NCBI RefSeq assembly: GCF_900113245.1
Contig: NZ_FOOQ01000001.1
Coordinates: forward strand, 868,001 to 932,000
Length of the DNA: 64,000 nucleotides
Reading direction: 5' to 3'
Origin: Halopelagius inordinatus
GTDB lineage: Archaea; Halobacteriota; Halobacteria; Halobacteriales; Haloferacaceae
Part shown: piece by piece, positions 1 to 64,000 of the stretch
Layout: every line of letters begins with the position of its first letter
Position numbering within the stretch: position 1 is the stretch's first letter
Notes under the pieces: generated by a model
Told to the model about the DNA's origin: nothing
Database searches by the model: none
Seen by the model: only the letters and a program-made list of their open reading frames with translations
Translations under genes and position numbers: made by a program

Positions 1-151
1 CTTCGAGGAGTGACTGCCGCAACTGGTCCATGTCGTCGGTTCTCCGGTCCGCAAATAAAAGGTGGCGGTTCGGCGGTTCCGTACGGGTACGCCTCACGGT
101 GCGTGAGAGCGTGTGTCTCACCGAGGGGGCGGAACGTCCGCCTCGCCCGCC

Positions 152-550
152 TCAGACGCCCAACAGACCCATCGCCGTCCGAACGAGTTGTTCCTCCGGT
201 TCGTCGGGACTGACGAAGAGGAGCATTCCGCGGCCGCCGCAGTACACCTGCAGCAGTTTTCTCCCGTCTACCTCTCGGGACTTGTACTCGACGCGTTCGT
301 GCGTCGGGCGAAGCCCCGAGAAGAGGCCGTGCCGTACGAAGTCTCGTCGCGTCTCTTCGGCGAGACTCGTGAGACGGCGGACCAGGTCCTCTCGGTCGTC
401 GAACGAATCCGACAACTCGTCTCCGACGTGAAAGAGGTCGAACGACGTCGCGCCGTAGACGGCGACGAGGTCGAGCGACCCTTCCACCGCGTCCCCCAAC
501 GACTGCAGGACGACGCCCCTATCCGGACCCGGCCAGTTCGCGCTGTTCAT
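152..550 (-). CDS. Small haloarchaeal protein (DUF7522-like), function unknown
   Basis: A 132-residue protein beginning MNSANWPGPDRG. The reading frame is open further upstream to a TTG at 640, but that lies before the transcription start predicted from the TATA box at 657-668, so the ATG at 550 is preferred. The body is a mixed alpha/beta acidic domain with a middle segment naming DLFHVGDEL and a hydrophobic end (GRGMLLFVSP). There is no signal peptide or membrane span. It resembles the small haloarchaeal DUF7522 family from memory; that assignment is tentative. A 22-codon upstream ORF precedes it on the same transcript. Confidence 0.7.
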   Translation of the reverse strand: MNSANWPGPDRGVVLQSLGDAVEGSLDLVAVYGATSFDLFHVGDELSDSFDDREDLVRRLTSLAEETRRDFVRHGLFSGLRPTHERVEYKSREVDGRKLLQVYCGGRGMLLFVSPDEPEEQLVRTAMGLLGV

Positions 551-567
551 CCGTGCGGGGTTGTGTA

Positions 568-636
568 TCACACGTACCCCTCCACGTTCCGACGCGGGAG
601 TGTCCCGTCCCCCGAATCCACGTCTGGAACCATCAT
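568..636 (-). other. Possible leaderless 22-codon upstream ORF
   Basis: ATG-ATG at 636-631 opens a 22-residue frame (MMVPDVDSGDGT...) ending in TGA at 568-570, 17 nt before the ATG of the following gene at 550. The TATA box centred near 662 predicts transcription starting at about 636, exactly the first ATG, so the transcript would be leaderless and ribosomes would meet this mini-ORF first. Whether it encodes a stable peptide or only regulates the next gene cannot be told from sequence. Confidence 0.3.
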
Positions 637-656
637 GCAACTTCTGATTGTCAGAG

Positions 657-668
657 TATTATATAAAT
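657..668 (-). promoter_or_regulatory. Strong TATA box
   Basis: On the minus strand this reads ATTTATATAATA, a near-consensus archaeal TATA box, in otherwise GC-rich DNA. Its centre is about 26 nt upstream of the ATG at 636. The motif is nearly symmetric and could also fire rightward, but no convincing coding frame follows closely on the plus strand until 941. The interval 551-940 otherwise contains nothing I can support. Confidence 0.6.
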
Positions 669-940
669 CCGAGGGTGACATTTCAGACGTGGAGAAACTG
701 CCGAACGGAGGCCGTCGTCCCCGTGAGACGAACCGCCGACTCGTTCGCCTCGCGGTGCGTCCCACCCGCCGCGACGAACGCCCGCGAGGGAACGCCCGCG
801 TTCTCTCTCGAACGGTCGATACGACGGCGGGCCCGTCTCTCGACGTGTCTGTTCGGCTGTCAGATCCGACGGCGCGTTCTGCGACGCGGTCGATCGCAAA
901 CGAGTTACGCGAGGACGTCCACGAGACGACAACCAGGGCG

Positions 941-1240
941 ATGCTCGAAGACGACCCCTCCGACGACCCGGAGAACCCCTACCCTCCCGGAACCGACGGG
1001 CCGAGAGTCGATATCCCGTCGGTGGATATCCCGTCCGTCGAACCCTCCACCGACGAACTCGGCGACTCGAAACTCACGTCGCTGTTTCTCCTCCACGTGA
1101 TCCTTTGGAACGCCGTTCTCCTCCTCGTGAGTCTCGGGACGATGCTGATATACTTCCGCGGCGACACCGCGACCGGCGGCCAGTTGCTCGCGGCGGGCGT
1201 CGTCTTGACGGCGTACGGTCTGTACCGCCTCCCCGACTGA
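941..1240 (+). CDS. Small membrane protein, DUF7322-like
   Basis: A 99-residue protein. The first 50 residues are acidic and proline-rich with a short tandem repeat (VDIPSVDIPSVEPS). Two hydrophobic spans follow (about residues 50-70 and 78-95) joined by a short loop containing YFRG. The layout, a disordered acidic N-terminus followed by a two-helix membrane hairpin, matches the haloarchaeal DUF7322 family as I recall it. The frame is open far upstream, but that part is arginine-rich and looks non-coding, so the ATG at 941 is chosen. Confidence 0.75.
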   Translation: MLEDDPSDDPENPYPPGTDGPRVDIPSVDIPSVEPSTDELGDSKLTSLFLLHVILWNAVLLLVSLGTMLIYFRGDTATGGQLLAAGVVLTAYGLYRLPD

Positions 1241-1369
1241 CTCGTCGCGAATCCGCGATTCGTCCCCGACTGGACCGGAGACGCGGTGACGCCGCCAGAA
1301 ATCGCTTCGAGAGAGACTCACCTGATAGCGGAAAACGTTTTGCCTGGCCTCGGTAACCACCACGTAATC

Positions 1370-1426
1370 ATGAGTGCAGCGTCCGACCGAAGAGAGGCGA
1401 TCCCGGCGGGGGGCGGGGGCGGCTGA
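1370..1426 (+). other. 18-codon leader ORF overlapping mnhE
   Basis: ATG at 1370 opens a frame of 18 codons (MSAASDRREAIPAGGGGG) whose TGA shares its final A with the ATG of mnhE at 1426. An A/T-rich stretch at 1331-1340 (gaaaacgttt) could be a weak TATA element. The TGATG arrangement is the same as between true neighbours in this operon, suggesting translational coupling of mnhE to the mini-ORF. No family is recognised. Confidence 0.35.
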
Positions 1427-2511
1427 TGGCAGACAGCAGTCCTCGTATCCTCGTTCCGGTCGGCGAGTCGGCGACGGTCCGCAACACCGTCGCCTACGCC
1501 GTCCGCGAGGCTCGATCCGTCGCCGAGGAGACGGGCGAACAGGCCACGGTACACTTCGTCTATCCGGTCCGGTGGCAGCTTATCGACGAGGACGAACCGG
1601 CGGCCACCCGAACCGTCGAGTTCCTCGAGCGAGTGCGCGTGTGGGCCGAGACCGACCTCGACTACGACGAGGACGCCCCCGCCGACGAGGACGCGCCGGT
1701 CGCCGTCGAAACCGCGATGGTCGGACAGGACCGCTACCTGTTCAGTCCCGGTGACTTCGCGGACATCCTCCTCGATTACGCGCACTCGGAGGGCCTCGAC
1801 CGAGTCATCGTCGACCCCGAGTACCAACCGGGTGGGAGCGCGCCGATGCTCCAACCCCTCGAACTCGAACTGGCGCGCTCCGACCTCGCCGTCGAGGAAG
1901 CGCCGGTCGAACGGCCGACCCGGCGCGGACGACTGCTCGGGCGCGCGTCCCTCCAGAAAGCCGCTCTCACGTTCGGGACGACGTTTCTGTTCTATCTCGT
2001 CGTCGGCGGGACGTTCTCGCCGTTCGACCTCGGGACGGGCGCTTTGACCGCCGCCATCGCGACGCTCCTTCTCTCGCGCGTCGCGTTCATCGACTCGCCG
2101 TCGCTCCGCAGGACGCCGGCCAGACTCGCTCGCGCCTGTCTCTACGTGCCGTATCTGCTCTGGGAAATCGCGAAGGCGAACCTCTCGGTCGCCTACATCA
2201 TCCTCCACCCGAGCCTCCCCATCGACCCGAAGATGTCCGGGTTTCGGGCGGCCGTCTGGGGCGACCTGCCGGTGACGACGATGGCAAACAGCATCACGCT
2301 CACGCCGGGGACGCTCACCGTCGACGTCGGCCGAGACGGCCTCCTCGTTCACTCGCTCGACGCCAGTTCGCGAGCGGACCTGGCGGGCGGGAAACTGGAA
2401 CGGGCCGTTCGGTTCGTCTTCTACGGGCGCGCGGCCGCCCGCATCCCGACGCCGACCGAACGCGGGAGCATCACTACGGACGACGCCGAATCGGGTGAGA
2501 CAGCGGACTGA
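1426..2511 (+). CDS. mnhE: Mrp/Mnh cation:proton antiporter subunit E with UspA-like N-terminus
   Basis: A 361-residue protein. Residues 1-130 look like a universal-stress-protein domain (ILVPVGES start; a later LDRVIVDPEYQ segment). Residues about 175-345 carry the MnhE membrane domain, with hydrophobic helices around 180-230 and the family segment GDLPVTTMANSITLTPGTLT followed by VHSLD. Bacterial MnhE proteins are about 160 residues, so the N-terminal half is an extra soluble domain known from haloarchaea. It is the first subunit of a nine-gene operon with overlapping or nearly touching genes, and its TGA overlaps the next ATG. The complex exchanges Na+ for H+ across the membrane. Confidence 0.9.
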   Translation: MADSSPRILVPVGESATVRNTVAYAVREARSVAEETGEQATVHFVYPVRWQLIDEDEPAATRTVEFLERVRVWAETDLDYDEDAPADEDAPVAVETAMVGQDRYLFSPGDFADILLDYAHSEGLDRVIVDPEYQPGGSAPMLQPLELELARSDLAVEEAPVERPTRRGRLLGRASLQKAALTFGTTFLFYLVVGGTFSPFDLGTGALTAAIATLLLSRVAFIDSPSLRRTPARLARACLYVPYLLWEIAKANLSVAYIILHPSLPIDPKMSGFRAAVWGDLPVTTMANSITLTPGTLTVDVGRDGLLVHSLDASSRADLAGGKLERAVRFVFYGRAAARIPTPTERGSITTDDAESGETAD

Positions 2512-2795
2512 TGTTCGAGTCACTTCCCGTCGAGTCCGTGCTCCTCGGTGCCGCCGCCGCCTTCGTCGTCCTCGCGGTGGTCCTTCTCTACCGCGTCGTC
2601 CGCGGCCCGACGATGCAGGACCGCGTCATCGCCGTCAACGCCATCGGGACGAACACGGTGGTCGTGTTGGTGCTGGTCGCGGCGGCGTTCGACGCGCCCG
2701 GCTACCTCGACATCGCACTCGTCTACGCCCTGTTGAACTTCCTGATGAGCATCGCTATCTCGAAGTTCACCGTCGAACGCGGGGGTGTCATCTGA
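2511..2795 (+). CDS. mnhF: Mrp/Mnh antiporter subunit F
   Basis: A 94-residue protein with three predicted membrane helices. It carries the MnhF signature around VVRGPTMQDRVIAVNAIGTN, where the RGP and D-R residues are the conserved family core. The length is normal for MnhF. The start ATG overlaps the stop of mnhE, and its own stop lies inside the beginning of the mnhG frame, so it is translationally coupled on both sides. Confidence 0.92.
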   Translation: MFESLPVESVLLGAAAAFVVLAVVLLYRVVRGPTMQDRVIAVNAIGTNTVVVLVLVAAAFDAPGYLDIALVYALLNFLMSIAISKFTVERGGVI

Positions 2796-3108
2796 CGTGG
2801 CGCTCCTCGATTACGTCGTCGTCGCACTCGTCGCCGCGGGGGTGTTCTTCGGCCTCGTCGCCACCGTCGGCATCATCCGACTGCCCGACCTCTACACCCG
2901 CGCACACGCGACGTCCAAGAGCGACACCCTCGGCGCGGTGCTCACGTTGGGCGGCGTCGCGTTCGTCTTCGGCGCGGAGTTCTCCACGGTGAAGACGTTG
3001 CTTTTGCTCCTGTTCATGTTCATCACGAACCCGACGGCCGCCCACGCCATCTCCCGGGCGGCGTACGACCAAGGTATCGAACCGTGGACCGCAGAGGAGG
3101 GAGACTGA
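2785..3108 (+). CDS. mnhG: Mrp/Mnh antiporter subunit G
   Basis: A protein of 107 residues from GTG 2785, or 103 from GTG 2797. The second fits the TGACGTG junction that also precedes the next gene. It has three hydrophobic helices and the MnhG core IRLPDLYTRAHATSKSDTLG, the conserved proline/arginine/histidine segment of the family. The soluble tail is short. It sits between F and the DUF4040 subunit in canonical order. Confidence 0.92.
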   Translation: MSSDVALLDYVVVALVAAGVFFGLVATVGIIRLPDLYTRAHATSKSDTLGAVLTLGGVAFVFGAEFSTVKTLLLLLFMFITNPTAAHAISRAAYDQGIEPWTAEEGD

Positions 3109-3109
3109 C

Positions 3110-3646
3110 GTGCAACTCCCAATCTACGCCGCGTTGCTCACGTTCGTGGTCGTGGCCGCACTCGCGGCCACGTTCCTCCGGGACGTTCTCAGCGCCATCA
3201 TCGTCTTCGCCGGCTTCAGCCTCGGCGTCGCCATCATCTGGGTGCTCTTGAGTGCACCGGACGTGGCGTTGACCGAGGCGGCCGTCGGCGCGGGCGTGAC
3301 GACGGTGCTTTTCTTGATTACCATCGTCCGGACGGTCCGACCCGGCGGTGACAGACTGTTCGACCGCATCGGCTGGCGCTCTGCGGCCCTCGTCACCGCG
3401 TTGATGGCCGTGCTGTTCAGCACCGTGGGTTCGCTCCCCCGCGTCGGCGACCCGCAGTCGCCGGTCGCCACCTCGGAGGTCACCACCTACTACCTCGAAA
3501 ACGCCTACCCCGAAACCGGAGTCGAGAACGTCGTCACGGCGGTGCTTGCGGCCTACCGTGGGTTCGACACCCTCGGCGAGGCCACCGTCGTCGTCGCCGC
3601 CGGCGTCGCCGTTCTCGTCGTGCTTCGACAGGAGACGTTCGTATGA
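3110..3646 (+). CDS. Antiporter subunit with DUF4040 (MbhD/MbhE-type) domain
   Basis: A 178-residue integral membrane protein. Residues about 5-75 form the DUF4040/MbhD segment, with the conserved acidic helix around APDVALTEAAVGAG. Residues about 85-175 add a second part resembling MbhE, ending VVAAGVAVLVVLRQ. In bacterial Mrp this region is the C-terminal portion of the large MrpA; here it is a separate gene, as in archaeal Mrp and membrane-bound hydrogenase clusters. It starts with GTG two bases after the previous stop and overlaps mnhB by 4 nt. Confidence 0.88.
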   Translation: MQLPIYAALLTFVVVAALAATFLRDVLSAIIVFAGFSLGVAIIWVLLSAPDVALTEAAVGAGVTTVLFLITIVRTVRPGGDRLFDRIGWRSAALVTALMAVLFSTVGSLPRVGDPQSPVATSEVTTYYLENAYPETGVENVVTAVLAAYRGFDTLGEATVVVAAGVAVLVVLRQETFV

Positions 3647-4134
3647 GCGACGCAGACACCCAACGCAGCACCTACGTCGAGAGTACAGTCATCATGACCA
3701 CCGTCCGCGTCATCGTCCCGTTCGTCTTCACGTTCGGGCTGTTCGTCATGTTCCACGGCGCAGAATCCGCCGGTGGCGGCTTCCAAGGCGGCGCGATAGT
3801 CGCCTCGTGCATCCTCATGCTCGCGTTCGCGTTCGGTATCGAACCGACGCGAGGATGGCTCAGCGACGGGTTCATGCGTGCCCTCATCGCCGGCGGTGCC
3901 GGCACGTTCGCCCTCATCGGCATCGCTGCCGTGCTCACGGGCGGGGCGTTCCTCGATTACGCCGCGCTCGGATTCGGGAAGTCGGGCGTCAAATACGGCA
4001 TCGAACTCGTGGAACTCGGCATCGGTGCCGTCGTCTCCGGCGTCATCGTGGCGCTCTTCTTGAGTCTCGCGGCGGGGTTCGACGCATCGGGGTTCGACGA
4101 CGTCGACGCGGTCGAAGGAGGTGACGAGGTATGA
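3643..4134 (+). CDS. mnhB: Mrp/Mnh antiporter subunit B
   Basis: A 163-residue protein with four hydrophobic helices. It contains the MnhB signature GLFVMFHGAESAGGGFQGGA, with the H-G and GGGFQ residues diagnostic of the family. The ATG overlaps the upstream gene by four bases (ATGA), and the stop overlaps mnhC the same way. It is part of the membrane antiporter complex. Confidence 0.93.
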   Translation: MSDADTQRSTYVESTVIMTTVRVIVPFVFTFGLFVMFHGAESAGGGFQGGAIVASCILMLAFAFGIEPTRGWLSDGFMRALIAGGAGTFALIGIAAVLTGGAFLDYAALGFGKSGVKYGIELVELGIGAVVSGVIVALFLSLAAGFDASGFDDVDAVEGGDEV

Positions 4135-4499
4135 GCGTGATCGACCTGTTTGCGACCCACTACACCTACATCGCGTTCGTCGCGCTGGTCGGCATCGGTC
4201 TGTACGCCGTCATCGAGAGCTCGAACCTCGTCAAGAAGGTCATCGGGATGAACATCTTCCAGGTGGGCATCTTCCTGTTTTTCGTCACGACGGGCTACGT
4301 CGACGGGGCGAAAGCGCCCATCGTCCACGGCGAACTCCACGGGCCGTACGCGAGTCCGCTTCCGCACGTCCTCATCCTGACCGCCATCGTCGTCGGCGTG
4401 AGTCTGACCGCGGTTGCGCTCGCGCTCATCGTGCGCATCTACGAGGAGTACGGGACGCTCGACGAGGAGGTAATAAAGGAGGTGCGTCTGAATGACTGA
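4131..4499 (+). CDS. mnhC: Mrp/Mnh antiporter subunit C (NuoK-like)
   Basis: A 122-residue protein with three membrane helices, homologous to complex I subunit NuoK. Visible family features are GIGLYAVIESSNLVKKVIG and, near the end, the DVLILTAIVVG-like helix (here HVLILTAIVVGVSLTAVAL). The length is normal. The gene overlaps mnhB by 4 nt and the following D subunit by 8 nt. Confidence 0.93.
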   Translation: MSVIDLFATHYTYIAFVALVGIGLYAVIESSNLVKKVIGMNIFQVGIFLFFVTTGYVDGAKAPIVHGELHGPYASPLPHVLILTAIVVGVSLTAVALALIVRIYEEYGTLDEEVIKEVRLND

Positions 4500-5997
4500 C
4501 GCGCTCGCGTTCCTCGTCGTCGCGCCGATAGTCGCGGCGCTTCTTCCGATAGCGCTCGGGTCGTTCTCCGAGCGCGCGGGGTGGTTCGTCGCCGCGTTGG
4601 CCGCCCTCGTCCAACTCGGACTGTCGCTCGTCGTCGCCCGGCGCGTCCTGACGGGCGGGCAGTTCACCTACGCAGTCGGCAACTTCCAGCCCCCGATGGG
4701 TATCGAACTCGTCGCAGACGGCGTCTCGGCGACGCTTCTCGTCGTCGTCGCGGCGGTGACCGTCGGCGTCGTCGCCTACGCGCGCCGCGCCGGTCCGCAC
4801 TCGAACGCGTTCTACAGCGAACTGCTGTTGCTCACGGCGGGCGTCTCTGGCGTCATCGCCACCGGCGACGTGTTCAACCTGTACGTCTTCCTCGAAATCA
4901 CGGGCCTCGCGACGTACGCCCTCGTCGCCAGCGGTCGGTCGCCGGCGGCGGCGGTGGCGAGCCTGAAATACCTGTTCGTCGGCACCATCGGCGCGTCGCT
5001 GTACCTGCTCGGCGTCGGCTACCTCTACGTCTCCACGGGGACGCTGAACATGGCCGACTTGGCGGAGGTTCTCTCCTCGGTCGGCTACACCTCGCCGCTG
5101 GTCCTGACCGGGTTCGGCCTGATAGTGACCGGCCTCCTCGTCAAGGTGGCGCTGTTCCCGCTTCACACGTGGCAGCCGGGCGCGTACGCGGAGTCGCCGG
5201 ACGCGGTCAGCGCCTACATCTCGGCACTCGTCTCGACCGCGGCGGCGTACGCGCTGTTCCGCGTCGTCTACGAGGTGTTCACGCTGGAGTTCTTCGCGGC
5301 GGTGCCCGTCGCACAGGACATCCTCGTCTTCCTCGCGGCGATTAGCGTCGTCGCCGGGGCGGTGCTCGCGGTGATGCAGTCCGAACCCAAACGGATGCTC
5401 GCGTACTCCTCCGTCTCGCAGTTCGGCCTGATAGTCGCCGCCCTCGGCGTCGCGAACGAAACCGCCGTCGGCGGGGCGCTCATTCACCTCGTGGGACACG
5501 CCGTCATGAAGGGCGGTCTGTTCCTCACGGTTGGCGTCATCGCGGCCGGAACCGGCGCGCGCACCATCGACGACTTCGCCGGACTCGCGGACCGCGCGCC
5601 CGTCGCGAGCGCGGCGTTCGCGGTGCTCGCGTTCTCCATGGTCGGCATCCCGCCGGCGATAGGGTTCGCCGGCAAGTGGAATATCGTCGTCGGCGCGGTT
5701 GCCGACGGCCGGTGGATAATCGCGGCCGTCGTCGTCGTGAGCACGCTCTTGACGCTCGCGTACTTCGCGCGGTTCATCGAACGGATGTACTTCGCGGACG
5801 TTCCCGACCACGGCCACGCGGATACGGCGCCGACGGCCGCAGACGGCGGTGAGACGGGGAGAACGACCCGTCCGCCCGTCTCTCACGGGATGCGCGTCGT
5901 CGTCGTCGCGGCGGCAGTCGCCGCCGTCGTACTCGGATTCGTCGCCTCTGACCTCGTCGACGTCTTCCAGCCGGTTCTGGAGGTGTACTTCGCATGA
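4492..5997 (+). CDS. mnhD: Mrp/Mnh antiporter subunit D (NuoN/L-type), first copy
   Basis: A 501-residue polytopic protein of the proton-conducting membrane transporter family (NuoL/M/N). Visible core motifs are the glutamate helix NLYVFLEITGLATYALVA, the lysine/histidine segment KVALFPLHTWQPGAYAESPD, and KRMLAYSSVSQFGLI, with HLVGHAVMKGGLF further on. A hydrophilic stretch near residues 440-465 precedes the last helix. It is the first of three D/A-type subunits in this operon and overlaps both neighbours. Confidence 0.93.
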   Translation: MTDALAFLVVAPIVAALLPIALGSFSERAGWFVAALAALVQLGLSLVVARRVLTGGQFTYAVGNFQPPMGIELVADGVSATLLVVVAAVTVGVVAYARRAGPHSNAFYSELLLLTAGVSGVIATGDVFNLYVFLEITGLATYALVASGRSPAAAVASLKYLFVGTIGASLYLLGVGYLYVSTGTLNMADLAEVLSSVGYTSPLVLTGFGLIVTGLLVKVALFPLHTWQPGAYAESPDAVSAYISALVSTAAAYALFRVVYEVFTLEFFAAVPVAQDILVFLAAISVVAGAVLAVMQSEPKRMLAYSSVSQFGLIVAALGVANETAVGGALIHLVGHAVMKGGLFLTVGVIAAGTGARTIDDFAGLADRAPVASAAFAVLAFSMVGIPPAIGFAGKWNIVVGAVADGRWIIAAVVVVSTLLTLAYFARFIERMYFADVPDHGHADTAPTAADGGETGRTTRPPVSHGMRVVVVAAAVAAVVLGFVASDLVDVFQPVLEVYFA

Positions 5998-7814
5998 GCG
6001 ATATCGCATCACTAAGACCGATGGCCGCGGTTCTCGCCGCCGCCGTCGGTATCGTCGCAATCGTCGCATCGCGCCGCAGACCGAACGTTCGAGAGGGTTT
6101 TACCGTCCTCTCTGCGCTCTCTACGTTCGCAATCGTCGCGAGCATGGTTCCGGGCATCCTCTCGGGGACGGCCTACGTCACGGACCTCGGAGCGTTCGTC
6201 CCCGGCGTGCGGTTCGTCCTTCGGGCGGACCCGCTCGGAACCATCTTCGCGCTACTCGCGAGTTTCCTCTGGATCATCACCAGTTTCTACAGCGTCGGAT
6301 ACATGCGCGGACTGGACGAACACGCCCAGACGCGTTACTTCGCCGCGTTCGCAGGCAGCGTCAGCGCCGCCGTCGGCGTCGCGTTCGCCTCGAACCTCAT
6401 CGTCCTCTACGTCTTCTACGAACTGCTGACGGTGGCGACGTACCCGCTCGTCACTCACGACCAGACCGCCGAGGCCCGCCGCGCCGGTCGGAAGTACCTC
6501 TTGTACACGTTCGGCGGCGGCGTCGCCGTCCTCGCCGGAACGGCACTCGTCTTTTGGTCCACCGGCACCGTCGACTTCGCGGCGGGCGGCATCGCCGCCC
6601 TCGCTGAGGCCGACCCGGTGGTCGCCCGCGCCGCGTTCGCGCTTCTGACGGCCGGATTCGGCGTGAAAGCCGCGCTCATGCCCGTTCACTCGTGGCTCCC
6701 GGACGCGATGGTCGCGCCGACGCCCGTTTCGGGACTGCTCCACGCGGTGGCCGTCGTGAAAAGCGGCGTCTTCGGAATCTCGCGCGTCGTCTTGGACGTG
6801 TTCGGCCCCGAAACCGTCTCGGACCTCGGCGTCGGCCTCCCGCTTGCGGCCATCGCCGCGTTCACCGTCCTGACTGCGAGCGTCATGGCGCTCCGACAGG
6901 ACAACCTCAAGCGCCGACTCGCCTACTCGACCGTGAGTCAACTGTCGTACATCGTCCTCGGGTTGGGGCTTCTCTCTCCGGCGGCACTCGTCGGCGGACT
7001 GCTCCACATCCCGGCGCACGCGTTCATGAAACTCACCCTGTTCTTCTGTGCGGGCGCGATTCACGTCGAGACGCACACCGACGACATCAGCGACATGGCG
7101 GGTATCGGACGGCGCATGCCGGTGACGATGGCCGCCTTCGGGGTGGCTAGCCTCGGAATGGCCGGACTCCCCCTCGTCGCCGGATTCGTCAGCAAGTGGT
7201 ACCTCCTCATCGGGAGCATCGAGGCCGGACAGGTGGTGTTCGCGTTCGTCCTCCTCGGGTCCGGCCTCCTGAACATCGCGTACTTCTGGCCCATCGTCTA
7301 TCAGGCGTTCTTCCAGACGCCCGACGACACGGACGCCAAACCGGTCATCGAGTCGCCGTTCGGCGGACGGCGGAACGTCGAGTCGTCGCCGTCGGCCACG
7401 GCCGACGGTGGGACGCCGCGGCCGGACGGAGGGACGCCCAAGGAGACGCCGGACGCCGACGACGACGGCGGTTACGCGGTAGACCGGTATCCGAGCGACC
7501 ACGTTCGGGACGACGCCGACGGACACGGTCCGGCGGGCCGTCAGACGGAGTCTGACGACGCCGACGACTCTGACGTCCGCGGCCAGGGTGCCACCGAAGA
7601 GGCGCACGGCGCACACGACGACCACCACCACGGCGGGCCGCCGCCGGGCGGGTGGGAGCGTCGCGCCTTCGGGAAAGAGAGCACGTGGTTCATGCTCGCT
7701 CCGATATCCACCGCCGCCACCGGCGCGGTGGCTCTCGGCATCGCGCCGTACACGTTCGTGTTCCTCGCACTCGTCGAACGCGTCGTCGCCGGCGCGACGG
7801 GGGTGGCGTTCTGA
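5994..7814 (+). CDS. Mrp/Mnh antiporter D-type subunit with Asp/His-rich insert
   Basis: A 606-residue proton-conducting transporter family protein. The core motifs are VFYELLTVATYPLV, KAALMPVHSWLPDAMVAPTP and KRRLAYSTVSQLSYIVLGLG. Between the last regular helix (about residue 440) and the terminal helix (about 565-600) lies roughly 120 residues of low-complexity acidic sequence ending in a histidine cluster (HDDHHHGGPPPGG). That length and composition are unusual for a D subunit; a loop outside the membrane is inferred. The gene overlaps its neighbours by 4 and 3 bases (ATGA and TGATG-type junctions). Confidence 0.9.
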   Translation: MSDIASLRPMAAVLAAAVGIVAIVASRRRPNVREGFTVLSALSTFAIVASMVPGILSGTAYVTDLGAFVPGVRFVLRADPLGTIFALLASFLWIITSFYSVGYMRGLDEHAQTRYFAAFAGSVSAAVGVAFASNLIVLYVFYELLTVATYPLVTHDQTAEARRAGRKYLLYTFGGGVAVLAGTALVFWSTGTVDFAAGGIAALAEADPVVARAAFALLTAGFGVKAALMPVHSWLPDAMVAPTPVSGLLHAVAVVKSGVFGISRVVLDVFGPETVSDLGVGLPLAAIAAFTVLTASVMALRQDNLKRRLAYSTVSQLSYIVLGLGLLSPAALVGGLLHIPAHAFMKLTLFFCAGAIHVETHTDDISDMAGIGRRMPVTMAAFGVASLGMAGLPLVAGFVSKWYLLIGSIEAGQVVFAFVLLGSGLLNIAYFWPIVYQAFFQTPDDTDAKPVIESPFGGRRNVESSPSATADGGTPRPDGGTPKETPDADDDGGYAVDRYPSDHVRDDADGHGPAGRQTESDDADDSDVRGQGATEEAHGAHDDHHHGGPPPGGWERRAFGKESTWFMLAPISTAATGAVALGIAPYTFVFLALVERVVAGATGVAF

Positions 7815-9562
7815 TGGCGTCTGCGCTGACGCTGCTTCCGCCCGCGTTCGTCGTGTTGGCGGTTGCGCTCGTCATGCCGCTACTTCCGCGTCGCCTCGGC
7901 CACGGACTCGGCGTCCTCGCTACCGGCGGCGTCGCCGTCTGGTCGTACCTCGCCCCGGCGGGGACGCACCTCCCGGTGACGTTCCTCGGCTTCGACGCCG
8001 TGCTGTTCAACGTCGACGACTTCTCTCGGCTGATGGGCATCATCTTCGGACTCATCGCCGCCGCCGCCGTCCTCTACTCGTACTCCGCCGCGGCGCGCAA
8101 CCTCCAGACTGCGTACGCCCTCGGGTACGTCGGTACGAGTCTCGGCGCCGTCTTCGCGGGCGACTGGCTGACGATGATCTTCTTTTGGGAACTGATGGCC
8201 GTCACGAGCACACTCCTGGTGTGGGACTACGGCGGGGAAGCCGTCCGCGCGGGGTACCGCTACGCCATCTACCACGCCCTCGGCGGCAGTCTGTTCATGG
8301 CCGCCATCGTCTGGCAGTACGTCGAAGTCGGGTCGTTCCTCTTCACCGCCGCCGAGGGAATCGTCCCCGGCATCCCCGCCGCACTCGCGGCGGTCGGTAT
8401 CGGCGTCAACGTCGGGTTCGTCGGCCTGCACACGTGGCTTCCCGACACCTACCCCCGACCGCACGTCGCCGCCAGCGTCTTCCTCTCCGTCTACACGACG
8501 AAGACGGGCGTCTACGGGATGGCGCGGGCGTTCCCCGACGGCCACCTCCTCATCGCCTACATGGGTGCGGCGATGGCGATGGTCGGCGTCGTCTACGCCC
8601 TCCTTCAAAACGACATGCGGCGACTCCTCTCGTATCACATCCAATCGCAGGTGGGGTACATGGTCGCCGGCGTCGGTATCGGAACCGCACTCGCTACCGC
8701 GGGCGCGTTCGCTCACGTCTTCAACCACATCCTCTACAAGGCGCTTCTGTTCATGACGGCGGGCGTCGTCGTCGCGCGCGCGGACGAGGAGAACCTGAAG
8801 TACCTGGGCGGACTCCGCGGCGCGCTTCCGTTGACCGCACTCGCGTTCACCGTCGCCGCGCTCTCTATCAGCGGCTTCCCCGGCTTCAACGGCTTCGTCA
8901 GCAAGGGGATGATAACGGCCGCCGCGCACAAGGAGCATCTGGACGGCGTCTACTACATCCTCTTGGCCGCCGGTGTCGGGACGTTCATGTCGTTCATCAA
9001 GTTCGGCTACTACGCGTTCTTCCGCGGCACCGACCGCAACTGGGCCACCGTCGAACGCGCCGCGAACGGGCAGGTCCTCGCGATGCTCGGCGTCGCGGCC
9101 CTCTGTGTCGTCTTCGGGCTCTACCCCGACGCGCTGTTCTCCATTCTCCCCGGTAGCACGGCCGACGCCCACCCGTTCACGCTGAGTCACATCGGCGAGG
9201 GCTTCGCACTCGCGGCGCTCGGCGTCGTCGGCTTCGCCGTCCTGAAGAAACCGCTGTCGAAGATAGGCGCGGTTCCGGACGTGGACGCGATTATCAACCC
9301 CGCGGCGTTCTACGGCACGCGAACGCTCGTCCGCGGGGTCACGGACCTCTACGCCGCCGTGGACCGAGTCGTCGCGGGCGGGTCGTACGCCGTCGCGGGG
9401 TCGGTGTCGAACCCCTACCCGGCGCTTCGCCGGACCGCCGCGGCGTTCTCTCGCGACGGTGCCGACGACATCGGTCCGGGCTCGCTTCGCGCGACTATCG
9501 CGACGAGCATCCTCCTCGTCGTGTTGGTGTTGGCCGCGGCCCTCGTCAGCCTCCTCGGCTGA
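7814..9562 (+). CDS. Mrp/Mnh antiporter D-type subunit, third copy
   Basis: A 582-residue proton-conducting transporter protein. The start ATG overlaps the previous TGA by one base. Characteristic segments are FFWELMAVTSTLLVW, GLHTWLPDTYPRPHVAASVF and MRRLLSYHIQSQVGYMVAGV, then FNHILYKALLFMTAG. The C-terminal third resembles the long tail of NuoL-type subunits and ends in a single helix. It closes the antiporter operon; the next gene is convergent. Confidence 0.92.
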   Translation: MASALTLLPPAFVVLAVALVMPLLPRRLGHGLGVLATGGVAVWSYLAPAGTHLPVTFLGFDAVLFNVDDFSRLMGIIFGLIAAAAVLYSYSAAARNLQTAYALGYVGTSLGAVFAGDWLTMIFFWELMAVTSTLLVWDYGGEAVRAGYRYAIYHALGGSLFMAAIVWQYVEVGSFLFTAAEGIVPGIPAALAAVGIGVNVGFVGLHTWLPDTYPRPHVAASVFLSVYTTKTGVYGMARAFPDGHLLIAYMGAAMAMVGVVYALLQNDMRRLLSYHIQSQVGYMVAGVGIGTALATAGAFAHVFNHILYKALLFMTAGVVVARADEENLKYLGGLRGALPLTALAFTVAALSISGFPGFNGFVSKGMITAAAHKEHLDGVYYILLAAGVGTFMSFIKFGYYAFFRGTDRNWATVERAANGQVLAMLGVAALCVVFGLYPDALFSILPGSTADAHPFTLSHIGEGFALAALGVVGFAVLKKPLSKIGAVPDVDAIINPAAFYGTRTLVRGVTDLYAAVDRVVAGGSYAVAGSVSNPYPALRRTAAAFSRDGADDIGPGSLRATIATSILLVVLVLAAALVSLLG

Positions 9563-9593
9563 CTAGCGGACTTTCACGGGACTTTTCGGCGGT

Positions 9594-10748
9594 TCACGCC
9601 AGTTCTCCGGCGAGTTCTTCGGCGACGCGCGCGCCGAGTTCTTCTTTCGACCCCGAGAACTCCCGCGCGGAATCCGACCGGACGAAAAGCGTCCGCGTCT
9701 CTGCGCTCCCCATCACGCTCGCGTCGTTGGCGACGACGAAGGAGAGACCGACCCGCGCCGCCGTCCGGCGCGCCGCCTCGACCATCGACTCGTCGTCGCC
9801 CGAGGTTTCGGCTTTGAACCCGACGATAGCGACGTCGGGGCGTTGCTCGCGGACCGCGTCGAGGAGTTTCGGCGTCGGTTCGAGTTCGAGCGTCCGCGGT
9901 TCGCCCGACCGGAGTTTCTCCTCGGCGGCTTCGACGGTGTAGTCGGAGATAGCCGCCGCAGAGACGAGCGCGTCCGCCCCCTCGACGGCGTCGAGCGTCG
10001 CGTCGAGCATCTCGGCGCTCGTCTCGACGGAGACGGCGTCGGCGTAGTGCACGTCGCCGCCGTCGTGGACGAGTGTCACGTCCGCGCCGCGGACGGCGCA
10101 CGCGCGGGCGACGGCCCGTCCGGTCCGACCGGAGGCGCGGTTCGTGAGGATTCGGACCGGGTCGATGGGTTCGGCGGTGGCCCCCGACGTGACGACGACG
10201 CGCTTTCCGTCGAGCGTCTGGTCCGTCGTCGCGCGGGCGACGCCGGTGACGATTGCCTCCTCGGTGGCTATCTTGGCTTTCCCCTCTTCGAGTCTGGGGG
10301 CGACGAACTCGACGCCCCACGACTCCACTCGGTCTATGGCGTCCAACACGCCGGGGTGGTCGTACATCGGTTCGTGCATCGCGGGGGCGACGACGACGGG
10401 GACGCCCGCGCCGAGTGCCGTCGTCGCACAGGTCGTCACGGGCGTGTCGTCCACCGCGGCGGCGACTTTGCCGACGGTGTTGGCCGTCGCCGGGGCGAGC
10501 AAGAGAACGTCCGCCCACCCCTCGCGCCCGCAGAGTTCGACGTGTTCGACGCGGCCGGTGATTTCCGTGACGACGTCGTTCTCGGTGGCGAACTCGACGG
10601 CCCACGGGTGGATGATTCCCCGTGCGCTCTCGGTCATCACTCCGCGGACGGCCGCCCCCCGTCGCCGCAGTTCGTGGGCCAGTTCGACCACCTTCACGGC
10701 GGCGATGCTTCCCGACACCCCCAACGCGACGTTGACGCCTTCGAGCAT
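9594..10748 (-). CDS. coaBC: Bifunctional phosphopantothenoylcysteine decarboxylase / phosphopantothenate-cysteine ligase
   Basis: A 384-residue protein for coenzyme A synthesis. The N-terminal CoaC flavoprotein half begins LGVSGSIAAVKVVELAHELR and has LLAPATANTVGK and VVAPAMHEPMY. The C-terminal CoaB half starts near residue 190 at VVVTSGATAEPIDPVR and includes TNRASGRTG and KAETSGDDE. The reading frame extends upstream to 10979, but a TATA-like stretch about 27 nt before the ATG at 10748 (ttctttta on the minus strand) supports that leaderless start. The length is normal for archaeal CoaBC. Confidence 0.95.
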   Translation of the reverse strand: MLEGVNVALGVSGSIAAVKVVELAHELRRRGAAVRGVMTESARGIIHPWAVEFATENDVVTEITGRVEHVELCGREGWADVLLLAPATANTVGKVAAAVDDTPVTTCATTALGAGVPVVVAPAMHEPMYDHPGVLDAIDRVESWGVEFVAPRLEEGKAKIATEEAIVTGVARATTDQTLDGKRVVVTSGATAEPIDPVRILTNRASGRTGRAVARACAVRGADVTLVHDGGDVHYADAVSVETSAEMLDATLDAVEGADALVSAAAISDYTVEAAEEKLRSGEPRTLELEPTPKLLDAVREQRPDVAIVGFKAETSGDDESMVEAARRTAARVGLSFVVANDASVMGSAETRTLFVRSDSAREFSGSKEELGARVAEELAGELA

Positions 10749-10842
10749 GGTCGTGCGGTTCGCCGGGCGGGGGTAAAAGAACTCGTCATCCCCGGACCGA
10801 GGACGGGAAGACTGATACCGAACCGACGGACAGAGAGAGGCG

Positions 10843-12072
10843 ATGCCCTCCAGACGCGATGTCCTCGGTGCGGGCGGTGCGGTCTGTCTCGGCGCGCTTT
10901 CGGGCTGTCTGGGTCGGACGTACGCCGCCCCCGAGACGCCGCGCGGCGAGTGGCGAACCGCCCGTCGCGACGCCCGCAACGCGGCATCGGCCGCCGACGC
11001 GACGCCGCCTGCCGACCCCTCCGTCGCCTGGTCGCGGTCGTTCGGTGCCCGGTCGCACGTCGAGTCCGTCCTCGTCGGCCGCGACGCCGTCTACGCGGTC
11101 GGACCGACGACGACGGCGATGCTCGACCCGACGACGGGAGAGACGCGGGAGACGACCGGCGGCGCGGGACAGACGCCCGCGGACGGCGTCACTCGCGTCG
11201 CGGCACTCGGAGACGACTCGCTGTACACCGCGGACGGAACCGCGGTTCGGGCGTTCGACGCGGCGGGGAACCCGCGTTGGGAGACGCGCCACCCGGGACT
11301 CCCCGACGGCGCCGTCACCCGGGTGTACGGGCTTTTGCCGACAGACGACGGAGTGCTGTGCGGCACCCACGGCGGCGTCGCCGCCTTCGACGCCGGCGAC
11401 GGGACGCACCGGTGGACGTTCGGCGACGGCGGGTTGGGTGGGTTCTACCCCGCCGTGGCCGACGGGCGCGCCTACGTCTGCTCTCCCGGACCGACGTACG
11501 CCCTCTCTCGGCCGTCTCCGCTCGGCGCTCTGTTCGGCGGTGGGCCGAAGGTGGCGTGGGAACGCGGGTCGCCCGGACCGGGAACGTGGCCGGTCGTCGC
11601 CGACGGTCGAGTGTTGGTCGGCGACGGGGGACTCACGACCCGAGCGAATCGGTCTCACAGTCTGTCCGCCTTCGATACCGACGGCGAGGGCGGGTGGACG
11701 TCGTCGGCCGACGGGTCCGTCGTCGGACTCGCCGCCTCCGAGGAGAAGTCGCTCGCCGTCGCGGTTCGGTTCGACGCCGTCTCCGGAGAGGGACGCGTCG
11801 TCGCCCTCGACGTCGCGACGGGCGACGAACAGTGGTCGCGCGCGGACGTGGACATCACGGACGACTTCCTCGGATCCGTCGCCGTCGCGGGAGACGCCTG
11901 CCTCGTGGCGGGATACTCGCGGGCGTCCGAGAACCCCGTCCGCGCCCTCGACGCCGCGACGGGCGAGACGCGGTGGCACAGAACCGTCGAGGGCGACGTC
12001 ACCGCCGTCGTCCCGGCGGGAAAACGGGTCTACGCCGCTACAGCGCTCGGAACTCTCGTCGCGTTCGCGTGA
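10843..12072 (+). CDS. PQQ-like beta-propeller lipoprotein
   Basis: A 409-residue protein. It begins with a Tat signal (SRRDVLGAGGAVCLGAL) and a lipobox LSGC with lipid-anchor Cys22, so it is expected on the outer face of the membrane. The mature part has repeated blades of the type ...VYAVGPTTTAMLDPTTGETRE and ALDAATGETRWHRTV, typical of PQQ-binding-like repeats (BamB/quinoprotein fold). No cofactor ligands can be assigned. Haloarchaea have many such proteins of unknown substrate. Confidence 0.85.
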   Translation: MPSRRDVLGAGGAVCLGALSGCLGRTYAAPETPRGEWRTARRDARNAASAADATPPADPSVAWSRSFGARSHVESVLVGRDAVYAVGPTTTAMLDPTTGETRETTGGAGQTPADGVTRVAALGDDSLYTADGTAVRAFDAAGNPRWETRHPGLPDGAVTRVYGLLPTDDGVLCGTHGGVAAFDAGDGTHRWTFGDGGLGGFYPAVADGRAYVCSPGPTYALSRPSPLGALFGGGPKVAWERGSPGPGTWPVVADGRVLVGDGGLTTRANRSHSLSAFDTDGEGGWTSSADGSVVGLAASEEKSLAVAVRFDAVSGEGRVVALDVATGDEQWSRADVDITDDFLGSVAVAGDACLVAGYSRASENPVRALDAATGETRWHRTVEGDVTAVVPAGKRVYAATALGTLVAFA

Positions 12073-12084
12073 ATCGTCCGTCGC

Positions 12085-12888
12085 TCAGTCGTCCGCGCTC
12101 TCGTCTAATCGCCCGAGTTCGTCGTCTACGAGACTCGGGTGGGTTCGCTGCGGTTCGGGGTGGGGTTCGGCGAAGTACTCCTGCATCACCTCACGGGACT
12201 CCGCCTCGCGGCGGGCGCGTTCGTCGGCGTCTATCTCTTCGCACCCGGGCGGCACCTCCCGCCCCCGGTCGGTGAAGTAACCCTCCGGCGTCACCCAGTC
12301 GTGGTAGTACGCCACCTCGGAGTCGTGGACGAGAGCCAGACCGACGTTCGCGCCGTCACCCGCGGCGACGACAGTCTGGTGGTGCGTCTCCGCGAGGCGG
12401 CCGGCGGCGTAGACGCCCTCGACGTTCGTCCGGCCACCCTCCGCCGTCTCGACGTAGCGTTTGCTCCCGGCGTCGCGAATATCCACGCCGAGTCCCGAGA
12501 GGTAGTCGGCGTCAGACCACGAGGCGGCGACGACGAACCGCGCGCCGAATCGCCGCGACTCGCCCTCGGCGTCGGCAGTCACGAGAAAGCGCGCGCCGTC
12601 GTCGCTCCCGCCTTCCTCGACGTCGGTCACCCGCCCCCGCCGAACGTCCGCGCCGTTCCGTTCGGCTTGGTCGGTCAGCATCTCCGCGAAGAGCCGGGAG
12701 TTCACGCCCGCGGGGAACCCCGGGACGTTCTCTAAGTGCGCGTTCCGCCCGACGATGCTCTCACCGGCCGTGACGACGAGCGTGTCGAGTCCCGCGCGTG
12801 CGGTGAACGTCGCGGCCGTCAGACCCGCGACGCCGCCGCCGACGACGAGGACGTCCGTCTCCGCTCCGGTACTTCCGTGTTCGTCCAT
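12085..12888 (-). CDS. FAD/NAD(P)-dependent oxidoreductase, thioredoxin-reductase-like without CxxC
   Basis: A 267-residue flavoprotein. The FAD-binding motif VLVVGGGVAGLTAA is at residues 13-26, with AHLENVPGFP typical of thioredoxin-reductase-like proteins, and VYAAGRLAETHHQTVVAAGDG near residues 175-195 as the C-terminal FAD motif. It is shorter than thioredoxin reductase (about 310-340) and I see no redox-active CxxC pair, so it is unlikely to reduce thioredoxin directly. It is convergent with the propeller gene. Confidence 0.8.
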   Translation of the reverse strand: MDEHGSTGAETDVLVVGGGVAGLTAATFTARAGLDTLVVTAGESIVGRNAHLENVPGFPAGVNSRLFAEMLTDQAERNGADVRRGRVTDVEEGGSDDGARFLVTADAEGESRRFGARFVVAASWSDADYLSGLGVDIRDAGSKRYVETAEGGRTNVEGVYAAGRLAETHHQTVVAAGDGANVGLALVHDSEVAYYHDWVTPEGYFTDRGREVPPGCEEIDADERARREAESREVMQEYFAEPHPEPQRTHPSLVDDELGRLDESADD

Positions 12889-12946
12889 GGCACGTCTACC
12901 TCCACGGACGGTATCAGTTCGTCGGTCGGGGGCGACGCGTCGGCCC

Positions 12947-13846
12947 TCAGAGGTGGTAGTCTACGTCGTTGAGGTAGCCGTCGTCGGACGCGGTGAGGCT
13001 CGTGAGACCCTCGGGACGCTCTCTGTCCGTCTCGACGCGGAGGCGCCACCGACAGTCCGAGAGCACAGTCGCGTCGGTGAACCGCACGGTCCGGTCGCGG
13101 ACGCGGCGGACCAACTCGACCGCAAGCGGCAGCGTCGGGAGTCGGCCGGTCCGTTCGGCGAGTGCGTAGTCGCCGAACGAGACGTCCCACGCCTCGTCCC
13201 CGCGACAGGACTCGACGCGGTAGTCGCCGACGAACGACGCCGACGACAGGCGGGCCATCGTCGATTCGACGGCCTCGTCCGGAGACGGGTCCGCGTCACC
13301 GACCGCCCTCTCGCGGGTCGGCGAGAGATTGTCGGCGGCGGCGCAGACGACCCTCGCCTGTTCTCGCGGTTCGAGGCGCACGTCGAGTTCGCTCGTCATG
13401 CTCCACAGCATTGTGAGACAGAAGTCGTCGCGGTTCGATACGACCTCCGCGAGCGTCAGGTACGTCTCCATCGTCGCCGATTCGACCTCTCTGTGGCCCG
13501 TCCGAGAGAGCGCCTCGAACACCGCGCCCGCCACGTCGTGACAGAAAGAGAAGTACCGCGCGCGAACGTCGCCGGACTCCGATTCGAGCGGACCGACGGG
13601 GCCGTCCGTCACTTCGTGGACCAACGGGTCGAGATACTGCACCTGCGGGTCGTAGCGCCGGAGGACCGACCGGTACTCCGAGGACGCCTCCGCCGCCTCC
13701 GCGGCCGTCTCTCTGTCGTCGAACCGAACGCCCGCCGCCGGTACCGGCTCTCGCCCCGTCCGACCGCAGACGACCGCGAACCGTCCGCCCTCCGAGGACA
13801 GCGTCTCGACGTGTTCGCGGATATCTCGCAGCGTTCCGCCGACCAT
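12947..13846 (-). CDS. Haloarchaeal protein, DUF7551/7552-like
   Basis: A 299-residue protein starting MVGGTLRDIREHVE. The frame is open 27 codons further upstream, but a minus-strand TATA-like box (ggtattt, near 13872-13882) about 28 nt before the ATG at 13846 favours the shorter form. The N-terminal part has FAVVCGRTGREPVPAAG followed by a helical segment (DDRETAAEAAEASSEY), the pattern I associate with haloarchaeal DUF7551/DUF7552; this recognition is tentative. No membrane span is seen and the function is unknown. Confidence 0.75.
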   Translation of the reverse strand: MVGGTLRDIREHVETLSSEGGRFAVVCGRTGREPVPAAGVRFDDRETAAEAAEASSEYRSVLRRYDPQVQYLDPLVHEVTDGPVGPLESESGDVRARYFSFCHDVAGAVFEALSRTGHREVESATMETYLTLAEVVSNRDDFCLTMLWSMTSELDVRLEPREQARVVCAAADNLSPTRERAVGDADPSPDEAVESTMARLSSASFVGDYRVESCRGDEAWDVSFGDYALAERTGRLPTLPLAVELVRRVRDRTVRFTDATVLSDCRWRLRVETDRERPEGLTSLTASDDGYLNDVDYHL

Positions 13847-13959
13847 ATACTGCCTTCTCGGTCCGTCCGAGTCAAATACCTTCGTGTCCGAGAACAGATA
13901 ACGAGACGGAACGGTCAATCCCCACAAAGCTTTGGGCTCGTGGGTCGAACGGACGGTTC

Positions 13960-14493
13960 GTGGACGAAATCGTGCTGAGCACCGTCGTTTACGTTCCCCC
14001 CGAGAAGGCGTACGAGTTCGTCGCGGACTTCCCGCGGTACGCGAACTACTCGGAGCATCTCGCTGGCGTCGAAACGCGGCGGGGTGACGGGTCGGCGGGG
14101 ACGCGGTACGCCCTTCGGTTCTCGTGGTGGAAACTCGACTACACGGTCGTCTCGGAGGTGACGGAACTGGTCCCTCCCGAACGGGTCGAGTGGCGCATCG
14201 TCCAGAACTTCCGCGCGCGCGGCCGATGGCGGGTCGAACCGCTCGACGAACTGCCGCCGCGCGCGCCAGAGTACGCGGAGACGGCCTGTCGCGTCTACTT
14301 CGAGGTGAGCTACGACCCCCAGAGCGCGGAGGGTAACGTCGACCTGCCGCGGTTCGTCTCTCTCGGGTGGGTCATCGACAAGGTCTCGCCGAAGATCGAG
14401 TCCGAAGCCGAGGAGATTCTCGAACGCGTGGTCGAGGACCTCGAAGGTCGAAAGCGACCGGTAGAGTTGACCGTCGAACGGCGAGACGTCTGA
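13960..14493 (+). CDS. SRPBCC / polyketide-cyclase-like protein
   Basis: A 177-residue protein from GTG 13960. It has the start-domain pattern STVVYVPPEKAYEFVADFPRY, then repeated beta-strand stretches (VVSEVTELVPPERVEWRIVQ) and a long C-terminal helix, which is the SRPBCC lipid/hydrophobic-ligand-binding fold. It stands alone, divergent from the previous gene, with a weak TATA-like element (aaagctttg) about 27 nt upstream. The ligand is unknown. Confidence 0.85.
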   Translation: MDEIVLSTVVYVPPEKAYEFVADFPRYANYSEHLAGVETRRGDGSAGTRYALRFSWWKLDYTVVSEVTELVPPERVEWRIVQNFRARGRWRVEPLDELPPRAPEYAETACRVYFEVSYDPQSAEGNVDLPRFVSLGWVIDKVSPKIESEAEEILERVVEDLEGRKRPVELTVERRDV

Positions 14494-14574
14494 TAGCCGG
14501 GCGGCGAAGCGAACAGAAACGCCCATCAGTCGCCCGCGCAGAACCATGACCATGCGAACACTGAGGTGTGACTC

Positions 14575-15912
14575 GTGCGCGTAGTCATCGTCGGTGCCGG
14601 CCAAGTCGGGTCGAGCATCGCCGCCGACCTCCACGGGGCACACGAGGTCGTCGTCGTCGACAGCGACCCGGAGCGAACGGAGGAGTTGAACTACTCGCTC
14701 GACGTTCTGGCCGTGACCGGTGACGGCACGTCCGTCTCGACGCTCGAAGAGGCGGGCGTCGCCGACGCCGACATGGTCATCGCCTCGACGGACGACGACG
14801 AGACGAACATCGTTCTCTGCTCGACCGCGAAGGCGATAAGCGACGCGTTCACCATCGCTCGGGTGAAAAACACCGAGTACTTGCGGACGTGGCAGCGGTC
14901 CGAGAAGGCGTTCGGCATCGACTTCATGGTCTGTACGAATCTGTTGGCCGCCGAGTCTATCGTCCGCGTCATCGGCCTCCCCGCCGCGCGCGACGTCGAC
15001 CCCTTCGCGGGCGGGAGCGTCCAGATGGCCGAGTTCGAGGTCGGCGAAGACAGCCCCGTCGCGGACATCACCGTCCGCGAAGCCGATCGATTCGACGAAC
15101 TCACCTTCGCGGCCATCCTCCGGGACGGGAACGTCGAGATTCCGCGCGGAGAGACGCGAATCCAGTCGGGCGACCGCGTCGTCGTCATCGGGACGCCCCC
15201 GAGCGTTCGGGAGTTCGGCGAGTCGATCGCGCCCGACGAGACGCCCGGGACCGCAGAGGAGGTGGTCATCATCGGCGGGTCCGAGATCGGCTACCACGTC
15301 GCTCGCCTCCTCGAAGAACGCGGCTTCAAGCCGCGACTCATAGAACGCGACGATGCGCGGGCGCGGAAACTCGCCGAAGACCTGCCTCGGACCGTCGTGA
15401 TGCAGAGCGACGCGAGAGATATGGACTTTCTCGAACGAGAACACGTCGGCGACGCCGACCTCCTCGTCGCGGCGGTGGACTCAGACGAGAAGAACCTCCT
15501 CGTGTCGCTACTGGCCAAGCGACTCGGCGTCGAACGGACCGTCGCCGTCATCAACACCACGGAGTACGTCGATCTCTTCGAGGCCGTCGGCGTCGACGTC
15601 GGAATCAACCCGCGGGAAGTCGTCGCCGAGGAGATAATTCGCTTCACGCTCGAAGGCGGCGCGGAGAACGTCGCTCTCATCGAGTCGAACAAGGCGGAAG
15701 TGCTCGAAATCGAAGTCGACGACGAGAGCACCCTCGCGAACCGACCAATCGAGGAGTCGGTCGCCGAACTCCCCGAGAGCGTCGTCATCGGCGCGATAAC
15801 TCGCAACGACGAGTTCATCACGCCGCGCGGAGCCACCGTCGTCGAACCGGGCGACCACGTCGTGCTCTTTGCCGCCACCGAGGTGGTAGATCTGATCGCG
15901 CCGAAACTCTGA
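14575..15912 (+). CDS. trkA: Trk potassium transporter regulatory subunit TrkA
   Basis: A 445-residue cytoplasmic regulator with two RCK repeats. The first NAD-binding domain begins MRVVIVGAGQVGSSIAADL and the second begins near residue 229 (VIIGGSEIGYHVARLL). Each is followed by a TrkA-C domain (ADITVREADRF and NRPIEESVAEL). A GTG start is used. It lies 84 nt upstream of a trkH gene on the same strand and should gate that channel in response to nucleotide binding. Confidence 0.93.
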   Translation: MRVVIVGAGQVGSSIAADLHGAHEVVVVDSDPERTEELNYSLDVLAVTGDGTSVSTLEEAGVADADMVIASTDDDETNIVLCSTAKAISDAFTIARVKNTEYLRTWQRSEKAFGIDFMVCTNLLAAESIVRVIGLPAARDVDPFAGGSVQMAEFEVGEDSPVADITVREADRFDELTFAAILRDGNVEIPRGETRIQSGDRVVVIGTPPSVREFGESIAPDETPGTAEEVVIIGGSEIGYHVARLLEERGFKPRLIERDDARARKLAEDLPRTVVMQSDARDMDFLEREHVGDADLLVAAVDSDEKNLLVSLLAKRLGVERTVAVINTTEYVDLFEAVGVDVGINPREVVAEEIIRFTLEGGAENVALIESNKAEVLEIEVDDESTLANRPIEESVAELPESVVIGAITRNDEFITPRGATVVEPGDHVVLFAATEVVDLIAPKL

Positions 15913-15996
15913 GCGCGTCCGCCGTCGACCGGAATTCCGTACACTAAAGCGGGCGGCGGTGTGAGATTTCCGAAGGCCGAATCCGGTGACTATCTA

Positions 15997-17601
15997 ATGA
16001 AACTACGCGTAGACTACAAAGCGAGTCTCAGTCTGGTTGGGACCGTTCTCAAGTACCTCTCCGTCCCACTCTGTCTCCCTCTCGTCGTCGCTCTCTACTA
16101 CGGGGAGACGGTGCTCCCGTTCGTCGTGACCATGGCGGTCACCGTCGCGGTGGGGACGGCGTTGGAGCGACTCGAACCCGACCCGGACCTCCGGGCGCGC
16201 GAGGGCTTTCTCATGGTCGCGGTGACGTGGCTCGCCGTGACCATCGTCGGGTCCGTGCCGTACCTCGTCGAGGCGCACGGCCTGCCGCCGCTTTTCGCGC
16301 CGATAAAACCCGCCTCGACGCTCGCGAATCCGGTGAACGCGCTGTTCGAGACCATGAGCGGGTTCACGACGACCGGAGCCACGCTTCTCGGCGAGATTTC
16401 GTTCGACGCGCACACCCGCGGCGTGATGATGTGGCGGCAGTTGACGCAGTGGCTCGGCGGCATGGGCATCGTCGTCCTCGCCGTCGCCATCCTGCCGGAA
16501 CTCTCCGTCGGCGGCGCGCAGTTGATGGACGCGGAAGCGCCGGGCCCGGGTATCGAGAAACTCTCGCCGCGAATCGCCGAGACGGCGCGCGCGCTCTGGG
16601 GCGCGTACCTCGGCTTTACCGTCCTCGAAATCGTCCTCCTCTACTCGCTTTTCGTCCTCGGAATCGACCCGCAGATGACCTTCTACAACGCCGTCGCGCA
16701 CGGGTTGACGACGCTGCCGACGGGCGGGTTCTCCCCGGAGGCCCGCAGTATCGAGGCGTTCTCCGCGACGGCCCAGTGGATCATCATCCCCTTCATGATC
16801 GTCGCCGGGACGAACTTCGCGCTGTTTTGGCACGCGCTCACCGGCAACCCCCGGCGCATCGTTGAGGACTCGGAGTTCCGAACGTACGTCGGTATCATGG
16901 CCGCTCTGACGGCCATCGTGTCGGTGCTTCTCGTCACCGGGTCGGGGCTTCTCTCGGCGGCACCCGCCGGTGAGACGTTCGACGCGGCGTATCTCGAGAG
17001 CGCTCGGCAGGTCCTCGTCGGACAGATCGAACCGGCCGTCCGGCACGCGACGTTTCAGGTCGTCTCCATCGTGACCACCACGGGGTACGCGAGTATCGAC
17101 TTCAACGCGTGGGGGCCGTCCGCGCAGTATCTGTTGCTCTTTGCGATGTTCGTCGGCGGGTCCGCGGGGTCGACCGGCGGCGCGGTGAAAATCGTCCGCT
17201 GGTACGTCATCGTCAAATCCGTTCGCCGGGAACTGTTCACCACGTCGCATCCCAAGGCGGTGCGTCCCGTCCGTCTGGCGGGGAAGGCACTCGACGAACG
17301 CGCCATCCGCGGCATCTACGCGTTCACGCTGCTTTACTTCGTCATCTTCTTCGTCTCCGTCGGACTGCTGTTCTTGGATTCGAACCGGTACGGCCAACCG
17401 CTCACCGTCCTCGAAGCGATGAGCGCCATCGCGGCGACGCTCGGAAACGTCGGTCCGGGCTTCGGCGTCGTCGGCCCGATGGGAAGTTACCTCGACTTCT
17501 CGAACGCCGCCAAACTGTTCATGGTCGGGCTGATGTGGATCGGACGCCTCGAAATCCTGCCCGTCCTCGTCCTCTTGACGCCGGAGTACTGGCGGCGGTA
17601 G
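15997..17601 (+). CDS. trkH: TrkH family potassium uptake protein
   Basis: A 534-residue membrane protein with the four-fold Trk/Ktr pore. The filter-like glycine motifs are SGFTTTGAT (G127), TTLPTGGFS, TTTGYAS and LGNVGPG. A GTG at 15961 would add 12 residues, but MKLRVDYKASLSLVGTVLKYL from ATG 15997 matches the usual beginning of the family. It pairs with the upstream trkA to import K+, essential for the salt-in strategy of haloarchaea. Confidence 0.93.
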   Translation: MKLRVDYKASLSLVGTVLKYLSVPLCLPLVVALYYGETVLPFVVTMAVTVAVGTALERLEPDPDLRAREGFLMVAVTWLAVTIVGSVPYLVEAHGLPPLFAPIKPASTLANPVNALFETMSGFTTTGATLLGEISFDAHTRGVMMWRQLTQWLGGMGIVVLAVAILPELSVGGAQLMDAEAPGPGIEKLSPRIAETARALWGAYLGFTVLEIVLLYSLFVLGIDPQMTFYNAVAHGLTTLPTGGFSPEARSIEAFSATAQWIIIPFMIVAGTNFALFWHALTGNPRRIVEDSEFRTYVGIMAALTAIVSVLLVTGSGLLSAAPAGETFDAAYLESARQVLVGQIEPAVRHATFQVVSIVTTTGYASIDFNAWGPSAQYLLLFAMFVGGSAGSTGGAVKIVRWYVIVKSVRRELFTTSHPKAVRPVRLAGKALDERAIRGIYAFTLLYFVIFFVSVGLLFLDSNRYGQPLTVLEAMSAIAATLGNVGPGFGVVGPMGSYLDFSNAAKLFMVGLMWIGRLEILPVLVLLTPEYWRR

Positions 17602-17644
17602 TCGAAGACTGCGCAGTCTCCGAAAACGGGGATTCGGCGGCCGG

Positions 17645-19306
17645 TTACGGTTCGAGGCCGTAGAGCGCAGAGCGCAGGAACACGAGCACCGGGATGATCT
17701 CCAACCGGCCGATCCACATATTGAGGAGGAACATCGCCTCGCCGACCGGATGCATCCCCGGACCGGTGATGCCCGACGAGAGGCCGACGTTGCCCTGCGC
17801 CGACGCCACCTCGAAGAGGGCGTCCGCGTAGGTGAAGCTAGGAGCGGCGACGTTGGCGAGGACGAGACTGGACGCGACGAGGAGGATCAGCCAAAGTAGT
17901 GTGACGATAGCCGCCTCGCTGAACTCGCGGTCCATCTCGGTCCGGTTGAGTCTACGGCCGTTCATCCGAATGCTGACGACGGCGCTCGCGGGGAGGAACA
18001 CTCGGGCGAACTGCCACTTGATGCCGCGGGCGATGGTGTACGCGCGGATGATCTTGATACCGCCGACGGTTGACCCCGCCGCGCCGCCGATGACCATCGC
18101 GCCCGAGACGATGAGTTTCCCGCCCGCGGCCCACCGACCGATGGGAGCGGACTGAAAGCCCGTGCAGGTGAGCGCGCTAATGAACTGGAAGACGGAGTCC
18201 CGAAGCGCGTCCGCGGTCGGGTAGCCGACGAGGGGCGCGACGCCGAACCAGTTTTTTGTCCCGGTGAACGCGTCGGCGTACGCGGACACGGAGGCGACGT
18301 TTTGCGCCGAGAGAAGGACGACGCCGACGAGGAAGCCGACGAACAGCCACTTCGTCTGTAGGTCCGAGAGCAGTTTTCCGTAGTCACGGTTCCGGAGGAT
18401 GGCGTAGTGGACGGGGAACGCGATGGCTCCGAGCGTCATGATGGGTAGAAGGACCGTCTCGATGAGCGGCGAGTCGTACGTCGCGATGGAGTTGTCGGTG
18501 ACGGAGAACCCGCCGGTCGAGAGCCCCGTCATCGCGTGGTTGATAGCCTGCCATCCGGCCTGCCAGAGCGGAAGCGCCGCGCCGTACTCCGAGAGTCGGA
18601 TAGCGACGAAAAGCACCGTGATGGAAAGAACCGTGTACAACAGGAATATCTTCCACACCTCGCGGACGGTGGAGATGATGCTCGGGTGGATACGCTCTTC
18701 ACGCGTCTCGGAGCGGTAGAGAGTGTAGCTTCCGCTTCCGGGGCGAGCGAGGATGGAGACCGTGAGGACGATGACGCCCACGCCGCCGACCCACTGGATG
18801 AACGAGCGCCACCACTGAATCGTCCGCGGCAGCGACGGTTCGTGGACGGCCATCGTCAGTCCGCTTCCGGTCCATCCGCTCATGCTCTCGAACAGGGCGT
18901 GAAGCGGGTTCGTGAAGTAGACGAGACTCGACTGGCTGTAGTCCACGCCCGTGGGGACGTACGCCGCCGATATCTCCACCGGCGTGAGGTGCGCCGTGAG
19001 GAGGAACGGGAGCGACCCGAACACCGCCGTCATCAACCACCCGCTGGCGGCGATTATCATGCCGTGTTTCATCCGCGGATTCGGCGCCTCCGAGAACGCC
19101 CGGCGCGCCCCGAACCCGACGAGGGCGGTTACGCCCCCGGCGATGAGAAACGAGAGCGCAGAATACCACTCGCGAAAGACGAGTGCCACGATGACGGTCG
19201 CGGTCATCATCGTCGCCTGCATCGCCAGTAGCGACCCCACGTCGCGGGCGATAGTGGCGAGGTCGGCCGGCCATCCGGCGACGGTGCGGCGGCGTCCGTG
19301 CGACAT
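17645..19306 (-). CDS. Second TrkH family potassium uptake protein
   Basis: A 553-residue Trk/Ktr pore protein. The filter segments are SGWTGSGLT, TGLSTGGFS, TCTGFQS and AQGNVGLSSG. These are more divergent than in the first TrkH and differ in the first pore loop (GSG in place of TTG). Its ATG overlaps the stop of the trkA-like gene by one base (TGATG), so the pair is coupled. It is convergent with the first Trk module, with 43 nt between the two stops. Confidence 0.92.
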   Translation of the reverse strand: MSHGRRRTVAGWPADLATIARDVGSLLAMQATMMTATVIVALVFREWYSALSFLIAGGVTALVGFGARRAFSEAPNPRMKHGMIIAASGWLMTAVFGSLPFLLTAHLTPVEISAAYVPTGVDYSQSSLVYFTNPLHALFESMSGWTGSGLTMAVHEPSLPRTIQWWRSFIQWVGGVGVIVLTVSILARPGSGSYTLYRSETREERIHPSIISTVREVWKIFLLYTVLSITVLFVAIRLSEYGAALPLWQAGWQAINHAMTGLSTGGFSVTDNSIATYDSPLIETVLLPIMTLGAIAFPVHYAILRNRDYGKLLSDLQTKWLFVGFLVGVVLLSAQNVASVSAYADAFTGTKNWFGVAPLVGYPTADALRDSVFQFISALTCTGFQSAPIGRWAAGGKLIVSGAMVIGGAAGSTVGGIKIIRAYTIARGIKWQFARVFLPASAVVSIRMNGRRLNRTEMDREFSEAAIVTLLWLILLVASSLVLANVAAPSFTYADALFEVASAQGNVGLSSGITGPGMHPVGEAMFLLNMWIGRLEIIPVLVFLRSALYGLEP

Positions 19307-19986
19307 CAGTGGTCTCCGAAGTGGCCGAACACGTCGGTCACCTCGGGCGTCGCCCCGGACGCGGAGTAGACGGTGACGAGGTCACCGCCTTCGATTACGG
19401 TTTCGCCGCGGGGGGTGATGGGGTCGCCCGTTCCGTCTCGTTCGATGGCGACGACGAGCATGTCGCCGCCGAGAAGGCCGCTCGAGGCGGCGTCTTGGAG
19501 CGTCTTTCCGGCGATGGGGGCGTCCTCGCCCACTTCGATTTCGAACACCTCCGCCTCTTCGCCGATGCGCATGTAATCGACGATGGAGGGCCGCATGACC
19601 GCGCGGTAGAGATACTCCGCGATGAGGCGTTGGGGGTTCTCCATCGTGTTGACGCCGATACGCCTGTAGATATCCATATGTTCGGCGTTGTGGACGACCG
19701 ACACCACGTCGGGAATCTCCAACTCCTTCGAGAGAAGACAGACCATGATGTTCGTCGCGTCCTGGTCGGTCGTGCTGATGAGAGCGTCGGCCCGGTCTGC
19801 TCCCGCCTCGACCAGCGTCTCCTTCTCCGTCGCGTCGTCGTTGAGGACGAGACAGTCGTGGTCGGCGGCCGCCGCCTCCGCCTTCTCCTCGTCCTTCTCG
19901 ACGACGACGACTTCGTTACCGCCCCGCGTCGCGATTTCGATGAGCGGAGAGCCGATGTTGCCCGCTCCGACGATGATGAGATACAT
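19306..19986 (-). CDS. Single-RCK TrkA/KtrA-type potassium channel regulator
   Basis: A 226-residue protein with one RCK unit. The NAD-binding fold begins MYLIIVGAGNIGSPLIEIA and includes ISTTDQDATNIMVCLLSKEL. A TrkA-C domain occupies about residues 140-215 (VFEIEVGEDAPIAGKTL). It is half the length of the two-repeat TrkA in this window, so it is more like KtrA-type regulators that assemble as rings. It is the first gene of a two-gene operon with the second trkH. A TATA-like stretch lies about 35 nt upstream. Confidence 0.92.
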   Translation of the reverse strand: MYLIIVGAGNIGSPLIEIATRGGNEVVVVEKDEEKAEAAAADHDCLVLNDDATEKETLVEAGADRADALISTTDQDATNIMVCLLSKELEIPDVVSVVHNAEHMDIYRRIGVNTMENPQRLIAEYLYRAVMRPSIVDYMRIGEEAEVFEIEVGEDAPIAGKTLQDAASSGLLGGDMLVVAIERDGTGDPITPRGETVIEGGDLVTVYSASGATPEVTDVFGHFGDH

Positions 19987-20074
19987 AGCGGCTTGTACGA
20001 TTCGCTCGGGGCGGCGCGTTGAAAACGTATCGCTCCGCGGCGGAAGAGGCGAGAAAAGCGCCGACCGAAGCCGG

Positions 20075-21370
20075 TTACCGCGCGTCCTCGACCGCCGACG
20101 CCGCCCGGAGGATGGACTCCTCGCCGAACTTCGGGCCGACGAACTGCAGGCCGACCGGCAGGCCCTCGGACTCGCCCGCGGGGACGGAGACGGCGGGCAG
20201 GTTCGCGAGGTTCACCGGGACGGTGTTTGCGTCCATCAGGTAGAGTTGAAGCGGGTCCGAGAGGCTCTCGCCGAGGCGCGGGGGAAGCACCGGCATCGTC
20301 GGCGTCGCCAATACGTCGGCTTCCTCGAAGGCGGCGTCGAAGTCCCGCTTTATCCACGCGCGGGCGTCTTGGGCCTTCTTGTAGTATTTGTCGTGGTAGC
20401 CCGCAGAGAGCGCGTACGTCCCCAAGAGGACGCGGCGCTTGACCTCCTCGCCGAAGCCCTCCTCGCGGGCGCGAGCGAACGAGTCGTTCCAGTTGCCCTC
20501 GTACCCGCCGGAGACGCCGTAGCGGACGCCGTCGAAGCGCGCGAGGTTCGAGGACGCCTCCGACATCGCGATGACGTAGTACGCCTGTACGGCGTGTTCG
20601 AGCGATTCGAGGCTCACGTCCACGAGTTCCGCGCCTCGGGATTCGAGGTCCGAGAGTCGCGCCTCGAACGTCTCGACGACGCCGTCGTCCGCGCCCTCCA
20701 GGAGGTCCGTGACGACGCCGATAGTCGTGCCGTCTACGTCGCCGTCCGCGGCGGCGGCGTACTCCGCGTTCTCGGCGGGGTGGCCGCCGTCGCCATCGTA
20801 CCGCGTCGTCCCGTCCCGGGGGTCGGGTCCCGAGACGACGTCGAGCAGTCTCGCGGCGTCCTCGACGTTCGACGCGATGGGGCCTATCTGTTCGAGCGAG
20901 TTCGCGTACGCGACGAGGCCGTACCGCGAGACGAGACCGTAGGTCGGCTTGAGACCGACGACGCCGCAGAACGCGGCGGGGTTTCGGACGGACCCGCCCG
21001 TGTCTGACCCGAGTGCCACGTCCGCCTCTCCGGCGGCGACTGCGGCGGCGGACCCCCCGGAGGACCCGCCGGGGACGCGCTCTTCGTCCACCGGGTTCTT
21101 CGTGGGGCCGAACGCGGACGTTTCGGTCGTCCCGCCCATCCCGAACTCGTCCATGTTGGCCTTCCCGACGATGGTCGCGCCCGACCGCTTTACCCGTTCG
21201 ACGACAGTCGCGTCGTACGGCGGGACGTACTCTTCGAGCATCGCGGACCCGCACGTCGTCCGGACGCCCTCGGTGCTTATGTTGTCCTTGACGGCGACGG
21301 TGAGTCCCGAGAGGGGGCCGTCGTCGTCGCCCTCGATAGTCGCTTCGGTGATGAATATGTTCGCGCTCAT
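20075..21370 (-). CDS. gatA: Glutamyl-tRNA(Gln)/aspartyl-tRNA(Asn) amidotransferase subunit A
   Basis: A 431-residue amidase that supplies ammonia for converting mischarged Glu-tRNA(Gln) or Asp-tRNA(Asn). The amidase-signature Ser-cisSer-Lys triad is visible: VAVKDNIS contains the lysine (K28), and the glycine/serine-rich segment VPGGSSGGSAAAVAAGE plus LGSDTGGSVRNPA contains the serines. The ATG at 21370 directly abuts the stop of gatC. No gatB is in the window. Confidence 0.95.
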   Translation of the reverse strand: MSANIFITEATIEGDDDGPLSGLTVAVKDNISTEGVRTTCGSAMLEEYVPPYDATVVERVKRSGATIVGKANMDEFGMGGTTETSAFGPTKNPVDEERVPGGSSGGSAAAVAAGEADVALGSDTGGSVRNPAAFCGVVGLKPTYGLVSRYGLVAYANSLEQIGPIASNVEDAARLLDVVSGPDPRDGTTRYDGDGGHPAENAEYAAAADGDVDGTTIGVVTDLLEGADDGVVETFEARLSDLESRGAELVDVSLESLEHAVQAYYVIAMSEASSNLARFDGVRYGVSGGYEGNWNDSFARAREEGFGEEVKRRVLLGTYALSAGYHDKYYKKAQDARAWIKRDFDAAFEEADVLATPTMPVLPPRLGESLSDPLQLYLMDANTVPVNLANLPAVSVPAGESEGLPVGLQFVGPKFGEESILRAASAVEDAR

Positions 21371-21649
21371 CTACGACACCCGCGGGCCTTTGAAGAAGCC
21401 GTCCTCCGTCTCCGGGGCGTTTTTGAGCGCCTCCTCTCGGTCGAGGCTGTCTCGCACCTCGTCGGGGCGCATGACGTTCACGAGGTCCGATTCGGCTTCG
21501 ACTTCCGGAACGTCGTCGAGAGCGTCGAAGTACTCGAGGATGTCGGCGAACTGCGCGGAGAACTCCTCGACTTCGTCGTCGTCGAGGTTCACCCGCGCCA
21601 GTTCGGCGACGTGCCGCACTTCCTCGGCGTCGACGGGCGTGTCGCTCAT
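21371..21649 (-). CDS. gatC: Amidotransferase subunit C
   Basis: A 92-residue protein starting MSDTPVDAEEVRHVAELARV, the classical GatC opening (HVAxLARL-like), and containing FSAQFADILEYFDALDDV and a C-terminal LKNAPETEDGFFKGPRV, all family hallmarks. GatC wraps around and stabilises GatA. The frame is open to 21832 but homology begins at the ATG at 21649. Its TAG is immediately followed by the gatA ATG. Confidence 0.95.
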   Translation of the reverse strand: MSDTPVDAEEVRHVAELARVNLDDDEVEEFSAQFADILEYFDALDDVPEVEAESDLVNVMRPDEVRDSLDREEALKNAPETEDGFFKGPRVS

Positions 21650-21935
21650 GTATCTGAGCAACCGGGGGTCGGGAGTAAGGGTTTCGGTGTGCGAGAGACG
21701 CGACGGCGACGCGTCGGCCGCGGCATCCAAGTCGGACGCCTTCGAAGAGGGTGACGACGGCGCGTCCCTCGCCTGCAACGGAGATTCGTGGAGTGCGAGA
21801 CGACGGAACTTGTAAATACACCCGTCGTTCACCCGAGTGAAACACTACTTGTGTTCCGTCCAATCGAGCTCGTTCGACGCGTCGAACCGCGGGGATGTAA
21901 TTTTCGGCCGAATCGGATTCGGATTCCGCCGCCAC

Positions 21936-21947
21936 ATATAAGTAAAA
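21936..21947 (+). promoter_or_regulatory. TATA box upstream of tfb
   Basis: The sequence catataagtaaa stands out in GC-rich DNA. It would start transcription near 21967, leaving a leader of about 34 nt before the ATG at 22001, unlike the leaderless pattern of most genes here. A short hairpin (GGAG-AACG-CTCC) falls in that leader. Confidence 0.5.
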
Positions 21948-22000
21948 TCCGCCGGTAATTGCACGTGGAGAACGCTCCAGTCCGCTTCTCTGCCCCAACT

Positions 22001-22996
22001 ATGAGTGATAGCGTCCGAACTTTCACGTCGGATCGCGCACGCGCGCGCGAGCGTGACAACGAGACGGAGACCGAAACAGAGAGCGACGACGAGCAACTGC
22101 ACTGCCCGGAGTGCGGTTCCGAGAATCTCGTCACAGACTCCGAACACGGAGAGACGGTCTGTGGCGAGTGCGGACTCGTCGTCGAAGAAGACGAGATAGA
22201 CCACGGCCCCGAGTGGCGCGCGTTCGACTCCCAAGAGAAAGACAGCAAGTCCCGCGTCGGCGCGCCCACGACGAACATGATGCACGACAAGGGCCTCTCG
22301 ACGAACATCGGCTGGCAGAACAAAGACGCCTACGGCAAGTCGCTGTCGTCGCGGCAACGCGAGAAGATGCAGCGTCTCCGCACGTGGAACGAGCGGTTCC
22401 GCACTCGCGACTCGAAAGAGCGCAACCTCAAGCAAGCGCTCGGCGAGATAGACCGCATGGCCTCGGCGTTGGGTCTCCCGGACAACGTCCGCGAGACGGC
22501 GTCTGTCATCTACCGCCGCGCACTCGAAGACGACTTGTTGCCCGGACGCTCCATCGAGGGCGTCGCGACGGCGGCGCTGTACGCCGCGGCGCGGCAGGCG
22601 GGCACCCCCCGCTCGCTCGACGAGATTACCAACGTCTCGCGCGTCGACAAAGACGAGATAGCGCGGACGTACCGCTACGTCGTCCGCGAACTCAAACTGC
22701 AGATAAAGCCCGCGGACCCCGAACAGTACGTCCCGCGGTTCGCCTCGGAACTCGGACTCTCCGACGAGTCCGAACGCCGCGCGCGGCAACTGCTGAAGAA
22801 CGCGAAAAACGAGGGCGTCCACTCCGGGAAGTCGCCGGTCGGTCTGGCCGCCGCCGCCGTCTACGCCGCGTCGCTACTGACGAACGAGAAGGTGACGCAG
22901 AGCCGAGTCAGCGACGTCGCGAACATCTCCGAAGTCACCATCCGCAACCGCTACCACGAACTGCTCGAAGCCGAAGAGCAGTTGTCGATGCCCTGA
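22001..22996 (+). CDS. tfb: Transcription initiation factor IIB (TFB)
   Basis: A 331-residue general transcription factor. The N-terminal zinc ribbon uses C35, C38, C54 and C57 (CPECGSENL...CGECG). The B-finger/reader region with WRAFDSQEKDSKSRVGAP follows, then two cyclin-like repeats (about 130-220 and 225-320), with ATAALYAAARQAGTPRSLDE and AAAAVYAASLLTNEKVTQS as equivalent helices. It recruits RNA polymerase to TBP-bound promoters. Haloarchaea encode several TFBs; this one has complete domains. Confidence 0.96.
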   Translation: MSDSVRTFTSDRARARERDNETETETESDDEQLHCPECGSENLVTDSEHGETVCGECGLVVEEDEIDHGPEWRAFDSQEKDSKSRVGAPTTNMMHDKGLSTNIGWQNKDAYGKSLSSRQREKMQRLRTWNERFRTRDSKERNLKQALGEIDRMASALGLPDNVRETASVIYRRALEDDLLPGRSIEGVATAALYAAARQAGTPRSLDEITNVSRVDKDEIARTYRYVVRELKLQIKPADPEQYVPRFASELGLSDESERRARQLLKNAKNEGVHSGKSPVGLAAAAVYAASLLTNEKVTQSRVSDVANISEVTIRNRYHELLEAEEQLSMP

Positions 22997-23080
22997 CTTT
23001 CCGCTGTTTTTTCCGCGCCGCAGAACTCGTCAGCGACGCCGTTCCGCAAGAGACAGGTCCGGGCCCCCGTACGAACGGCC

Positions 23081-23572
23081 ATGGAGACGACTCGACATTT
23101 CACCGCGACGGTGTACGTCGTCGAAGGCGGCGCGACTGCCCTCCACCACCACGACAGACTCGGCATCCGCGTCCCGCCGGGGGGCCACATCGACAGGGAC
23201 GAACTCCCTCACGAGGCGGGCCTCCGCGAGGTGCGCGAGGAGACGGGCCTCGACGCGACGTTGGTGGCGGAGACGCCCGACATCGACGCACCCGCGGGCG
23301 AGGCCCTCCCGGACCCGGCGTACGTGATGCTGTACGACGTCGACGTTCGCGAAGACGGCCGCGTCGCCCACCAGCATATCGACCACGTCTACTTCGCTCG
23401 CGTCGCGTCCCGAGAGATTTCGCCCGGCGGTCACGACGAGGCGGCCCCGGACGCGTGGGAGTGGTACACCGCCTCCGACCTCGAAGCGAGCGAACTCGAC
23501 CCGGACACGGTGCGGTTGGGACTCGAAGCCATCGAAGCGGTCGGAGAGAGGGAGACGTCGGCGGGGCGGTAG
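23081..23572 (+). CDS. Nudix hydrolase
   Basis: A 163-residue protein with a complete Nudix box: G35, E41, R49-E50, E53-E54 and G56 (GGHIDRDELPHEAGLREVRE onward). The preceding strand is KHHHDRLGIRVPP-like (here LHHHDRLGIRVPP). It should hydrolyse a nucleoside-diphosphate-linked substrate using Mg2+; the substrate is not deducible. It is convergent with the asparagine-synthase-like gene, with 6 nt between them. Confidence 0.9.
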   Translation: METTRHFTATVYVVEGGATALHHHDRLGIRVPPGGHIDRDELPHEAGLREVREETGLDATLVAETPDIDAPAGEALPDPAYVMLYDVDVREDGRVAHQHIDHVYFARVASREISPGGHDEAAPDAWEWYTASDLEASELDPDTVRLGLEAIEAVGERETSAGR

Positions 23573-23578
23573 CCGGTT

Positions 23579-24706
23579 TCAGCCGTCCGAATCCGCGTGG
23601 GCGTCGGCGTCCGCGACGAGGGATTTCACGTACTTCTCGACGTGGTCGTCCATCCGCCGTTTGAACCCCGCTTGTCGCGCGAGGCGGTCGAGTTCCCGCG
23701 CGGCGTACGTCCCGTACTGCACGGCCTTTTTGTCCGCCGCGGCGACGGCGTCCGGGACCATCTCCCGCGCCGCCTCTCGGAGCGCGACCTTCCGCGTCTC
23801 TCCCGCCACGAGCAACTCGTCGGGGAGCGGAAGCGCCGCCTCGACCACCCTGTCGTGCAACAGGGGTGCGACGGGTTCGACGCCCGCGGCGCGGAGTGCG
23901 AGCACGTCCCGTTCTAACTGCGCCGGGAGCGTCAGAACCGTCTCGCGGGCGGCCCCGCGGACGGTGTCGGCGTCCACCCGCGGGTCGTCGGGGGCCTTCT
24001 GCACCTTCGCGTACCCGCCGAACAGTTCGTCCGCGCCCTGTCCGACCGCGAGGCGGTCGAAGCCGTCCGCGGCGACGCGCCTCGCGACGAGGTAGAGAGG
24101 GAGGACTATCTGGATGTCCATCGGGTTCGTCCGCCCGAGAACCGAGACGAGTTCGGGCACCGCCTCGCGCAGGTCGTCGTGCGTCAGTTCGACGACGCGC
24201 AACTCGCGGCCCATCGCGTCGGCCGCCTCGCGCGCGGCGGCGACGTCGTGACTGCCCTCGAACCCGGCGACGTAACAGGGGGCGTCGGGGACGCCTTCGG
24301 CGACGACGGCCGAATCGACGCCCCCGGAGAACGCGACGGCGAGGCCGTCCGAGTCGACGGAGGCGACCGATTCCGTGACGGCATCTCGAACCGCGTCCAA
24401 TCCCGTCTGGCGGTCCTCGTAGGGGTCGGGGTCGGGGAGCGTCCACGTCGGATGCTCCCCGGACGCCGTCTCGTCGGCGTCGAGAGACCGGACGACGCCC
24501 GGGCCGACGGAGACGGGCGCGGTCAACTCCCGTCGGTCGAAACTCCACGTACCGGGGTCGTCCTCCTCGACGAACAGCGGTTGGCGGCCCAACACGTCGC
24601 GGACGAGACGGCCGTCGATCTCGCCCGCGAACCCGGCGGTGCCGGGGAGTGGGTCCCCGGTTTCGACGGCCTCGCGGACAGTCCGTTCGTCCGCGCCTCG
24701 GAGCAT
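23579..24706 (-). CDS. Asparagine-synthase-like ATP-dependent amidotransferase lacking the glutaminase domain
   Basis: A 375-residue protein with the PP-loop motif SGGVDS at residues 127-132 and an AsnB-type synthetase domain (VGQGADELFGGYAKVQK, and TRKVALREAAREMVPDAV near the end). True asparagine synthetase B begins with catalytic Cys2 and a ~200-residue glutaminase domain; here the N-terminus is about 115 residues with no such cysteine. It may use free ammonia or a partner, or act on another carboxylate. Its ATG overlaps the TGA of the PHP gene, so the two are coupled. Confidence 0.85.
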   Translation of the reverse strand: MLRGADERTVREAVETGDPLPGTAGFAGEIDGRLVRDVLGRQPLFVEEDDPGTWSFDRRELTAPVSVGPGVVRSLDADETASGEHPTWTLPDPDPYEDRQTGLDAVRDAVTESVASVDSDGLAVAFSGGVDSAVVAEGVPDAPCYVAGFEGSHDVAAAREAADAMGRELRVVELTHDDLREAVPELVSVLGRTNPMDIQIVLPLYLVARRVAADGFDRLAVGQGADELFGGYAKVQKAPDDPRVDADTVRGAARETVLTLPAQLERDVLALRAAGVEPVAPLLHDRVVEAALPLPDELLVAGETRKVALREAAREMVPDAVAAADKKAVQYGTYAARELDRLARQAGFKRRMDDHVEKYVKSLVADADAHADSDG

Positions 24707-25389
24707 CACAGAAGGTCCGTGACGCCGCGGACGACGCGGCGCCTGACGCCGCCGCCGAACTGCCGAAGCGAGATTCGCCACGGCGTCTTCTTCCCGATGA
24801 CGCTCGTTCGGCCGTCTCTGACGGCCTCTAAGATGGCGTCCGCGCTTCGGGTGTCGGTTCCGACTTCGGTCACCGCCTGTCCGACCATCTCGCTTATGTG
24901 CGCGTCGCTCCCGGCGGTCATCGGCAGACCCCGCCCGGTGGCGAACCGTTCGGCCTGGCGGTTCGCCAACCCGGTGAACAGCCGCGAGTTGTATATCTCG
25001 ATCGCGTCCGCCGAGGCGAGTTGCGCGCGGGTAATGTGGGGTGCGACGCCGTGCCGCGACGACTGGAACGGGTGCGGGACGACGGCGGTGCCGCCCTGCT
25101 CTCGGATGCGGTCGAGCGTCTCGTCGAACGAGAGACCGGCGGGGATCAGTTCCTCGATTCCCAACGCGAGGACGTGCCCGGCCGCGGAGGTTATCTCGGC
25201 GCCGGGGATGCCGACCAGTCCGTAGTCGGAGGCGATGTCCGCGGCTTCGAGACTCGCGTCTATCTCGTCGTGGTCGGTGACGGCGAGAGCGTCCAGACCG
25301 ACCGCGCTCGCCTGTTCCAAGAGGTGTTCGACGGGGTCGCGCCCGTCGTACGAGAGCGACGAATGCGCGTGCAACTCGACCCTTAACAC
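24706..25389 (-). CDS. PHP-domain phosphoesterase
   Basis: A 227-residue protein from GTG 25389. The PHP metal motifs are visible: HAHSSLSYDG (H7, H9), AVTDHDEIDASLEAA, GIPGAEITS, VVPHPFQSSRHG and TAGSDAHISEMVG. This is the set of metal ligands of polymerase/histidinol-phosphatase-like phosphoesterases. It could be a small-molecule phosphatase or a nucleotidase. A TATA-like box (cttttttag on the minus strand, near 25410) lies about 25 nt upstream. Confidence 0.92.
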   Translation of the reverse strand: MLRVELHAHSSLSYDGRDPVEHLLEQASAVGLDALAVTDHDEIDASLEAADIASDYGLVGIPGAEITSAAGHVLALGIEELIPAGLSFDETLDRIREQGGTAVVPHPFQSSRHGVAPHITRAQLASADAIEIYNSRLFTGLANRQAERFATGRGLPMTAGSDAHISEMVGQAVTEVGTDTRSADAILEAVRDGRTSVIGKKTPWRISLRQFGGGVRRRVVRGVTDLL

Positions 25390-25506
25390 GGGCGGTCGTT
25401 CTCTCCGGGTCTAAAAAAGCCACCCGGTCCGCGCCGGCCGTCCGTCGTGATGCACGTCCGTGCACACAGAAAAGCATTAACCCGGGTGAGTTGAACAGGG
25501 AAGTGA

Positions 25507-27693
25507 ATGAGCCTGCCGGATTCGGACTTCGACCGCATCACGTCGGAACTCGGGCGCGACCCGACTGCGGCGGAAGCGGAACTGTTCGAGAACCTCTGGA
25601 GTGAGCACTGCGCGTACCGTTCGTCGCGACCCCTCCTCTCGGCTTTCTCGTCTGACGGCGAGCAAGTCGTCGTCGGCCCCGGGGACGACGCCGCCGTCGT
25701 CTCTCTCCCCGTCCACGGCGACGAGAGCGAGGAGATGTACGTCACGATGGGAATCGAGAGCCACAACCACCCCTCGTACGTGGACCCGTACGACGGCGCG
25801 GCGACGGGCGTCGGCGGTATCGTCCGCGACACCCTATCGATGGGCGCGTACCCCATCGCTCTCGCCGACAGCCTCTACTTCGGCGCGTTCGACCGCGAAC
25901 ACTCGCGGTATCTGTTAGACGGCGTCGTCGAGGGGATCTCGGACTACGGCAACGCCATCGGCGTCCCCACCGTCGCGGGAAGCGTCGATTTCCACGAGAA
26001 CTACGAGGGCAACCCCCTCGTCAACGTCGCCTGCGTGGGTCTGTTGGACCCGGACCGACTCGTCACCGCCGAGGCGCAGACGGCGGGGAACAAACTCGTC
26101 CTCGTGGGCAACTCGACCGGTCGAGACGGACTCGGCGGCGCGTCGTTCGCAAGCGAGGACCTGGCGGAGGACGCCGAAACCGAGGACCGCCCCGCGGTGC
26201 AGGTCGGCGACCCCTACACGGAGAAACTGCTCGTCGAGGCGAACGAGGAACTCGTCGAGGCGGGCCTCGTCCGGTCCGCGCGCGACTTGGGCGCGGCGGG
26301 ACTCGGCGGCGCGTCCTCCGAACTCGTCGCGAAGGGCGGGCTCGGCGCGCGAATCGACCTGAACAGGGTCCACCAGCGAGAACCGAACATGACCGCGCTC
26401 GAAATCCTCCTCGCCGAGTCCCAAGAGCGCATGGTGTACGAGGTACGTCCCGAGGACGTAGACGACGTCGAGGAGATAGCAGAGAAGTACGACCTCGGCT
26501 GTTCTGTCATCGGTGACGTCGCGGAGGGCAACTACGTCTGCACGTTCGACGAGAGCGAGGCGCGTAGCGCCTCGGGCGACCCGAGCGGAGAGGGGAGCGA
26601 CCCGCGAGGGCGCGACACCGTCGTGGACGTGCCCGCGGAGTTCCTCGCCGACGGCGCGCCGATGAACGACTTAGAGTCCGTCGAACCGGAGACGCCCGAC
26701 CGGGACCTGCCCGACGCCGACCCGACCGAAGCGTTCGAGTCCGTCGTCGCCAGTCCGAACACGGCGTCGAAGCGGTGGGTGTACCGCCAGTACGACCACG
26801 AGGTGGGTCTGCGAACGACCGTCCGCCCCGGCGACGACGCCGCCGTCGTCGCGGTTCGCGAGGCGGGAACCGGCGTCGCCATCTCCTCGGGCGCGAACCC
26901 GAACTGGACGACCTGTGCGCCGTACGAGGGCGCGCGCGCCGTCGCGTTGGAGAACGCGACCAACCTCGCGGCGAAAGGCGCGACGCCCCTCGCCGCCGTC
27001 GACTGTCTGAACGGCGGCAACCCCGAGAAGCCCGAGGTGTACGGCGGGTTCAAAGGCATCGTGGACGGCCTCGCCGACATGTGTCGGGACCTCTCGGTTC
27101 CGGTCGTCGGCGGCAACGTCTCGCTGTACAACGACTCCGTCTCGGGGCCGATTCCGCCGACGCCGACGCTGGCGATGGTCGGGACGAAAGCGGGCTACGA
27201 CGCCCCGCCCCTCTCGCTTTCGGGCGAGGGCGAACTCCTCGTCGTCGGCGAGGCGGGCGGCGCACTCGGCGGGTCCGAGTACCTCGCACAGCAGGGCGGC
27301 TCCGACGCCTTCCCGACGCTTCCCGAAAACGGCTTCGACGCCGTCGCGGCACTCGCCACAGTCGCGGACTTCGATTCGACGCTGGCGGTCCACGACGTGA
27401 GTCACGGCGGACTCGCCGTCTCCGTGGCCGAGATGGTCACGGACGACGCGGGCGCGGACGTCGCCCTCGATTCGTCGCTCTCGCTCTTCGACGAGACGCC
27501 CGGTCGCGCCGTGATAGAGACGACGGACGCAGACGCCGTCCGCGAGGCGTTCGACGGCGTCGCGCCCGTCGAGAGCGTCGGCGAAGCGACCGCCGACGGC
27601 CGCCTCTCTCTGACGGTCGGCGACGAGACGCTCTCGTACGACGCGGCCGAGATAGCCGACCTCAGAGACGTTCTCGCCCGCGAACTGGACTGA
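25507..27693 (+). CDS. purL: Phosphoribosylformylglycinamidine synthase subunit PurL
   Basis: A 728-residue ATP-dependent enzyme for the fourth step of purine synthesis (FGAR to FGAM). It has the small-PurL layout. The N-terminal part holds [15 protein letters not shown], with the conserved histidine, and [20 protein letters not shown]. The C-terminal half has [18 protein letters not shown]. An acidic insert around residues 345-400 is typical of halophilic versions. An A/T-rich box (gcattaac) about 30 nt before the ATG suggests a leaderless transcript. Partners PurQ and PurS are not in the window. Confidence 0.96.
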
Positions 27694-28200
27694 CTACTCC
27701 TCCCGTCGGTTCCGTCTCTCTATCCGTTCGAACGCGTCCGCGTCGGCCGACTCCTCGCCCGCGAGGTCCATCGACTCCTCCGGGTCGTACGCGCCCATCG
27801 GAAGCGACCGTTCGACGCTCCCTCCTCGGCCGTCCGCGTCGCCGCCGACCCCCGGGGCGTTCGCGGACGTCTCGACGGAGACGAAGTACAGCGTCCGCGT
27901 GGTCCCGGTTCCGCTGGTGTGGCCGTAGTGGAAGTACGGCGGCGTCCCCCTCTCTACGACGTCGCGCACGTCCCCGTAGTCGTCTACGTCGAAGTACGCC
28001 CAGGCGGCGGTGCCGCGACTCTCGTCGTCGGCGTGGTAGACGACGCCCGTCTCCGACTGGTCGGCGGAGAACAGAAGCGTCGCCTCGTCGCGCCCGCCGT
28101 GACCCCGTTCCGGCCCCCGCAGTACGATGCGGCGCTTTATCGGTCCCCACGGTTCGACCGCGAGGTCGTAATCGTCGACCTCGAAGGTAGTCGTCGCCAT
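27694..28200 (-). CDS. Hypothetical haloarchaeal protein
   Basis: A 168-residue soluble acidic protein, not recognised. Residues about 1-110 look like a compact beta-rich domain (FEVDDYDLAVEPWGPIKRRI, LYFVSVETS), followed by a low-complexity glycine/aspartate tail. No cysteine pairs, signal or membrane span. It is convergent with purL with no spacing, and its stop abuts the purL stop. Confidence 0.75.
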   Translation of the reverse strand: MATTTFEVDDYDLAVEPWGPIKRRIVLRGPERGHGGRDEATLLFSADQSETGVVYHADDESRGTAAWAYFDVDDYGDVRDVVERGTPPYFHYGHTSGTGTTRTLYFVSVETSANAPGVGGDADGRGGSVERSLPMGAYDPEESMDLAGEESADADAFERIERRNRREE

Positions 28201-28312
28201 ATCTCACTCTACTCAGAGCGTGTCAATAACTCTCAGGAGCCGTCGGGACGCGCGTCTCTCGCGGGGCCGGGACTTTCGACGCGGGCGGAACGACGGGGAT
28301 CGACCGGCGGCG

Positions 28313-28474
28313 TTACAGGAGGAGGGGGACGCCGAAGACGACGGCGAGACCGACGGCGAGAACGAGGAGTCCGGTGGTGACCTGCCCCATCGAGAACGTC
28401 TGCATCGGTGAGGTAGTCCGTCCGATCTGCTCTCCTTCGTCGTGTTCTGCGGGCGCGTGGCCGTGGTCGCTCAT
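28313..28474 (-). CDS. Single-helix membrane protein, DUF7550-like
   Basis: A 53-residue protein starting MSDHGHAPAEHDEGEQ. It has a histidine/acidic head, a middle SPMQTFSMGQV and one C-terminal membrane helix (TTGLLVLAVGLAVVFGVPLLL-like, residues about 32-53). The layout matches the haloarchaeal DUF7550 family as I recall. The alternative upstream start at 28501 adds nine residues without clear support. Confidence 0.7.
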   Translation of the reverse strand: MSDHGHAPAEHDEGEQIGRTTSPMQTFSMGQVTTGLLVLAVGLAVVFGVPLLL

Positions 28475-28612
28475 AGTCGGGTGGACGAACCCCCCGTACA
28501 AAAACGCACCTAACGCGGGCGAACCGACCGCCGCGTCGGCGGCGGGAGTCGAGGTACGTCACGGTGCGCGAACGCCCCCGAGGCTAAGTATCGGCCGTCT
28601 CGAACAGTACGC

Positions 28613-30442
28613 GTGACAGACGACGCACGCGCCGGAGACGGGGCCGACGACGTCCTCCCGAACGGCGAATCGAAGCGGTGGTGGAAGGAAGCGGTCGTCT
28701 ACCAGATATACCCGCGGAGTTTCAACGACTCGAACGGCGACGGCGTCGGCGACATCCCCGGCATCGTCGAGAAACTCGACTACCTCGACGAACTCGGCGT
28801 CGACGTGATTTGGCTCAATCCCGTCTACGAGTCGCCGCACGCCGACAACGGCTACGACATCGCCGACTACCGCTCTCTGTCCGAAGAGTTCGGGACGATG
28901 GCCGACTGGGAGGAACTGCTCGCGGGGTTACACGACCGCGATATGCGTCTCATCATGGACCTCGTGGTCAACCACACCTCCGACGAGCACGAGTGGTTCG
29001 AACGCTCGCGGTCCTCCAGAGACTCGGAGTACCGCGACTACTACATCTGGCGCGAGGGACGCGACGTCGCCGAGTTAGACTCGGCGGGCCGCCGGACTGC
29101 GTCCGGCGATGCCGCGGGCGTGGACGGTTCGGTTTCCGCCGTCGGCCCCGAGGGGGAGGCGCCCCCGAACGACTGGCAGTCGCTCTTCGGCGGCCCCGCG
29201 TGGACGTACGACGAGGAGACCGAAGAGTGGTATCTCCACCTGTTCGACCGCAAGCAACCGGACCTCAACTGGCGTAACGAGGCGGTTCGCGAGGACGTCT
29301 ACGCGATGATGGACTGGTGGTTGCGGAAGGGCATCGACGGCTTCCGGATGGACGTGATAAACCTCATCTCGAAGCCCGAGGGACTCCCGAACGTCGGGTC
29401 GGAGACGACGACGGTCGAACGGGTGGCCAACGGCCCCAACGTCCACGAGTACATCTCGGAGATGAACGACGCCGTCTTGGACCGCGGCCTGTTGACCGTC
29501 GGAGAGATGGTCGGTCCCGAGATGCCGATGGAGGAGGCGCGGCGGTACGTCGCGCCCGGCCCCGAGGGCGACGGCCTCTCGATGCTGTTTCACTTCGAAC
29601 ACGTCGTCCTCGACAGGGGCGAGAAGATGTGGGACGTCGCCGAGTGGAGTCTCACGGACCTGAAGCGGGTCTTCGACCGCTGGCAGAAGGGGCTCGAAGC
29701 GGAGGGGTGGAACTCGCTGTATCTCAACAACCACGACCAACCGCGGATGGTGTCGCGGTTCGGCGACGACGGCGAGTACCGCCGCGAGTCCGCGAAACTG
29801 CTCGGGACGTTGCTCCACACGCTTCGGGGGACGCCGTACGTCTATCAGGGCGAGGAGTTGGGGATGACGAACTACCCCTTCGAGTCGCTCTCTGAGTTCC
29901 GCGACGTGGGGACGCTCAATCAGGTCCGCCCCGCCATCGAGGCGGGCGAGGTAGCCTCGTTCGAGGAGGTGAAACGCGGCCTCCGGAACAACAGTCGCGA
30001 CAACGCGCGGACGCCGATGCAGTGGACGGACCGAGACCACGCGGGGTTCACCGACGGCGACCCGTGGATAGCCGTGAACCCTAACTACACGCGCGTCAAC
30101 GTGCAAGACGAACGGCGCGACTCGGAGTCGGTGTGGCACTACTACCGGCGGCTGTTCGAACTGCGCTCGGAGCACGACACCGTCGCGTACGGCGACTACG
30201 AACCGTATCTACAGGACCACGAACGCGTCTGGGCGTACACCCGGACGCTCGGCGACGAGACGTTACTGGTCACCCTCAACTTCGCCAGCGAACCGGTCGC
30301 GTTCGAACTTCCCGAGGGCGCGACGGGCGCGCGCCCGGACGTGCTCTTGGCGAACTACGACGTGCCGGACGCGCAGGTGGACGCCGCCTCCGCGGGGTCG
30401 TTCGAACTGCGGCCGTGGGAGGCCCGAGTGTACGCGCTTTGA
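28613..30442 (+). CDS. GH13 alpha-glucosidase, first tandem copy
   Basis: A 609-residue glycoside hydrolase family 13 enzyme, similar to oligo-1,6-glucosidases/alpha-glucosidases. The nucleophile is D247 in GFRMDVINLISK, the acid/base E298 in TVGEMVG, and the third aspartate D375 in NNHDQPRMVS. The calcium/substrate region I motif is MDLVVNHTSDEH. It has no signal peptide, so a cytoplasmic role in maltose/isomaltose-type oligosaccharide use is inferred. It starts with GTG, with a taagtat element about 27 nt upstream. The second copy follows 57 nt downstream. Confidence 0.92.
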   Translation: MTDDARAGDGADDVLPNGESKRWWKEAVVYQIYPRSFNDSNGDGVGDIPGIVEKLDYLDELGVDVIWLNPVYESPHADNGYDIADYRSLSEEFGTMADWEELLAGLHDRDMRLIMDLVVNHTSDEHEWFERSRSSRDSEYRDYYIWREGRDVAELDSAGRRTASGDAAGVDGSVSAVGPEGEAPPNDWQSLFGGPAWTYDEETEEWYLHLFDRKQPDLNWRNEAVREDVYAMMDWWLRKGIDGFRMDVINLISKPEGLPNVGSETTTVERVANGPNVHEYISEMNDAVLDRGLLTVGEMVGPEMPMEEARRYVAPGPEGDGLSMLFHFEHVVLDRGEKMWDVAEWSLTDLKRVFDRWQKGLEAEGWNSLYLNNHDQPRMVSRFGDDGEYRRESAKLLGTLLHTLRGTPYVYQGEELGMTNYPFESLSEFRDVGTLNQVRPAIEAGEVASFEEVKRGLRNNSRDNARTPMQWTDRDHAGFTDGDPWIAVNPNYTRVNVQDERRDSESVWHYYRRLFELRSEHDTVAYGDYEPYLQDHERVWAYTRTLGDETLLVTLNFASEPVAFELPEGATGARPDVLLANYDVPDAQVDAASAGSFELRPWEARVYAL

Positions 30443-30499
30443 GGAGGGAGTTCCGTGAACAGTTTACAGGAAGCAACGCTTAGAACCGAGGACGTACAG

Positions 30500-32287
30500 A
30501 TGAGTGAGTCAGGAACGTCGACGACGCCCGAGTACGACCGCGAGTGGTGGAAAGAGGCGGTCGTCTACCAGATATATCCGCGGAGTTTCAACGACTCGAA
30601 CGGCGACGGCGTCGGCGACATCCCCGGCATCGTCGAGAAACTCGACTACCTCGACGAACTCGGCGTCGACGTGGTGTGGCTCAACCCCGTCTACGAGTCG
30701 CCGGGCGTCGACAACGGCTACGACATCGCCGACTACCGCGCCATCAACGACCGGTACGGGACGATGGCCGACTGGGAGGAACTGCTCGCGGGATTACACG
30801 ACCGCGATATGCGTCTCATCATGGACCTCGTGGTCAACCACACCTCCGACGAGCACGCGTGGTTCCAGCGCTCGCGGTCCTCCAGAGACTCCGAGTACCG
30901 CGACTACTACATCTGGCGGGAGGGGCGGTCACTCCGGGAGGCGGGCGTCTCGGAAGCCGAGTTCGACGCCTCCGAGTACCACCTCCCGCGGGGCGTCCGC
31001 GAACTGCCGCCGAACGACTGGGAGTCTTTCTTCGGCGGGTCCGCGTGGACGTACGACGAGGAGACGGGCGAGTGGTACCTCCACCTGTTCGACGAGCGAC
31101 AACCCGACCTGAACTGGCAGAGCGAGACGCTCCGCGAGGAGATTTACGAGATGATGGGCTGGTGGCTGCAGAAGGGTATCGACGGCTTCCGGATGGACGT
31201 GATAAACCTCATCTCGAAACCCGAGGGCCTGCCGGACGGCGACGACTCCGACGCCATCGTCCGCGGCGCAGACCAGTTCGTCAACGGGCCGAACATCCAC
31301 GAGTACATCTCGGAGATGCACGACCGAGTGCTCTCGAACTACGACGCGATGACCGTCGGCGAGATGGCCGAGGTGACAGTAGACGAAGCGTTGCGGTTCT
31401 CCGAAGACGGGATGAGCATGGTGTTCAACTTCGACCACCTCCGCCTCGACTTCGGGCCGGAAGGCGGGCGGTGGACGAAAGGGGAGTGGACGCTGGACGG
31501 CCTCAGATCGACGCTCACCGAGTGGCAGGAGGGGCTCGAAGCGGAGGGGTGGAACTCGCTTCACTTCAACAACCACGACGAACCGCGGATGGTGTCGCGG
31601 TTCGGCGACGACGGCGAGTACCGCCGCGAGTCCGCGAAACTGCTCGCGACGCTTCTCCTGACGCTGAAGGGGACGCCGTTCATGTACCAAGGCGAGGAGA
31701 TAGGGATGCAGAACTACCCCTTCTCCTCGCTGACGGAGGTGCGTGACGTGGACACGCTGAACAACGTCCGGTTCGCCCGCGAGAGCGGCCGCCTCGAAAC
31801 GGACGAGGAGGTACTCGAACTCGTCCAACACCGCTCGCGCGACAACGCCCGGACGCCGATGCAGTGGCACGACGACGAACACGCCGGGTTCACGAACGGC
31901 ACCCCGTGGATGCCGGTGAACCCGAACTACACGGAGGTCAACGTCGCCGCCGCCCGCCGCGACGAGCGGTCGGTTCACCGTTACTACCGGCACCTCCTCT
32001 CGCTTCGCGACGAGTACGAGGTGTTCGTCTACGGCGACTACACCCTCCACACGCCGGACCACGAACAGGTGTGGGCGTACTCGCGAGTGACGACGGACGC
32101 GGAACTGTTCGTCGTCTTGAACTTCGACGGGACGGCGACGACCTACGCCCCGCCCGCAGACGTGGTGGGCGAGGCGGAACTGCTCGCGAGCAACTACGGT
32201 CTCGCGACCGGCGGCATCGGCGAGACGCTGGACCTCAGCCCGTGGGAGGCGCGGGTGTACCTCCTCGACGACCCGGTGACGGCGTGA
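30500..32287 (+). CDS. GH13 alpha-glucosidase, second tandem copy
   Basis: A 595-residue paralogue of the preceding gene. The catalytic residues are D233 (FRMDVINL), E288 (TVGEMAE) and D360 (NNHDEPRMVS). The first ~100 residues are almost identical to copy one, including long identical DNA runs, while the middle region (about 140-190 and 240-300) differs. The residue after the third aspartate is Glu here and Gln in copy one, which may reflect different substrate preference. The ATG at 30500 is chosen because homology to copy one begins just after it. Confidence 0.92.
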   Translation: MSESGTSTTPEYDREWWKEAVVYQIYPRSFNDSNGDGVGDIPGIVEKLDYLDELGVDVVWLNPVYESPGVDNGYDIADYRAINDRYGTMADWEELLAGLHDRDMRLIMDLVVNHTSDEHAWFQRSRSSRDSEYRDYYIWREGRSLREAGVSEAEFDASEYHLPRGVRELPPNDWESFFGGSAWTYDEETGEWYLHLFDERQPDLNWQSETLREEIYEMMGWWLQKGIDGFRMDVINLISKPEGLPDGDDSDAIVRGADQFVNGPNIHEYISEMHDRVLSNYDAMTVGEMAEVTVDEALRFSEDGMSMVFNFDHLRLDFGPEGGRWTKGEWTLDGLRSTLTEWQEGLEAEGWNSLHFNNHDEPRMVSRFGDDGEYRRESAKLLATLLLTLKGTPFMYQGEEIGMQNYPFSSLTEVRDVDTLNNVRFARESGRLETDEEVLELVQHRSRDNARTPMQWHDDEHAGFTNGTPWMPVNPNYTEVNVAAARRDERSVHRYYRHLLSLRDEYEVFVYGDYTLHTPDHEQVWAYSRVTTDAELFVVLNFDGTATTYAPPADVVGEAELLASNYGLATGGIGETLDLSPWEARVYLLDDPVTA

Positions 32288-32341
32288 GTCTGCCGTAGTC
32301 GAAACGGTCAAACGGCAGTTGGCCGAATATCCGAGTAGCGA

Positions 32342-33154
32342 ATGCTCACGAAGCGAATCATCCCCTGTATCGACGTCGACTTAGACGAGAACGGCGACCC
32401 CGCGGTCTACACCGGCGTCAACTTCGAGGATTTAGAGTACACCGGCGACCCGGTGGAGATGGCGAAAGCGTACAACCGCGCCGGGGCCGACGAGTTCGTC
32501 TTTCTCGACATCACCGCCTCCGCGGAGGGCCGAGAGACGATGCTCGACACCGTCTCGCAGGTGGCCGACGAGGTGTTCATCCCCCTGACCGTCGGCGGCG
32601 GCATCCGGACCCGCGAGGACATAAAAGAGACGCTCCGCGCCGGCGCGGACAAGGTGTCTATCAACACCGCGGCGCTGGAGAACCCCGATCTCGTGAACGA
32701 AGGCGCGCGCGCGTTCGGAAGCCAGTGTATCGTCATCTCCGTCGACGCCCGCCGTCGGTTCGACGAGGAGGGCGAACACTACGAACGCGTCGACGGCGAG
32801 TCCTGTTGGTTCGAGTGCACCGTCAAGGGCGGCCGCGAGGGAACCGGCGTGGACGTCGTCGAGTGGGCCCGCGAGGCGGCGTCCCGCGGCGCGGGCGAAC
32901 TGTTCGTCAACTCCATCGACGCCGACGGGACGAAAGACGGCTACGACATCCCCCTCACGCGGGCCGTCTGCGAGAACGTCTCGACGCCCGTCATCGCCTC
33001 TTCGGGATGTGGCGGCCCCGAGGACATGTACGAGGTGTTCACCGAGGCGGGCGCGGACGCCGGACTCGCGGCGTCTATCTTCCACTTCGGCGACTACTCG
33101 ATAGAGGAGACGAAGCGGTACCTCGCGGACAGAGACGTTCCGATTCGCTTCTGA
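32342..33154 (+). CDS. hisF: Imidazole glycerol phosphate synthase subunit HisF
   Basis: A 270-residue (beta/alpha)8 barrel cyclase of histidine biosynthesis. It begins [18 protein letters not shown] with catalytic Asp11 and contains [22 protein letters not shown] and [13 protein letters not shown], the phosphate-binding loops. A short acidic insert around 135-150 is halophile-like. Its HisH partner is not in the window. It is isolated from other histidine genes, as is common in haloarchaea. Confidence 0.97.
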
Positions 33155-33225
33155 GCGGGGTTCTCGCTTCGGTCGACGGCGACCGCTCTCGGCTATCGGA
33201 ACACAGACGCAGAAGTCGCCCGCGT

Positions 33226-33510
33226 CTACAGTGCGGCCTCGAAGGCCGTCGTGAAGTCGTCGGTCATGGTCTGTACGCTTCGGGAGGCGTCCGCGAGAGC
33301 GTCGAGCGGGTCCGTTCCGTCCTCCGTCTTGATAGAGAGGATGGGGTCCGTCTGGCCGCCGGACTGCTCTGGGTTCACGTCGTACGTCGCGGCGGCGACG
33401 CCGTCGGTCTCCAAGAGAGCGCCCTTGATGACGTTCATGAACGTGTGGTCCTCGCCCGCGATTTCGATGCGGAGTTCCTCGTCCGTCTTGTCGATGACCC
33501 GCAGTTCCAT
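33226..33510 (-). CDS. rpoL: DNA-directed RNA polymerase subunit L
   Basis: A 94-residue protein starting [20 protein letters not shown], with the RpoL/Rpb11 core [20 protein letters not shown] (the HTL/N-x-hydrophobic dimerisation motif) and a C-terminal helix. It pairs with RpoD to form the assembly platform. The upstream frame is open through the metallo-hydrolase gene, but the ATG at 33510 gives the usual family length. Confidence 0.95.
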
Positions 33511-33536
33511 GCACGCCTCTTCCCGGCGACGGCGTT

Positions 33537-34526
33537 TCAGTATTTCGTATTCGGGAACAGGTCCGCGACGGTCGGGTCCTCGGTCGTCAGCCGATACTCG
33601 CCGTCGCCGTCGCGTTCGGCGACGCCTTCGTGTGCGAGGTGGTCGAGGTGGGCGAACGCCTCGCCCGGACCGTGGAGGATGTGAATCGCCTCCAGTTCGC
33701 CGAACAGGTCGGCGCTCACCGTCCACGGGTCCGCGCGCCCGCGTTCGCGGAGCACGGACACCACCCGTTCGGTCCGTTCGCGGTGGTGGTCGAGAATCGC
33801 CCGCGCCCGCGCCGTCGGGTCGTCTATCGGGTCGCGGTGGCCCGGCCACGCGCGTCCGACGTCGCGGTCCATCAGGCGGACGAGGCTCTCGACGTACCGT
33901 CCGAGTGGTCGGTCTACGCGCAGGTCCGCCCCACCGACGTTCGGCGTGTACGTCGGGAGGATAGCGTCGCCGACGAGCATCTCCTCTCTGTCCTCCGTCT
34001 CGGCGGCGAACCCCACGAGTCCGGCGGCGTGGCCGGGGAGGTGGACGACCTCCAGTTCGTCGTCGCCCGCGAGAATCCGGTCGCCGTCCGAGAGCGTCCG
34101 CACCTCGATTGCGTCGCCCTGCAGGTCGTCGTGTCGGTCCAGAAACGCGACGAGTTCGTCCCGCTTTCCCGTCGGAATCGACCACTCGTCGAAGCGGCGT
34201 TCCCGGAGTCGTCGCTCGGCGGCGACGGCGTCTCCGTCGCCGGAGACGAGTGGCGCGTCGGCCTCGTGCGCGCGGACGACGGCACCGCTCTCAGCGGCGA
34301 GTTCGCCCGCGAGGCCGGAGTGGTCGGCGTGCCAGTGGGTCAGGAGAATCTGGTCGATGTCCCCGACTCCGACGCCCGCCGCCGACAGTCCGCCGTGCAG
34401 GTCGTCTCGGACCGAATCGAGCGACGCGCCCGGGTCGACGAGCGTCGTCCGGTCACCGACGAGGAGGTAGGCGTTGTTCCGACCCTCGAAGACGGCGTTG
34501 CCGAGTCGGATGCGATGGAGGTCCAT
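33537..34526 (-). CDS. MBL-fold metallo-hydrolase
   Basis: A 329-residue protein with the canonical metal motif THWHADHSG (H64, H66, D68, H69) and later [14 protein letters not shown] and GHRDPIDD, followed by a C-terminal helical/winged extension of about 70 residues ([13 protein letters not shown]...). The extension is typical of LACTB2/glyoxalase-II-like hydrolases. The substrate is unknown. A minus-strand TATA-like stretch (gaaaacc) lies about 28 nt upstream of the ATG at 34526. rpoL follows 26 nt downstream. Confidence 0.9.
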
Positions 34527-34620
34527 ATCCGCCGGACGCGAGGAACGTTCATGAGGGTTTTCATCCCCCAGATTCGCCGCCGCCCGTACCGTTTCACGTC
34601 TCCGGACCGAACAGTATCGC

Positions 34621-35016
34621 ATGCCTGAGTACCAACCCGGGGAGTGCAACATCGGCGAGGCGGAACAGCGACGCCGGTACGCGTTGGGACTCCTCGCATC
34701 GGTGGCGACGCTCGTCTTGATAACGTGGGTGCTCACGAACGACGGTCCGATGGGGCTCCTCGCTCTCGCGTCGATTCCGCTTTTCGGGGCGGCGGAGGGG
34801 TTCTTTCAGGGCCGCTACGAGTTCTGCACGGGATTTGCGTCGCTCGGCGTCTACGACGTGAGCGACGAGGGCCACGACCGACGAGAGGTGCGGGCGGAGG
34901 CGGACCGCAAGGCGGACAAGCGGCGGGCGTGGCGGATACACGCCTACTCCGCGTCCGTCGCCGTCGTCGGGACGGTACTGCTGTACGTCGTCGCCGGTCT
35001 CGTATATATCGACTGA
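34621..35016 (+). CDS. Hypothetical membrane protein
   Basis: A 131-residue protein with three hydrophobic spans: about residues 22-40 and 44-62, and a C-terminal one about 108-128. Between them is a charged helix (DRREVRAEADRKADKRRAW). The N-terminus has PGECNIGEAEQRRRY. I do not recognise the family. A weak TATA-like element lies about 30 nt before the ATG. It is divergent from the metallo-hydrolase gene. Confidence 0.75.
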   Translation: MPEYQPGECNIGEAEQRRRYALGLLASVATLVLITWVLTNDGPMGLLALASIPLFGAAEGFFQGRYEFCTGFASLGVYDVSDEGHDRREVRAEADRKADKRRAWRIHAYSASVAVVGTVLLYVVAGLVYID

Positions 35017-35076
35017 GTGACTAGTAAGACGCCGATACATTCAAAGCGGGTGATTTCGTACCCGGTAGCGACGGGA

Positions 35077-36174
35077 ATGGACGATTTCTACGACCTCTTG
35101 GAGGTTCCCGAGACTGCCTCCCGCGACGACGTAAAGGCGGCGTGGCGGGAGAAAGCCGGCCAGTACCATCCGGACGTGAACGACGACGAACGCGCGAACG
35201 CGCAGTTCAAGACGCTCAGGAAGGCGTACGAAGTGCTCTCGGACGAGACGGAGCGGTCGGCGTACGACCGGATGGGGCACGCGGAGTACGTCTCGAAGCG
35301 ACTCGACGGGCTTCCGACGGCGGGCATGACCCGTCCGTCCTCGGCGTCCGACGGGAACCGCTGGCAGACGGCGTCGTCTTCGGCCGCTTCGGCGACCGGA
35401 GGGGGTCGCTCGGCGTCGGCGAGTCGCGGGTCCTCGGGGAGAACCACCTCCGCTTCGTCGTCGAACCGGTCGTCAACGTCCTCGCGAACGTCGAACCGCT
35501 CGTCCACGCGGTCTTCGTCCGCGACGCGTTCTTCCACCTCTACTCGGTCGTCGACGTCGTCGTCTTCGACGGAGAATCGGTCCCGGCGGTCGTCGCGTGA
35601 CCGCACGTCGGGTTCTCGGGCGGGGTCGAACGGACGGACGGACGACGCCGGAGGGACCGCGGCGTCGGAATCGGCCTCTACGACCCCCGATTCGGCGACC
35701 GACGAGTCGTCGAGAAGTCCGCTCTGGTACGGGTGGACGGCGGTGTTTCTCGCAGGCGTCGGCTACGTCGCCGGACTCGCCGCCTACCTGCAGTCGAACC
35801 TCGCCGCGCTTTCGTCTCTGGCGGCGGCGGTGGCGACGGACCCGGTGACCGCTCTCTCGGCGAGTCACGGACTGACTCCGGCGGGAACGTTCGTCCTCGG
35901 TGCGGTCTCCGGACCGCCGTCCGCCGCCCTCGCGTTCCCGGCGGGCGCGACGCTTCTCGCAGTCGTCTTCACCGGGACGGTGGCGAAGTTCGGTCACGGG
36001 GCGGCGTACCTCTATCTCCTCGGCGCGTTCGCGCCCCTCGCGGCGTTCTCGTTCGGTACGGCGGTGGCCGTCGAACCGGCAGGCGCGACGCTCGCACTCC
36101 TCGTCGTCCTCCCTCTCGCGGCGACGCTTCTGTTCCTCGGAGACGTGGGCCGGTTCCTCCTCTCGAACCGCTGA
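35077..36174 (+). CDS. J-domain protein with membrane C-terminus
   Basis: A 365-residue protein. Residues 1-65 form a DnaJ J domain (MDDFYDLLEVPETASRDDVK, HPD at 31-33). Residues about 85-220 are a low-complexity serine/threonine/arginine-rich linker. The last ~130 residues hold about four membrane helices. It lacks the zinc-finger and substrate domains of DnaJ, so it should recruit DnaK to the membrane, not act as a general co-chaperone. The frame is open 20 codons upstream, but the J domain starts at the ATG at 35077. Confidence 0.88.
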   Translation: MDDFYDLLEVPETASRDDVKAAWREKAGQYHPDVNDDERANAQFKTLRKAYEVLSDETERSAYDRMGHAEYVSKRLDGLPTAGMTRPSSASDGNRWQTASSSAASATGGGRSASASRGSSGRTTSASSSNRSSTSSRTSNRSSTRSSSATRSSTSTRSSTSSSSTENRSRRSSRDRTSGSRAGSNGRTDDAGGTAASESASTTPDSATDESSRSPLWYGWTAVFLAGVGYVAGLAAYLQSNLAALSSLAAAVATDPVTALSASHGLTPAGTFVLGAVSGPPSAALAFPAGATLLAVVFTGTVAKFGHGAAYLYLLGAFAPLAAFSFGTAVAVEPAGATLALLVVLPLAATLLFLGDVGRFLLSNR

Positions 36175-36225
36175 CCCGGCGAAACGGCGACGGAACTTTT
36201 GTCAATCCCCTGTGAATACCGCTGT

Positions 36226-36903
36226 ATGAGCCTCGAACCCGGTGCTGTCAGACGCTTCGACCTGAGCGGAGTCAACGCGTATCTCGTGGACGACGACGAG
36301 ACGCTGACGCTCGTGGACGCCGGGACGCCCCGAGACGGCGACCGGATACGCGGACTGTTGAATCGGGCGGGACTCGGGGTCGGCGACATCGAACGGGTGT
36401 TGGTGACGCACTACGACGTGGACCACGTCGGAACGCTCGGGTCTCTCGGACTCGGCTCCGACGTCCCGATTTACGTCGCCGAACCGGACGCCGCCTACCT
36501 GCAGGGGGAGGTGGTTCCGCTGTTGACGAACCTCAAAGGCGTCATCCAGCGAGTGACCGCTCCGTTCGTCGAGGTGCCGGACAACGAGGTGAGACTCGTC
36601 GCGGACGGCGACTCGGTCGGCGGGTTCGACGTCTACCGCACGCCGGGACACACGCCCGGACACGTCTGTTACCACCACGACGGCCACGAGGCGGCGTTTC
36701 TCGGTGACTTGGTCCGCGAGTCCGGCGGCGGACTCGGACAACTCCCGCGGTTCATGAGTTACGACAGAGACCAAAACGCAGAGAGCATCCGCGAGTTCGC
36801 GGCGCGCGTCCCGCCGTTCGAGGCGGCGTGCGTGGGACACGGCCGCCCGCTTCCCCGCGACGGGTACGGCGCGCTTCGCCACCTCGCGGACAGACTCTCC
36901 TGA
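36226..36903 (+). CDS. MBL-fold metallo-hydrolase with variant metal motif
   Basis: A 225-residue protein. The metal-binding loop reads THYDVDHVG (H62, D64, D66, H67), so the second histidine of the usual HxHxDH is an aspartate. The remaining ligand motifs are present: RTPGHTPGHVCY, FLGDLV and CVGHGRPLP. It is shorter than the other MBL protein and has no C-terminal extension. A leaderless start is suggested by aactttt about 30 nt upstream of the ATG. Confidence 0.88.
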   Translation: MSLEPGAVRRFDLSGVNAYLVDDDETLTLVDAGTPRDGDRIRGLLNRAGLGVGDIERVLVTHYDVDHVGTLGSLGLGSDVPIYVAEPDAAYLQGEVVPLLTNLKGVIQRVTAPFVEVPDNEVRLVADGDSVGGFDVYRTPGHTPGHVCYHHDGHEAAFLGDLVRESGGGLGQLPRFMSYDRDQNAESIREFAARVPPFEAACVGHGRPLPRDGYGALRHLADRLS

Positions 36904-36948
36904 GGGGCTACCGGAGCTTTTTCTACCCGACTGACGTATTCCGACGCG

Positions 36949-37782
36949 ATGCGACACGCGCCCTCCACGGCGTTCACGCGCCGCCGACTGCTTGCGACTG
37001 CGGGTACCGGAGCGGTTCTCTCGCTCGCGGGGTGTTCCGCGCCGGACCTCGAGACGAGGCGGACGGAGTCGTTCGACGTCTCGCCCGACGGGAGCGACTC
37101 TCTTGCCGTCCGGAACCGAAACGGCGAGGTGGCGGTCACGTCCGGAGACGGAGACGTCGTCTCCGTCGAGGTGACGAAGCGGGGGTTCGGCGTCGACGAG
37201 AGCGCCCTCGACCGGGTGACGGTCGAACAGTCCGTCACCGACGGCGTCCTCCGCCTCGACGCCGTCTACCCGCCGGACGTCTCTCGAATCACCACCGAAC
37301 TCGCCGTCGAGATGCCGCGGTCGACGTCGCTCGCGAGCGTGGAGACGAACAACGGACGTATCGAGGTGCGCGACGTCGGCGGGGACGCGGTACTCCGGAG
37401 CGGAAACGGCGAAATCGACGCCCGCGGCGTCGACGGCTACCTCACGCTCCAAGCCGGAAACGGTTCCGTCGAAGCCCGCGACGTGGCCGGTATCGACGGC
37501 GCGACGGTCGGAAACGGCTCCGTCGACGTCGACGTTCCGGCTATCCGCGGCGACACCGAGATACGCGCGTCCAACGGCGGCGTCGAGGCGAGAATCGGAC
37601 CGGACGTGGGCGCGCAGTTCGAGGCGCGGGCGTCCAACGGCGGAGTGGACGTCAGCGGTATCGACGTGATGGACCCGACGGTGTCGCGGACGCGAGTCAC
37701 CGGAACGGTGGGCGGCGGCGGGCCGTCGCTGACGCTGTTGGCCGAAAACGGCCTCGTCGAGGTTCGGGCGCTCGAACCGTAG
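36949..37782 (+). CDS. Tat-exported lipoprotein with DUF4097-type beta repeats
   Basis: A 277-residue protein. The signal TRRRLLATAGTGAVLSLAGC has twin arginines and lipid-anchor Cys29. The mature part is a right-handed-helix-like repeat in which segments such as RSGNGEIDARGV, QAGNGSVEARDV and RASNGGVEARIG recur about every 18-20 residues, characteristic of DUF4097. The protein is expected to be anchored outside the membrane. Function unknown. A cttttt box lies about 29 nt upstream. Confidence 0.88.
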   Translation: MRHAPSTAFTRRRLLATAGTGAVLSLAGCSAPDLETRRTESFDVSPDGSDSLAVRNRNGEVAVTSGDGDVVSVEVTKRGFGVDESALDRVTVEQSVTDGVLRLDAVYPPDVSRITTELAVEMPRSTSLASVETNNGRIEVRDVGGDAVLRSGNGEIDARGVDGYLTLQAGNGSVEARDVAGIDGATVGNGSVDVDVPAIRGDTEIRASNGGVEARIGPDVGAQFEARASNGGVDVSGIDVMDPTVSRTRVTGTVGGGGPSLTLLAENGLVEVRALEP

Positions 37783-38122
37783 CGCTCGTCGGATACCGTC
37801 TCCGCGAGAAGGAAGCGGGGTCCGCACGGAAGCGGGGACCCCGGACTGACCAAGCCACTGCGAAGAGCACCAGTCTCGCAGTTCCTTACCTGACGCGCCC
37901 GGAGTACACCACGCGCGTCAGTACTGCCTTTGACGCATGTCGTGAAAAATCCTTTGTTACTGCCAATAACATCCAACACCTCCCTGAGAGGTGGACACAT
38001 GGTTGGTAATTGTGGCGAGTATCGGCATAGAACCGTAAACCCGTTTAATCTTAATGGTCTTTCCTGTGCTATCCATCGAGGAAAATCGGTCGAAATCGCC
38101 GTTTCGAGAAGCGTGCGACTGG
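37783..38122. other. 340-nt gene-free interval between convergent genes
   Basis: This stretch has no supported protein gene. Its middle (about 37930-38080) is noticeably more A/T-rich than the flanks and includes a strong hairpin. An open frame at 37930-38262 crosses into antisense of the next gene and does not look halophilic. It could hold a small RNA or be a remnant of an inserted element. Confidence 0.5.
37973..38006 (+). other. Two-helix RNA-like hairpin
   Basis: An outer stem CCAAC (37973-37977) pairs with GTTGG (38002-38006), and an inner stem CACCTC (37977-37982) pairs with GAGGTG (37988-37993) around the 5-nt loop CCTGA. The shared base at 37977 means the helices compete or stack by one pair. 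It is not followed by a T-run, so it is not an obvious terminator. Confidence 0.35.
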
Positions 38123-38749
38123 TTACCGCACGAGATACGGTTCGTTGTCGGCGTCGAACCGGCCCAAATCCGCTTCGCGCCGGAAGTCGGTCGACCGGAG
38201 TTCGCGGAGGGCGTCCACGAGTCTGTCGTGGTGGCTGTCGCCCCACTCTGCGGGGTCTCTGATGGGGTAGACGAGAAAGCCGCTTCCGCGGATTTCGGTC
38301 CCGTGTAGCGTTTCCATCTCCACGTCGGTCTTTCGCGCCTGCGCCGTGTAGTTCTCCAAGACGTGTTCGGTCGCGCGCGCCCCGACGGGGAGCAGAACGT
38401 GCGCCGCTATCGCGCGGAGTTCGGCGTCGAAGAATCGCTCCATGTCGTCGTACTCGGCTTGGGTCGGCGTCCCGTCGGGCACGCACATGTGCAGATACGA
38501 GAAGAACGTCTTTTCGACCTCCGGCTTGTCTCCGGTCGTCGCAAGCAGTCCGGCGTCCGCGAGTGCTGCCTGCAGGCGTTCTCCGGATTCGTTGGTGAAC
38601 GGGACGCCCGTCACCTCCCCGCCGTGCAGACCGGGGTGGTCGCCGACGACGTGGAAGTCGGCGTTTGCGTCTCCGTACCCCGGCACGAACCGGTCGCACG
38701 CCGGCCGCATACCGAAGGGATTGCTGGTGCGGTCGGTTACGTTTTCCAC
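38123..38749 (-). CDS. Uracil-DNA-glycosylase family protein
   Basis: A 208-residue protein. The N-terminal segment VVGDHPGLHGGEVTGVPFTNESGERL corresponds to motif A (GxxPG) and the following loop of the UDG superfamily. A second motif expected as HPS is replaced by VYPIRDPAEWGDS. Cys18 may be a remnant of the iron-sulfur ligands of family 4/5 enzymes, but the other cysteines are not evident. Uracil or another damaged base is the likely substrate; catalysis is uncertain. Confidence 0.75.
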   Translation of the reverse strand: MENVTDRTSNPFGMRPACDRFVPGYGDANADFHVVGDHPGLHGGEVTGVPFTNESGERLQAALADAGLLATTGDKPEVEKTFFSYLHMCVPDGTPTQAEYDDMERFFDAELRAIAAHVLLPVGARATEHVLENYTAQARKTDVEMETLHGTEIRGSGFLVYPIRDPAEWGDSHHDRLVDALRELRSTDFRREADLGRFDADNEPYLVR

Positions 38750-38845
38750 GAGACGGACGTAGAGACGGCGGCGTAATAGGTCGTGTGATTCCGGCGTCGC
38801 GAGAAGAGGCCCCGCGGTCCGCCGACGCCCCCCGAGACGTCGCCC

Positions 38846-39322
38846 TCAGAGTTCGACGCCGGAGGGGATGAGACTCTGGCCGCGGAGGAGGTTCCCGTCC
38901 GCGTCGTAGACGAGAAACGTCTGTTTCTCGTACGACACCGTATGCTCTCCGTCCGCGCTGATTTCGACCCGATAGCGCCCTTCGTCTGGGTCGGCGGCGT
39001 ACTGGCCGTACTCTCGCGCCGCGCGGATGAATCGGAGGACGTCGTCGGCCTCCTCGTTCAGTTCGAGCACGAAGTCACCGGTGATGCGGTTCGTGACGCT
39101 CACGACGCCCGCCGCATCGGGGTCGTCGATGCTGTCTTGAAGGCGGTAGGCGACGTCGGTCTCCTCGGCCTCCAACAACGACCCCTCGGTCCCGGTGAGG
39201 CGTTCTCGAAGCGACTCGTCCGGACCGCGGAAGTCGATCTGTACGAGGGGCTTTTCGGGGTCCCCGTCCGTCTCGACCCAGTCGATGTTTTCGACGTCCA
39301 ACTGGAAGTAATCACGCCTCAT
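38846..39322 (-). CDS. DUF5793-like haloarchaeal protein
   Basis: A 158-residue acidic soluble protein starting MRRDYFQLDVENIDWVETDG. It contains KPLVQIDFRGPDESLRERL, VAYRLQ and a C-terminal strand-rich part (VSYEKQTFLVYDADGNLLRG). This matches haloarchaeal DUF5793 as I recall. No catalytic residues, membrane segments or metal sites are visible. It is divergent from the next membrane gene. Confidence 0.8.
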   Translation of the reverse strand: MRRDYFQLDVENIDWVETDGDPEKPLVQIDFRGPDESLRERLTGTEGSLLEAEETDVAYRLQDSIDDPDAAGVVSVTNRITGDFVLELNEEADDVLRFIRAAREYGQYAADPDEGRYRVEISADGEHTVSYEKQTFLVYDADGNLLRGQSLIPSGVEL

Positions 39323-39430
39323 TCCGTTACTAGAACGTGGGTGCCCACCGGGTATGAACGTAACGCCTATCGACCGGACGGCGGCGGCGACAGTCGGTAG
39401 GTTTTACCCACTCGGGGGTTCGCCTCGGGT

Positions 39431-39934
39431 ATGGTCTGGGTACGCTCCGAACACGCCGGGGCACTCGCTGTGGTCTCCGCGTGGTTGACTGCGCTCATCC
39501 CGTGGAACGTGACGTATTCGTCCGCCGTCTCCGGCGGGTCGGTTCTCTTCGTCCGATTCCCGTTCTTTCAGATTCGCTACGCGTTCGGCGTCCCGTTCGC
39601 CGACGCGGTACAGGTCGCAGACCCCCTCTCGGCCGTCGCCTTCCAGTCGGGACAGACGATACAGGTCGCCTATCAGACGTGGGCGGTCGGTGCCGCCGTC
39701 CTGGCGGCGGCCGTCGCGTTCTCCGTGCTCTACTACGCCCGCGAGGACGCAGTCGAGGCGGGACCGATAGACCCCGTTCGTCTGATGGGCGGCCTTCTCG
39801 CTCTCGCGGGCGTCGTCCTCTCCGTCGCCACTGCTCTGTTGGTGACGCGGGGGTTTCCGGGCGTCCCGATACCGCTCGGAGTCGTCTTCTGTTTCGTCTT
39901 TGCGGGTATCCTCCTGTCGGTGGACCGAACGTGA
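39431..39934 (+). CDS. Membrane protein, DUF7549-like
   Basis: A 167-residue protein with four predicted helices: about residues 10-27, 80-98, 110-130 and 140-160. It begins MVWVRSEHAGALAVVSAWLT followed by LIPWNVTYS, the conserved start of haloarchaeal DUF7549 as I remember it. A ttttacc box lies about 28 nt upstream of the ATG. It sits just before the secretion ATPase gene but has its own promoter. Confidence 0.78.
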   Translation: MVWVRSEHAGALAVVSAWLTALIPWNVTYSSAVSGGSVLFVRFPFFQIRYAFGVPFADAVQVADPLSAVAFQSGQTIQVAYQTWAVGAAVLAAAVAFSVLYYAREDAVEAGPIDPVRLMGGLLALAGVVLSVATALLVTRGFPGVPIPLGVVFCFVFAGILLSVDRT

Positions 39935-39996
39935 ACGCTCGCACGAATTTAAGTAACTCCGACCGAAAGCACCGGTGACCTTCGGAAGGGGGACGC

Positions 39997-41757
39997 ATGT
40001 CTGAATCAGATAACGACCGGGGAGAGGGGGACGAGACGGCGAGTGCGTGGGGGTTCGAGGCGGCCTTCGCCGACGTCAAACGACAGTTCGCGCGGGTCGC
40101 GGAGGTTCTCCGCGGGTCGGACGTAGACGTTCGGCCGTATCGGCCCGGCGACGGCCCGTTCGGGACGTTCGAACCGCCCGACTCGGAGTCGGTCGTGGAC
40201 CGCTACTGGGTGAACCCGCCGTACGCCCACGTCGCGGTGACGTACGACGACGAGGCGAGCGAACACCGATACCACGCGGTCGAACCCGACATAGACGACT
40301 TCGAGCGCGACCTGTTAGAGCGGGTTCGAGAGGACATCCGCGACCCGCTTTTGTACCGGACGAGCGCCGAACCGAACGAGGAGGCGACGCTCCGGACCGA
40401 ACTCGAACTGCTGCTCGAACAGTACGGCGTCGACGTCGAGATGCGGTCGTTTCACACGCTTCTGTACTACCTGCTCCGGGATTTCCGCGGGTACGGCCGT
40501 ATCGACCCGTTGATGAACGACCCGCACATAGAGGACATCTCCTGTGACGGGTACGACCTGCCCATCTTCGCGTACCACGACGACTACACCGACATCGAGA
40601 CGAACGTCTCGTTCGGCGGGCCGGAACTGGACAACTTCGTCATCCGCCTCGCTCAACGGTCCGGACGACACGTCAGCGTCGGCGACCCGGTTCTCGGGAC
40701 GACGCTTCCCGACGGGTCCCGCGCGGAGTTGGCTCTCGGCGAGGAGGTGACGCCGCGCGGGTCGGCGTTCACTATCCGGATGTACGCCGACGAACCGTTC
40801 ACGCCGGTCGATTTGATACAGTACGGCACGTTCTCCGTCGAGCAGATGGCGTATCTGTGGCTCTGCATCGAGAACAACAAGAGCCTCATCTTCGCGGGCG
40901 GGACGGCGTCGGGCAAGACCACGTCGATGAACGCCGTCTCGATGTTCATCCCGCCGCGTTCGAAGGTGCTCACCATCGAAGACACGCGCGAACTGTCGCT
41001 GCACCACGACAACTGGCTCTCCTCTGTGACGCGGGACCGACTCGACGACGGGACGGACATCGACATGTACGACCTGCTTCGCTCCGCACTCCGGCACCGC
41101 CCCGAGTTCATCGTCGTCGGCGAGGTGCGCGGCGACGAGGCTGTCACGCTGTTTCAGGCGATGAACACCGGACACACGACGTTCTCGACGATGCACGCGG
41201 ACAGCATCGAGACGGTCATCAACAGACTGGAGAACGAACCCATCAACGTCCCGCGGGCGATGGTCCAGTCGCTCGACCTGCTCTGCGTGCAGACGCTCAC
41301 CCGTCTCGACGGCGAACGCGTTCGCCGGTCGAAGGCCATCGGCGAAATCGGCGGCATCGACCAGCGAACCGGCGAACTCGACTACTCGCGGGCGTTCCGG
41401 TGGCGGGCGGACGACGACGCGTTCTCGCAGTCGGACTCGTCGCTCGTCGAGGAGATACAGCGCGAACGCGGGTGGAGTCGAACGGAACTCCGCCGCGAGA
41501 TTCGCCGACGCGAGCGGTTCCTTCGGCTCCTGTCCGAGATGAACGTCGACGACTACAGACACTTCACGGCGCTCGTAAACGAGTACTACGTGGACCCCGA
41601 ACGAGCGATGCGACGGGTGAGAGAACGGGCCGACGAGGAGGCGGTGGCCGCGGCGGACGACGCGAAATCCGACGCCGACGACGGAACCGAATCGGCGGAC
41701 GACGAGCGCGACGGGACGAACGGCGGCCACGAGACGGAGGCGGACGCGGCCGACTGA
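39997..41757 (+). CDS. Type II/IV secretion-system ATPase (archaeal pilus/secretion)
   Basis: A 586-residue hexameric ATPase of the PilT/VirB11/FlaI superfamily. The Walker A is GGTASGKT at residues 301-308, followed by the Asp box LTIEDTRELSL, Walker B-like EFIVVGEVRGDEA and the His box NTGHTTFSTMHADS. The first ~200 residues are an N-terminal domain, and the last ~70 an acidic low-complexity tail. A TATA-like gaatttaagtaa lies about 50 nt upstream, leaving a short leader with a GGGGG tract near the start. It powers assembly with the membrane platform encoded next. Confidence 0.93.
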   Translation: MSESDNDRGEGDETASAWGFEAAFADVKRQFARVAEVLRGSDVDVRPYRPGDGPFGTFEPPDSESVVDRYWVNPPYAHVAVTYDDEASEHRYHAVEPDIDDFERDLLERVREDIRDPLLYRTSAEPNEEATLRTELELLLEQYGVDVEMRSFHTLLYYLLRDFRGYGRIDPLMNDPHIEDISCDGYDLPIFAYHDDYTDIETNVSFGGPELDNFVIRLAQRSGRHVSVGDPVLGTTLPDGSRAELALGEEVTPRGSAFTIRMYADEPFTPVDLIQYGTFSVEQMAYLWLCIENNKSLIFAGGTASGKTTSMNAVSMFIPPRSKVLTIEDTRELSLHHDNWLSSVTRDRLDDGTDIDMYDLLRSALRHRPEFIVVGEVRGDEAVTLFQAMNTGHTTFSTMHADSIETVINRLENEPINVPRAMVQSLDLLCVQTLTRLDGERVRRSKAIGEIGGIDQRTGELDYSRAFRWRADDDAFSQSDSSLVEEIQRERGWSRTELRREIRRRERFLRLLSEMNVDDYRHFTALVNEYYVDPERAMRRVRERADEEAVAAADDAKSDADDGTESADDERDGTNGGHETEADAAD

Positions 41758-41758
41758 C

Positions 41759-43924
41759 ATGCTCGCCGGATATCTCCCGCTCTTGGCCGCGGCACTCCTC
41801 TGTGTCCCGTTCGTCCTCGCCCCGTTCAGCACGCGCGCGCACCTCCTCGTCTCTCGAGCGTCGCTTCCGCTGTTCGGGCGGTACGTGGCGAACGAGAACC
41901 CCCGACGGCGGAACCAGAAAGCCCGTCTGCGCGCGGCGTTCTCGGGGCGGACCCACCGCGTCTACGCCTCCCAGACGCTCCTGATGGCGGGAGTGTTCGG
42001 CGTCGCGGGGAGCCTCTTCGGCGTCTACCTCGTGGCGGGCGTGCTCCGACTGTTGGCCGTCTCCGAGGCGTCGTTGCGAGCGAGTCTCCCGGAGGCGGTG
42101 GCGTTTCTCGCCACCGTCGCTCGAGTGCCGAATCTGGGCGTCGCCGAACTGTTCGCGTTGCTTTTGGTGTCGAGTGCGACGGTCGGAGCGACGCTCTCTG
42201 CGGGGACGTACTGGGCGCGGTGGCAGTATCTCGACTCGAGGGCGCGCGCCCGCGGCGTGAAGGTGGACGCGACGCTGCCGCGAACGGTCGCGTTCGTCTA
42301 CGCGCTCTCTCGGTCCGGGATGCCGTTCCCGAAGGTGCTGGAGACGCTCACCGAGAACAGGGACGTCTACGGGGAGGCCGCGCGCGAACTGGGTGTCGCC
42401 GTCCGCGACATGGACGCTTTCGGAACCGACGTGATGAGCGCGCTCCAACGCACCGCAAAGCGAACGCCGAGCGACAACGCAGAGGAGTTCTCGGAGAACC
42501 TCGCGAGCGTCCTCGGGAGCGGCCGGAACCTCTCTCCGTTCCTCCGCGACCAGTACGAGCGGTTCCAAGACGAGGCCGAAGCCCAACAAAAGCAGTATCT
42601 CGAACTGCTCTCCGCGTTCGCGGAGATATACGTCACCGTCCTCGTCGCCGGGCCGTTGTTCTTCATCACGGTTCTCGTCGTCATCGGACTCGTCATCGAA
42701 GACACGCTGCCTATCCTCAGAGCCGTCGGCTATCTCGGCGTCCCGCTTTCGACGCTCGCGTTCGCGGTGTACATAGACAGCGTGACCGAGTCGATTCAGT
42801 CGCCGAGTCGGGGGTCCGCTTCCACCGACCCCGTCGAGACGGGCGCGGAGGCGACGCCGCGTTCTTCGGGCCCCCCGAACGCGCACGCCAGCGTCTCGGA
42901 CGGGGGCGTAGACGTCTCCCTCTCGCCGAACCGAGAGCGACTCGCCGTCTACGACCGGCTGGAACACGTTCGCGCCGTCGCGTCGAGTCCGACGCGGACG
43001 TTCCTCGACCACCCCCCGTACACGCTCTTTCTCACGCTTCCCGCCGCGTTGGTCTGGTTGGTGCTCTCCGCCGGGCGGATGCCGGACCTGTCGGCCGCAC
43101 TCGCCCGCACGGCGGCGGGACCGGTCGTCGGGACTCCCTCCGAGGCGATCACGGCCGTCGTCGCGGCCGTCGACGGGCCGTTGGTCGAAGCCAGCATCCT
43201 CGTACTCGGCGGCGTCGCGGTCGCCCACGAGATAGAGAAGCGCCGCCTGCGGCGAATCGAAGACGAGATGCCGGATTTCCTCGACCGGATGGCGAGCGTC
43301 AACGAGGCGGGCGCGACGGTGGTCGCGAGCATCGAGCGACTGTCGAAGGCCGACCTCGGTCCCCTCTCTGCGGAACTCGAACGCACGTGGCGCGACATCC
43401 GCTGGGGGGCCGACGTTCGGACGGCGCTTCGACGCATGGAAGAGCGCGTTCGGACGCCGCTCGTCTCGCGGGCCGTGACGCTCATCACGAACGCGATGGC
43501 TGCCAGCGGCGACATCGCGCCCGTTCTCCGCATCGCGGCCGACGAGGCGCAGGGAAGCCAGAGACTCCGCGCGGAGCGACGACAGGAGATGCTCACCTAC
43601 CTCGTCGTCATCTACATCTCGTTTTTCGTCTTCCTCGGCATCGTCGCGGCGCTGACCGTCGCGTTCATCCCGGCGGTCGAAGCGGCGGGTAACTCCCCCG
43701 GCATCGGAAGCGGACAGGTCAGCGGCGTCTCGACCGGTCTCTTCTCGGGGCTCCGAACCGTCGACACGGAGGCGTACGAGATGCTATTTTTCCACGTGGC
43801 GGCCATACAGGGCGTCTGTTCCGGACTCGTCGCGGGACAACTCGGCGAAGGGAGCCTCTACGACGGCGTCAAGCACGCGACTCTCCTGCTCGCCGTCGCG
43901 TACCTCCTCTTTGTCTTCCTGTGA
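41759..43924 (+). CDS. Type II secretion F-family (TadC/PilC-like) membrane platform
   Basis: A 721-residue membrane protein with two T2SSF domains. The first is about residues 170-340 (TLPRTVAFVYALSRSGMPF...) and the second about 500-640 (MPDFLDRMASVNEAGATVV...), each with paired helices and a positively charged cytoplasmic part. Its start lies one base after the ATPase stop. A fused two-domain platform is usual in archaeal type IV pilus systems. No pilin gene is adjacent in the window. Confidence 0.92.
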   Translation: MLAGYLPLLAAALLCVPFVLAPFSTRAHLLVSRASLPLFGRYVANENPRRRNQKARLRAAFSGRTHRVYASQTLLMAGVFGVAGSLFGVYLVAGVLRLLAVSEASLRASLPEAVAFLATVARVPNLGVAELFALLLVSSATVGATLSAGTYWARWQYLDSRARARGVKVDATLPRTVAFVYALSRSGMPFPKVLETLTENRDVYGEAARELGVAVRDMDAFGTDVMSALQRTAKRTPSDNAEEFSENLASVLGSGRNLSPFLRDQYERFQDEAEAQQKQYLELLSAFAEIYVTVLVAGPLFFITVLVVIGLVIEDTLPILRAVGYLGVPLSTLAFAVYIDSVTESIQSPSRGSASTDPVETGAEATPRSSGPPNAHASVSDGGVDVSLSPNRERLAVYDRLEHVRAVASSPTRTFLDHPPYTLFLTLPAALVWLVLSAGRMPDLSAALARTAAGPVVGTPSEAITAVVAAVDGPLVEASILVLGGVAVAHEIEKRRLRRIEDEMPDFLDRMASVNEAGATVVASIERLSKADLGPLSAELERTWRDIRWGADVRTALRRMEERVRTPLVSRAVTLITNAMAASGDIAPVLRIAADEAQGSQRLRAERRQEMLTYLVVIYISFFVFLGIVAALTVAFIPAVEAAGNSPGIGSGQVSGVSTGLFSGLRTVDTEAYEMLFFHVAAIQGVCSGLVAGQLGEGSLYDGVKHATLLLAVAYLLFVFL

Positions 43925-43969
43925 CGGACGGGTCGTCGCGCCTTTGTACGCCGCCCGTCACCGAGCAGT

Positions 43970-44650
43970 ATGGACGGCGAGGACGCAGAGAACGGGCCGG
44001 GAGACGGAGCGCTCGGAGACGTCGAGGCCCCGCGCGAGACGTACGACCGAATCGCAGAGCACTTCGCGTCGACGCGGGAGTATCCGTGGCCGGAGGTGTC
44101 GTCGTTTCTCGACGACCACGCCGCGGGTCGGGCGCGCGGCCTCGACCTCGGGTGCGGCAACGGTCGCCACGCGGAGGCGATGGCCGAGAGCGTCGCGTCG
44201 GTCGTCGGGTACGACGCGAGTCGCGGACTGCTCGAACAGGCGGACGAACGGGCGACCGACCGCGGGTTCGAGGCCGAACTCGTCCAAGGTGACGCCGCCG
44301 CCCTCCCGTTTCGCGACGACGCGTTCGACGTCGGCGTCTACGTCGCGACGCTTCACCACCTCAGAACGCGCGAGGACCGAGTTCGGAGTCTCTCGGAGTT
44401 GGCGCGCGTCCTCCGCCCGGACGGCCGAGCGCTCGTCAGCGTCTGGTCCACCGAACACGACACGTTCGACGCTACGGAGGGGTTCGACACCACGGTGGAC
44501 TGGACGCTCCCGGGCGGCGAACGCGTCCCGCGATTCTACCACATCTACTCGATGGCGGAGTTCGAAGCGGAGTTGGACGCGAGCGACCTCGAACCGCGCG
44601 ACGTCTTCGTCTCCAGCGGAAACTGCTACGCGGTCGTCTCCGCCGTCTGA
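43970..44650 (+). CDS. Class I SAM-dependent methyltransferase (Trm9-like)
   Basis: A 226-residue methyltransferase. SAM motif I is LDLGCGNGR (residues 58-66). It is followed by VVGYDASRGLLEQADER, DVGVYVATLHHLRTREDR and RVLRPDGRALVSVWS. The opening ETYDRIAEHFASTREYPWPEV is like the Trm9/ALKBH8 wobble-uridine methyltransferases, so a tRNA carboxymethyluridine role is possible but not proved. A tttgta element lies about 27 nt upstream. Confidence 0.85.
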   Translation: MDGEDAENGPGDGALGDVEAPRETYDRIAEHFASTREYPWPEVSSFLDDHAAGRARGLDLGCGNGRHAEAMAESVASVVGYDASRGLLEQADERATDRGFEAELVQGDAAALPFRDDAFDVGVYVATLHHLRTREDRVRSLSELARVLRPDGRALVSVWSTEHDTFDATEGFDTTVDWTLPGGERVPRFYHIYSMAEFEAELDASDLEPRDVFVSSGNCYAVVSAV

Positions 44651-44761
44651 GGCGGCGACTCTCCGCCCGAGCGCTCCGTGCCATGCTACCGAGGGGCGGG
44701 TGGTCGTCTCCATCGCACTCCTGCTTTGCGTTTAAGACCGGAGAGAAGTAAGTCACAGAGT

Positions 44762-45874
44762 ATGAGCGATACGGACGAACGCGAGTACGAAGTCATCGTC
44801 GTCGGCGGCGGCCCCGCGGGGCTTCAAACCGCACTGTACACGACGCGACTGGGGCACGATACCGTCGTCATCGACCGCGGCGGCGGCCGCGCGGCGATGA
44901 TGCTGGATACCCACAACGTCGTCGGCGTCACGGAGGACGTCTCCGGAAACGAGTTTCTCGAAACCGGGCGCGAGCAGATTCGGTCCTACGGCGGGGAGTA
45001 CGTCCGCGGCGCGGTGACCGACGTGGACCGACGGGCGGACGGCCGGTTCGACGTCGCCGCGAACGACGAGACGTTCGTCGCCGACCGCGTGGTTCTCGCC
45101 GTCGGGTTCACCGACGTGCGCCCGGACCCGCCGCTTCCGCGCACGGGGAAGGGTCTGCACTACTGCTTGCACTGCGACGCCTACATGTTCATCGACCGAC
45201 CGGTGTACGTGATGGGCCACGGCGATAGCGCCGCGTTCGTCGCCATGATCATGCTCAACTTCACCGACGAGGTGGACATCCTCCTCCGCGGGGAGGACCC
45301 CCAGTGGAGCGACGAGACCGACGAACGCCTCCGTGCGCACCCCATCGACGTCGTCGAGTCGGAGATTTCGGGGATGCGCAAGTCCGACGACGGGTGGTTG
45401 GAGGCGTTCGAGTTCGAAGACGCCGTGGGACCACGTCCCACGAGCAGTCGGACGGAGTCCGGCGACGGGTCCGTTCGACAATACCGCGGCGGGTTCCCGA
45501 TGTACGGCTCCGAGTACAACTCCGGACTCGCGGAGAAAGTCGGCGCGGACCTGAACGACGACGGAACCGTCGCGGTGGACGACCACGGCCGAACCAGCGT
45601 CGACGGCGTCTTCGCCGTCGGCGACTTCACCCCCGGCCACAATCAGGTTCCGGTCGCGATGGGCGAGGGGGCGAAAGCCGGCCTCGCCGTCCACATGGAA
45701 CTCCGAGAGTTCCCCCGGTCGCTCGACGACATCGAAGAGAACGGCCCCGTCTCCCCGGACGAGATTCCCGGCCTCGGCGGCCGTATTCGAGAGGCCGCCG
45801 CCGAGTTCGAGGAGGCCCGCGCGCCGCCGATACCCGAGACGGCGGCGGAACCGACGGCCGGCGACGACGACTGA
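44762..45874 (+). CDS. Thioredoxin-reductase-like flavoprotein
   Basis: A 370-residue NAD(P)/FAD oxidoreductase. The FAD motif VIVVGGGPAGLQTALYTTRL is at residues 11-30, a redox-active pair CLHC at 135-138 (C135, C138), and the second FAD motif GVFAVGDFTPGHNQVPVAMG near the end. It keeps the CxxC of thioredoxin reductases, unlike the shorter paralogue at 12085-12888. The C-terminal ~50 residues are an acidic extension. A gtttaag element lies 29 nt upstream. Confidence 0.87.
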   Translation: MSDTDEREYEVIVVGGGPAGLQTALYTTRLGHDTVVIDRGGGRAAMMLDTHNVVGVTEDVSGNEFLETGREQIRSYGGEYVRGAVTDVDRRADGRFDVAANDETFVADRVVLAVGFTDVRPDPPLPRTGKGLHYCLHCDAYMFIDRPVYVMGHGDSAAFVAMIMLNFTDEVDILLRGEDPQWSDETDERLRAHPIDVVESEISGMRKSDDGWLEAFEFEDAVGPRPTSSRTESGDGSVRQYRGGFPMYGSEYNSGLAEKVGADLNDDGTVAVDDHGRTSVDGVFAVGDFTPGHNQVPVAMGEGAKAGLAVHMELREFPRSLDDIEENGPVSPDEIPGLGGRIREAAAEFEEARAPPIPETAAEPTAGDDD

Positions 45875-45939
45875 GGGCGTCTCTCGGTCCGCCGTCGATA
45901 GAATAATTCATTATCGCTAACTGTCGTGGTCCCCATCTG

Positions 45940-47469
45940 ATGGTCCACACGGATCTCCCTCCATCCGTATCCAGCGCCCGCGGTCGTCTCTCCGCCGCGG
46001 TCGCCTCCCGATTCGGCATCGACGCGCGGGCGTTGGCCGCGTTGCGCATCTCGCTCGGACTCCTGTTGTTCGCGGACCTACTACTTCGCGCGCGCCATCT
46101 CGACGCGTTCTACACCGACTTCGGCGTCCTGCCCCGTTCGGTGCTCTACGAACAGTATCCGACGGTCTCGCAGTTCTCGTTTCACACGCTGTCGGGCGAC
46201 GCTTGGGTCCAAGCTCTGTTTTTCGGTCTCGCCGGCGCGTTCGCGGTGTCGCTTCTCTTCGGCTACCGCACCCGGACGGCGTCGCTTCTGTCGTTGGTGT
46301 TTTTCGTCTCTCTGTCCGCCCGCAACCCCGGCGTGTTGAACGGCGGCGACTCGCTTCTCTGTCGCCTCCTCTTTTGGGGTCTGTTTTTGCCGTTGGGCGA
46401 ACGCTGGTCTCTCGACGCGCGTCGGCGCACGGGCGAACCCAGAGACCGAATCGCGTCCCTCGCGTCCGCCGCGCTGTTGCTCCAAATCGTCCTCGTCTAC
46501 TCCGTCAACGCCGTCTTCAAACTCAGAGGCGACCTCTGGGTCGGCGGCGAGGCGGTCCGGTACGTCCTGAGCCTCCAGCAGTTCACCGTGCGGTTCGGTG
46601 ACTCACTCGCGCAGTTTCCGGTGGTCCTCCGCGTCGCCGACGCCGTCTGGTTGGGACTCGTCGTCGCCGCTCCGTGTTTGATTCTCCTGCGAGGACGGAC
46701 GCGGGCCGCGTTCGTCTCGCTTTTCGTCGGCACGCACGCGGGAATGTTTCTGACGATGCGTCTCGGACTGTTTCCGCTCGTCTCCATCACCGCGCTCTCG
46801 GTGTTCCTTCCGTCGTCGTCGTGGGACCGGCTCACCGCCCGACTGTCGAACCCGGCCGAACGGGCGGCGCGCCGGGTCGGTCCGAGCGACCGGTTCGGCC
46901 GAATCCGTCCGTCGGTGTCGCCGCTCTCGCTCACCCCTCGGGTGGTCGCCTCGCTCGCGGCGTCGATTCGACGAACCGCGGCGCGCATCGCTCCCGCCGT
47001 CGTCGCCGCCTCGCTTGCGGCGATTCTCGTCTGGAACGCCGCGGCCGTCGGGGTGGTCGCGGTGCCCGGTGAGAACCCGCGAGTCGACCCCACGGAACAC
47101 ACCTGGGATATGTTCGCGCCGTATCCGCTGACGACCGACGGCTGGTACGCCGCCCCGGGGACGCTCGAATCCGGCGACCGGGTGGACGCCTTCTATCTCT
47201 CCTCGCCCGTCGGCGACGACCGACCCGACACGTCCGAGATGTATCCGAGCGCCCGGTGGCGGAAGTATCTGGTCGGCGTGCGGTACTCCGAGAGCGAACG
47301 GCTCGAACGCGGCGTCGCGGGCTATCTCTGTCGGCGGTGGAACGCCACCCACGAGGACGACCTGACGAACGTCACCGTCTACTACGTCGAGCAACCGACC
47401 CGACTCGACGGCCCGGAACCGACGAGGCGCGTCGAACTGACTCACCGGAACTGTTCGACCGGCGCGTGA
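45940..47469 (+). CDS. HTTM-domain membrane protein
   Basis: A 509-residue polytopic protein. The first ~300 residues carry the HTTM (horizontally transferred transmembrane) domain with ALAALRISLGLLLFADLLLR at the start and ARNPGVLNGGDSLLCRLLFW, the conserved region shared with vitamin-K-dependent gamma-carboxylases. The C-terminal ~130 residues form an extracytoplasmic domain (VPGENPRVDPTEHTWDMFAP) with the region ending in an anchor-free tail. A clear TATA element (ataattcattat, 45902-45913) indicates a leaderless transcript. Catalytic activity is not established for haloarchaeal members. Confidence 0.87.
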   Translation: MVHTDLPPSVSSARGRLSAAVASRFGIDARALAALRISLGLLLFADLLLRARHLDAFYTDFGVLPRSVLYEQYPTVSQFSFHTLSGDAWVQALFFGLAGAFAVSLLFGYRTRTASLLSLVFFVSLSARNPGVLNGGDSLLCRLLFWGLFLPLGERWSLDARRRTGEPRDRIASLASAALLLQIVLVYSVNAVFKLRGDLWVGGEAVRYVLSLQQFTVRFGDSLAQFPVVLRVADAVWLGLVVAAPCLILLRGRTRAAFVSLFVGTHAGMFLTMRLGLFPLVSITALSVFLPSSSWDRLTARLSNPAERAARRVGPSDRFGRIRPSVSPLSLTPRVVASLAASIRRTAARIAPAVVAASLAAILVWNAAAVGVVAVPGENPRVDPTEHTWDMFAPYPLTTDGWYAAPGTLESGDRVDAFYLSSPVGDDRPDTSEMYPSARWRKYLVGVRYSESERLERGVAGYLCRRWNATHEDDLTNVTVYYVEQPTRLDGPEPTRRVELTHRNCSTGA

Positions 47470-47616
47470 GTCACCCGCACCCTTCGTGTGTCGTGTCAAC
47501 TCGTGCCGGTCGACGAGCGCGAAGAGTAACACCCTTATTGTGGCGTCGAAAACAAGGGAGTAAGCGCCGGTGTGGAGGCGGACGCGGTCCGTCGATGCTC
47601 GGTGCGAACGAACTGA

Positions 47617-47687
47617 GCGCCGGTGGTCTAGTGGTAGGACCTGAGCCTTCCAAGCTCATGGCCCGGGTTCAAATCCCGGCCGGCGCA
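47617..47687 (+). tRNA. tRNA-Gly (anticodon UCC)
   Basis: A 71-nt cloverleaf. Acceptor GCGCCGG pairs with CCGGCGC, with discriminator A. D-arm GTCT/GGAC. Anticodon arm TGAGC-CTTCCAA-GCTCA with anticodon TCC. T-arm CCGGG-TTCAAAT-CCCGG. It carries no encoded CCA. It reads GGA/GGG codons. The sequence immediately downstream changes to lower GC and unfamiliar genes, so this tRNA probably marks the edge of an inserted island. Confidence 0.97.
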
Positions 47688-47696
47688 TTCCTTTCT

Positions 47697-47780
47697 ATGA
47701 TGAATCGGAGTCACAGCTTTTCGCCAGACAGCGGCGGTGTCATCGGTCTAAAGACCAAAACGGCGCTGTGATTTCATCAT
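47697..47780. repeat. Nested inverted repeat just after tRNA-Gly
   Basis: ATGATGAA (47697-47704) and TCACAGC (47711-47717) are matched by GCTGTGA (47765-47771) and TTCATCAT (47773-47780), forming two perfect stem blocks around a central perfect hairpin GGTCT-AA-AGACC (47745-47756). A direct repeat ATGAATCGG also occurs at both ends. This could be a structured RNA, a terminator/regulatory element or an element-end structure. From here to 47999 I see no supported gene; a 65-codon frame at 47779-47976 has no halophilic character. Confidence 0.4.
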
Positions 47781-47999
47781 GAATCGGAATGGGGGTTCCT
47801 TCCGTCGTGCGATTGGCGTAGAGTATTATTTTCAGGAGAGGATGATAAGTGCTCATCTCGGGTCGAGTATCGACCATACTATCCGTGCCAAACGGACTTC
47901 CCAAGGTCTACTCGGTGAACTCGGAACATACGGACAGGGTACGTCTCTATGGCGGTCATGTGCTACTGCTGAGTGACCACCGATAGTTGAGTCGAGAAA

Positions 48000-48286
48000 C
48001 TATCTTTCCGTCTCGATTTCCCATGACCCGTCCGAATAGGCACGGAGGTATTCGATGCTGTCTCCCTCGTCGTATCCGCTGTAATCTATTGCCGATAAGT
48101 CATCTATCGCGGCGTTCCAGCCGGACGCCGATGCGAAGCGAGAGCTCGCCTCCACAAACAAGGAGAGGTCGTCAATCGGATCGTTAGGACACTCAGCGGA
48201 GACGGAGGTGAGTTCTGGTTATATTGTGTTGACAATCGGCAATCGTTTCGCTGTCACTTCGAGCTCAACTTCGACTTTTTACTCAT
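48000..48286 (-). pseudogene. Broken small gene: frameshift after start plus internal stop
   Basis: An ATG (48286) lies 2 nt after the stop of the upstream 90-residue gene. After ATG AGT AAA the run of five A residues puts the frame out by one. If a sixth A were present, the frame would read MSKKVEVELEVTAKRLPIV then NTI, meet TAA at 48219-48221, and continue PELTSVSAECPNDP...YLRAYSDGSWEIETER to TAG at 48000. The downstream part is clearly acidic haloarchaeal coding sequence of about 72 codons with no start of its own. I infer a ~95-residue gene disabled by two changes. Confidence 0.5.
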
Positions 48287-48288
48287 CT

Positions 48289-48561
48289 TCAGAACTCAAG
48301 CATGGTCTCGCGGTCGTAGTCTGGGCGGTGGCGAAGCTCCCGACTAATCAACTCAAGCTTCTCTTCCTGTCGGTGGACTTCCTCAAGGCAGATTGTGATA
48401 CCGTAGTGGTCGCCGTTCTTGCGTTCAGCTTCCAGAGTCTCTGTTACCTCTGTCAAGTGTCGGTAAGCCGAATTAGCTTCGTCGGCCAGTTTCTCTGTTG
48501 GCAGTGATTGGTACTGTTCTTGGAGAGCAGACACCTCTGCTGGAGGCAGTACGCTCTTCAT
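48289..48561 (-). CDS. Small helical (coiled-coil-like) protein
   Basis: A 90-residue protein, acidic and almost entirely helical, with heptad-like spacing (ALQEQYQSLPTEKLADEANS, LTEVTETLEAERKNGDH, LEEVHRQEEKLELISREL). Not recognised. Its ATG overlaps the stop of the zinc-ribbon gene by four bases (ATGA), and the broken gene follows directly, so the three formed one operon. Lower GC than the core chromosome. Confidence 0.65.
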   Translation of the reverse strand: MKSVLPPAEVSALQEQYQSLPTEKLADEANSAYRHLTEVTETLEAERKNGDHYGITICLEEVHRQEEKLELISRELRHRPDYDRETMLEF

Positions 48562-48743
48562 CTTTTGTCACCTTCCAATATCCCAGTGTACTGGGGCGTC
48601 CCGAACGCTTCCTGAACCAACCACCCAGTTCTCTCGCAAGTTCCGCACCGGTACTGTTCATGGACAACCGTGAGTTCACTACCTTGCGTGAAGCCGTGCT
48701 GGACGGTGAGGAATCCGTCTTCTCTACAGATTTTGCATTTCAT
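48558..48743 (-). CDS. Zinc-ribbon-like small protein
   Basis: A 61-residue protein with two CxxC knuckles: MKCKIC at residues 3-6 and CGTC about 30 residues later, separated by beta-strand-like sequence (GFLTVQHGFTQGSELTVVHE). This is a single small zinc ribbon, possibly nucleic-acid-binding or a regulator. It is first in a three-gene operon with translational overlap to the next gene. Confidence 0.65.
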   Translation of the reverse strand: MKCKICREDGFLTVQHGFTQGSELTVVHEQYRCGTCERTGWLVQEAFGTPQYTGILEGDKR

Positions 48744-48923
48744 TTCTATCTATGGCGACGTTATATCGCCAAGGCCGCCAGAGGGAATCGAACCCCGTTG
48801 ACAGTCACCAGACTGACGGCAGATTTTCCTTGTTTCGACGCGGATTACAGCATCGGCTGGTCAAACGTGGGTTCGGGACTCTGACCGAACAAGTACCGAC
48901 TGTCCAACGAATGGGACGTTCGC

Positions 48924-49208
48924 TTAGTCCGAGTGGAACTGCTGATTGAGTTCAATAACTCGTTCTGATGGTTGATACGGTTCAGCTGTGTCGCGCCGAA
49001 GCTGAATTGACTTCACAACCTCAGTTAAATCGTCTTGGCACTGTGCGGTGGCGATCGATTCATCGGGGTAGACCGTACTGATGTCTGCGTGGAACAACGT
49101 CTGTGCCACGTCAAGAGCATCTATACTCATCGAGAGCACCTTCTCGATGTTGTCCAACAGTGCTTCATACTCTGCCTCACTCATAGGCTCGATTTTGTTA
49201 TGCTTCAT
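48924..49208 (-). CDS. Hypothetical small acidic protein
   Basis: A 94-residue acidic, mainly helical protein (MSEAEYEALLDNIEKVLSMS, IATAQCQDDLTEVVKSIQ). Not recognised. A TATA-like ctaatact lies about 30 nt upstream in the 100-nt region shared with the divergent winged-helix gene. The interval 48744-48923 upstream of the next operon has no supported gene. Confidence 0.6.
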   Translation of the reverse strand: MKHNKIEPMSEAEYEALLDNIEKVLSMSIDALDVAQTLFHADISTVYPDESIATAQCQDDLTEVVKSIQLRRDTAEPYQPSERVIELNQQFHSD

Positions 49209-49307
49209 GTTTGCCTATATGGTGAGAAGAAGTATTAGTACATAAAGACTCGGATTATGCCCCACATATGGCAAGATAATTATCGTCGGAACTCTCTTAC
49301 GAGTAAT
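49209..49307. promoter_or_regulatory. Divergent promoter region
   Basis: This A/T-rich 99-nt gap separates a leftward gene (start 49208) and a rightward winged-helix gene (start 49308). TATA-like sequences face each way: agtattagta near 49230-49240 for the left gene and aagataattatc near 49273-49284 for the right gene, each about 27-30 nt from its ATG. The winged-helix protein could autoregulate here. Confidence 0.45.
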
Positions 49308-49559
49308 ATGACACTCCGCGACCGGGTTTGGGATGCCGTGCTGTGCGAACTTGCAACCGAGGACGCACAGTTCAAAATAAGCGAACTCGACTTTGATGAC
49401 TCCCAGAGGCACACCGTGAGGCGGGTCCTTCGAGAAATGGAGAATCTTTCATGGCTGGAGCGGACCAGCGATGTTGGCCGTATCTGGTACGCTGGAGAGA
49501 AAGCCAGACGGTATGTAAAGTTGTCCGAGGAGGCAGAGCTATTAGAAAACGAGAGTTGA
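49308..49559 (+). CDS. Short winged-helix DNA-binding protein (DISARM-left flank)
   Basis: An 83-residue protein starting MTLRDRVWDAVLCELA. It has a winged-helix pattern with recognition-helix segment QRHTVRRVLREMENLSWLER and wing GRIWYAGEKARRY. It is clearly related to the protein encoded at 62650-62895 (shared LRD.VW, HTVRRVLREME, WL.R and GE.A). An upstream extension of the frame to 49257 has no support because the TATA-like box at about 49278 predicts a start at the ATG. A regulatory role is inferred. Confidence 0.75.
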   Translation: MTLRDRVWDAVLCELATEDAQFKISELDFDDSQRHTVRRVLREMENLSWLERTSDVGRIWYAGEKARRYVKLSEEAELLENES

Positions 49560-49635
49560 GATAGTACATTTCCAGCGTTCACCTCGGCGATCTCCTTAGT
49601 GAAACGACGAAATCCGCGACTTAAACGTATGTATC

Positions 49636-49866
49636 TTGGCTGATGAGAGTTGCATCCCTCTGCGACTTTATGTGCTGGCCCACATTTTTACGTCTGCTAG
49701 AGATGGTGTGAACTATCTCTCCCACCGAAGCATCCTCTTGGAAGCTCGAACGACCTTGCAAACATCTGCACACGAATTCATCTGTACCGTTATCCAACAA
49801 CTGACTAATGACCCAAGTGTTCAAGATGTTTCTCTGACTCGTAGACAATATGCCCGAATACAGTGA
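49636..49866 (+). CDS. Possible small protein, weakly supported
   Basis: A 76-codon frame from TTG 49636, overlapping the next gene by 17 nt. The predicted product is helical (RSILLEARTTLQTSAHEFIC) but not acidic, and a frame of equal length exists on the opposite strand. The only start codon is TTG. It may be coding or chance. Confidence 0.25.
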   Translation: MADESCIPLRLYVLAHIFTSARDGVNYLSHRSILLEARTTLQTSAHEFICTVIQQLTNDPSVQDVSLTRRQYARIQ

Positions 49867-50215
49867 ATCAGACCTACCATCGGAAACGATCTCTGTCGAT
49901 GGACGAACGTGGCGGCGAGAAAGGTTTGAACGTGATGGATACCGCTGGGTTCGGGAGATGGAAGAAAATGAATACGATTGGGACCCAGAAGCAGATGGTG
50001 TTTCTCTCGTTGCAACTGACGTCCCAATTCGTGCCGTAAGCCTGCAGTTCGTTGATAATGAATGGTACGTGGAGGGAGCAGAAACTGCTGGGCCAGATTA
50101 CCATCGACCCGGATTCACCGAGGTCATTAGTAGTGAATTCACAGCCTCGTTTCCTGAAGGATCAGAGACAGAAGCATTTGCAAAAGTCGAAGAGATCATA
50201 TCTGAGATTAGCTGA
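49850..50215 (+). CDS. Hypothetical acidic protein upstream of DISARM
   Basis: A 121-residue strongly acidic soluble protein, not recognised. It has a tryptophan-rich N-terminal region (RTWRRERFERDGYRWVREME) followed by a beta-rich middle (DVPIRAVSLQFVDNEWYVEG) and a helical end. No catalytic motif. It ends 170 nt before the methyltransferase gene on the same strand but appears separated from it by a promoter. Confidence 0.65.
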   Translation: MPEYSESDLPSETISVDGRTWRRERFERDGYRWVREMEENEYDWDPEADGVSLVATDVPIRAVSLQFVDNEWYVEGAETAGPDYHRPGFTEVISSEFTASFPEGSETEAFAKVEEIISEIS

Positions 50216-50320
50216 TTTAGAAGCTCTGTACCGTATCATAGACAAGTCAAGGGAACCTATGCTAGAAACTTGAACGTATAAATGATGGATGTTTGTCTAG
50301 TCTAAAAACGAACGACGGAA

Positions 50321-50330
50321 TTTTTATAAT
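50321..50330 (+). promoter_or_regulatory. TATA box upstream of the DISARM methyltransferase
   Basis: The sequence tttttataat is the strongest TATA-like element before the ATG at 50386. It predicts a transcript start near 50352 and a leader of roughly 34 nt. It probably drives at least drmMII. Confidence 0.5.
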
Positions 50331-50385
50331 GTCCTTCCTTGGAATACGTATCAACTGACGTAGAGCATAGTGAGGAATACATAAA

Positions 50386-51387
50386 ATGTCAAGATTTGAA
50401 TTTGTAGATTTGTTTTCCGGTATCGGAGGGACTCGTGCCGCTTATGAACGAGAGGGTGGTGAGTGTGTGTTCTCCTGTGAAATCGATGGAGACGCCCAAG
50501 AGGTCTACGAGAAGAACTGGGACGAACCCGTTACTGAACAGGACATCCGTCACGTTGAAGCAGAGGCGGTTCCTCCGCACGACCTCCTGCTAGCGTGCTG
50601 GCCCTGTCCGTCGTTCAGTCAGATGGGCAAGCTCGATGGACTCGAAGACGAACGGGGGATGTTGTTCTACCACATCGTTCAGATTCTGAAGGAGAAACAA
50701 CCCAAGGCATTCATGCTGGAGAATGTCAAGAACCTCCGCTTTGTCAAGGACGGCTCTGCCTACGAGACTGTCGTGAATGCACTCCGTGAGTGCGGCTATA
50801 CAGTTCACAGTGAGGTACTGAACGCACTTGACTTCGGCCTCCCCCAGCATCGCGAGCGTCTTATTATCGTGGGCTTCCGCGACGACATCGCCCCCAAAGA
50901 GTTTGATTTCCCAACCGAGAACGAGAACGCACTCAGAACCGAGGATAAACAGCGTGCGGCCCTTGCAGATATTCTCGAAGATAACCCTGATGAGAAGTAC
51001 TTCGCCAGCGATAAGGTGCAGACAGACCGCCTTGATGCAGTTGATGACCCATCCACCGTGCCAGAACCTTCCGTCTGGCATGAAAACCGGAGTGGGTTGG
51101 TAACAACGCGTCCGTACTCGGGAACACTCCGCGCGTCATCCTCGTGGCACTACTTGCTCATCAACGGAAAGCGCAACCCAACGGTTCGTGAGCTTCTCCG
51201 ATTGCAGGGATTCCCCGAATGGTTCGAGATTTCTGATTCGAATCGCTCCCGGGCTCGTCGGCTCACTGGGAATACAGTTCCCATTCCGATGGTCCACACA
51301 GTCGCGAAAGCGTTGCTGGAGGAACTGAACATCGACGACACCTCTGCATCAGAACGGAGTATCGAGACGGCCATGTCTAACAAGTAG
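50386..51387 (+). CDS. drmMII: DISARM DNA (cytosine-5) methyltransferase
   Basis: A 333-residue 5mC methyltransferase. Motif I is FVDLFSGIGGTRAAY. Motif IV is PCPSFSQMG with catalytic Cys74 (Pro replaces the usual Gln after Cys). Motif VI is ENVKNL (E112), motif VIII is QHRERL (154-159), and the final motif is LTGNTVPIPM. In class 2 DISARM such an enzyme methylates host DNA so that the restriction part spares it. The target-recognition region (about 190-270) differs enough that the recognised sequence cannot be predicted. GC is lower than in the core chromosome. Confidence 0.92.
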   Translation: MSRFEFVDLFSGIGGTRAAYEREGGECVFSCEIDGDAQEVYEKNWDEPVTEQDIRHVEAEAVPPHDLLLACWPCPSFSQMGKLDGLEDERGMLFYHIVQILKEKQPKAFMLENVKNLRFVKDGSAYETVVNALRECGYTVHSEVLNALDFGLPQHRERLIIVGFRDDIAPKEFDFPTENENALRTEDKQRAALADILEDNPDEKYFASDKVQTDRLDAVDDPSTVPEPSVWHENRSGLVTTRPYSGTLRASSSWHYLLINGKRNPTVRELLRLQGFPEWFEISDSNRSRARRLTGNTVPIPMVHTVAKALLEELNIDDTSASERSIETAMSNK

Positions 51388-51460
51388 GATATGGTGAAAT
51401 ACCCTCACCATAACATCTTAATACGGATCATCAACTACATGAATAGGGGCTCTATACCAG

Positions 51461-53686
51461 ATGAATGCAATTACAAAACGCGCCGATGCCTGTCGTCAGC
51501 GCGTCTTTATGGGTGGCTTCCACGATGGTACCATCCAAACCGACGGGACGCCGTTTCACCTCGGAACATCCGAGTGCGCTCTCGTCGAAGAAGCTCTCAG
51601 GAAGATTGAGCAGGGACAATCCTACCTTATCCATAACCCATTCCCGACGAAATCCCTACCAGTCGCCTTCATCGCATCGTATGCCTACTCGCAGAACCCA
51701 TCTATCCCGACAGGCGATGGTCTACCGATGCTCGTGTTTCCAGCATCCTCGCAGGGGTATCTAGGTGAGATAGACCAGTTTCACTTCTCAACGACGCAGA
51801 AAGCCAAGCATAACAAGACGCCGCTCATCCCGCGTCATCCCATCGACGCTCTCTCCGAGCAGGGCGACCGGTGGGGTGTCTATACGGCGAAATCGGGATT
51901 CACCTTCGACCACGAACATCACGATGCGCCCGTCGGAGCGGTGTTCGTTGACCTTCGGAAGCCCGAGTGGAGCGAACGGAATTTCGACCGTATCGAGGAG
52001 TTCTGTGAGGAACACCCCGACGTACCCGCCATCTTTTACACCGACGAGATGGGGCCCGCCGCCGAACTCACCGAGGGCCGCATCGAATCCCGCACGCTCC
52101 ACATCACGAACAGCGTACTTGGGCGAGCCCCGCCTGTGGAGGTCGAAACGGGCGAAAGCGACCTGACGACTCAAGAGCGAATCATCACGTCCGGGGACAT
52201 CGAGATACTCCAGTTCCCCGTCACCGACGAGGGCGTCGGCTCGCTCCTCCCCGAACTCATCGACCTGAAGAACCGGTGCCAGAACCGCGACCTCGCATAC
52301 GTCGAGGTTGCCCGCGTGTTCAACCGGCTCACGAAACAACCGTTTAAACCCATCTACTGGTCGCGTACCGTCGGGGCGAACGCCTTCTACGACGATGTGC
52401 CCGGCTACATCGAACGCATCGAGACGCGCGCTGACAACATCGGCTCGGGGAGTGACCTGCTGTACACGTACGCCCGGAAGGCCAACGAGGTACAGGGGCA
52501 TCTCAACGACTGCCACGTTCTACAGAACACCGTCCTCGACGCGATTCAGCGCGCAGGCGATGACGACGCCCAATCACGGTTCGTCGTCAAGAACTCCGCC
52601 GAGCTTGATGCCCTACGCCTCGCCGCAACTGACACCGGTTACGCCATTCCCGAGAACGTTGAAATCGTTGAGCGTGCGGACGTGACGCCGATGCCGGACG
52701 TGCGATACGTGTTCCTCTACCCGCCGTACGCCGACGACTACGTGTACGGGTTCCCACCCTCGAAGCAGGTAGCGTTCATCCACAACGCTCTCTGGTCAAA
52801 CTACGTCCGCAAATCGGCGGCGAGCGCTACCGAGGACATCTCGGTCAGCCACAACTCGACGAGTATCGGCCGATCTGGAACCGTTGGGGACGTAGAAGAC
52901 CACGTGTTCGACATCGACACGCTGGAAAGCGACATCGAGGGGTATCTCCGAACTGCCGACTTCGGTGGCTCACCCTCGTCGTCCGCATCCGACGGTTCCG
53001 CGAGCGTCAAGGCCGACGACGGGTCGTCTACGCAATCGTTCCTGTTTCAGTTCGGCAACGGAGAGAGTCGCCGCTTCTCACCGGACGGTATCGTGACCAT
53101 CTACGAGGCCGAGAAGGCGCGCATCTCTCGCAAGAAGGCGAAGAACGTCTCCGAGGGCGAGGATGTCCTCCTGCTCAATAGCGTGACAGGCGACCTCTAC
53201 GACGTGTTGCTCGAATCCGCACACAAGCGGGAGGCCGTCCGAGAACACGAGCAAACCGTCGAGAACTGGCGTGGAGTCCTCGAACGTGGGCGAGCACGCG
53301 AGGAGATGGAGTACTCAGATGTGGTGGACGCCCTCCAAGAGCACGATTCAGAAATTGAAAGCTGGCACACTGTAAGAGCGTGGGAGAAAGGTCGCTACAT
53401 AGGCCCACTTGACGAAGGCGACTGTCGCCGCATCCTTCACATCTTCCGGCCCGAATTGGAAGGTATTCTGCTCGAACAGATTCACGAGCAAGTCTGGAAG
53501 GCGATGAAACACCTCCGGCTTCTCCATCGCCGGATGGGCCGCAACGTTCGTCGGGCGGTTGAAGCGGAATTCAACCCCTCTACAAGTGCGGGGTTCGGCG
53601 GAGATATCAACGAAAGTATGGTGAGAAATATCTCACGTGACATCGAACGAGAGACTGTCACACGAATTGCACGTACCGATGAATAG
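51461..53686 (+). CDS. drmE: DISARM protein DrmE
   Basis: A 741-residue protein. I assign DrmE from its position between the 5mC methyltransferase and drmA and from its size; class 2 DISARM is defined by this gene. No classic enzyme motif stands out. Visible parts are an N-terminal alpha/beta region (about 60-240, with LPMLVFPASS and VGAVFVDLRKP), a central domain including DVRYVFLYPPYADDYVYGFP (about 405-425), a serine/aspartate-rich linker near 500-525, and a charged helical C-terminus. No signal peptide or membrane helix. It starts 74 nt after drmMII. Confidence 0.75.
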   Translation: MNAITKRADACRQRVFMGGFHDGTIQTDGTPFHLGTSECALVEEALRKIEQGQSYLIHNPFPTKSLPVAFIASYAYSQNPSIPTGDGLPMLVFPASSQGYLGEIDQFHFSTTQKAKHNKTPLIPRHPIDALSEQGDRWGVYTAKSGFTFDHEHHDAPVGAVFVDLRKPEWSERNFDRIEEFCEEHPDVPAIFYTDEMGPAAELTEGRIESRTLHITNSVLGRAPPVEVETGESDLTTQERIITSGDIEILQFPVTDEGVGSLLPELIDLKNRCQNRDLAYVEVARVFNRLTKQPFKPIYWSRTVGANAFYDDVPGYIERIETRADNIGSGSDLLYTYARKANEVQGHLNDCHVLQNTVLDAIQRAGDDDAQSRFVVKNSAELDALRLAATDTGYAIPENVEIVERADVTPMPDVRYVFLYPPYADDYVYGFPPSKQVAFIHNALWSNYVRKSAASATEDISVSHNSTSIGRSGTVGDVEDHVFDIDTLESDIEGYLRTADFGGSPSSSASDGSASVKADDGSSTQSFLFQFGNGESRRFSPDGIVTIYEAEKARISRKKAKNVSEGEDVLLLNSVTGDLYDVLLESAHKREAVREHEQTVENWRGVLERGRAREEMEYSDVVDALQEHDSEIESWHTVRAWEKGRYIGPLDEGDCRRILHIFRPELEGILLEQIHEQVWKAMKHLRLLHRRMGRNVRRAVEAEFNPSTSAGFGGDINESMVRNISRDIERETVTRIARTDE

Positions 53687-53736
53687 AGTGAATAACCGCT
53701 TGTACATCAACGAGTTATAACCAAGAGAGCATACAC

Positions 53737-56700
53737 GTGGACAAAAACACACATACGGACGGAGGGCGCGTCACGAGCCCAGAGACCATGCCGGTCTCTG
53801 CGGGCGACGACGACCGCGCTGATCCGACGCCTCACGACGCTATCGGTGCATCGCTTCTCGACGAATCCATCACTCGGGCACGCGGCTGGCACCAACCGTA
53901 CTGCGTCTCCGAAGAACCGAAACGGAAGTACTATGTTTCGAACCTCGCGCCAACCCACGGAGCCGACCTTGACGAGGGCGAAGACGAGGAGTTCGTTTCT
54001 CAAATCAAACCTAGTGCCATCACGTTGGATTTCCGCCCGTCCGACCGCGAGGCGACGCTCAAACCCATCGAGCTCTCCTTCGAGGTCTACTACCCCAGCC
54101 ATCCGACCTACAACGAGTACTGTGAGCTTCTCGAACGTTCCCAGCGGGCCGCCGCGCTCAATCACGAGGCGGCGACTGGCGAGGACGCCAAGACGGTGGA
54201 CATCGACGACCTCGACGAGACGACGTTCTACCGGCTCGACGAGGACTTCTACCGGCGCGTGGACGTGCGCATCGAGGACGAACTCGACCTCTCTGATCCT
54301 CGTGGCGAGAGCGAACGGCTGACCCAGCGGCTTCGCGACGCGACCGAGGATGCTCTCGAAGACGCGACCGACGTGGACGCCGGCGGTGTCAAAGCCACCC
54401 GGGACACGGCCTCGCCCGCCGACTGGGAGGACAACGACATCAACCTCCACGACCTCTCGAAGGACGAGTTCGAGACGGTCGTCGCCACGTTCGACGACCT
54501 CCCCACTGACGAGAACGAGTGGGCGGCCTCGTTCGCGGCAGAGGTGCGCGACACCGAGGTCTCGCTCCGTCTGATGAACGAACCCGTCGCCTCGGACGAG
54601 GACGGCGAGGGGGCCGACGAATCGCACATCTTCAACCCGAAAATCGCCGTCGAAGGCGCACTTGACCGCTACGAGTTCGACCTCGGGCCCGACGACTACC
54701 GATTCGACCAGTTCATCTGGGCGAAGGGACACAATTGCTCGACGACTATCGAGGAACTCGACGGCGAGGGGTCGAGCCGCCGCGTCGCCACCACTGCGAC
54801 GCCGAGTTCGCCTGTCTACGAGTTTGAGTTCAACAACGACTACGACACCCGCTTCGAAGCACTCGCTGGCGATGCACCCGGGAAGTCAACCATCGAGGTG
54901 CTGGACGACATCTCCGAAGGGATGGACGAATTCCTCGGGGAATGGCGCGGCTCGCGCAAGTCGGAGTTCAAACGTGAATATGGCGAGGAATCCGAGGAGT
55001 TCAAGGAGTTCATGGACGCCGCCGACAACTTCGAGGAGGAGGCCAACCGCTTCGACGCGGGCATCGAGGTGCTCCGCAACGAAGACGACATTCTGCAGGC
55101 GTTCCAGATGATGAACCGCGTTAACAACGTCGTCCACAACATCAAAGCCGACGCCTTCGACGCGTGGCGGCTCTTTCAGTTGGTGTTCGTCGTTTCGAAC
55201 ATCCCAAGCATCGTCACACGCGACCCTGACCCGCGCTTCGACATTTACGAGAGCCAGTACGACGACATGGCAGAGGTGCTGTGGTTCCCGACCGGTGGGG
55301 GCAAGACCGAAGCGTACCTCGGACTCGTGCTATTCAACCTATTCTTTGACCGGATGCGCGGCAAGAGCCGAGGTGTCACGGCGTGGATTCGGTTCCCACT
55401 CCGCCTGCTCTCGCGCCAGCAGAAACAACGGTTCATGGAGGCGATGCTCGAAGCTGACGAACTCCGTCGCGCCCCCGAAGACGAGGGCGGCCTCGGCGGA
55501 CGGGGCCGCGAGTTCTCGCTGGGCTACTTCGTCGGGTCGCAGGACTCCCCGAACGACATCGGGAAGAACAACCGCCTGCACGAGGACTTCCGTGCAAGCC
55601 ACGAGACGCTCGAAGATAAGTGCAAGCACCTCGACACCTGTCCGCTGTGCGGGAGCGACGTGCGCGTTGAGTACGAAGAGGACGAGAACACCGTCTACCA
55701 CCACTGCACTGGGAGCGACCTCAACGACGGCGACGAATGCATCGACCGTCTCCCCATCTACGTGACCGACCACGACATCTACCGGTATCAGCCGTCGGTC
55801 CTACTAGGGAGCCTCGACAAAATCGCCGTGATGGGGATGCAACCGCTGTTCGCGAACCTGCTGGGGAACTTCACCACGGAGTGCCCCGAACACGGCATCG
55901 GTTACTCGGGGCGCTGTCCCGAGAAGCACATCTGCGACTACGAGGACGACTCCGAGGAGTTCATCAACATGGAGCCGGGGACGCGCGACCCCGACCGCCG
56001 GGAGGACGCCGAGTTCTTCGACCCGGTACCGACGCTCCACCTCGTGGACGAGGTTCACCTGCTCAACGAGGAACTCGGTGCGTTCGCAAGCCACTACGAG
56101 ACGATGTTCCTCACGCTGTGTGAGCGGCTCTACGGCGTCACGCCGAAGGTGCTGACCTCGACGGCAACCATCGCGGAGTACAAACGGCAGATTCGCAACC
56201 TCTTCCAGATGGAGGCGACGCGCTTTCCCGAGGAGGGGCCCGAACTCGGGGAAACGTTCTACGGCGAACTCTCCGAGATGGAAGTCGAACGCGAGTACCA
56301 CGGGCTAACGCCCAACAACCGCACGCACCTGTACGCGGTGCTTGACCTCGTGAAGCAGTACCACGAGGTCATACGTGAATACTACGAGGACGACCCCGCA
56401 GAGGTCGCCGCGAACGCAGGGCTCGACCCTGACGACATCGACGACATCGATGAGACGGTCGCGGACGTACTCGACGCCTACGAGACCTCGCTAGTGTATT
56501 TCACTAACAAGCGCGAGAAGGACACCTACCGGAAGAACATCCGCAAGCAAATCAACGACGAGATGCGCGACGAGGGGTACGCGCCGCCGCTGGAAGCTCA
56601 ACAGTTGACGGCGGACACGCGCAACGACGAAATCCTCCCACGCCTTGAACGTGAGGGCGAGTACGAGGATGCCTCATTCGAGGAGCGCATCGACACGGTG

Positions 56701-57495
56701 CCTGCTACGTCGTTCGTCGGTCACGGCATCGACGTGGATCGGTTCAACTTCATGCTGTTCTTCGGGTACCCCAGCCAGACGTTCCAGTATATCCAAGCGT
56801 CCTCCCGCGTCGGACGGCAGGAGGGCGTCCCCGGCCACGTACTGGACGTGTTCCGCCCGTTCGACAAGCGAGACCGCCACCGCTACAAGTACTTTGAGAA
56901 GCTGCACGAGTACCTCTCACGGACGGTGGAGCCGGTGCCTATCGACCGCTGGGCGAAGTTTGCCGTCGAGAAGACCTTCCCCGGCATCCTGATGGCCATC
57001 CTCATCCAGTACTACCGTCCGCTGATGTTCCGCAAGACCGACGAAGACGGCGACCCGATGACCATCAAGGCGCGCGGGAAGACCAAGCGGGTGAACGTCC
57101 AGAACGCCGACCACCTCTACGAGATAATAAACAACGACGCGCGCTTCCCCGAACTTACGAAGGACGAAATCGCGGAGTTCCTCGCGGACGCGTATGTCCT
57201 GCGCGATAAGCCGACGTACATCTCGTACATGCCGACCGACGCCGACGGCAACCCCGGCTTCTACACGAACGAGTACTTCCGCGAGAAAGTGCTCGACGGG
57301 CGCGGCGACGAGCTCAGCCGCCTTGACGAAATCTGGCGGCACTGGATGGATAAGCTCGACACCGGGATGTCAACGCCGGAGTTCCCTGGTGATGACGGGC
57401 CGATGATTAGCCTGCGCGACATCGGCAAGAGCGCCAAGATAACGAACCATCAGGCCCACGAGGACTTCATCGACGCGCTCACGAAGTCGTCGTAA
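53737..57495 (+). CDS. drmA: DISARM helicase DrmA
   Basis: A protein of 1252 residues from GTG 53737; an in-frame ATG at 53788 (MPVSAGDDD) is an alternative and fits the TATA-like gttataa near 53716 better. It is a superfamily 2 helicase. The Walker A is PTGGGKT at 518-524, the DEVH box at 771-774, and motif VI ASSRVGRQ at 1021-1028. Between motifs I and II is a cysteine-rich insert (C629, C635, C638 and later CPEHG...CPEKHIC) likely binding zinc. The 500-residue acidic N-terminus precedes the motor. In DISARM, DrmA works with DrmB to bind and process incoming DNA. Confidence 0.88.
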   Translation: MDKNTHTDGGRVTSPETMPVSAGDDDRADPTPHDAIGASLLDESITRARGWHQPYCVSEEPKRKYYVSNLAPTHGADLDEGEDEEFVSQIKPSAITLDFRPSDREATLKPIELSFEVYYPSHPTYNEYCELLERSQRAAALNHEAATGEDAKTVDIDDLDETTFYRLDEDFYRRVDVRIEDELDLSDPRGESERLTQRLRDATEDALEDATDVDAGGVKATRDTASPADWEDNDINLHDLSKDEFETVVATFDDLPTDENEWAASFAAEVRDTEVSLRLMNEPVASDEDGEGADESHIFNPKIAVEGALDRYEFDLGPDDYRFDQFIWAKGHNCSTTIEELDGEGSSRRVATTATPSSPVYEFEFNNDYDTRFEALAGDAPGKSTIEVLDDISEGMDEFLGEWRGSRKSEFKREYGEESEEFKEFMDAADNFEEEANRFDAGIEVLRNEDDILQAFQMMNRVNNVVHNIKADAFDAWRLFQLVFVVSNIPSIVTRDPDPRFDIYESQYDDMAEVLWFPTGGGKTEAYLGLVLFNLFFDRMRGKSRGVTAWIRFPLRLLSRQQKQRFMEAMLEADELRRAPEDEGGLGGRGREFSLGYFVGSQDSPNDIGKNNRLHEDFRASHETLEDKCKHLDTCPLCGSDVRVEYEEDENTVYHHCTGSDLNDGDECIDRLPIYVTDHDIYRYQPSVLLGSLDKIAVMGMQPLFANLLGNFTTECPEHGIGYSGRCPEKHICDYEDDSEEFINMEPGTRDPDRREDAEFFDPVPTLHLVDEVHLLNEELGAFASHYETMFLTLCERLYGVTPKVLTSTATIAEYKRQIRNLFQMEATRFPEEGPELGETFYGELSEMEVEREYHGLTPNNRTHLYAVLDLVKQYHEVIREYYEDDPAEVAANAGLDPDDIDDIDETVADVLDAYETSLVYFTNKREKDTYRKNIRKQINDEMRDEGYAPPLEAQQLTADTRNDEILPRLEREGEYEDASFEERIDTVPATSFVGHGIDVDRFNFMLFFGYPSQTFQYIQASSRVGRQEGVPGHVLDVFRPFDKRDRHRYKYFEKLHEYLSRTVEPVPIDRWAKFAVEKTFPGILMAILIQYYRPLMFRKTDEDGDPMTIKARGKTKRVNVQNADHLYEIINNDARFPELTKDEIAEFLADAYVLRDKPTYISYMPTDADGNPGFYTNEYFREKVLDGRGDELSRLDEIWRHWMDKLDTGMSTPEFPGDDGPMISLRDIGKSAKITNHQAHEDFIDALTKSS

Positions 57496-57546
57496 CGCCA
57501 CGCGAACACATCTTTCAGACACCCATACAGGAGATACCACGATACG

Positions 57547-59661
57547 ATGTCATCCGACAACAAGACGATGGAACGCTCACAGTCGAAGTTCATCTACGAC
57601 TACCTGCCGTGGAACACGTTCAACCACGCGCACAACAACCTCAGCGGGCGCATCGCCGCGCTCTCGCCCGAACGCGGCGAGTACGGCGAGGAAATCGATC
57701 CCGACCTGCCAAAGAACTACCTCATCGAGCGCATCCACCGCCACATCTCGAAGTGGCCTAACGACGACGACATCCGCGACGACCTCACGTACGCGAACAC
57801 CGAACTCGTCCAGCCCGGGTGGGCGAACTACCTCGTCTACCCGCTCACCTTCGAGTGCGACGCCTGCGGGTCGGTGACGAAGTTCTCGCGCGACCAGATG
57901 GACGAGATGGCCGATGAGTCCAGCGACGCCCGAGACCTCGCGGTCTGCCAGAATCCCAACTGCGGGTCGTCGCTGTCCGATCGCGACCAGTTGCCGTTCG
58001 TCGCCGTCTGCGAGTGCGGAACCATCGACCAACTCAACGTCCCGACCTGTTGCGGTGCAGGGATGGTGTTCCACCGCCCAACCACTCAGATGGACTCGTG
58101 GTACTGGGAGTGCGCCGTGGACTCCTCACACGACACCACGTCGTTCTACGGCACGCCCGTCCACTGTCCGAACGGGGACTGCAACAACGAGAATATGGAG
58201 GTGATGAACCACACCTCCAGTAGCGCGTTCTACCCACAGGTGCGCAACCTCATCAACGTCCAGCCCCAACTCGACGACCTCCACTCAAGCGACCACCAGC
58301 AGGCCCGCTACGTATCCGACTACCTGCTCGGAGACGAGGGCGGCGAGGTGGACGAACACGAACAGCGTCAGGTCGCCAACGAACTGCTTGAAGGCGACTT
58401 CTTCAACGCCCCTCGCGAGGAGGTCGAGGCGAAACTAAAGGAGGCAAAAGATCGATTGATGGTGGACGTTCAGGAACACCGCAATCTCACCGAGACGTGG
58501 CTTCAGGGCGAGGAACCCACCGAGGGAGACTGGCCGTCAGGCGGCTACTACGGCGACCCCACGACGCTTGCGGAGGAACTGTACGAGTACCTCAGCGTCG
58601 TCTCACCGGACTATGCTCCCGCCAGCGGTATTGAGTCGGTCTCCTATCAGGAGATGGTGGACAACAACGCCGAGGATACCCACCTTTCGCTCCCGAAGGT
58701 CAAGAAGTACAACCAGCTTCGCGAGGCACTGAACTTCGCGGAGGTCCGCCTCATCAAGGACTTCCCCATCACGCAAGCCACCTACGGCTACACGCGAACC
58801 GACGCCAACCCGCCCGGCGAGAACCGCAATCCCGCCACGAGCAACCCTGAAGAGGACGCTCGCCACGGCGACGATGATTCCGACGACGGCGAAGAACACG
58901 TCGAGACCGAGGACAGCGACGTGGGGGCGTCCACTTCCGAGGAGGATGAGGGTATCCCCGTCCAGTTGAAGCTGTTCACGACTGGCGAGTACTCTGCCCC
59001 GCAGGTGTTCGTCCAAACTAACGACGCAGAGGCCGTCCTCGTCCAATTCGATCTCGAAAAGGTGGTTACGTGGCTCGACGAGAACGGCCTGCTAGACGCC
59101 TCAGGGGTCGACCCCGGCGAGGCGGTCAAGCGCCCGGACACCGACGATGAGGAGGCGATTCGTAACTGGTTCGTCGCCAATATTGACCCGCCGGGTCGCT
59201 ACGACGAACTCGATTCCGATGCCGCCCCCGGAACCCATGCATGCGTCTCTCGGCACTGCTATACGCTTCTCAATACGACGGCACACTTGTTCATCAACGG
59301 GATGGGCGCACTCGCGGGCCACCAGCGCGAGTCGCTCGTCGAACACCTGATGCCCCGCACGATGAGCTTCGTCGTCTACAAGCGCCCCGACACCGATTTC
59401 GCGCTCGGCTCGGTCTGGACGCTTTTCGAGGAACAGTTCGACGACTTCGCCGCCCACCTCGACGAACTGTACGATTGCTCGTACGACCCGGTGTGCATCC
59501 ACGACGAGAACGGCGCGTGCGAGGACTGCCTGTATCTCGCGGCTATTTCCACGGAGAACGCTAACCACAACCTCGGTCGCGGCACGTTCTACGGCGGGAA
59601 CTTCGACGGGCGCGACCTCACCGGTTACAGGCACATCACCCTCGACGCTCAAGACGACTGA
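57547..59661 (+). CDS. drmB: DISARM protein DrmB (DUF1998)
   Basis: A 704-residue protein. The N-terminal third has a set of zinc-binding cysteine pairs (C104-C107 in FECDACGS, then CQNPNCGS, CECG, HCPNGDC). The C-terminal region is DUF1998, ending in the cluster C650...C658-C661 (CIHDENGACEDC). An acidic low-complexity stretch (about 430-465) separates the parts. DrmB is the accessory partner of the DrmA helicase. The gene starts 51 nt after drmA, with no strong promoter between them. Confidence 0.88.
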   Translation: MSSDNKTMERSQSKFIYDYLPWNTFNHAHNNLSGRIAALSPERGEYGEEIDPDLPKNYLIERIHRHISKWPNDDDIRDDLTYANTELVQPGWANYLVYPLTFECDACGSVTKFSRDQMDEMADESSDARDLAVCQNPNCGSSLSDRDQLPFVAVCECGTIDQLNVPTCCGAGMVFHRPTTQMDSWYWECAVDSSHDTTSFYGTPVHCPNGDCNNENMEVMNHTSSSAFYPQVRNLINVQPQLDDLHSSDHQQARYVSDYLLGDEGGEVDEHEQRQVANELLEGDFFNAPREEVEAKLKEAKDRLMVDVQEHRNLTETWLQGEEPTEGDWPSGGYYGDPTTLAEELYEYLSVVSPDYAPASGIESVSYQEMVDNNAEDTHLSLPKVKKYNQLREALNFAEVRLIKDFPITQATYGYTRTDANPPGENRNPATSNPEEDARHGDDDSDDGEEHVETEDSDVGASTSEEDEGIPVQLKLFTTGEYSAPQVFVQTNDAEAVLVQFDLEKVVTWLDENGLLDASGVDPGEAVKRPDTDDEEAIRNWFVANIDPPGRYDELDSDAAPGTHACVSRHCYTLLNTTAHLFINGMGALAGHQRESLVEHLMPRTMSFVVYKRPDTDFALGSVWTLFEEQFDDFAAHLDELYDCSYDPVCIHDENGACEDCLYLAAISTENANHNLGRGTFYGGNFDGRDLTGYRHITLDAQDD

Positions 59662-59762
59662 ACGCCTCGACCTCACCCGGGGCATTCGTCGAACTTGACC
59701 CGAACTTCGCAGGGTTCAGCGCGGCAGTCCATCGCGATTGTTGACATCCATACGAATATACT

Positions 59763-60620
59763 ATGACCTCAACCTCAGCGGACCTCGACTCAGACGCACT
59801 GCTCGAAACGGCTCGCATCGTCGCGGAGGCCGTCCCAGCTGACGCGCTTGACGGCGTTCGCGCCAGCCTCGAATACCTGCACTACGCTGATCGTGCTGTC
59901 CGCCCGGATGTGCTTCGCGATGTCGCACCGTGTGACCTCTCGATGACGGAAGCTGAGAATATTGTCTACCAACTCGCCATCGAGGGCATTCTTGACGACG
60001 ACCACCTCAACGTCGAGGCACTCCGGTCGGCGTTTGTCGGGGCACGCCTACTCACTGCGCAGACTGAGCCGCCGGAGAACACCATCGTTGCCACTATCCC
60101 CTACGACGACCCCGCGCTTGACCCCGGGATGTTCGAGCCACTTCATGGCAACCTGCTGAACCTTATTCGGTCGGCGGACGACGACCTCGTGTTGATGAGC
60201 CCGTTCCTGAGTGAACGAGCCTACGAACGACTGCGCCCGGCACTCCACACAGCGACGGACAACGGCGCGAGCATCACGCTCATTACGCGCTCGCTCACGT
60301 ACGGGGAGACGGAGTACAACCGGGGGTTCGCTCGTGCCGTTCATGACGACGCGCGGCTCGCGCCCCATACCACGACCTACGAATACATCGACGACGAGAC
60401 GTGGACGACCTTCCACGCGAAAATCGTCATCGCGGACGGCCAGTGCGCCTATCTCGGCACAGCGAACCTCACACATACGGGTCTCGGTGACAACCTCGAA
60501 CTGGGCGTTATCTTCCGCGATAACACAGCGTCACGCATTACTGCGCTAGTCGAGAACCTTCGACAATCAGAGTTCTTTCATGAGGTTACTGCTTCAAGCG
60601 ACTCGTTCCGTCGTTCGTGA
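59763..60620 (+). CDS. drmC: DISARM phospholipase-D-family protein DrmC
   Basis: A 285-residue PLD-superfamily protein with one HKD motif: H218, K220, D225 and the following GTAN (232-235) in FHAKIVIADGQCAYLGTANL. One motif per chain means a dimeric active site. The N-terminal ~120 residues are helical and unassigned. The expected activity is nuclease or phosphodiesterase. It closes the five-gene locus, 101 nt after drmB. In the characterised Bacillus class 2 system this component was not essential. Confidence 0.85.
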   Translation: MTSTSADLDSDALLETARIVAEAVPADALDGVRASLEYLHYADRAVRPDVLRDVAPCDLSMTEAENIVYQLAIEGILDDDHLNVEALRSAFVGARLLTAQTEPPENTIVATIPYDDPALDPGMFEPLHGNLLNLIRSADDDLVLMSPFLSERAYERLRPALHTATDNGASITLITRSLTYGETEYNRGFARAVHDDARLAPHTTTYEYIDDETWTTFHAKIVIADGQCAYLGTANLTHTGLGDNLELGVIFRDNTASRITALVENLRQSEFFHEVTASSDSFRRS

Positions 60621-60649
60621 TGGGCGACTACGACAGCACGTGAGATTTT

Positions 60650-60905
60650 TCAGGCTAGAAGGGACCATCGTATTACCATCATCCGCTTCGTCCATGAGTG
60701 CATAGTCCAGTGATCAACATCCGCGAGACGAGTGGCCTGTCCGAAGGTTACTTCCTCTCGCTCACATCGTGCGACAGCGGCTTCAACTCGCTTTCTGTTG
60801 TCAAACCTCAATCGCCCCATACTCTTGCATACGACTCCCAAGAACACAAGAATAGAGTCCGCAAACTGTTCGCAGAAGGAGGACGTTTGGGAGTCTACGC
60901 AGATT
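60650..60905 (-). pseudogene. Decayed UPF0175-like antitoxin/helix-turn-helix gene
   Basis: The minus strand reads FDNRKRVEAAVARCERE then EVTFGQATRLADVDHWTM, a typical UPF0175-style short helix-turn-helix ending, but the frame shifts on both sides. The next frame offers MDEADDGNTMVPSSLKNL downstream, and an upstream fragment reads RMQEYGAI before joining. No complete gene can be built. It is probably the remnant of an antitoxin or small regulator. The rest of the 300-nt gap between drmC and the lipoprotein gene shows nothing. Confidence 0.45.
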
Positions 60906-60920
60906 GATGGGTAGTGTCCA

Positions 60921-61895
60921 CTATGGAGTCCAGTAGGCTTCGTAGGTTCCCTCGTCGAGACGTTTGTCAGTTCCAAAGATGAGGGCTTCAGCTTCTGCAT
61001 CGGCCTCTGCTTTGAAGAGAAGTTTCCCAGAGACGCTCTCTCCCACGTTCAGTCGCTGTTCCGAGGGGAACTTCCAGTCTGTTCCGTCGTGGTGGATGTG
61101 TTCTGCGGAGTGATGTCGGCCATTTTCCACATGGTCAGTGACGAAGAAGTCCTGCGTGGCAGGCGTCTCGACCAGTTCCTCAGCGACGTTCGTCGCCGTG
61201 ACTTCGACGTACAGATACTTCGCGTCATCCTCGTACGGGAAGTTCTTTTGTTCCGTTCCCTCTCTGTCCGTATACAGGTAATGGGACTGGCTCCCAACTT
61301 CATCTACCTCTAATTCGACTCCGAGTGGCGTTTGATACGTTTCGTTTTGGGAGAGGACTCGTGGGAGGAATTCGATTTCAATCGTCGTGTGTAGTTCGTC
61401 GAAGCGGAAGTAGACCGTCTCTATGAACGGCCACGTTATCGCGCTCGAATACGTTTTCGTCTCTCCAGCCTCAAAGTCCATGTTGATGGTCTCGTCTATA
61501 CCGGTCCACGGTGACGAGTCTACTCTTCTCGAAAATGAAATGCCGGACGTAAGTGTTCCAGCTTCTCCGCCTACGTTCTTAATCTCAATCTCGACAGGTG
61601 TTTCGACACCAATTTGTGCTTGTTCTGGTGTGTGAATCGCCGTAACACTGAACTCGGCGGGGCCTGCTGTTTCTTCATCTGGATTGATTGAATCGGCGTC
61701 GTCTGTTGACTGGGGGGTCTCAGTCGCATGCGATGTCCGGGTGGAGGTTGGTTCCGTTGTTGCTGTTGCGGATGGGGTCGCTGTATCCGCCGTCCCTCCG
61801 TCGTTACCTCCCAGACAGCCTGCTGTTGAGAATAGTACGCCTGTGAGACCGGCGATGAGGCCGCGTCGCGAGGGGTGGGGCCAATTGTTTGGCAC
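60921..61895 (-). CDS. Tat-exported lipoprotein
   Basis: A 324-residue protein. Twin arginines (SRRGLIAGLTGVLFSTAGC) and lipid-anchor Cys27 mark Tat export and lipidation. A threonine/aspartate-rich linker (about 30-75) leads to a two-part extracellular domain of beta character (TAIHTPEQAQIGVETPVEIE, KYLYVEVTATNVAEELVE), resembling CARDB/DUF4352-like adhesion or binding folds. Function unknown. Codon use is less GC-rich than in chromosomal lipoproteins of this window. Confidence 0.78.
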   Translation of the reverse strand: MPNNWPHPSRRGLIAGLTGVLFSTAGCLGGNDGGTADTATPSATATTEPTSTRTSHATETPQSTDDADSINPDEETAGPAEFSVTAIHTPEQAQIGVETPVEIEIKNVGGEAGTLTSGISFSRRVDSSPWTGIDETINMDFEAGETKTYSSAITWPFIETVYFRFDELHTTIEIEFLPRVLSQNETYQTPLGVELEVDEVGSQSHYLYTDREGTEQKNFPYEDDAKYLYVEVTATNVAEELVETPATQDFFVTDHVENGRHHSAEHIHHDGTDWKFPSEQRLNVGESVSGKLLFKAEADAEAEALIFGTDKRLDEGTYEAYWTP

Positions 61896-62082
61896 TTCCT
61901 ATTGGCTGTTGTCGAGTTGACATAATCTTACGGGTAGCGGAAGGAGAAATAACGAATCCGACATATAACAGTTAGAAGGGTGCCATGTCTCCGTTGTATT
62001 CTACAGATGAGCAAGGCGAGTGCCGTCACTTCTGAATATCCGTACCTCTAAAAGGCATTCTACAGCGGTTTGACTACCCTAT

Positions 62083-62631
62083 TTAGTCTACTGTACCGCT
62101 GGTTTCGGTATCGACCTCAGAGGGATGTGCCTCGAATGCCCGAGCAAGTGACTGTTGGAACTCGCTAAACGTGGGACAGTACTTGGGTGCATCCTCGTCA
62201 GCGACGATCACTTCTCCCGGGAACCTCTCTTCCAGTTCTCCTCGGTGGTCATGGTCATCTGTTCCGGCGAATACGATAGATGGCCACGAGAGGTTGTGAG
62301 GTTTGTAAGCCTCATCATCTGTACGAATACCCTCATAGAGAGGCGACTCCTCTGGACCGAGACTGTTCAAAAACTTACGGAGGTCCGTTTTTGCCTCCAG
62401 TACGTGAGGTATTCGCCGGGGGTCCCCGTATCGTACCATGTAGTCTGCACGCTCGATTCTTGCCTCACACCATGCGTCGAGATTCGCGACTAGTGTGAGT
62501 TCAAAGACAGAACCAAGCAGTTCAAGGTAAACCTTTAGCGAGGCCTCGTTCTTGTATCCGCCATTCCAGAGGTTTGGGACTGTACTCGGCATTCTGTGTG
62601 CGTAGTCAAGTCTCGGGTATGTGTCTGTCAT
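62083..62631 (-). CDS. Hypothetical protein with possible PD-(D/E)xK nuclease motif
   Basis: A 182-residue protein, not recognised as a known family. Its middle shows a restriction-nuclease-like pattern: an acidic helix (KNEASLKVYLELLG, E29), then RADYMVRYGD with D63 and PHVLEAKTD with E79-x-K81. The D to ExK spacing of 16 residues and the hydrophobic strands around each are in keeping with that fold. It lies 18 nt after a winged-helix gene on the same strand, in the island containing DISARM. Nuclease activity is a hypothesis. Confidence 0.6.
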   Translation of the reverse strand: MTDTYPRLDYAHRMPSTVPNLWNGGYKNEASLKVYLELLGSVFELTLVANLDAWCEARIERADYMVRYGDPRRIPHVLEAKTDLRKFLNSLGPEESPLYEGIRTDDEAYKPHNLSWPSIVFAGTDDHDHRGELEERFPGEVIVADEDAPKYCPTFSEFQQSLARAFEAHPSEVDTETSGTVD

Positions 62632-62649
62632 CGGTAGTAGTTATAATCG

Positions 62650-62895
62650 TCAGTCCCACGCCTGTTTGATGTGGTCGCGTGAGACGTTCAGATGCAGTTT
62701 TGCTTCCTCTCCGATACGCCAAGTAGCGGCGCGCTTGTTCTCACGCGCGAGCCAGTCCATCGTTTCCATCTCGCGGAGAACGCGCCGGACGGTATGGTGC
62801 TGTTCCTCGTTAAACGGGAGGTCACTGAGACGGAATTTGCCAGTCTTTCGAAGCTGGAGCAAACAGGCGCTCCAAACTTGGTCTCGTAGGATCAT
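62650..62895 (-). CDS. Short winged-helix DNA-binding protein (DISARM-right flank)
   Basis: An 81-residue protein starting MILRDQVWSACLLQLR. Winged-helix pattern with EQHHTVRRVLREMETMDWLA and wing ATWRIGEEAKLHL. It is paralogous to the gene at 49308-49559. The frame continues upstream to 63057, but the ATG at 62895 gives the matching length. It probably regulates the gene immediately downstream (62083-62631) or the island. The 221 nt upstream contains no other gene. Confidence 0.72.
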   Translation of the reverse strand: MILRDQVWSACLLQLRKTGKFRLSDLPFNEEQHHTVRRVLREMETMDWLARENKRAATWRIGEEAKLHLNVSRDHIKQAWD

Positions 62896-63116
62896 GTGAT
62901 GTGGTCTCTCAGGACATACGTTGAAAGAGAGATATATGAGTGCTCTTATTTTCTGCTGTTTGAGGTGTTGACCAAGAGTGTACAACTCCTTACAGACTAC
63001 ATAGGGGCACTGAAGGGTCCAAATCGGTTTATCCATCACATCTGATAAGATAGACATGTGGTCCTCTGAAGGAAGAACACCAGATTGGGATGTGAACGGA
63101 GCGTTCTGAATGAGGT

Positions 63117-63365
63117 GTGTCCCTGATGCATCGCGAGCTCCGGGAAACTCTCCACGTCGAGAACAGGAAGCAGGTGACTATGGAAAACTACACCCTCGGT
63201 CATCTTCGAGAAGAGGACGTGCAGATGTTCACGTTGAGGACAGGTTACGCCATTACCGGTGGCACCTGCTCACTACTGGGCGCTCAACCGGCGGCCAATA
63301 CCACCCTTCCATTCAGGGGTATTGGTGCCACTAAGGGGTCGTACGTCCCGAAAAAAGCCAAATAA
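63117..63365 (+). CDS. Hypothetical small protein
   Basis: A protein of 82 residues from GTG 63117; in-frame ATGs at 63126 and 63180 are alternatives. It contains MENYTLGHLREEDVQMFTL followed by a glycine-rich hydrophobic stretch (GYAITGGTCSLLGA) and a lysine-rich end. It is neither acidic nor recognised. It could be a small secreted or membrane-active peptide, or chance. Low support. Confidence 0.35.
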   Translation: MSLMHRELRETLHVENRKQVTMENYTLGHLREEDVQMFTLRTGYAITGGTCSLLGAQPAANTTLPFRGIGATKGSYVPKKAK

Positions 63366-63444
63366 GGCATAGAAGAAGGCGAAGCGATTCTAACTTATTC
63401 ACAACATTCCCGAACTAACACCAATAGGCTTCGGAACCGTAGCT

Positions 63445-64000
63445 ATGTGTATGATTGTTGAAGTGGACGGCCAGCGTGTAGACATCAAGCACTATGCGGC
63501 CATTTTTCTCCAGAGCCTCCACGAGTTAGGAGGAACGGCGAACACCCGCGACATCGCGACGCGCAGTGGCCTCGCGACGTGGCAGGTAAACGAGGCGTAC
63601 AAGCAAACTGAAGATATGGGATTGGTCGCATGGTACGGGAAGTACGACGCCACATCGCGCGGCCCCGGTTCCGACCCCAAGCTCTACGAGTTGACTGGTT
63701 CAGGCCGACGAGTGGTTGAGCGTGGCGTTCCCGGCAAGGTCATCGCACTCAACCAGACCGGCGCAAAGCTCCCCGAGCAGGAAATTAACGAACTAAAGGA
63801 ATGGGTTGCCCGCGTAGAAGGAAAGGTCAACGCGGCGGAACAGAGCGAGGTCTCCCATCGATTTGATGAATTCCGGGCACGTTTGGATGAGGCCGAGAAC
63901 GTCGAGGATGTACAAGAGGACCTCGCTAACCTTGAGGAGTATCTGTATGAGTGGCACGAGAGTGCAGAGACATACCTGCGAGCCATCCGACGCGCACTAC
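63445..64000 (+). CDS. Winged-helix regulator with coiled-coil tail (partial)
   Basis: An open frame without stop reaches the right edge; 185 codons are visible. Start ATG 63445 (or 63451). Residues about 12-95 form a winged-helix domain (LHELGGTANTRDIATRSGLA, EDMGLVAWYGKYDATSRGPG, LYELTGSGRRVVERG). Residues from about 110 are acidic coiled coil (NELKEWVARVEGKVNAAEQS, LANLEEYLYEWHES). It may be the first gene of another operon in the island. A tattc-containing TATA-like box lies near 63391-63400. Confidence 0.75.
   Translation, partial: MCMIVEVDGQRVDIKHYAAIFLQSLHELGGTANTRDIATRSGLATWQVNEAYKQTEDMGLVAWYGKYDATSRGPGSDPKLYELTGSGRRVVERGVPGKVIALNQTGAKLPEQEINELKEWVARVEGKVNAAEQSEVSHRFDEFRARLDEAENVEDVQEDLANLEEYLYEWHESAETYLRAIRRAL

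What the first reader, a model, noticed from the sequence alone, without database searches (positions are those of the whole stretch)
50386..60620. Complete class 2 DISARM anti-phage locus in a haloarchaeon
Five same-strand genes read as a 5mC methyltransferase, a ~740-residue protein in the DrmE position, a 1252-residue SF2 helicase with a cysteine-rich insert, a DUF1998 protein and a single-HKD phospholipase D. Established knowledge: drmA, drmB and drmC plus drmMII and drmE define class 2 DISARM, described mainly from bacteria. The gene order here is M-E-A-B-C. All key motifs are visible, so the system looks intact.
Basis: partly seen in the sequence, partly recalled or inferred. Interest (0 to 1): 0.85.

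Follow-up and report, generated by a model that had tools for sequence, protein, structure and literature searches.

The report
Class 2 DISARM in a haloarchaeon
This salt-loving archaeon carries an apparently intact five-gene antiviral system of a known kind (class 2 DISARM) on a roughly 31-kb mobile DNA island; the find is real but ordinary, and its least understood gene is predicted to make a helicase-shaped protein that has lost its engine.

Summary
Five same-strand ORFs at 50386-60620 match DrmMII, DrmE, DrmA, DrmB and DrmC; all frames are open, and the catalytic motifs of the methyltransferase, helicase and PLD nuclease are present. Gene order is M-E-A-B-C. The interpretation (class 2 DISARM) is supported, with one qualification: the proteins are a divergent branch and fall below NCBIfam's narrow cut-offs, and DrmE is recognised mainly by Pfam's DrmE_N/DrmE_C. 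Novelty is low. DrmE_N occurs in 11 of 391 haloarchaeal genomes and DrmE_C in 31. Halobacterium, Halomicrobium and Haloplanus plasmids already carry RefSeq-annotated DrmE loci, and one PADLOC DrmE model matches the Halomicrobium protein end to end. What I add: (i) the locus is cargo of an island of about 31 kb at a tRNA-Gly, with an integrase, attachment-site repeats and an empty site in a same-genus genome; (ii) the DrmE_N-type E-A-B trio forms one DrmA clade, and its neighbours vary (M+C, CARF + CARF-PIN, UvrD-PDDEXK, PLD-SNF2), as if effectors were exchangeable; (iii) the first 470 residues of DrmE are predicted (pLDDT 89) to fold like an SF2 helicase core without a Walker A motif. Antiviral activity is untested.

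The parts
47617..47687 (+). tRNA-Gly (TCC), the integration site of the island; its 3' end is repeated at the far border (attL side)
   Evidence: ARAGORN; an 18-bp copy at window-continued 78937 and a 20-bp copy at 79040 (genome contig C1 = window + 868000); same tRNA with an empty site in G286
47688..64000 (.). left part of an integrated island of about 31 kb (continues to about 78957, beyond the window), G+C 0.43-0.63 against about 0.66 around it
   Evidence: composition; tyrosine recombinase at window-continued 77755-78825 (-); empty site
50310..50385 (+). candidate promoter region of the operon (TTTTTATAA-like TATA box about 50-65 bases upstream of drmMII)
   Evidence: read from sequence; weak, not tested
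50386..51387 (+). drmMII: C5-cytosine DNA methyltransferase, 333 aa
   Evidence: PF00145 1e-76; PADLOC MTase_II 5.5e-90 and DrmMII 3.5e-65; motifs intact; 66-74% identical to the M gene of four other M-E-A-B-C loci
51461..53686 (+). drmE: 741 aa, DrmE_N (32-237) and DrmE_C (529-704); residues 1-470 predicted to be an SF2-helicase-like tandem RecA fold without a Walker A motif
   Evidence: Pfam; PADLOC DrmE 1.8e-7; NCBIfam DrmE_fam 2e-22; AF2 model pLDDT 88.8; Foldseek
53737..57495 (+). drmA: SF2 (YprA-family) helicase, 1252 aa, with a Cys-rich insert in RecA1
   Evidence: PADLOC DrmA 1.4e-122; NF038325 3e-111; PDB 7s9v_A 1.7e-52; motifs
57547..59661 (+). drmB: 704 aa, C-terminal four-Cys DUF1998/HAR-type module (C644, C650, C658, C661)
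   Evidence: PADLOC DrmB 3.5e-40; NF038324 8e-9, below its cut-off; Cys invariant in 10 loci
59763..60620 (+). drmC: single-HKD phospholipase D-type nuclease, 285 aa
   Evidence: PADLOC DrmC 1.2e-17; PLDc_2 6e-13; HxK(4)D...GTAN

Best explanation
The locus is a complete, probably functional class 2 DISARM system of a haloarchaeal branch, carried as cargo on an integrative element. Proposed working: (1) DrmMII methylates a set of cytosines in host DNA and marks it as self (inferred from the family). (2) DrmA-DrmB form an ATP-driven ssDNA-loading helicase complex that engages unmodified, overhang-bearing or replicating foreign DNA (shown by others for Serratia class 1 DrmAB, PMC9142583; inferred here from homology and intact motifs). 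(3) DrmE, predicted here to be a helicase-shaped protein without an ATPase site, acts as a non-hydrolysing DNA- or protein-binding subunit of the DrmA-DrmB core, for example as clamp, loader or gate (my inference). (4) DrmC, a PLD nuclease, cuts the engaged DNA, although DrmC is reported dispensable in tested systems. Shown here: gene content, motifs, conservation, operon-like layout, mobility of the island. Inferred: every functional step.
For: All five component profiles hit in one same-strand cluster; DrmA aligns with solved DrmA 7s9v/7s9w over both RecA domains; catalytic motifs present. M-E-A-B-C order kept in four further haloarchaeal loci, L016, L017, L020 and L021, whose DrmA proteins form one supported clade with the window's (100/99). 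dN well below dS wherever dS was computable. The island also carries a GmrSD/HEC-05 restriction gene and a SIR2 PDC-S25 candidate defence gene, i.e. defence-island surroundings; tRNA-Gly attachment-site repeats, integrase and an empty site in G286.
Against: A, B and C, and the DrmE equivalog model, score far below NCBIfam cut-offs (DrmA 373 of 950 bits, DrmB 35 of 240, DrmC 61 of 133, DrmE 51 of 250; the broader DrmE_fam 79 of 80), and the PADLOC DrmE profile matches only the C-terminal part, so transfer of mechanism from tested systems is uncertain. DrmE_N-type E-A-B trios occur without adjacent M and C in five of the other haloarchaeal loci plus a near-identical sixth, so M may not be essential to the trio. 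No expression, methylation or plaque data exist.
Confidence: 0.9

Rival explanations
1. Type II-like orphan methyltransferase that merely lies next to a DISARM-like E-A-B-C defence cassette: M modifies DNA for another purpose (mobile-element protection, host epigenetics) and E-A-B-C works without it.
For: M's best PADLOC profile is a generic type II MTase rather than DrmMII (5.5e-90 against 3.5e-65); E-A-B occurs without the adjacent 5mC gene in L018, L022, L023, L024, L025 and L026; in L060 the MTase is on the opposite strand.
Against: M sits immediately upstream of E, same strand, in five loci of one DrmA clade and is as conserved (66-74%) as its neighbours; gaps are operon-sized.
Confidence: 0.12
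2. A DISARM-related but distinct YprA-helicase defence system (ARMADA, BRIGADE, Dpd or Druantia type) rather than DISARM.
For: Scores fall below DISARM equivalog cut-offs; the YprA family is known to hold many uncharacterised DISARM-like classes (PMC12458937).
Against: Separate genes for helicase and DUF1998-type protein, a PLD gene after DrmB and a DrmE-family gene are DISARM traits; DrmA and DrmB profiles win by a wide margin over DpdF, and no DruE, DpdJ, BrxHII or PglX partner is found in the locus.
Confidence: 0.05
3. Decayed or silent defence cargo: intact frames but no longer active.
For: It sits on a lower-G+C integrated element; the drmE of the relative L020 is split by a frame change, so decay may occur in this group.
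Against: All five window genes are full length and motif-complete; dN well below dS against relatives where computable.
Confidence: 0.1

Closest known systems
Class 2 DISARM (drmMII, drmE, drmA, drmB, drmC; Ofir et al. 2018, original paper not held here)
   Same: All five components by profile, clustered on one strand
   Different: Divergent haloarchaeal branch; below narrow NCBIfam cut-offs; DrmE bears the Pfam DrmE_N domain
Annotated haloarchaeal DISARM loci: Halobacterium sp. GSL-19 plasmid NZ_CP070375 (E-A-B-C plus a 5mC MTase on the other strand), Halomicrobium urmianum plasmid NZ_CP084091 (E-A-B-C)
   Same: Same E-A-B-C order in haloarchaea, DrmE annotated by RefSeq; one PADLOC DrmE model fits the Halomicrobium protein end to end
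   Different: DrmA only about 32% identical, and their DrmE lacks a DrmE_N hit; related to the window DrmE at profile level (hhalign 98.8%, E 5e-17)
Haloplanus rubicundus plasmid NZ_CP031147 DrmE locus
   Same: DrmE 32% and DrmA 49% identical; same DrmE_N type
   Different: E-A-B only, no adjacent M or C; CARF and CARF-PIN genes upstream
Class 2 DISARM of Woesearchaeales tailed proviruses (PMC11705971)
   Same: Archaeal class 2 DISARM on an integrated element (DrmE, DrmA, DrmB, MTase_II)
   Different: Other archaeal lineage, within proviruses; no DrmC listed
Serratia DrmAB (class 1, PDB 7s9v/7s9w, PMC9142583)
   Same: DrmA RecA cores align
   Different: Class 1 (DrmD type); the class 2 subunit DrmE was not part of that study

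Membership tests
DISARM (core) | DrmA SF2/YprA helicase | tested here: met
   PADLOC 1.4e-122, NF038325 3e-111 though 373 of 950 bits, 7s9v 1.7e-52, motifs
DISARM (core) | DrmB as a separate DUF1998-type gene directly after drmA | tested here: met
   PADLOC DrmB 3.5e-40; four-Cys motif invariant in 10 loci; the Pfam MZB model itself does not hit
DISARM (core) | DrmC PLD-family nuclease | tested here: met
   PADLOC DrmC 1.2e-17, PLDc_2 6e-13, HKD motif
Class 2 DISARM | DrmMII 5mC methyltransferase | tested here: met
   PF00145 1e-76, PADLOC DrmMII 3.5e-65; product specificity not testable here
Class 2 DISARM | DrmE | tested here: met
   DrmE_N 2e-89, DrmE_C 2.5e-44, far over Pfam cut-offs; PADLOC DrmE 1.8e-7 over the C-terminal part only; NCBIfam DrmE_fam 79 of 80 bits and DISARM_DrmE 51 of 250
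Class 1 DISARM | DrmMI adenine methyltransferase and DrmD SNF2 helicase | tested here: not met
   None among the 18 ORFs scanned at the locus and in the island; the rest of the genome was not searched
DISARM | NCBIfam cut-offs for the named proteins (stricter than membership of the family; a name-assignment threshold) | tested here: not met
   A 373/950, B 35/240, C 61/133, E 51/250 and 79/80: a divergent branch of the families
DISARM | Restricts viruses; host genome methylated at cognate sites | not testable with these tools
   needs plating and long-read methylation data
Druantia/Dpd/ARMADA (YprA relatives) | Helicase fused to DUF1998, with partner genes DruH, Dpd set, BrxHII or PglX | tested here: not met
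   Helicase and DrmB are separate genes; no such partners found among the ORFs scanned

The most novel reading that the evidence does not exclude
DrmE is a catalytically dead SF2-type helicase that serves as a structural partner of DrmA-DrmB, and in haloarchaea the E-A-B trio is a portable sensing/translocating core to which different marking and cutting modules (M+C, CARF-PIN, UvrD-PDDEXK, PLD-SNF2) are attached, including a nucleotide-signal-linked version.
Probability: 0.4. Interest if true: 0.55.

Novelty: new member of a known kind. Interest (0 to 1): 0.33.

Why it matters
It is a clean, complete class 2 DISARM in an archaeal lineage, on an element with a demonstrable empty site, so presence/absence effects on haloviruses are directly testable. 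DrmE is the least understood DISARM subunit; a helicase-like fold without a Walker A motif gives a testable role. Partner swapping around E-A-B offers natural variants for asking which parts sense and which parts cut.

Tried and rejected
Scans for relatives by DrmE peptide patterns in genome and viral contigs found nothing; alignment A1 was too diverse to search with. tblastn of DrmA against phage records: no match. Megablast of the locus against plasmids: no match. DrmE as a sequence-level paralogue of DrmA: rejected, hhalign probability 0.1%. DrmE against solved structures by sequence: nothing significant. drmB first seemed missing in L021; that came from my greedy ORF picker, and the full reading frame is there. 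The original DISARM paper (Ofir et al. 2018) is not held.
Full report
Observation. PADLOC, Pfam and NCBIfam scans identify, in order, a C5 methyltransferase (DrmMII), DrmE, DrmA, DrmB and DrmC. DrmA matches the solved Serratia DrmA over both RecA-like domains (1.7e-52). The methyltransferase, helicase and PLD motifs are present. The helicase's cysteine-rich insert is real (C629-C733; C629, C635, C638, C657, C716 and C727 are invariant in the alignment of nine). Proteins are strongly acidic (pI 4.3-5.0), as expected of haloarchaea, and the relatives that match come from that class.

How firm is the label. DrmE is the discriminating gene. It hits Pfam DrmE_N (2e-89) and DrmE_C (2.5e-44) far above cut-off, PADLOC DrmE weakly and only in the C-terminal part, and NCBIfam DrmE_fam at 79 bits against a cut-off of 80. 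Relatives of the window DrmE (L016, L026) pass the DrmE_fam cut-off. A profile-profile comparison with the E-position proteins of Halobacterium, Halomicrobium and Rubrobacter plasmids gives 98.8% probability over 644 columns. The window protein is therefore a DrmE, of a divergent branch. No class 1 marker (DrmD, DrmMI) was found among the ORFs scanned at the locus and in the island.

Relatives. In 391 haloarchaeal genomes DrmE_N occurs in 11 and DrmE_C in 31. By my count, about 52 have a strong DrmA match (E < 1e-70), and these include all 11. M-E-A-B-C in the same order is found in L016, L017, L020 and L021, and E-A-B-C with a separate 5mC methyltransferase in L019. A DrmA tree puts the window with these M-E-A-B-C loci (100/99) inside a DrmE_N group (100/100), apart from the Halobacterium-type systems. 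dN is well below dS in all comparisons where dS was computable; many M and E pairs were saturated.

Island. The locus lies in a stretch of lower G+C starting at a tRNA-Gly gene (47617-47687). An 18-bp copy of the tRNA's 3' end lies at window-continued 78937 and a 20-bp copy at 79040, with a tyrosine recombinase at 77755-78825 next to them. In the same-genus genome G286 the same tRNA and the right-hand anchor are 1.2 kb apart instead of 33.2 kb. G286 also has an extra partial repeat about 102 bases after the tRNA, so the repeat at 79040 is probably old and the one at 78937 the border. That makes the insert about 31 kb. Other cargo: an MCM helicase, an HNH protein, a GmrSD/HEC-05 gene and a SIR2 PDC-S25 gene. 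Tyrosine recombinases 54% and 36% identical to the window's lie near the L021 and L025 DISARM loci. tRNA-borne islands with 16-20 nt repeats are described as common carriers of YprA-helicase defence systems (PMC12458937).

DrmE fold. An AlphaFold2 model of residues 1-470 reached pLDDT 88.8 and pTM 0.84. All 50 listed PDB matches are SF2 helicases, SNF2-type translocases or complexes holding one (best E 1.1e-5; TM normalised by query 0.22-0.47), and the full-length model gives the same kind of list. At the place of the Walker A loop all ten aligned proteins lack GxGK[ST] (window: IHNPFPTKS), and the Walker B-like strand reads VFVDLR, with D164 and R166 invariant. I read this as a helicase fold without an ATPase site. 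TM-scores are modest and rmsd large, so this is a strong hint and not proof; there is no detectable sequence kinship with DrmA.

Partner exchange. DrmE_N-type E-A-B trios without adjacent 5mC M and C have other neighbours: CARF plus CARF-PIN (L026, L023, L024), an amino-methyltransferase and UvrD-PDDEXK (L022), a PLD-SNF2 helicase (L018), a DUF2254 protein (L025). Adjacency is not proof of joint function.

Mechanism. Following Bravo et al. (PMC9142583), DrmAB loads on ssDNA or 5'-overhang DNA, its ATPase is damped by methylation, and a nuclease may be recruited; DrmC is reported dispensable. Those data are for a class 1 system, and the paper itself says the role of DrmE remains to be studied. 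For the window, methylation of self by DrmMII, sensing and translocation by DrmAB, a non-hydrolysing role of DrmE and cutting by DrmC are inferences.

Verdict. Haloarchaeal class 2 DISARM is already annotated in RefSeq, one PADLOC DrmE model fits a haloarchaeal protein end to end, and an archaeal class 2 DISARM is published (PMC11705971). I found no experimental study of a haloarchaeal DISARM in the held library.

Noticed in passing
L003 (window-continued 64001-84000): 71068-72942 (-) and 76252-77715 (+): The same island carries a GmrSD-type protein (PADLOC HEC-05, 2.8e-118) and a SIR2 protein (PDC-S25, 3.7e-72): further candidate defence genes.
   Followed up: partly
window-continued 65311-67524 (+): MCM helicase gene inside the island, suggesting a replicating integrative element.
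   Followed up: no
L026:6893-8409; L023:13322-14883: CARF plus CARF-PIN gene pair directly upstream of a DrmE-A-B trio lacking adjacent M and C (two lineages; L024 is a near copy of L023): possible signal-linked DISARM variant.
   Followed up: partly
L018:1566-5198; L022:9-4405; L025:3655-5814: Other neighbours of E-A-B trios: PLD-SNF2 helicase; PDDEXK and UvrD-PDDEXK proteins; DUF2254 membrane-type protein.
   Followed up: partly
L020:8930-11147: drmE split by a frame change near codon 382 in an otherwise intact M-E-A-B-C locus (real decay or assembly error).
   Followed up: no
window-continued 78937-79064: Tandem partial tRNA-Gly 3' ends; G286 also has a second partial copy about 102 bases after the tRNA at its empty site, suggesting repeated past integration there.
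   Followed up: partly
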